Part shown: in pieces, positions 1-18,216 of the stretch
Position numbering within the stretch: the first letter of the stretch is position 1
Layout: the number at the start of each line of letters is the position of its first letter
Assembly (NCBI GenBank): GCA_030619685.1
Contig: JAUXAX010000040.1
Span: 1 to 18,216 of the forward strand
DNA: 18,216 nt
Direction: 5' to 3'
Origin: Dehalococcoidia bacterium
GTDB taxonomy: Bacteria; Chloroflexota; Dehalococcoidia; SZUA-161
Program-made: the position numbers and the translations under genes
Notes under the pieces: model-generated
What the model was told of the DNA's origin: nothing
Databases searched by the model: none
The model's input: the letters and a program-made list of their open reading frames with translations, nothing else

Positions 1-372
1 ATTTAGCAGCGACTCCTTCTCATAGTCGCTGCCTACAAAGATAGAAATGCCCACCGCCGAAACATTCAGTCGGATAGCCTCCTCCATAGAGGTGGTGATG
101 CCTTCATTGGCCAGGTCCTTGCCCACCATGCTGGTGCCTCCGGAGACCCTGAGAATAATCGGTTTGGCTTTGCCAGGGTCTACCGAAGAACGCAATACTC
201 CCCTGGTAATGAAGACCGCGTCGGCATACTGCACAATAGGCTCAAGAGTCTTGCGTGGATTCTCCAGTTTTCTGGTGGGCCCTTGGAAGTATCCATGATC
301 AATCGGCAAGAACAAACAGCGCCCGTCCGATTGAATTAGCTGCGCCATACGGTTCGCCATACCCCATTCCAT
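1..372 (-). CDS. LsrF/DhnA-family class I aldolase-like protein (3' end outside window)
   Basis: Partial gene: 124 codons from the start ATG at 372 run off the left edge. The translation carries IDHGYFQGP (residues 24-32), TRGVLRSSV and SGGTSM, the order and spacing seen in LsrF (autoinducer-2 degradation, 3-hydroxy-5-phosphonooxypentane-2,4-dione thiolase) and in the DhnA/archaeal-type class I aldolases. The family is a cytosolic TIM barrel that cleaves or transfers small phosphorylated keto compounds through a lysine Schiff base; that lysine lies beyond the edge, so activity cannot be judged. The start is set by GGGAGGAG 8 bases upstream. No lsr transport or kinase gene is visible on the side that can be seen, so the AI-2 role is uncertain; a general DhnA-type aldolase is the alternative. 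It is read from its own promoter in the short gap behind the radical SAM gene. Confidence 0.85.
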   Translation of the reverse strand, partial: MEWGMANRMAQLIQSDGRCLFLPIDHGYFQGPTRKLENPRKTLEPIVQYADAVFITRGVLRSSVDPGKAKPIILRVSGGTSMVGKDLANEGITTSMEEAIRLNVSAVGISIFVGSDYEKESLLN

Positions 373-408
373 GCCGGGTACTCCTCCCTTCTTCTCAACT
401 GCGCACCT

Positions 409-437
409 AGTCTAAGGTAGCAGCTTTGGTTAGTCAA
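409..437 (-). promoter_or_regulatory. Sigma-70-type promoter for the LsrF-like gene
   Basis: On the minus strand TTGACT (432-437) and TAGACT (409-414) are separated by 17 bases. The -35 matches consensus at 5 of 6 positions and the -10 at 4 of 6. It lies about 37 bases upstream of the ATG at 372, and its -35 element begins about 20 bases after the stop of the preceding radical SAM gene, so the aldolase can be transcribed independently of the lexA operon. Confidence 0.5.
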
Positions 438-456
438 GCAGGATTTCGGGGCAAGT

Positions 457-1416
457 CTAGAGGAGACAGTTACATATAATCTTTTTGTAATCCATACCAA
501 GCCTATTCCAAATGGTGATAGTTTCCTTGCACAGGGCGACATGTGTGTACTCAAACTTATCCTTGAGGTACTGTATGAGTGTATGGTACATAAGGTACCT
601 CGTATCTGAATCGATTCTTTTCCCCCAGTTTGACTTCTCAGAAAGGTAGTCTACCCATGATTTGTCAGTCGCCATGTTGATGGTGCTCTGCAGTCCCCTA
701 AGTGAACCAAGCGTTATCCGAGATGGGATAAACTTTGCGAAGATATGGTCAACCAAGCGCAAGTATTGCTCGCGCCAGTTAAGCACCGGCACCATTGGAT
801 CAATACGAACCCTAACCTCATAGCCCGCTCTACTTAGTTCACTCGCTGCCTCTATGCGATCCACCACAGGGGGGGCAATCTTTTCGAATCTCTTAGCCAC
901 TTCGTCAGCGTTCAGACTAAAGCTGACTACCGCTTGCCCTTGTCCATTTATGTCAAGTAGATGCTCGATATGCCTCGACTTGGTCAGGAAAAGAACTTTG
1001 TGTATCTGTTGTTCCTGAAAGAGCGAGACTATGAATTTGGAAAAGGGATGCCCATTTTTCTCATGCATCAGGGAATCAGCTAGCTCACCGGTATTCAAAA
1101 GCTCACCACGGCCGTTGACATTCTCCAGAAAAGTTCTCACGTGATCTTCGATCTTCTGGTAAGGCTTAACGTAGGGTCGTGATTTTCTGGGTGCGAACCT
1201 CAGGGTACCATTCAAATAGCACCAAGCGCAGGAAAAAGGACATCCAGTAGCCCACTTGAGTTCAAGAAAGTGAGGACAAACTACGTCTGTAGGCTTGGTT
1301 GGGAGGGGGGTTTTCTCAAACCTTGTTATGATAGAACCATCGCCGACCCGTTGAACAAGGTCCTGCTCAGAGCCATCCAGAAGCTGATATTCGCGTCTTC
1401 GAATCCTCATAATCAC
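457..1416 (-). CDS. Spore photoproduct lyase-like radical SAM protein
   Basis: A 319-residue protein of the SPL branch of radical SAM enzymes. Cluster cysteines C59, C63 and C66 form CPFSCAWCYL (CX3CX2C), which would bind a 4Fe-4S cluster and SAM. Other SPL-like blocks are NTGELADSLMHE (108-119), FLTKSRH, FSLNADEV (166-173), VRVRIDPMVP (201-210), RITLGSLRG (233-241), ALCKET (294-299) and a terminal CNCLL. Genuine SPL repairs the spore photoproduct of thymine in DNA using a hydrogen-donor cysteine in the segment matching residues 106-116; here that place reads LNTGE, so the donor appears absent and the substrate is probably different. It starts 21 bases after tcmP, at GTG 1416 or ATG 1410; both have poor Shine-Dalgarno sites, so translational coupling is likely. 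Genes of this type are described in non-spore-formers. Visibly more A+T-rich than lexA. Confidence 0.85.
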   Translation of the reverse strand: MIMRIRRREYQLLDGSEQDLVQRVGDGSIITRFEKTPLPTKPTDVVCPHFLELKWATGCPFSCAWCYLNGTLRFAPRKSRPYVKPYQKIEDHVRTFLENVNGRGELLNTGELADSLMHEKNGHPFSKFIVSLFQEQQIHKVLFLTKSRHIEHLLDINGQGQAVVSFSLNADEVAKRFEKIAPPVVDRIEAASELSRAGYEVRVRIDPMVPVLNWREQYLRLVDHIFAKFIPSRITLGSLRGLQSTINMATDKSWVDYLSEKSNWGKRIDSDTRYLMYHTLIQYLKDKFEYTHVALCKETITIWNRLGMDYKKIICNCLL

Positions 1417-1437
1417 TGCTTTAGCCGTTCACATTAC

Positions 1438-2250
1438 TCAAATCATCCTTAACTGTCCAGTCGATAACCTACGGCTAATTTTACCCCAGAATTCCTCCCC
1501 TCTCGTATGTCTACTTGCAAATACTAGGTGATAAAGTGGCACGCCTTTCGTGTTTTTTACAAGCGTGAAGTCATGCACGCCATAGTAGCCTAAGCCACTG
1601 AGTCTTTTCTTATAAGCATCAAGTAGTGCGCGGCCCATTCTCACTTGGCCTTTAGCTCTCGCACTTTTACATTCAAGCTGCCATTCATCATCACCAAAGA
1701 AATCATTTAGAACATCTGGATGATCGCCCACAACTCTTTTCATGTTACCACTGTGAAAAGTTATAGCAAGATCCATGCTGCGACCCTTCGTAAGCTGGCG
1801 AATGGAGTCGAACTTGATTTCCCAGCTAAGCGGATCAATAAAGCAGAAATCCAATGAAGACGACGGCAAGCTACTTCTTAGATCCTTTATCACCTCATTA
1901 CAGTCTTGGCTGAACAAGGTGATCTTTGTCGATGTAAAAGAGCGGCTACGACTATAAAGGGAATCTATGGCACTACGATCAATGTCATTAAAAAAACAGT
2001 GAGTAAATGGCACTTTGCACCGAAGAGCAACTAGAGGGGACCCGTCAATCTCTTCACCAGTTCCTTCAACCGCGCACTTGCCAGGACCAGCGAAAATGTC
2101 TATAAAAGTGCGCGCAGGCCATTTGCGTTTCATGCCGGAACTGAATATCTCGCAGTATCGCTGAATGTGGAATAATTTCTCTTTTGCCCAAGGCCCGACC
2201 TCAAGCGCAAGATATCCGTTTGAACCTATTAGTAGATCGCCAGTCGGCAT
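1438..2250 (-). CDS. tcmP: Three-Cys-motif partner protein TcmP
   Basis: A 270-residue protein with the TcmP pattern: an amphipathic lead-in (YCEIFSSGMKRKW, 32-44), then TFIDIFAGPG (48-57), GSPLVAL (70-76), FNDIDRS (87-93), DCNEVI (116-121), FIDPLSWEIKF (137-147) and a C-terminal YHLVFASRHTRGEEFW (240-255). DIFAGPG followed by an acidic NDID strand end and FIDP resembles motifs I, II and IV of class I SAM methyltransferases, so a SAM-binding Rossmann fold is inferred. TcmP is named for its pairing with a protein carrying a radical-SAM-like three-cysteine motif; its function is, as far as I know, unestablished. The partner here is the adjacent SPL-like gene. It starts 11 bases after the lexA stop, with AGGTGG 7 bases before the ATG, overlapping the lexA stop, so it is almost certainly cotranscribed with lexA. 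Base composition is clearly A+T-richer than its neighbours, suggesting transfer. Confidence 0.9.
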   Translation of the reverse strand: MPTGDLLIGSNGYLALEVGPWAKEKLFHIQRYCEIFSSGMKRKWPARTFIDIFAGPGKCAVEGTGEEIDGSPLVALRCKVPFTHCFFNDIDRSAIDSLYSRSRSFTSTKITLFSQDCNEVIKDLRSSLPSSSLDFCFIDPLSWEIKFDSIRQLTKGRSMDLAITFHSGNMKRVVGDHPDVLNDFFGDDEWQLECKSARAKGQVRMGRALLDAYKKRLSGLGYYGVHDFTLVKNTKGVPLYHLVFASRHTRGEEFWGKISRRLSTGQLRMI

Positions 2251-2261
2251 TTCAATGCCAC

Positions 2262-2891
2262 CTAGACTTGTCTGATGACTCCGACAACCTTTCCCTGAAC
2301 CTCCACATTGTCCGGGGCAGTGTAGATCGGCTGCATTTCGGAGTTGGCCGGCTGGAGGCGAATGCGGTCACGCTCCCGGTAGAGCTTTTTCAGGGTTGTC
2401 TCCTCCTCCGCCTTGAGCCAGGCAGCAATCATCTCGCCGTCCTCGCCGGTAGCCGCCTGCTGCATCAAGACGATATCACCATCGTTGATTAAGGCATCGA
2501 TCATCGAGGTCCCCTTTACCCTCAGGGCATAAACGTTGTCCTTGCCCTGGATAAGTTCAGTGCTGACCTCAACAGCATCCAGCGGCTCCATTTCCCAGGT
2601 ATCTGACGTTGGCACCGGCATCGGCTCGCCAGCGGCTATGTAGCCGATGACAGGCACCATCACCATGCGCCTTCGCCCCTTGCCAAGGAGTTCGATGCCC
2701 CGCGATACCTCACGGTCGCGGCGGATGTGGCCCTCCCTCTCCAGGACTTTCAGATTGTAGTCCACCACTGAGGTCGAGCTAACGCCACAAGCCTTTAGGA
2801 TGTCCCTGACGGTTGGAGGATAGTCCTTCTCATCGCGGAAGCGGCGCAGGAAGGCGAGGATGCGCCTTTGTTTTGTGGACAGTGTCTTCAT
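2262..2891 (-). CDS. lexA: SOS response repressor LexA
   Basis: A 209-residue protein, the usual LexA length. Residues 1-65 form the winged helix-turn-helix (STKQRRILAFLRRF, YPPTVRDILKACGVSS, VVDYNLKVLEREGHI). The self-cleavage bond is A87-G88 in YIAAGEP, and the catalytic dyad is S129 (GTSMIDALI) with K168 (TTLKKL), so the protein looks fully able to cleave itself when stimulated by RecA on single-stranded DNA. AGAGGTGA lies 4 bases before the ATG. Its own promoter carries an SOS box, indicating autoregulation. The tcmP gene starts 11 bases after the stop codon and the SPL-like gene follows, which puts both inside the LexA transcript. The rpsT gene upstream is separated by a strong hairpin terminator. 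Confidence 0.97.
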   Translation of the reverse strand: MKTLSTKQRRILAFLRRFRDEKDYPPTVRDILKACGVSSTSVVDYNLKVLEREGHIRRDREVSRGIELLGKGRRRMVMVPVIGYIAAGEPMPVPTSDTWEMEPLDAVEVSTELIQGKDNVYALRVKGTSMIDALINDGDIVLMQQAATGEDGEMIAAWLKAEEETTLKKLYRERDRIRLQPANSEMQPIYTAPDNVEVQGKVVGVIRQV

Positions 2892-2900
2892 TTTTCACCT

Positions 2901-2932
2901 CTCAGTATGTTCCGAACGCCTGTTCTACTGAG
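2901..2932 (-). promoter_or_regulatory. SOS box (LexA operator) within a flanking inverted repeat
   Basis: CGAACGCCTGTTCT at 2913-2926 matches the Gram-positive LexA consensus CGAAC-N4-GTTCG at all but the last fixed base. On the minus strand GTTCGGAAC (2909-2917) adds a second, overlapping inverted half-site. A perfect 7-base inverted repeat, CTCAGTA (2901-2907) and TACTGAG (2926-2932), encloses the site. The whole element sits just downstream of the -10, where bound LexA would block the start of transcription. As RNA, the outer repeat could form a hairpin ending next to the lexA Shine-Dalgarno site. Confidence 0.85.
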
Positions 2933-2936
2933 ACAG

Positions 2937-2965
2937 AGCTTATCACGCCAAAAGCCTGCTGTCAA
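2937..2965 (-). promoter_or_regulatory. Promoter of the lexA-tcmP-SPL-like operon
   Basis: On the minus strand a perfect -35 TTGACA (2960-2965) is followed after 17 bases by TAAGCT (2937-2942), a weak -10 matching consensus at 3 of 6 positions. The predicted transcription start is near 2930, inside the SOS box element, and the leader would be about 40 bases long. Confidence 0.6.
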
Positions 2966-2976
2966 TACCTTCGCCC

Positions 2977-3006
2977 AAAAAAGCTGCTCATCCGAGCAGC
3001 TTTTTC
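2977..3006 (-). terminator. Rho-independent terminator of rpsT
   Basis: Perfect 12-base inverted repeat: arms 2978-2989 and 2994-3005 (AGCTGCTC/GAGCAGCT core flanked by A and T runs) around a 4-base loop. Read on the minus strand, the G+C stem ends in six T residues, the classic form. It lies about 45 bases after the rpsT stop and before the lexA promoter. A run of five T on the other strand would let it work in both directions. Confidence 0.9.
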
Positions 3007-3051
3007 TATATCGTTTAAGGCCCCAGCGACGCTCAATTAGACGATCGCTAC

Positions 3052-3327
3052 CTAACTCTCAGCAGAAAAGGCAGCGTTGAACTTCTTCACCAGGCGCGAC
3101 TTACGACGAGCAGCGTTATTTGAGTGGATAACCCCCTTCTGCGCTGCCCTGTCCAGGGCGATTGTTGCCTCCTTCACTGCCTCGCTGGCTGGCTCCAGTT
3201 CCTTATCGAGAATAAGCTCTTCCGCCTTGATAACAGCCGTCTTTACTGCGCTACTAATAGACCGATTGCGCCCTCGCCTTTCACTTATGATGCGAATCGA
3301 TTTTTTTGCTGATTTGGTATGCGCCAA
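3052..3327 (-). CDS. rpsT: 30S ribosomal protein S20
   Basis: S20 is a small helical protein of the 30S subunit that binds 16S rRNA. The sequence has the family N-terminus AHTKSAKKSIRI, the basic RRGRNRSISSAVKT, and the C-terminal RAAQKGVIHSNNAARRKSRL. An upstream in-frame ATG at 3348 exists, but TTG at 3327 is chosen: it gives the family-typical M-A-x-T-K-S-A-K-K start and 91 residues (S20 is usually about 87), GGAGGG lies 6 bases before it, and the predicted promoter -10 covers the ATG, which would therefore not be in the mRNA. It is a single-gene transcript closed by a strong terminator. Confidence 0.95.
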   Translation of the reverse strand: MAHTKSAKKSIRIISERRGRNRSISSAVKTAVIKAEELILDKELEPASEAVKEATIALDRAAQKGVIHSNNAARRKSRLVKKFNAAFSAES

Positions 3328-3346
3328 ATTCCACCCTCCAGCTTGC

Positions 3347-3375
3347 ATATTACCCTATCCAGAGCAATTTGTCCA
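3347..3375 (-). promoter_or_regulatory. Promoter of rpsT
   Basis: On the minus strand TGGACA (3370-3375, 5 of 6) and TAATAT (3347-3352, 4 of 6) are 17 bases apart. Transcription would start near 3340, giving a leader of about 13 bases that contains the GGAGGG site used by the TTG start. Confidence 0.55.
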
Positions 3376-3503
3376 CAGGGTATTGAGATCGTGGTTGTGT
3401 ACATTGGTTGGCGCAAAAGCCCAGTGACCAAAACCACATTAGGGTGTGTGGGAAGAGATACGTTGCTGAAAAAACTCCCATACTGATGTCCTTCAGCCCA
3501 AAG

Positions 3504-3533
3504 TCGACAAGGCGGAGTCCAAGATGGTAGAAT
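3504..3533 (+). promoter_or_regulatory. Promoter of mnmG
   Basis: TCGACA (3504-3509, 5 of 6) and TAGAAT (3528-3533, 5 of 6) are separated by 18 bases. The predicted start lies about 10 bases before the mnmG ATG, so the leader would be very short. The 130 bases between this and the rpsT promoter contain a weak GCTGAA/TTCAGC inverted repeat and nothing else I recognise. Confidence 0.5.
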
Positions 3534-3548
3534 TCTAAAGACGGGAAA

Positions 3549-5495
3549 ATGTATGAGGTTATAGTTATCGGCGCCGGGCACGCAGGTTGTGAGGCAGCCC
3601 TGGCGGCAGCCAGGATGGGGTGCTATACTCTGCTGCTCACCATGAATCTGGATAATGTGGCTCTTATGTCTTGCAATCCCTCTATCGGGGGGCCGGCCAA
3701 GGGTCATGTGGTCAGGGAGATCGATGCCCTCGGTGGGGAGATGGCGCACAACATCGATAAGACCTTTATCCAAGTCAGGATGCTGAATACCGGCAAGGGC
3801 CCTGCTGTTCAGGCGCTGCGCGCTCAGGCAGACAAGAGGCTTTACAGCCTCTCCATGAAGCACACCCTGGAGAGGCAACCAAACCTTAATATCAAACAGG
3901 CGCTGGTTGAGGAGCTAGAGCCTGTGGGGAACTCTGGAACAGCTCTGAGAGTGAGGACCAATACCGGCTGGACGTATGAGGGTAAGACTGTAGTTCTAAC
4001 CACGGGGACCTCGCTGGCGGGAAGGGTGATTGTGGGAGATGCTACTTATCCCGCGGGGAGAGCGGGGGAATTCGCTGCCTACGGACTGGCCCAAAGCCTG
4101 AGGAATCTGGGTTTTACCCTGGGACGACTGAAAACAGGCACCCCTCCCCGCCTCGACGCCAGGACTATCGATTTCGGTAGGACTATCACCCAGCCGGGGA
4201 GCGAAGCGCCTCTCTACTTTAGCTTTAGCCCGCCCAACGAGCCTCTCTACTCCTCTCCCCCAAATCCCATCTATCCCCAGGACAGGCCAATCCAGTGGCG
4301 GCAGCAGCTCCCCTGTTATCTGGTCTACACCAACGAAAAGACACACCGGATAATCCGGTCCAATCTTCACCGCGCCCCCTTGTTCACCGGGCTTATCGAC
4401 GGGGTGGGGCCTCGCTACTGCCCTTCGATAGAGGACAAAATAGTTCGCTTCGCCGATAAGGATGCTCACGGGCTATTTCTGGAGCCTGAGGGCTGGCAGA
4501 CGAACGAGGTCTATGTCCAGGGGGCTAACACTAGCCTCCCCGAGGACGTGCAGCTGGCTATGCTGCGTACCATCCCTGCCCTGGCGAGAGCGGAGATGAT
4601 GCGGGTAGGCTACGCCATCGAATACGACTATGTCCCACCCAGCCAGACCCAGGCCACGCTGGAGTCGAAGCTTGTCCCGGGGCTGTTCTTCGCTGGCCAG
4701 ATAAACGGCACCTCCGGCTACGAGGAGGCGGCAGGACAGGGGCTAGTCGCTGGGATAAACGCAGCGCTTAAGGTCAAGGGCGAGCCACCGCTCATACTGC
4801 GCCGCGACCAGGCCTACATCGGGGTGATGATCGATGACCTGGTGACCAGGGAACTCACCGAACCCTATCGGCTGCTGACTTCGAGGGCTGAATATCGTCT
4901 CCTGCTGCGCCAGGACAATGCGGACCTGAGATTAACTCCCATTGGCTACAGGCTGGGCCTCATTCCAGAGGATCGCTACCTCCCTGTTGAGAAAAAGCGC
5001 CAGGATATTGCCGAGGAGTTGCGCCGCCTGGCAAGAACCCACTTCAGCCCTGGAGAGAAGCTTGACTCTCTGCTGCATAGGTATCACCTTCCCCCCATAG
5101 GGCGCAGCATCAGTGCTTTGGAGTTCCTGCGCCGCCCCGAGGCAAACTATGAGCTACTGACCAACCTTGGCTTTGGCAAGGCGGACCTTGGCCCTGATTG
5201 TCGGGAGCAGGTCAAGATCGAGGCTAAGTATGAGGGGTATATTGAGAGGCAAAGGGCTGAGATCGAGAGGGTTCGCCGCCTGGAGGAACAGGCTATCCCC
5301 CAAAGGTTTGACTACGATAGCATCAACGGGTTCCGTACAGAGGCCCGCGAGAGGTTGAAGTACTTCCAGCCAGCTACTTTGGGCCAGGCCTCCCGTATTT
5401 ACGGGGTAACGCCGGCAGATGTCGCCATCCTTATGGTGCACCTCGAGAGAGCCAAATGTGCGGAGGGGGCGAGCAGAGGGGGTCCCCTTTGTTAA
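3549..5495 (+). CDS. mnmG: tRNA uridine-5-carboxymethylaminomethyl modification enzyme MnmG (GidA)
   Basis: A 648-residue FAD enzyme that, together with MnmE, modifies C5 of the wobble uridine in certain tRNAs. The N-terminal dinucleotide-binding motif is [10 protein letters not shown] (G8, G10, G13). Family signatures include [12 protein letters not shown] (42-53), LKTGTPPRL (194-202) and [15 protein letters not shown] (287-301); C42 and C291 match the two functional cysteines of the family. Further on are [21 protein letters not shown], the [20 protein letters not shown] block and the helical C-terminal MnmE- and tRNA-binding domain ending near [15 protein letters not shown]. The last residues (GASRGGPLC) are a short nonconserved tail. 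The Shine-Dalgarno site is weak (GACGGG). No mnmE or rsmG neighbour is present. A hairpin follows 1 base after the stop. Confidence 0.98.
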
Positions 5496-5526
5496 AGCGG
5501 GATTTAGGGCGATTCTAAACCCCGCT
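5496..5526 (+). terminator. Hairpin after mnmG, possible terminator without T-run
   Basis: Arms AGCGGGATTTAG (5496-5507) and CTAAACCCCGCT (5515-5526) pair over 12 positions with one A-C mismatch and a 7-base loop. It begins directly after the stop codon but is followed by CCTTGTGG, not a T-run. A second short stem, CTTGTG/CACAAG, follows within 30 bases. It may slow or end transcription, or protect the mRNA end. Confidence 0.45.
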
Positions 5527-5585
5527 CCTTGTGGACGTTGTCACCTTCACAAGTTCACCCCATCATAGTGTGGGGGCACCAGGCG

Positions 5586-5613
5586 TTGATATAATTGTAG
5601 GTGTTGTTATACT
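5586..5613 (+). promoter_or_regulatory. Promoter-like sequence before the unknown gene and amidohydrolase
   Basis: TTGATA (5586-5591, 5 of 6) and TATACT (5608-5613, 5 of 6) are 16 bases apart. Transcription would begin near 5620, just inside the reading frame that opens at 5601. If the promoter is real, the true start of the small gene must lie further in, or the promoter mainly serves the amidohydrolase. Confidence 0.45.
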
Positions 5614-6020
5614 ATGCTGGAGGGGCAGAGCGTCTGGAGACACTCAAACTGCTTGTTGTGCTGGAGATAGCGGATAAGTTTGTCGAGCGGGCGATGGCTG
5701 AGTACGCTGAGGTCGGTGAGGTGACTGATAGGATTAAGAGGTATCTCAATCGTGCGGTTGTCTGGCTGGAGCGCGGGGCGGTGCTCAGCGATGCCGGTGA
5801 TATTGACATCAGCTCCAGTATCGGCAAAGCAGTCGAAACTGAGGTGTCTAGAGAAGAGGCGTTAGGTAAACGCCGTTGGCTCAAAGAAGGAGATATACCC
5901 TGGACTGGGGCCAGCATGGAGGCATACGGAAACTGCACTACGGTCAACAGTTACATCGAGACATTGATTTCAAGAATAAGTCTGTGGCCATTGGAGCAGG
6001 GCCGAGTCCAGTGGAGCTAA
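5601..6020 (+). CDS. Hypothetical protein, unrecognised
   Basis: I do not recognise this 139-residue product. It is predicted to be soluble and mostly helical in its first two thirds (LETLKLLVVLEIADKFVERA, RIKRYLNRAVVWLERG), then has a more polar part with SIGKAVETEVSREEALGKRRW and a C-terminal segment of lower coding quality. No signal peptide, membrane segment or metal motif is seen. The amino acid mix looks like a real protein, while the opposite strand in this stretch gives only Ser/Thr-rich frames. The start is doubtful: GTG 5601 and TTG 5604 lack a Shine-Dalgarno site, and a promoter-like -10 overlaps them. The internal GGAGGGG at 5619-5625 has no good in-frame start at proper spacing. 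It ends 26 bases before the amidohydrolase, so the two may be cotranscribed. It could also be a decayed remnant. Confidence 0.5.
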   Translation: MLLYYAGGAERLETLKLLVVLEIADKFVERAMAEYAEVGEVTDRIKRYLNRAVVWLERGAVLSDAGDIDISSSIGKAVETEVSREEALGKRRWLKEGDIPWTGASMEAYGNCTTVNSYIETLISRISLWPLEQGRVQWS

Positions 6021-6046
6021 AGTCTCCACAATATCGCCGGTGAATA

Positions 6047-7597
6047 TTGGGTGCACAAGCAGCAGACCTCGTCCTCTATAATGGCAACATACTGACCATT
6101 GATCCCCAGCAGCCCAGGGCGGAGTTGGTAGCAACAGAAGCGGGGGAAATAGTCTGGGTTGGCTCCAATACCGACCTCGACCTCTTCAAAGAGCGAAAAA
6201 AGCTCATCAACTGTGAGGGCAAAACGGTTATCCCCGGCTTCAACGATGCTCATACCCATGTCCTGGCCTATGCCTCAAGCCTACTCAGTATCAATTGCAG
6301 TCCTGCTTCGGTTGCGTCCATTTCTGATATCCAGGGCAAGATCAGGCAGCAGGCAGAGCGTGTTCCCCAGGGCACCTGGCTGAAAGCTAGCGGCTACAAC
6401 GAGTTCCACCTCAGCGAGCGCCGCCACCCCACCCGCCACGATCTCGACCGAGCGGCACCATATCATCCAGTGAAGCTAACCCATCGCTCCATGCATGCCT
6501 GTGTGCTCAATAGCCTGGCGCTCTCTCTTACCGGCATCTCTATAGAGACCCCAGATCCCCCAGGCGGGCTCATTGACCGTGAACTGGAGACGGGGGAACC
6601 CAGCGGCATCCTCTTCGGCATGAACTCCTATATCAATGAGCAGGTGATGCCCCCCTTGAGCGACGAGGAGCTTAGACAGGGGGTGAGGCTTGCCAATCAG
6701 AGCTTTCTTTCCTCGGGTATCACCTCGATCCAGGACGCTACGGTGAGAAATGGCCTCGAGCAGTGGCAAACCTTTTTCAAGCTCAAAGAGGGGGGAGAGC
6801 TTATCCCCAGGGTCTGCATGATGTTCGGGCTCCACGCTCTCTCCAACCTCAAAGACAGGGGGCTACTGCCCGGCTACGGCGACCATGGACTCAGGTTGGG
6901 CGCGGTCAAGATAGCCCTGGATGAAACAAGAGGGCAGCTCAACCCGTCCCAGGAGGAACTGAATGAAGGAGTTCTTACGGCGCATCAGGATGGCTTTCAG
7001 GTAGCCATACACGCTGTTGAGGAGGGCACTGTGGAGGCAGCGGCTATTGCCCTGGAATACTGCCTGCATCGGTCTCCAAAGGCTGACCATCGCCACCGGT
7101 TAGAGCATTGCTCGGTATGTTCCCCCCCGCTACTGCGCCGATTGCAGGATGTACATGCCGTGGTTGTTACTCAGCCAGGGTTTATTTACTTCAGCGGCGA
7201 GAGATACTTGAACGATGTCCCCGATACACAGTTGCCCTGGCTGTATCGGACGAGGTCTTTCTTGGAGAACGGGCTCAGACCAGCGGGCAGCTCCGATTGT
7301 CCGGTGGCGCCCTGTGACCCACTGGTTGGGGTCTACGCTGCGGTCACGCGCAAGGCTGAGAGCGGGCAAGTCCTCTCTCCAGAGGAAGCTATTTCCCCCG
7401 GCGAGGCGCTCAGGATATATACCCTAAGCGGAGCCTATGCCTCCTTTGAGGAACGCTTAAAAGGAAGCATCGAAATTGGTAAGCTGGCCGACTTGGTGGT
7501 TTTGAGCGCTGACCCCACCAGGGTGCCGCCGGAGGAGATAAAGGAAATTCGGGTGGAGAAGACAATTATTGGTGGCGAGGTTGCGTGGGAACTGTAG
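6047..7597 (+). CDS. Amidohydrolase family protein (YtcJ-like, Amidohydro_3)
   Basis: A 516-residue metal-dependent hydrolase of the YtcJ/Amidohydro_3 group. The N-terminal beta-sandwich starts DLVLYNGNILTIDP, then GKTVIPGFNDAHTHVL carries the first metal ligands H69 and H71. Later blocks are QDATVRNG, VKIALDET, VAIHAVEEGTVEAA (His ligand), HRLEHCSVCSP (His ligand) and AGSSDCPVAPCDPL (Asp ligand), closing with the sandwich segment GSIEIGKLADLVVLSADP. The full set of expected ligands is present, so it should be active. Substrates in this family are varied amides, N-formyl compounds and cyclic ureas and cannot be told from sequence. It is cytosolic, with no signal peptide. TTG 6047 is the only start possible: an in-frame TGA lies at 6041 and GGTGA just precedes it. 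Its stop is 4 bases from the convergent yggT stop. Confidence 0.92.
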   Translation: MGAQAADLVLYNGNILTIDPQQPRAELVATEAGEIVWVGSNTDLDLFKERKKLINCEGKTVIPGFNDAHTHVLAYASSLLSINCSPASVASISDIQGKIRQQAERVPQGTWLKASGYNEFHLSERRHPTRHDLDRAAPYHPVKLTHRSMHACVLNSLALSLTGISIETPDPPGGLIDRELETGEPSGILFGMNSYINEQVMPPLSDEELRQGVRLANQSFLSSGITSIQDATVRNGLEQWQTFFKLKEGGELIPRVCMMFGLHALSNLKDRGLLPGYGDHGLRLGAVKIALDETRGQLNPSQEELNEGVLTAHQDGFQVAIHAVEEGTVEAAAIALEYCLHRSPKADHRHRLEHCSVCSPPLLRRLQDVHAVVVTQPGFIYFSGERYLNDVPDTQLPWLYRTRSFLENGLRPAGSSDCPVAPCDPLVGVYAAVTRKAESGQVLSPEEAISPGEALRIYTLSGAYASFEERLKGSIEIGKLADLVVLSADPTRVPPEEIKEIRVEKTIIGGEVAWEL

Positions 7598-7601
7598 ACC
7601 T

Positions 7602-7868
7602 CTAGGAAAGAGCTTGAATGAGCACCCGGCCAATGATCTGCAGCACGATGATAGCCACTATCGGTGATATATCGAACATGCCTATCGTGGGGATGATTCT
7701 ACGTAGCGGCCCCAGAATAGGCTCAGTTACCTGAAAAAGTACCTGATAGAGGCTAACAACGAAGCCGCTTGTGGGATTGACCATAAACCAGGATAGGACA
7801 ACCCTGGCGAATATGGCGATGGTGATCACCTGTATGATGTAGTAGATAAGCACGGCTGCGGTACTCAT
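7602..7868 (-). CDS. yggT: YggT family membrane protein
   Basis: An 88-residue integral membrane protein with two predicted membrane segments: residues 5-28 (VLIYYIIQVITIAIFARVVL) and 66-87 (SPIVAIIVLQIIGRVLIQAL). Between them lie the family signatures FARVVLSWFMVNP, VTEPILGPLRRIIP and FDISPIVA. YggT proteins are of uncertain role, linked in other bacteria to osmotic tolerance and, in the ylm cluster and plastids, to division and membrane organisation. The start ATG overlaps the proC stop by 4 bases (ATGA) and has a strong GGAGGTGA 9 bases upstream. Its place next to yggS is conserved in many bacteria. It is the last gene of the minus-strand series. Confidence 0.93.
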   Translation of the reverse strand: MSTAAVLIYYIIQVITIAIFARVVLSWFMVNPTSGFVVSLYQVLFQVTEPILGPLRRIIPTIGMFDISPIVAIIVLQIIGRVLIQALS

Positions 7869-8677
7869 TTGCCGCTCTCACCTCCAAGAAGCTTTGCTTT
7901 CTCGTAAGCAGCGATGACCGCCTGGGCTATGAGGGCTCGCACCCCTCCCTCCTCCAGGCAAAGAAGACCCTCAGCGGTAGTCCCTCCCGGTGAGGTAACC
8001 GAATTCTTCAGTTCCGCCGGGTGTTTGCCGGACTCCTTGGTCATATGCGCAGAGCCCAGCACAGTTTGCGTTACCAGCTCCCCTGCCAGCTCCCTAGGCA
8101 GCCCGATCTGCACCGCGGCGTCGATGAGCGCCTCTATGATCAGGAAGATATAGGCAGGGCCGCTGCCGCTTATCGCCGTAGCCATGTCGATATACTTCTC
8201 ATCAGAAAAGTATATCTCCTTGCCCATCGCCCTCAGGATAGTCTGCACCATTTCCTTCTGCTTCTGGCTCACTGCAGCGGTGGAGGTCCATACGCTCATC
8301 CCCTCTCCAACCTGTGCTGGTGTATTGGGCATCACCCGCACAACCTTGTCATGTCCCAGCCCTTTTCTGATGGTGTCAATTCTGGCCCCGGCGACGATAG
8401 AGAGCACCAGTTGTTCATCCTTTAGCTCGCCCTTGAGGTCTTTCATCACCGCGGCCAGTGTCTGAGGCTTGATCGAGAGCACGATGACCTCGCGATCAAG
8501 GACCGCTCTGTGAATATCTCGGGCGCAATTGACCTTGTATTTTTCCCCTATGTGGGTAAGGCGAGCTTGATCGACGTCGCAGGCAAAAACCGTATCGTGG
8601 CTGGTTGCTCCTTGCCTGAGAAGGGCTGAAATCATAGCCTCACCCATAACCCCGGCCCCAATAAAGGCGATCCTCAT
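7865..8677 (-). CDS. proC: Pyrroline-5-carboxylate reductase
   Basis: A 270-residue enzyme that reduces 1-pyrroline-5-carboxylate to L-proline with NAD(P)H, the last step of proline synthesis. The Rossmann motif is GAGVMG (7-12). Family blocks are SIKPQ (68-72), [14 protein letters not shown] (113-126), [15 protein letters not shown] (170-184) and the ProC signature [20 protein letters not shown] (219-238). Length and motifs are complete. GAGGAGAAAA lies just before the ATG. It starts 10 bases after yggS and overlaps yggT by 4 bases, so all three are probably translated from one mRNA. proC between yggS and yggT is a common arrangement. Confidence 0.97.
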
Positions 8678-8687
8678 CGTTTTCTCC

Positions 8688-9356
8688 TCAAGCTCGTCTT
8701 CTCTCGCCGAAAATCGCTCGACCGATCCTCACCAGCGTAGCTCCCTCCTCAATGGCGACCTCGAAGTCATCGGTCATCCCCATAGAGAGATGCCTGAGCC
8801 CCAGAGCATCCCCAAGTTGCCGCAACCGACGAAAGACAGGCCGCACCTCCTCGGCATCGCTCACCCAGGGAGCGATGGTCATCAGCCCCTCGATTTCGAG
8901 ATTAGGCAACCTCCCGATACGCTTGACTGCCTCATCGACCTCAGGCAACGTGAAGCCGCTTTTGGTTGCCTCAGCGGCAACGTTGACCTCGATGAGAACA
9001 GGCAACCTCTTCTGACTGCGCCTGCTCAGGGCTTCCGCTAGCCTGAGCGAATCAACGCTATGGATTATATCAAAAAAGTCCACCGCTGTCTTGGCCTTGT
9101 TGGTTTGAAGGTGTCCCACCATGTGCCAGGTTAAGTGAGCCCTCAAGCTCGCAAGCTGCTCGATCTTGGGTCTAGCCTCCTGAACCCTGTTCTCGCCGAA
9201 GTTCCTGATGCCGGCGTGGAAGGCAGCCTCGATCGCGGGGACCTCTATGGTCTTGGTCACGACGACCAGGGTCACCTCATCCGGCGACCGCCCCACCCGC
9301 TCACAAGCCCCGGCGATGCGCCGTTGCAACTCTTGTACGTTATGCTCAATGTCCAT
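8688..9356 (-). CDS. yggS: YggS/PLPBP family pyridoxal phosphate homeostasis protein
   Basis: A 222-residue single-domain PLP-binding protein with an alanine-racemase-like barrel. The PLP lysine is K35 in VVVTKT. Other family motifs are [67 protein letters not shown] and the phosphate-binding region [23 protein letters not shown]. Known members bind PLP without a clear catalytic activity and buffer vitamin B6 and amino or keto acid pools. In this copy the usual MSxD is MTDD. ATG 9356 lies 3 bases after the radical SAM stop, with GGAG about 11 bases before, so coupling is likely. Confidence 0.96.
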
Positions 9357-9359
9357 GCT

Positions 9360-11000
9360 TTAGCATACTCCGCACTTATAGCAGTTTTTTGGTGGACAGG
9401 GAGGGGTCTCAGCACCCCGCCGAGCTTTCTCTAGCTCCTCCCCGAGATAATCACAGGTAATGCCGGAATCCACTACCGACCAGGGCAGCGGCTCATCAAG
9501 GGGCAATTCCCGATGTGCGTAGAAGTCGGCGCTGAGATCACGTTCCTCCAGCGCCCGGTGCCACGCGGCAAGAGAGTACCCCGACATACTGGCCAGAGCT
9601 GCGCCCAGCCTGACATCGCCTCGTGATAGCACCCCCTGGACCAGGCTCCAACCCACGCTCTCGGCCCTGACCTCGATGCCGCTTTTGGCAAGGCCATTCT
9701 TGATTCGCTTCGTGCGACGTTGAAGAATGTCCTTGGGGGCCATTGCCAGCCATTGGAAAGGGGTGCCCGCTTTGGGCACAAAAGGCTCTACGGTAAGGGC
9801 GATACGGCATCCTGTCCTCTCGATGCGATCCTTCAGCTTGAGGGTCAGTTTGATGATCTCCTCGATGTCATCGTCGCACTCCGTTGGCAGGCCAATCATA
9901 AAGTAGAGCTTGACCTGCCTCAGCCCCTGCTCTGCAACATTGTCAACCGCCTCGATGATATCGCTCTCCGTTATGCCCTTGTTGATAAGCTGGCGCAATC
10001 TCTCGGAGCCTGCCTCAGGGGCCAGGGATACGGTTTGGGTGCCGCTTTCCCCAAGACCACGAAGGACTCTCTTGGATAAGGGGCGAATTCGTAGCGAGCT
10101 GACCGATATCTCGGCACCCATTTGCCGCAGCCGCGAGACAAGCTCATCTATCTCGGGGTGGTCTGAGACGGCCGCCGCTAGAAGCCCCATCCTCTTGCCA
10201 TACCTAAGGCCCTTCTCGGCCTGGGCCAGCAAGCTCCCCAGAGAGCGGAAGCGAAACGGCCTAAACCAAAACCCGGCGAGGCAGAAGCGGCAGCCCCAGC
10301 CACAGCCGCGTGCGATCTCAATGAGGTACATATCGCTGAGGTCGGTATCCGGAGTCAGAACAACCGAGGTGGTAGCTACAGAGTCGAGGTCAGCCAGCCA
10401 CTGCCGGCTAACAGGATCGCCATCGTATAGCGCGGGGACATAGACTCCAGGCACTGAAGCCAGTTCCTTGAGCAGCTCGTCCTTTTTGTCTTGAAGACCA
10501 TTGGTCAAGACTTCAATAAAGCTGGGCAGTATAGCCTCCCCTTCCCCGATGGCAAAGCAGTCGAAGAAGAGAGAAAGGGGTTCGGGGTTGGCAGTGACGC
10601 TGGAGCCGCCGGCGATTACCAGGGGATGGCTTTCGTTGCGGTCAGCAGCGAAGAGAGGGATGCCGCCAGCTTTGAGGATTTGAACTACATTGAAATAATC
10701 CAGTTCGTAGGAGATGGAGAAGGCGAGGACGTCGAAATCGGGAAGAGGCCGCTGCGATTCCAGGCTGATGGGTTCTTCAGCCCTATGTATTCTTGGTTCC
10801 CACAGAATCCGCTCACAGACTATGTTTTCGTAGCTGTTGAGAAACCCATAGATGGTCTGAAAACCGAGGCTGGACATCCCCAGGTAGTAAGAGTTGGGGT
10901 AGATGAGGGCAATGGGCGTTCTCCCTCCCCAGTCCTTGTACACAGTGCCCTTCTCTTTTTCGAGCCTTTGCCTGGCCTCTTTGATCGTTTTCCATGTCAT
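9360..11000 (-). CDS. B12-binding-type radical SAM protein (TIGR03960-like)
   Basis: A 546-residue protein. Residues about 30-165 form a cobalamin-binding-like Rossmann domain (LPDFDVLAFSISYELDYFNV, IPLFAAD, PLVIAGGSSVTANPEPLSLF, CFAIGEGE), but the DxHxxG base-off motif is not seen. The radical SAM core follows, with C233, C237 and C240 in RGCGWGCRFC, then VSLAPEAGSERLRQLINKGI and VKLYFMIGLPTE. It most resembles the unnamed TIGR03960 family, often fused to or next to a DUF2344 protein; no DUF2344 is present here. The C-terminus ends in a second cysteine cluster (C535, C540, C543, C546; CPPKNCYKCGVC), possibly an auxiliary Fe-S or zinc site. The start ATG lies 15 bases after the nrdJ stop with a weak Shine-Dalgarno site. 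Substrate unknown; a role in RNA or ribosome maturation is only a guess. Confidence 0.85.
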   Translation of the reverse strand: MTWKTIKEARQRLEKEKGTVYKDWGGRTPIALIYPNSYYLGMSSLGFQTIYGFLNSYENIVCERILWEPRIHRAEEPISLESQRPLPDFDVLAFSISYELDYFNVVQILKAGGIPLFAADRNESHPLVIAGGSSVTANPEPLSLFFDCFAIGEGEAILPSFIEVLTNGLQDKKDELLKELASVPGVYVPALYDGDPVSRQWLADLDSVATTSVVLTPDTDLSDMYLIEIARGCGWGCRFCLAGFWFRPFRFRSLGSLLAQAEKGLRYGKRMGLLAAAVSDHPEIDELVSRLRQMGAEISVSSLRIRPLSKRVLRGLGESGTQTVSLAPEAGSERLRQLINKGITESDIIEAVDNVAEQGLRQVKLYFMIGLPTECDDDIEEIIKLTLKLKDRIERTGCRIALTVEPFVPKAGTPFQWLAMAPKDILQRRTKRIKNGLAKSGIEVRAESVGWSLVQGVLSRGDVRLGAALASMSGYSLAAWHRALEERDLSADFYAHRELPLDEPLPWSVVDSGITCDYLGEELEKARRGAETPPCPPKNCYKCGVC

Positions 11001-11015
11001 GAACTGTTCACATTG

Positions 11016-13610
11016 CTAACACTTGGTATAGCCGCAGGCCTGGCAGATGAAGCAGCCCTCCTGGAAAATGAGCAGGCCGCCGCAGTCGGGACATTGCCCC
11101 GCCGTATTCTTGACCCCACCACCACCCTTGGTCTTGGCTTTGATTTTGGCTTCATGGCTGGCTTTGTGCTCAACATCAGCACCACTGTTACTTTGGTGCC
11201 TCTCCAGAACGCCAGCAATGGCATCAGGGCAGGAGAGGATAGCATGGCCCCTGTCCCAGGCAATTGAGGGGCACCTGATTCCTCTCAGGTGCTTGATGAT
11301 CGATTCCACCTCTACCCCTGACCTCAGTGCCAGGGAGATCAGCCTGGTGATAGCCTCAAGTTGCGCCGAGGCACAGCCTCCTGACTTCCCTAAGGCACAG
11401 AACACCTCGCACAACCTACCCTCCTCATCGTAGTTCACCGTTGTATAGAGGTTTCCGCAGCCGGTGGCGACTTTCTCGGTGACTCCTGCAGTAGTGATCG
11501 GCCGTTCCCTGGGGACTCGTCTGGCCTCCTTCTCCTCGACTAGCTCATCTGTGTCAATGCTCAGCACCTGGCTGTCGCGGCTCCTATCCCTGTAGATCGT
11601 TATGCCTTTGCAGCCCTCCTTGTAGGCCATTATGTAGACCCGGGCTACGTCCTCCCTGGTTGCATCGTGAGGGAAATTGACAGTCTTGGATACGGCGTTA
11701 TCGGTGTGCTTCTGAAATGCCGCCTGCATCCTGACATGCCACTCAGGGGTAATGTCGTGGGAGGTGACGAATAACTTCTTAACCTTTTCCGGGATACCCT
11801 CTATATCGCGTAGATTCCCTTGTTTAGCCACCCCTTGCTTTAGCTCTTCAGAGTAGAATCCCTCCCTCTTCGCTACCTCCTCAAACAGGGGGTTTACCTC
11901 CGCTAGCTGTGTACCCTCCAGTATAGTGCGTGTATAGCTCAGGGCGAACAGGGGCTCAATGCCGCTGGAACAGCCAGCGATTATGCTCAGGGTGCCGGTG
12001 GGGGCGATGGTGGTCCTGGTAGCATTTCTAACCCCGGGACCGTCGGGCTTGTCATAAACGCTGCCCTTAAAGGCAGGAAACACGCCCCTCTCCTCGGTAA
12101 GCTCTTTGGATACCTCCATAGACTCCTTGCTTATAAACTTCATCAGGTCCTCAGCAGTCTTAAGCGCTTCCTGTGAATCATAGGGTATCCCCAACAGGAT
12201 AAGGAGGTCGGCGAAACCCATCACCCCGAGGCCGATCTTCCTGGTGGCCTTGGTCATCTCGTCTATCTTAGGTAGGGGGAATTTGTTGACATCTATTACG
12301 TTGTCGAGGAACCTGACAGCCATTCTCACCGTCTTCCTGAGCTTATCCTCGTCGATCTCGAACTTACCGTTTCTCTCATGGACCATCTTGGACAGGTTGA
12401 TCGATCCCAGGTTGCACGACTCGTAGGGCAGAAGGGGTTGTTCGCCGCAGGGATTGGTGCTCTCCACACTTCCCAGCTTTGGAGTCGGGTTATCCCTGTT
12501 CACCCGGTCGAGGAACACAATGCCCGGGTCTCCATTCCTCCATGCCATATCAACTATGCGGTCGAACACCTCTTTGGCGTTGAGCTTGCCCACCACCTTC
12601 TTGGTGCGGGGATTCACTAGCTCGTAGTCACCGCTGCTCTCCACCGCCTTCATGAACTCCTCGATCACTGCCACCGATATGTTAAAGTTGGTAAGGGAGG
12701 TGTAGTCCTCTTTGGACGTGATGAAGTTCACTATGTCGGGATGGTCAACGTTCAGGATTGCCATGTTGGCCCCCCGCCGCTTGCCCCCCTGCTTGATGAC
12801 GTCGGTGGCGGCATCGAAGGCTCGCATAAACGAGACCGGGCCGCTGGCTACTCCTCCGGTGGAGCCCACCGTGTCACCCTCAGGGCGCAGTCGGGAGAAA
12901 GAGAAACCGGTGCCGCCCCCGCTCTTATGTATCAGAGCGGTGTGCTTCACGGAATCGAAAATAGAGTCCATGGAGTCCTCGATAGGCAGCACGAAACAGG
13001 CCGAAAGCTGCCCCAGCTCGCGGCCAGCGTTCATCAGCGTTGGTGAGTTGGGCAAAAACTCGAGATTCGCCATCATCTGATAGAACTCCTCTTCCCTGGC
13101 TTCGATGTCGGCTTTGGGGTTGTAGAGCGAGTCCGCCGCGGCGATGTGATGGGCCACGCGGTGAAACATGTCCTCAGCGCTCTCGATCACCTGACCCTTG
13201 TCGTTCTTTACCAGGTACCTTCTCTCCAGGACTGCCCTGGCATTCGGCGATACTTCGGCCTTGGACTTCTCGGTTTTCTTGCTTTTGACCTTGGTTCTCA
13301 GAATAGCGGGCTGCTCCTCCTTCTCCACAAGTGGCAGAAACGCTTCAGGACCCCTCTGGGCAAGGATATTTCTCGCAATCGACCTGATCTCTGTCTCGTG
13401 AACAGGCCTTCTTATCTCGGGGGCGAGATGCTCCAAACCAGGCAGGGTGGGGACGCGATCCAGGCGCTCCATAACCTGGTCGGCGAGTCCCTCGATCATC
13501 TCCCTGTCCGATATGCCCATGGACTCGGCAGAAGCGAAAATCGCGCGAGCAACTCTGTTGCGCAATGAGCGCTCGACTTTACTATTCTTTCGATTATTAC
13601 CGCTACTCAT
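11016..13610 (-). CDS. nrdJ: Adenosylcobalamin-dependent (class II) ribonucleoside-diphosphate reductase
   Basis: Reduces ribonucleotides to deoxyribonucleotides using a radical from adenosylcobalamin, with no oxygen requirement and no NrdB subunit. 864 residues from ATG 13610, chosen because AAGGTG stands 6 bases before it; a GTG 3 codons earlier overlaps that site. The first ~120 residues are a helical, charged extension. The catalytic barrel holds FLPNSPTLMNAG, QLSACFVLP (first active-site Cys, residue 205), HKSGGGTGFSFSRLRP, STNPCGEQPLLPYESCNLGS (radical Cys 388, Glu 390) and ATRTTIAPTGTLS. A TSCPD-type domain follows (VATGCGNLYTTVNYDEEGR ... GGCASAQLEA), then a Lys/Gly linker and a zinc ribbon (CPDCGG ... 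CQACGYTKC) whose last cysteines probably shuttle electrons. It lies 38 bases after nrdR with no promoter or NrdR box in the gap, so it is under the nrdR promoter. Confidence 0.97.
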   Translation of the reverse strand: MSSGNNRKNSKVERSLRNRVARAIFASAESMGISDREMIEGLADQVMERLDRVPTLPGLEHLAPEIRRPVHETEIRSIARNILAQRGPEAFLPLVEKEEQPAILRTKVKSKKTEKSKAEVSPNARAVLERRYLVKNDKGQVIESAEDMFHRVAHHIAAADSLYNPKADIEAREEEFYQMMANLEFLPNSPTLMNAGRELGQLSACFVLPIEDSMDSIFDSVKHTALIHKSGGGTGFSFSRLRPEGDTVGSTGGVASGPVSFMRAFDAATDVIKQGGKRRGANMAILNVDHPDIVNFITSKEDYTSLTNFNISVAVIEEFMKAVESSGDYELVNPRTKKVVGKLNAKEVFDRIVDMAWRNGDPGIVFLDRVNRDNPTPKLGSVESTNPCGEQPLLPYESCNLGSINLSKMVHERNGKFEIDEDKLRKTVRMAVRFLDNVIDVNKFPLPKIDEMTKATRKIGLGVMGFADLLILLGIPYDSQEALKTAEDLMKFISKESMEVSKELTEERGVFPAFKGSVYDKPDGPGVRNATRTTIAPTGTLSIIAGCSSGIEPLFALSYTRTILEGTQLAEVNPLFEEVAKREGFYSEELKQGVAKQGNLRDIEGIPEKVKKLFVTSHDITPEWHVRMQAAFQKHTDNAVSKTVNFPHDATREDVARVYIMAYKEGCKGITIYRDRSRDSQVLSIDTDELVEEKEARRVPRERPITTAGVTEKVATGCGNLYTTVNYDEEGRLCEVFCALGKSGGCASAQLEAITRLISLALRSGVEVESIIKHLRGIRCPSIAWDRGHAILSCPDAIAGVLERHQSNSGADVEHKASHEAKIKAKTKGGGGVKNTAGQCPDCGGLLIFQEGCFICQACGYTKC

Positions 13611-13648
13611 AGCTCTCACCTTGTCATTGATATCACTCTAGCTGATAA

Positions 13649-14185
13649 CTATCGGTGCTTAGACGAGGCAGCTCTCTCCTTTCTGCCCAAGGAATCAAGC
13701 GCTTCCTTGGGAATAAGGGGCAACTGGCTTGAAGGATAGCTGCTGGCGATGAGGGTGTCCACCTCCTGCTTGAGGCTGGTGATATCGGCGAAATCGCGGT
13801 AGACGCTGGCGAAGCGAATATAGGCAATGTGGTCCAGCTCCTTTAGCCTGTCCATCACTATCTCACCTACCACCGAGCTTGGGACCTCTGCCTTGCCCAA
13901 TTGGAGCAGCTCGGTTTCAATGTCATCCACTAGCTTCTCCACCGTTCCCGTGGGAAGGGGGCGCTTTTCACAGGCCTTGCGAATGCCGGTGGCCAGCTTA
14001 TCGTGGCTGAACGCCTCACGGCGCAGGTCCTTTTTGATGATAACGAGGTTGCCGGTCTGGACCCTCTCGTGGGTGGTGAACCTGAATCCGCAGGCGAGGC
14101 ACTGACGACGGCGGCGGACGCTGTCATCGACAGTACGGGAGTCGGTTACCTTGGAATCTTCGTGACCGCAATGAGGACACTTCAT
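13649..14185 (-). CDS. nrdR: Transcriptional repressor NrdR
   Basis: A 178-residue repressor of ribonucleotide reductase genes that senses ATP/dATP. The N-terminal zinc ribbon is MKCPHCGHEDSKVTDSR and CLACGFRFTTHE (C3, C6, C29, C32), followed by the RRRR stretch and an ATP-cone (about 47-140: VIIKKDLRREAFSHDKL, ACEKRPLP, YIRFASVYRDF). Start ATG 14185 is chosen over upstream in-frame codons because it gives the invariant MKCP start and has GAGGT 7 bases before it. The C-terminus runs about 20-25 residues beyond the usual length, in a Ser/Pro/Lys-rich tail. Two NrdR boxes overlap its promoter, so it represses itself and the nrdJ gene behind it. Confidence 0.97.
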   Translation of the reverse strand: MKCPHCGHEDSKVTDSRTVDDSVRRRRQCLACGFRFTTHERVQTGNLVIIKKDLRREAFSHDKLATGIRKACEKRPLPTGTVEKLVDDIETELLQLGKAEVPSSVVGEIVMDRLKELDHIAYIRFASVYRDFADITSLKQEVDTLIASSYPSSQLPLIPKEALDSLGRKERAASSKHR

Positions 14186-14203
14186 CGCCGAGACCTCGCC
14201 AAT

Positions 14204-14244
14204 CAATATATTGTGGCGGAAGCATAGATTATCACAATATATTG
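14204..14244 (-). promoter_or_regulatory. Pair of NrdR boxes
   Basis: The perfect palindrome CAATATATTG occurs twice, at 14204-14213 and 14235-14244, exactly 31 bases apart (three helical turns). Both core and spacing match the NrdR-box pair known upstream of ribonucleotide reductase genes. The distal box lies between the -35 and -10 of the nrdR promoter and the proximal one lies in the leader, so binding would block transcription of nrdR and nrdJ. Confidence 0.9.
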
Positions 14245-14254
14245 ATATTGTCAA
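14226..14254 (-). promoter_or_regulatory. Promoter of nrdR-nrdJ
   Basis: On the minus strand a perfect -35 TTGACA (14249-14254) precedes two overlapping -10 candidates: TAATCT (14226-14231) at 17-base spacing, or GATAAT (14228-14233) at 15 bases preceded by TGT as an extended -10. It lies in the gap after secF, so the nrd genes can be transcribed separately from secDF. Confidence 0.7.
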
Positions 14255-14308
14255 GGTGTTTTGGCTGGCTTTTGGGCCTATCAGGCAACCTTTTGCGCAA
14301 GCTGGCGC

Positions 14309-15475
14309 TTAGTCTTGCTCGCGGCGTAGCGGTATCCAGCTGAACAACCGTCCCAGTTCTCCCCGCTCCCATGAAACCACTAGCTGGCTGCTGATGAAAA
14401 GGGAGCTATAAGTGCCCACGATGACGCCAATGGTCAGTGCCAGGACGAAGTTGCTGATAGTTGCTCCGCCGAAGAGTAAGAGGGCAATGAGGACGAACAA
14501 TGTGGTCAGGCTGGTATTAAGTGATCTTGCCACGGTCTCATTGAGGCTGACATTGACGACGGAGGCGAAATCTGCGCTGATGTCCCGTCTCCTGTTCTCT
14601 CGAATGCGGTCGAAGACTACTATAGTATTGTTCACGCTGTAGCCAATGACGGTCAGCAATGCGATGATGAACATCGAGTTAATTTCCAGACTGAACAGGG
14701 AGAAGACTCCCAGAACTATCAGCGCGTCGTGCACCAGGGCCACGATGGCGCACGCCCCATAGCTGATAGGACGGGTCAGCCTGCGGAAGGCCCAGGTGAT
14801 ATAGAGCAGAATTCCCACTGCTGCCGCGATCACGGCATAGGTCGTATATTGGACGCGCTCGCTGGCAACCTCAGGAGAGATTGAATAGACGTCAAGGGAA
14901 TCTATCTCGCCAAACGCCTCCTCCAACGCTTGCTCAATCTCATCCTGCTCATCTGTATCTAGTGTCTCAGTTCTTATCAGGAAGGAATCGAGGGTAGTGC
15001 TCTCGATATTGCCCCAGGAATACCCCAAATCATCCAGTCTATCGCTCAAGTCGCCTTGATCCACCGTTTTCCCAAATATAAGAGCGAGTGTAGTATTTCC
15101 CACCGGGCTGGCAGCATTTCCCATCGAGGCGAATTCGGCTATCCTGATCGTTGTGTCAAACTCTGCCTGCAGGCCCTCGGCTAGCCGATCTTTTTCCCTC
15201 CCTCTTTCCTTGGGATCCAGTGGTAGTTCCAAGTCCAGGAGAAAGGCGTCTTTAGCGCCGTGCTGGATGCTGGCATTGGAGTGGTCAAGGGAGGTGAACA
15301 TATCTCTCAGGGCCCCTTCTCCCACCTCGTCCTTGAAGACCAGGGTCATGGTGGTGCCGCTGCTGAACTCAATCCCCAGATTGAGCCCGGATGCTATCAG
15401 AGAGATGATGCCGACTAGGATCACCAGCCCCGATACCAGGAAGAACCATTTTCTTCTGCTTACAAAGTCAAACAA
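14309..15475 (-). CDS. secF: Protein translocase subunit SecF
   Basis: 388-residue membrane protein of the SecDF complex, which uses ion gradient energy to help the SecYEG channel release exported proteins. It has one N-terminal membrane segment (10-31), the signature GIEFSSGT (34-41, usually GIDFTGGT), a large external domain to about residue 200, then five membrane segments with TVIGYSVNNTIVVFDRIREN and the SLNTSLTTLFV motif. The start is TTG 15475, placed immediately after the secD TAG, with AAGGAG 9-10 bases upstream inside the secD end; the ORF cannot extend further. Stop-to-start adjacency indicates coupled translation with secD. The external domain is unusually Asp/Glu- and Thr-rich, but the length fits the family range. 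Confidence 0.96.
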   Translation of the reverse strand: MFDFVSRRKWFFLVSGLVILVGIISLIASGLNLGIEFSSGTTMTLVFKDEVGEGALRDMFTSLDHSNASIQHGAKDAFLLDLELPLDPKERGREKDRLAEGLQAEFDTTIRIAEFASMGNAASPVGNTTLALIFGKTVDQGDLSDRLDDLGYSWGNIESTTLDSFLIRTETLDTDEQDEIEQALEEAFGEIDSLDVYSISPEVASERVQYTTYAVIAAAVGILLYITWAFRRLTRPISYGACAIVALVHDALIVLGVFSLFSLEINSMFIIALLTVIGYSVNNTIVVFDRIRENRRRDISADFASVVNVSLNETVARSLNTSLTTLFVLIALLLFGGATISNFVLALTIGVIVGTYSSLFISSQLVVSWERGELGRLFSWIPLRREQD

Positions 15476-16900
15476 CTATTCCTGCTCCTTGGAAAGCGAT
15501 GTCTGCTCAACCTGCGCCATGCCGAATAGCGAGAGGCGGCCTGCCAGGCGGGTGCCCACAAATAGACGCAGGAATGTCCTGGTGACGAATATAGCGGTGA
15601 ACATGCTCAGCACAACGCCTATGGCCAGTGTCAGGGCGAATCCCATTACCCTGGGCTCTGCCAGAGCTCTCCCCATCAGCCAGAGTATGAGGCAGGTGAT
15701 TAGGGTGGATATGTTGCTGTCGCGAATAGCAACCCAGGCGCGATTAAAGCCAGCCTCGATGGCTCCACCAAGCGTTCGTCCCGCTCGCAGTTCCTCCTTC
15801 AAGCGCTCGAAGATGAGCACATTGGCGTCAACTGCCATGCCGATGGAAAGGATGAAGGCGGCGATGCCGGCCAGGGTGAGTGTGACCGGTATAAGTTTGA
15901 ACGCCGCCAGCACCAGGACGCCATAGAACAACAAAGCGCCGCTGGCCAGCACGCCCGGTAGGCGATAGTAGAGCATCATGAAAGCCAGAACCAGAACAAG
16001 TCCCACCACTCCTGCGATAAGGCTTTTCCTTATTGAATCAGCGCCTAAGGTGGGGTCGATATCCTCCCGAATAATGGGCTCCCCCAGAGGAACGGGCAAT
16101 GCGCCATAGTTGAGAAGCCTCGTTAGTCTATGCGCTTCGTCACGGCTCCCGACGTTTTCGATGACCCCACTCCCCCCCTCAATTCTGCTTTGGACTATAG
16201 GGCTGGAGTAGTATGCATCGTCGAGGAAGATGCCCAGGGGCCTGCCGATGAGCCGACCGGTTATCTCCGCAAACAGGTCCGCTCCCTTGCTGGTGAGCTC
16301 GAACAGCACTATAGGCTCACCAGTTATGTCCTTGAAGTCCACGTAGGTATTCCTCGCCAGATGCTTGCCGGTCAAATGAACCTCTTCGCCTCTGCTGTCT
16401 ATGGCCGTAGCTGGAATCCATTCTATGATGCCCCGATCCGTGAAAGACTCATAACCAGTGAAGTTCCCCTGAGCTATTGAGGTTTGGACTAGTTGCCAGC
16501 TTTCGGGAGTTAGCTCTCTGAAATCGAGCTCTCCTGTCTGGCCGATGAGTTCAACTGCTGCATCCATATCTCTAATGCCGGGGAGTTGCACGGATATGCG
16601 GTCTTTGCCCTGCTTCTGGATAACCGGCTCAGAAACGCCATGGGCATTGACTCTCATCTCAATGATGTCCATTGCACCCTCTACGGCATCTGCAGCGGTC
16701 TCGTTGCCGATCTGCGACAAATCAGCCTTGTAGACAAGGTGAGTGCCGCCGCTGAGGTCCAGCCCGAGCCTCATCCCCAGAGTGTTGTTACCAGGGCCAC
16801 CACCGCTTATGCTGGGCGCATCTCGGATCAGCACCTCGGACAGGGCGAGGCTAAACAGGATAACGATAATGGCAAGTCTAATGACGTTCCCGCGATTCAC
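15476..16900 (-). CDS. secD: Protein translocase subunit SecD
   Basis: 474-residue partner of SecF. It has an N-terminal membrane segment (7-25), the SecD signature LGLDLSGGTHL (45-55), and the external P1 region with AMDIIEMRVNAHGVSEPVIQ and DRISVQLPGI, which is shorter than the E. coli version and of the length typical for many other bacteria. Five C-terminal membrane segments follow, containing LNYGALPVPL, AFILSIGMAVDANVLIFERLKEEL, GFNRAWVAIRDSNISTLIT and FALTLAIGVVLSMFTAIFVTR. The Asp of SIGMAVDANVLIFER belongs to the ion pathway known in SecDF. GTG 16900 is the start, with AGAGGA 8 bases before it. It is followed directly by secF. Confidence 0.97.
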   Translation of the reverse strand: MNRGNVIRLAIIVILFSLALSEVLIRDAPSISGGGPGNNTLGMRLGLDLSGGTHLVYKADLSQIGNETAADAVEGAMDIIEMRVNAHGVSEPVIQKQGKDRISVQLPGIRDMDAAVELIGQTGELDFRELTPESWQLVQTSIAQGNFTGYESFTDRGIIEWIPATAIDSRGEEVHLTGKHLARNTYVDFKDITGEPIVLFELTSKGADLFAEITGRLIGRPLGIFLDDAYYSSPIVQSRIEGGSGVIENVGSRDEAHRLTRLLNYGALPVPLGEPIIREDIDPTLGADSIRKSLIAGVVGLVLVLAFMMLYYRLPGVLASGALLFYGVLVLAAFKLIPVTLTLAGIAAFILSIGMAVDANVLIFERLKEELRAGRTLGGAIEAGFNRAWVAIRDSNISTLITCLILWLMGRALAEPRVMGFALTLAIGVVLSMFTAIFVTRTFLRLFVGTRLAGRLSLFGMAQVEQTSLSKEQE

Positions 16901-16920
16901 TGCTAAAATCCTCTAGGGAT

Positions 16921-16970
16921 TTCCCCTCTAAATCCCCCTCCCCTTAATCCCCTCCCGCCAGGGGAGGGGA
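16921..16970. repeat. C/T-rich stretch with G+C palindrome, possible dispersed repeat
   Basis: The 89-base gap between the CCA-adding enzyme gene and secD holds repeated AATCCCC-type units and a perfect 9-base inverted repeat, TCCCCTCCC (16948-16956) and GGGAGGGGA (16962-16970), with a 5-base loop. There is no T-run on either strand, so it is not a typical terminator. Such C/T-rich palindromes often occur as dispersed intergenic repeats; only one copy is in this window. Confidence 0.6.
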
Positions 16971-16989
16971 ACTACAAGGAATTCTGCGA

Positions 16990-18216
16990 TTAACTATGAT
17001 CTCTCTTCAATCGCTTTGTCACGAAGTCAAGTGCTTCCTCAGCGGTACTGATCTCCCCTGCAGCCTGCGCCTCCCGCACTGCCTCCAGCAACTCGCCGAT
17101 CTGCGGCCCCGGGTCCAGGCCAAGCCTATCCATTAAGGTGTGGCCATCTATCAACTTAGGTGGGATGACTGTAGCTTGTTCCTCGAACCATTTGGAAAGG
17201 ATATACTGCGTCGTCTCAGTGTGTTTGCGCCACTCATCGAGGTCGAGCGTGGGGCCCCGAGTTGCAAGGTGATCGGCAAGGGTGAGGAACAGAGTTTCGA
17301 TACCTACCTCTGCAGTGTCTCGGAAGTACCTGTAGATTGCACGGCGCGATGGCATCTCTTGAGCTACCAGATATCCAGGGCGCATATGGTGTTCGATCAT
17401 TAACTGCACCATCTTCGTCTCACGGTTACTGAATCTCAACCGCTCCATGAGTTGAACTGCCATTGCCGCCCCCAGTTGGGCATGCCCCAAAAAGCGCATT
17501 CGTCCATCTTGCTCTATTGTCTTGGTCGTTGGCTTGCCGATATCGTGGAGCAGGCCTGCCAGCTTCAACAGTGCTCCCCTGGTCCGCCCACCCGCGATCT
17601 CCTGGGCAAAGTGCTGAGCAATCTCCGCTGACCAGGGGACTAAAGTCAGAAGCTCGTCCTCCTTCTCGCCACCCTCCTCTCGGAGCAGGCGTTCCACAGC
17701 GGCGACGGTCTCCAGAGAGTGTTCGAGGACATCCCAGAAATGCTCCTTCGGCTGTGCTACCCCCTTGGCTACAGCTAACTCGGGCATTATCCGGTCGAGC
17801 AGACCCAGGCGGTCGAGGTAACGGAAAGAGTGATACGCCCACGGGGTCTCAAGAATGTAACATAGCTCGTCTCGAAGCCGCTCCGCAGCGACGGTGGTAA
17901 CGAGTTCATGGTCGCGCTGTATGAGGGCTTCGGTGTGGTGTCAATGGAGAAGCTGAGCATTGCGGCAAGGCGAACTGCCCTGAGAAGCCGCGCTGGATCT
18001 TGCTGAAAACTGGCCTTGCTTGCCGCGCGAACCATCCCGCTGCTCAAGTCGCGGTATCCGCCCAGCGGGTCGATAACTCGAACCTGAGACCAGCCACTTC
18101 TGATCTCGGCCAAGTCTATGGCGAGGGCATTAATGGTGAAATCTCGGTAACCGAGGTCTTCCTCGATGCTGCCGCGCATAGCAGCGAAATCAAGATGCCA
18201 ACGACCTTCAGCTTGG
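16990..18216 (-). pseudogene. CCA tRNA nucleotidyltransferase / poly(A) polymerase family, frameshifted, 5' end outside window
   Basis: Enzyme of the family that adds or repairs the 3' CCA of tRNA. From the right edge the frame reads HLDFAAMRGSIEEDLGYRDFTINALAIDL, then VIDPLGGYRDL and DPARLLRAVRLAAMLSFSID, the palm and neck of the family. The metal-binding GGxVRD segment lies outside. At about 17928-17940 the frame is lost. In the next frame the conserved text resumes at once: ALIQRDHELVTTVAAERLRD, ETPWAYHSFRYLDRLGLLDR, then MPELAVAKGV and an HD domain (GLLHDIGKP, EHHMRPG) to the stop at 16990. One missing base explains everything. If real, the protein ends after the neck in nonsense sequence; an ORF from ATG 17787 could give the HD part alone. 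The conservation on both sides points to a very recent mutation or a sequence error. It lies upstream of secD-secF. Confidence 0.9.
17928..17940 (-). other. Single-base frameshift site in the CCA-adding enzyme gene
   Basis: Upstream frame reads ID-TTPK and then nonsense; downstream frame reads E-ALIQRDHE, and a TGA in that frame at 17941-17943 fixes the right limit. On the minus strand the region is ACACCACACCGAAGCC; one extra G (CCGGAAGCC) would restore T-T-P-E-A-L-I, the expected family sequence. Confidence 0.8.

Follow-up and report, generated by a model that had tools for sequence, protein, structure and literature searches.

A tcmP gene and a spore photoproduct lyase-like radical SAM gene behind lexA in a Dehalococcoidia bacterium: a candidate SOS-coupled modification or defense pair

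Introduction

The lexA gene encodes the master regulator of the cellular response to DNA damage. In operons of the lexA-imuB-dnaE2 type, passenger genes behind lexA come under its repression. Among the genomes that we compared, one (G138) carries behind lexA an imuB-like gene (Pfam IMS) and then what we take, from its first residues, to be a dnaE-like gene. In Mycobacterium tuberculosis, recA, recX, and Rv2735c are reported to be cotranscribed (PMC3062782), and Rv2735c is reportedly among the genes with expression altered by mitomycin C (PMC5057432 for the cluster). BCG_2748c, which adjoins recX (BCG_2749c), is reported to have a TcmP domain (PMC7387457); PMC10609372 mentions rv2735c in a STRING list only. 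The position of BCG_2748c suggests that it is Rv2735c, and the protein of the mycobacterial recA-recX transcript is a probable TcmP relative.

TcmP proteins are named only after their partner, and no function for them was found in the literature searched. In TcmP plus DUF5131 (phage Gp37/Gp68) pairs, TcmP stands beside a three-cysteine radical-SAM-like protein, and restriction and phage genes lie nearby. A DUF5131 protein matches PDC-M30B/M41B in PADLOC, where the PDC-M30 and PDC-M41 entries are candidate, not proven, defense systems.

The window analyzed here, the whole 18,216-nucleotide stretch of DNA from a Dehalococcoidia bacterium, carries behind lexA a cassette of two genes, tcmP and a gene for a radical SAM protein resembling spore photoproduct lyase (SPL). 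Like imuB and dnaE2, these passengers would lie under LexA repression, but they are neither polymerases nor known repair proteins. A TcmP-domain protein is encoded with a core damage-response gene, as reported for M. tuberculosis, but that gene is lexA instead of recA and the phylum is another. The cassette shares with the TcmP-DUF5131 pairs a TcmP of the same NCBIfam family, an adjoining three-cysteine radical-SAM-like protein, and restriction and phage genes as neighbors of the pair; it differs in its partner, an SPL-like radical SAM protein (CxxxCxxC), and in its position in the lexA transcript. Component A (TcmP) of PDC-M30 and PDC-M41 is present, whereas component B is not. In comparison with restriction-modification systems, the nuclease is missing: family and PADLOC searches gave no nuclease domain in the LexA, TcmP, and SPL-like proteins. 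The preliminary description of this DNA knew of no system with TcmP in the lexA transcript, and the open-literature matches listed likewise contain no description of TcmP behind lexA.

Results

Gene order and protein families. On the minus strand, a promoter and an SOS box precede lexA, which is followed after 11 bases by tcmP and after 21 more by the SPL-like gene (Table 1). This layout, with its coordinates and gaps, had been given correctly in the preliminary description, as had the lack of internal signals: a promoter/terminator scan lists neither on the minus strand from lexA to the SPL-like gene. Homologs favor an ATG 6 bases past the GTG start of the SPL-like gene, which would make the second gap 27 bases. 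The tcmP-SPL stretch looks foreign because its GC content (0.45 and 0.47) is below that of lexA (0.58) and of window positions 5600 to 18216 (0.56).

Table 1. Features at the lexA end of the window
Feature	Position	Strand	Description
DeoC/LacD-family aldolase	1..372	-	partial at window end; family search
Promoter-like site of aldolase gene	409..437	-	TTGACT, 17 bases, TAGACT
SPL-like radical SAM gene	457..1416	-	up to 319 aa from GTG start
tcmP	1438..2250	-	270 aa; fold predicted as class I SAM methyltransferase, nearest to Trm1 and RlmJ; low GC
lexA	2262..2891	-	209 aa
SOS (LexA) box GAAC-N4-GTTC, GAACGCCTGTTC	2914..2925	.	exact match; 22 bases before lexA start
lexA promoter	2937..2965	-	TTGACA (2965-2960), 17-base spacer, TAAGCT (2942-2937)

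The LexA protein scores 175 bits against TIGR00498 (cutoff, 111), and its Ala-Gly cleavage site aligns with that of solved LexA, as do the Ser and Lys that we take to be the catalytic residues of the S24 peptidase. TcmP matches TIGR04474 with 156 bits (cutoff, 53) over model positions 1 to 258 of 263. Its predicted fold is nucleic acid methyltransferase-like, with mostly RNA methyltransferases (Trm1, RlmJ, Trm5, and Hen1) as the best structural neighbors. Sequence identity to RlmJ and Trm1 is only 10 to 14%; motif IV reads DPxxW or DPFG, in contrast to the DPPY of RlmJ. When the TcmP sequence was searched against solved structures, no meaningful match emerged. In PADLOC, TcmP matches PDC-M41A (73 bits) and PDC-M30A (43 bits), scores for which there is no PADLOC cutoff to set them against. 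The earlier statement that TcmP is paired with three-cysteine radical-SAM-like proteins agrees with what we see, such pairing being common. At other loci the partner is mostly DUF5131; here that commoner partner is absent, and the adjoining SPL-like gene encodes C59xxxC63xxC66.

The SPL-like protein matches PF20903 (87 bits; cutoff, 27) and has both the radical SAM CxxxCxxC motif and the SPL fold, in a predicted model of moderate confidence (pLDDT, 67). It shares its radical SAM core, fold, and Pfam SPL domain with spore photoproduct lyase (SplB). Identity with that enzyme was nevertheless rejected, with 93.3 bits against NCBIfam TIGR04070, far below the equivalog cutoff of 400, and with Glu111, invariant in 26 sequences, in the place of Cys140, which we take to be the hydrogen donor of the solved enzyme; this position comes from a profile-based alignment with structure 4fhg (C140S). 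The TcmP partner and the invariant C296 and C-terminal C315xC317, present besides CxxxCxxC, also set the protein apart from SplB. It matched neither PADLOC models nor DUF5131. A role in peptide modification was set aside because inspection showed nothing resembling a precursor gene between the cassette genes.

The SOS box and the regulon. The box lies 11 bases beyond the TAAGCT of the lexA promoter, and the window has no other exact GAAC-N4-GTTC. If one mismatch is tolerated, there are 9 such sites, against a shuffle mean of 5.5 and at least 9 in 26 of 200 shuffles; since such sites are not clearly above chance, the box alone is weak evidence. The matter is decided by its conservation among 31 lexA genes, namely, that of the window and the best 30 of 327 genomes with a match, searched from 150 bases before to 90 bases after the ORF start (background, 0.005 per 240 bases). 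Exact boxes were present at 29 of the 31 loci, each with TTGACA upstream, and those of the remaining two (G255 and G040) are one base off. Because it is kept across lexA relatives, and likewise before dinB, the window box is credible, and what had been called a near-consensus site proved to be an exact and conserved one. The promoter scan omits the lexA promoter itself, whose -10 match is too poor, so that the promoter call rests on conservation. With a LexA box at its promoter and a LexA predicted to be cleavable, the operon would by sequence belong to the SOS regulon.

The regulon beyond the window was assessed in the genomes of relatives. The promoter-plus-box pattern occurred 23 times in 10 genomes, compared with 26 times for the reversed control pattern; as the count is not enriched, only position is informative. 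Sixteen of the 23 matches lie before lexA (8), dinB (4), or a gene for a 183-aa protein (4), and 7 lie before none of these. The idea that the 183-aa protein is Rad52-like was rejected, with no support from Pfam or NCBIfam. The SOS regulon appears to be small or unusual here, because recA is without a LexA box in all 10 relatives examined.

Recurrence, exchange, and empty sites. Three further genomes (G142, G001, and G056) have lexA-tcmP or lexA-tcmP-SPL arrangements. Six SPL-like genes at lexA form one clade (98/99): that of the window, three observed directly, and two (G255 and G174) placed at lexA by inference. Beside this one SPL lineage, the TcmP partners vary and are exchanged; the TcmP tree leaves out the frame-broken G001 C104 TcmP as well as TcmP fragments from G056, G255, and G174, which were typed by short matches of 32 to 82 residues. 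At the stop codon of lexA, one nearly identical relative shows a clean empty site. Where the cassette is missing, the aldolase gene directly follows lexA, and in two empty-site relatives (G066 and G097) a like promoter sequence precedes it, marking the right cassette border. In G105, an MvaI/BcnI-type fragment occupies the same place as the cassette. The comparison supports the view that placement behind lexA is not a one-off, among relatives that are mostly fragmented assemblies. A phylum-wide search yielded no new locus (2 of 400, each of them known beforehand). Within the class, lexA lay at most 1.5 kb away at only 2 of 30 TcmP loci examined, and at 30 TcmP loci from other phyla the stretches examined held neither lexA nor recA, with a dinB-like gene in 2. 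The neighbor tally excludes duplicate loci L043, L073, L111, and L121 and still counts some places twice: three "lexA only" entries represent two places, as do three "lexA plus SPL" entries.

A sister SPL group (G112, G282, G159, G200, G745, G748, L001, and L002) lies away from lexA in the stretches examined. In L001, L002, G112, and G159 it stands upstream of mtnP, and in G282 it is about 2.3 kb from mtnP. No LexA box preceded the pair away from lexA in any of 14 stretches from 8 loci. Since the sister group occurs elsewhere without the box, the pair is not intrinsically SOS bound, and SOS control seems not to be essential to it. The preliminary description had reasoned that tcmP and SPL-like genes away from lexA with promoters of their own, or a lack of induction by damage, would make the SOS link an accident of insertion; the sister group bears out half of that argument. 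Pair neighbors at other loci include restriction-modification and phage genes. Family searches underlie the names of the window aldolase, the IF-2B/mtnA-like and MTA phosphorylase genes of L002, the imuB-like gene of G138, and dinB of G255, whereas alcohol dehydrogenase, fucA, yebC, ruvC, mtnP and mtnA outside L002, dnaE2, and three of the four dinB genes are presumptive names given by eye from sequence.

The SPL-like protein had no match among 50,697 phage records, and in plasmids it had only partial, distant matches (9 records). Viral contigs carry SPL-like genes at 9 loci, and at four of these a more distant TcmP lies next to the gene; relatives of the window TcmP were not confirmed in viral contigs. 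In a Gordonia phage, a TcmP relative follows the immunity repressor.

Discussion

The best reading, which we hold tentatively and with a little less than even confidence, is that the cassette represents a candidate modification or defense pair in a variant form, coupled to SOS and with its partner swapped. Its two enzymes are probably switched on by DNA damage because the genes are placed directly behind lexA. The sequences themselves show how the genes are laid out, that the LexA box is conserved, that empty sites exist, that the placement at lexA recurs, and that tcmP types vary beside one SPL lineage. An accessory tcmP-SPL cassette would have been inserted at the lexA stop codon and so have come under a common LexA-repressed promoter. 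In an undamaged cell LexA would hold the transcript low; upon damage, RecA-stimulated self-cleavage of LexA would raise expression of all three genes at once. Fold and neighbors suggest that TcmP, as a SAM-dependent methyltransferase-fold protein, selects or methylates a nucleic acid target on which the SPL-like enzyme could act through a 5'-deoxyadenosyl radical. The pair would thus be a version of TcmP plus DUF5131 (PDC-M30 and PDC-M41) with the SPL-like enzyme replacing DUF5131, marking or attacking foreign or damaged nucleic acid once the SOS alarm is on, and a new TcmP would bring a new target specificity, as in restriction-modification.

A broader proposal, rather unlikely as a whole, is that lexA here controls a nucleic acid modification defense triggered by SOS, with a constant radical SAM effector and an exchangeable TcmP methyltransferase-fold specificity unit. 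This would be the first such chemistry under LexA and one instance of a more general tendency for TcmP pairs to lie behind switches of damage or lysogeny (lexA, recA-recX, and phage repressor). If unrelated lineages had their TcmP transcripts under LexA, RecA, or prophage repressors, the inducing signal would be known and TcmP function would become testable. A LexA-controlled radical SAM and methyltransferase pair would tie SOS signaling to a chemistry that we know from no proven defense system.

The pair had earlier been proposed to be under SOS control and to act on damaged or modified nucleic acid. The box before lexA and the recurrence support the first part, but a repair role, in which radical chemistry of the SPL-like enzyme would undo a lesion with TcmP assisting, now seems very improbable. 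The protein does not approach the SPL equivalog cutoff (93 of 400 bits), the hydrogen-donor cysteine is replaced by an invariant Glu, the MAG names would suggest lake depths and not sunlit places, and neither TcmP exchange nor restriction and phage neighbors would be expected of a repair enzyme. Modification or defense fits better because the TcmP type varies beside the SPL lineage and because of these neighbors, and the cassette resembles a module for DNA modification or phage defense more than it does a repair enzyme. The RNA methyltransferases among the best structural neighbors of TcmP would also suit a pair that modifies or repairs RNA, with TcmP acting on tRNA or rRNA like RlmJ, Trm1, or Hen1 and its partner adding a second modification under stress, a reading that we consider quite improbable.

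Positional hitchhiking, which we regard as somewhat unlikely, would make the SOS link functionally meaningless: a promoterless cassette would persist inside host operons (lexA and the mtnA/mtnP region), and SPL clades would keep their loci through recombination between homologous flanks. The sister group before mtnP, with no SOS box where tested, agrees with this, as do the alternation of cassette presence and absence among close relatives and the parallel identities of SPL and LexA. However, only the regulated flank is kept, since the left neighbor remains lexA while the right one varies (aldolase, alcohol dehydrogenase, fucA, or yebC). SOS coupling of a modification or defense pair is also favored over hitchhiking by the TcmP relatives behind other damage or lysogeny switches, namely, mycobacterial recA-recX, with a probable relative, and the Gordonia phage immunity repressor.

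Organization of the lexA-tcmP-SPL locus

A fresh reading of the window's minus strand gave the gene order and gaps of the preliminary description, and its family names (LexA, TcmP and spore photoproduct lyase [SPL]-like) were confirmed. A promoter/terminator scan had no entry between the three genes on that strand, in line with the earlier statement that the interval lacks both.

Features of the lexA-tcmP-SPL locus
Feature	Coordinates	Strand	Detail
lexA promoter		minus	TTGACA-17-TAAGCT; first element of locus
SOS box		minus	GAACGCCTGTTC (minus-strand reading); between promoter and lexA
lexA	2262..2891	minus	175 bits to LexA family
tcmP	1438..2250	minus	11 bases after lexA; TIGR04474, 156 bits
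SPL-like radical SAM gene	457..1416	minus	21 bases after tcmP; PF20903, 87 bits
Aldolase gene		minus	After SPL-like gene; own promoter-like site

The GC content of tcmP and the SPL-like gene is 0.45 to 0.47, compared with 0.58 for lexA and 0.56 for positions 5600 to 18216. At 16990 to 18215, two ORFs that by eye resemble pieces of one tRNA nucleotidyltransferase/HD protein are in different frames and abut at 17787, a layout that resembles a frame-broken or split gene.

The SOS box and the LexA regulon

The exact SOS box occurs once in 18 kb, which is weak evidence taken alone, and near-matches in the window were not clearly above chance frequency. We compared 31 lexA genes, those of the best 30 of 327 genomes with a lexA match plus that of the window. 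In 29 of them, GAAC-N4-GTTC occurs without mismatch close to the ORF start and is preceded by TTGACA, upholding the box originally described; the other two, one from the close relative G255, deviate by one base. In ten relatives, the promoter-plus-box pattern was no more frequent than in a reversed control (23 versus 26 matches), so only match position is informative: lexA (8), dinB (4) and the gene for a 183-aa protein (4) account for 16 of the 23. No exact LexA box precedes recA in any of ten relatives (L157 to L166; just 117 bases available in G142), which is unusual for an SOS system. The LexA Ser, Lys and Ala-Gly site align with those of solved LexA. The retained box and promoter, the few box-bearing genes, the unboxed recA and the aligned sites together suggest that the window lexA very probably encodes an SOS repressor that controls its own gene and few others.

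The 180- to 183-aa protein has no assigned family. Its gene (loci L171, L173, L181 and L183) has its own TTGACA promoter and exact LexA box in G075, G174, G142 and G105 and is likely a previously unrecognized SOS gene. Similar promoter-plus-box sequences in L172 (G142) and L187 (G119) have no convincing ORF downstream.

Recurrence behind lexA

The lexA-tcmP-SPL finding is real and extends beyond a single curiosity. SPL-like matches at E 1e-30 were found in 19 of 393 genomes of the class, a subset of a larger group; nine exceed 500 bits. SPL and lexA sequence share a contig in three of the nine. The order is lexA-tcmP-SPL in G142; in G105, a DNA-methylase fragment, an unassigned gene and an MvaI/BcnI-type fragment intervene between lexA and SPL; contig C104 of G001 starts with the LexA C-terminus, followed by a frame-broken tcmP, SPL and a fucA-like gene. 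In G255, one contig stops 78 bases past lexA and another opens with a TcmP tail, SPL and the window-type aldolase, contig ends consistent with SPL at lexA. G174 has a TcmP tail, SPL, and yebC-like and ruvC-like genes; no lexA was found there, and its placement at lexA is inferred only from a yebC-like gene after lexA in its order-mate G090. For G112, G159, G282 and G200, lexA was not found beside SPL within the stretches examined; SPL precedes mtnP in G112 and G159, and mtnP lies about 2.3 kb on in G282. The proposed lexA link recurs in G142, G105 and G001 but was not seen in the stretches examined from these four. Most of the genomes compared here are fragmented assemblies.

The preliminary description had suggested searching other genomes for tcmP near lexA. 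Besides G142 and C104, it occurs 11 bases after lexA on G001 contig C82 and after lexA at a contig end in G056. Of the 30 TcmP loci retrieved from the class, just 2 have a lexA gene no more than 1.5 kb away; set against the repeated lexA-SPL linkage, this indicates that the association with lexA belongs to SPL-paired TcmPs, not to TcmPs generally.

Empty sites were also found. The flanking DNA of G142 and G075 is 93.8% and 92.9% identical (one figure per side); tcmP and SPL sit between the lexA stop and a convergent alcohol dehydrogenase gene (named by eye) in G142, and 6 bases take their place in G075. An SPL match at E 1e-60 was present in two of nine genomes examined in the window's closest family. 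lexA leads directly to the aldolase in G097, G211, G112, G189 and G220, and in G066 the contig ends within its first bases. The DNA match between the window and G097 runs to the lexA stop and resumes at the aldolase start.

A constant SPL-like partner and changing TcmPs

The SPL proteins of the window, G255, G142, G105, G001 and G174 form one clade (support 98/99), separate from a less well supported group (83/68) of mtn-side proteins with G200, G745 and G748. Identity is 65 to 87% within the lexA clade and 57 to 64% to the mtn-side proteins compared, and SPL identities parallel those of LexA. Three TcmPs encoded at lexA are full-length (window, C82 and G142), and they do not form a common clade (AU p 3e-34). 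Typing by short matches assigned the G174 tail to the window type, G056 to the larger G200/G282 type, and G255 and C104 to the G021 type. The radical SAM partner is the constant part of the pair. C82 (L121) and C104 (L127) share a near-identical lexA 3' end with different TcmPs beyond, and so look like two alleles of one locus within a population; a mixed bin is possible. In the simplest history, SPL would have become linked to lexA long ago, with many losses since then and TcmP being replaced repeatedly; transfer from one lexA locus to another is a possible alternative.

TcmP genes beside other damage-response or lysogeny genes

In Gordonia phage PantheRoc (L194, 2553-5709), near the integrase, the immunity repressor gene ends in a 4-base overlap with the TcmP gene (gp41), which is convergent with the gene for DUF5131 (gp40), the usual TcmP partner. 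In G138 (L142, 806-12001), a type III restriction subunit-like gene precedes a DUF5131-TcmP pair; about 1.9 kb downstream of the pair, past a GTPase gene, come lexA and the imuB-like and dnaE-like genes. In published work, Mycobacterium tuberculosis Rv2735c is in one transcript with recA-recX (PMC3062782), a mitomycin C differential-expression cluster holds Rv2735c, recA, recX and Rv2734 (PMC5057432), and BCG_2748c, numbered next to recX (BCG_2749c), has a TcmP domain (PMC7387457). By position, we infer that BCG_2748c is Rv2735c; this TcmP relative would stand behind recA-recX, whereas that of the window stands behind lexA. Neither lexA nor recA was near TcmP in 30 loci of other phyla within the stretch examined, and no LexA box preceded SPL-TcmP genes away from lexA (0/14 stretches, 8 loci, G159 left out), which argues against a general TcmP-switch rule. 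The SOS control originally proposed for the pair would hold at the boxed lexA promoter but is not essential to the pair.

Partners and possible functions

tcmP and the SPL-like gene are predicted, with good confidence, to be co-expressed with lexA. As to function, we tentatively favor a putative SOS-coupled modification or defense pair. PADLOC models PDC-M30A/M41A of candidate defense systems match TcmPs, and PDC-M30B/M41B match one DUF5131 protein; TcmP is common to these pairs and the window, but the window partner is SPL-like. SPL-like genes, with or without TcmP, lie near Eco57I/type IIG-like enzymes (L002, G282 and G745) or near a DNA methylase and ParB-like gene (G309), and also occur in viral contigs. 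In Sinorhizobium meliloti, TcmP follows the Hna defense gene, a large ORF read as Hna from published gene order. Ranked second, and rather unlikely, is hitch-hiking of a promoterless cassette. An RNA modification pair, third, seems improbable, and the repair alternative of the preliminary description, in last place, about equally so.

Among 96 gathered TcmP entries, some places being entered twice, DUF5131 is the neighbor in 56, lexA alone in 3 and an SPL-like gene in another 27, of which 3 also have lexA; 4 lie at a contig edge and 6 beside none of these. In the protein catalogue, 16 of 120 listed TcmPs have a longest contig equal in size to that of one of 120 listed SPL-like proteins, against a chance average of 2.7 with jittered sizes.

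In viral contigs L034, L035 and L036, two different SPL-like genes lie one after the other, and a TcmP gene converges on them. A sister SPL-like group lies just before mtnP (MTA phosphorylase; family-tested in L002 only) in L001, L002, L129 and L133 (G002, G003, G112 and G159), a position that makes a tie to 5'-deoxyadenosine or MTA salvage possible. A large restriction-methylase-type gene (family-tested in L002) intervenes in L001 and L002, and mtnA-like genes lie upstream in L002 and L129.
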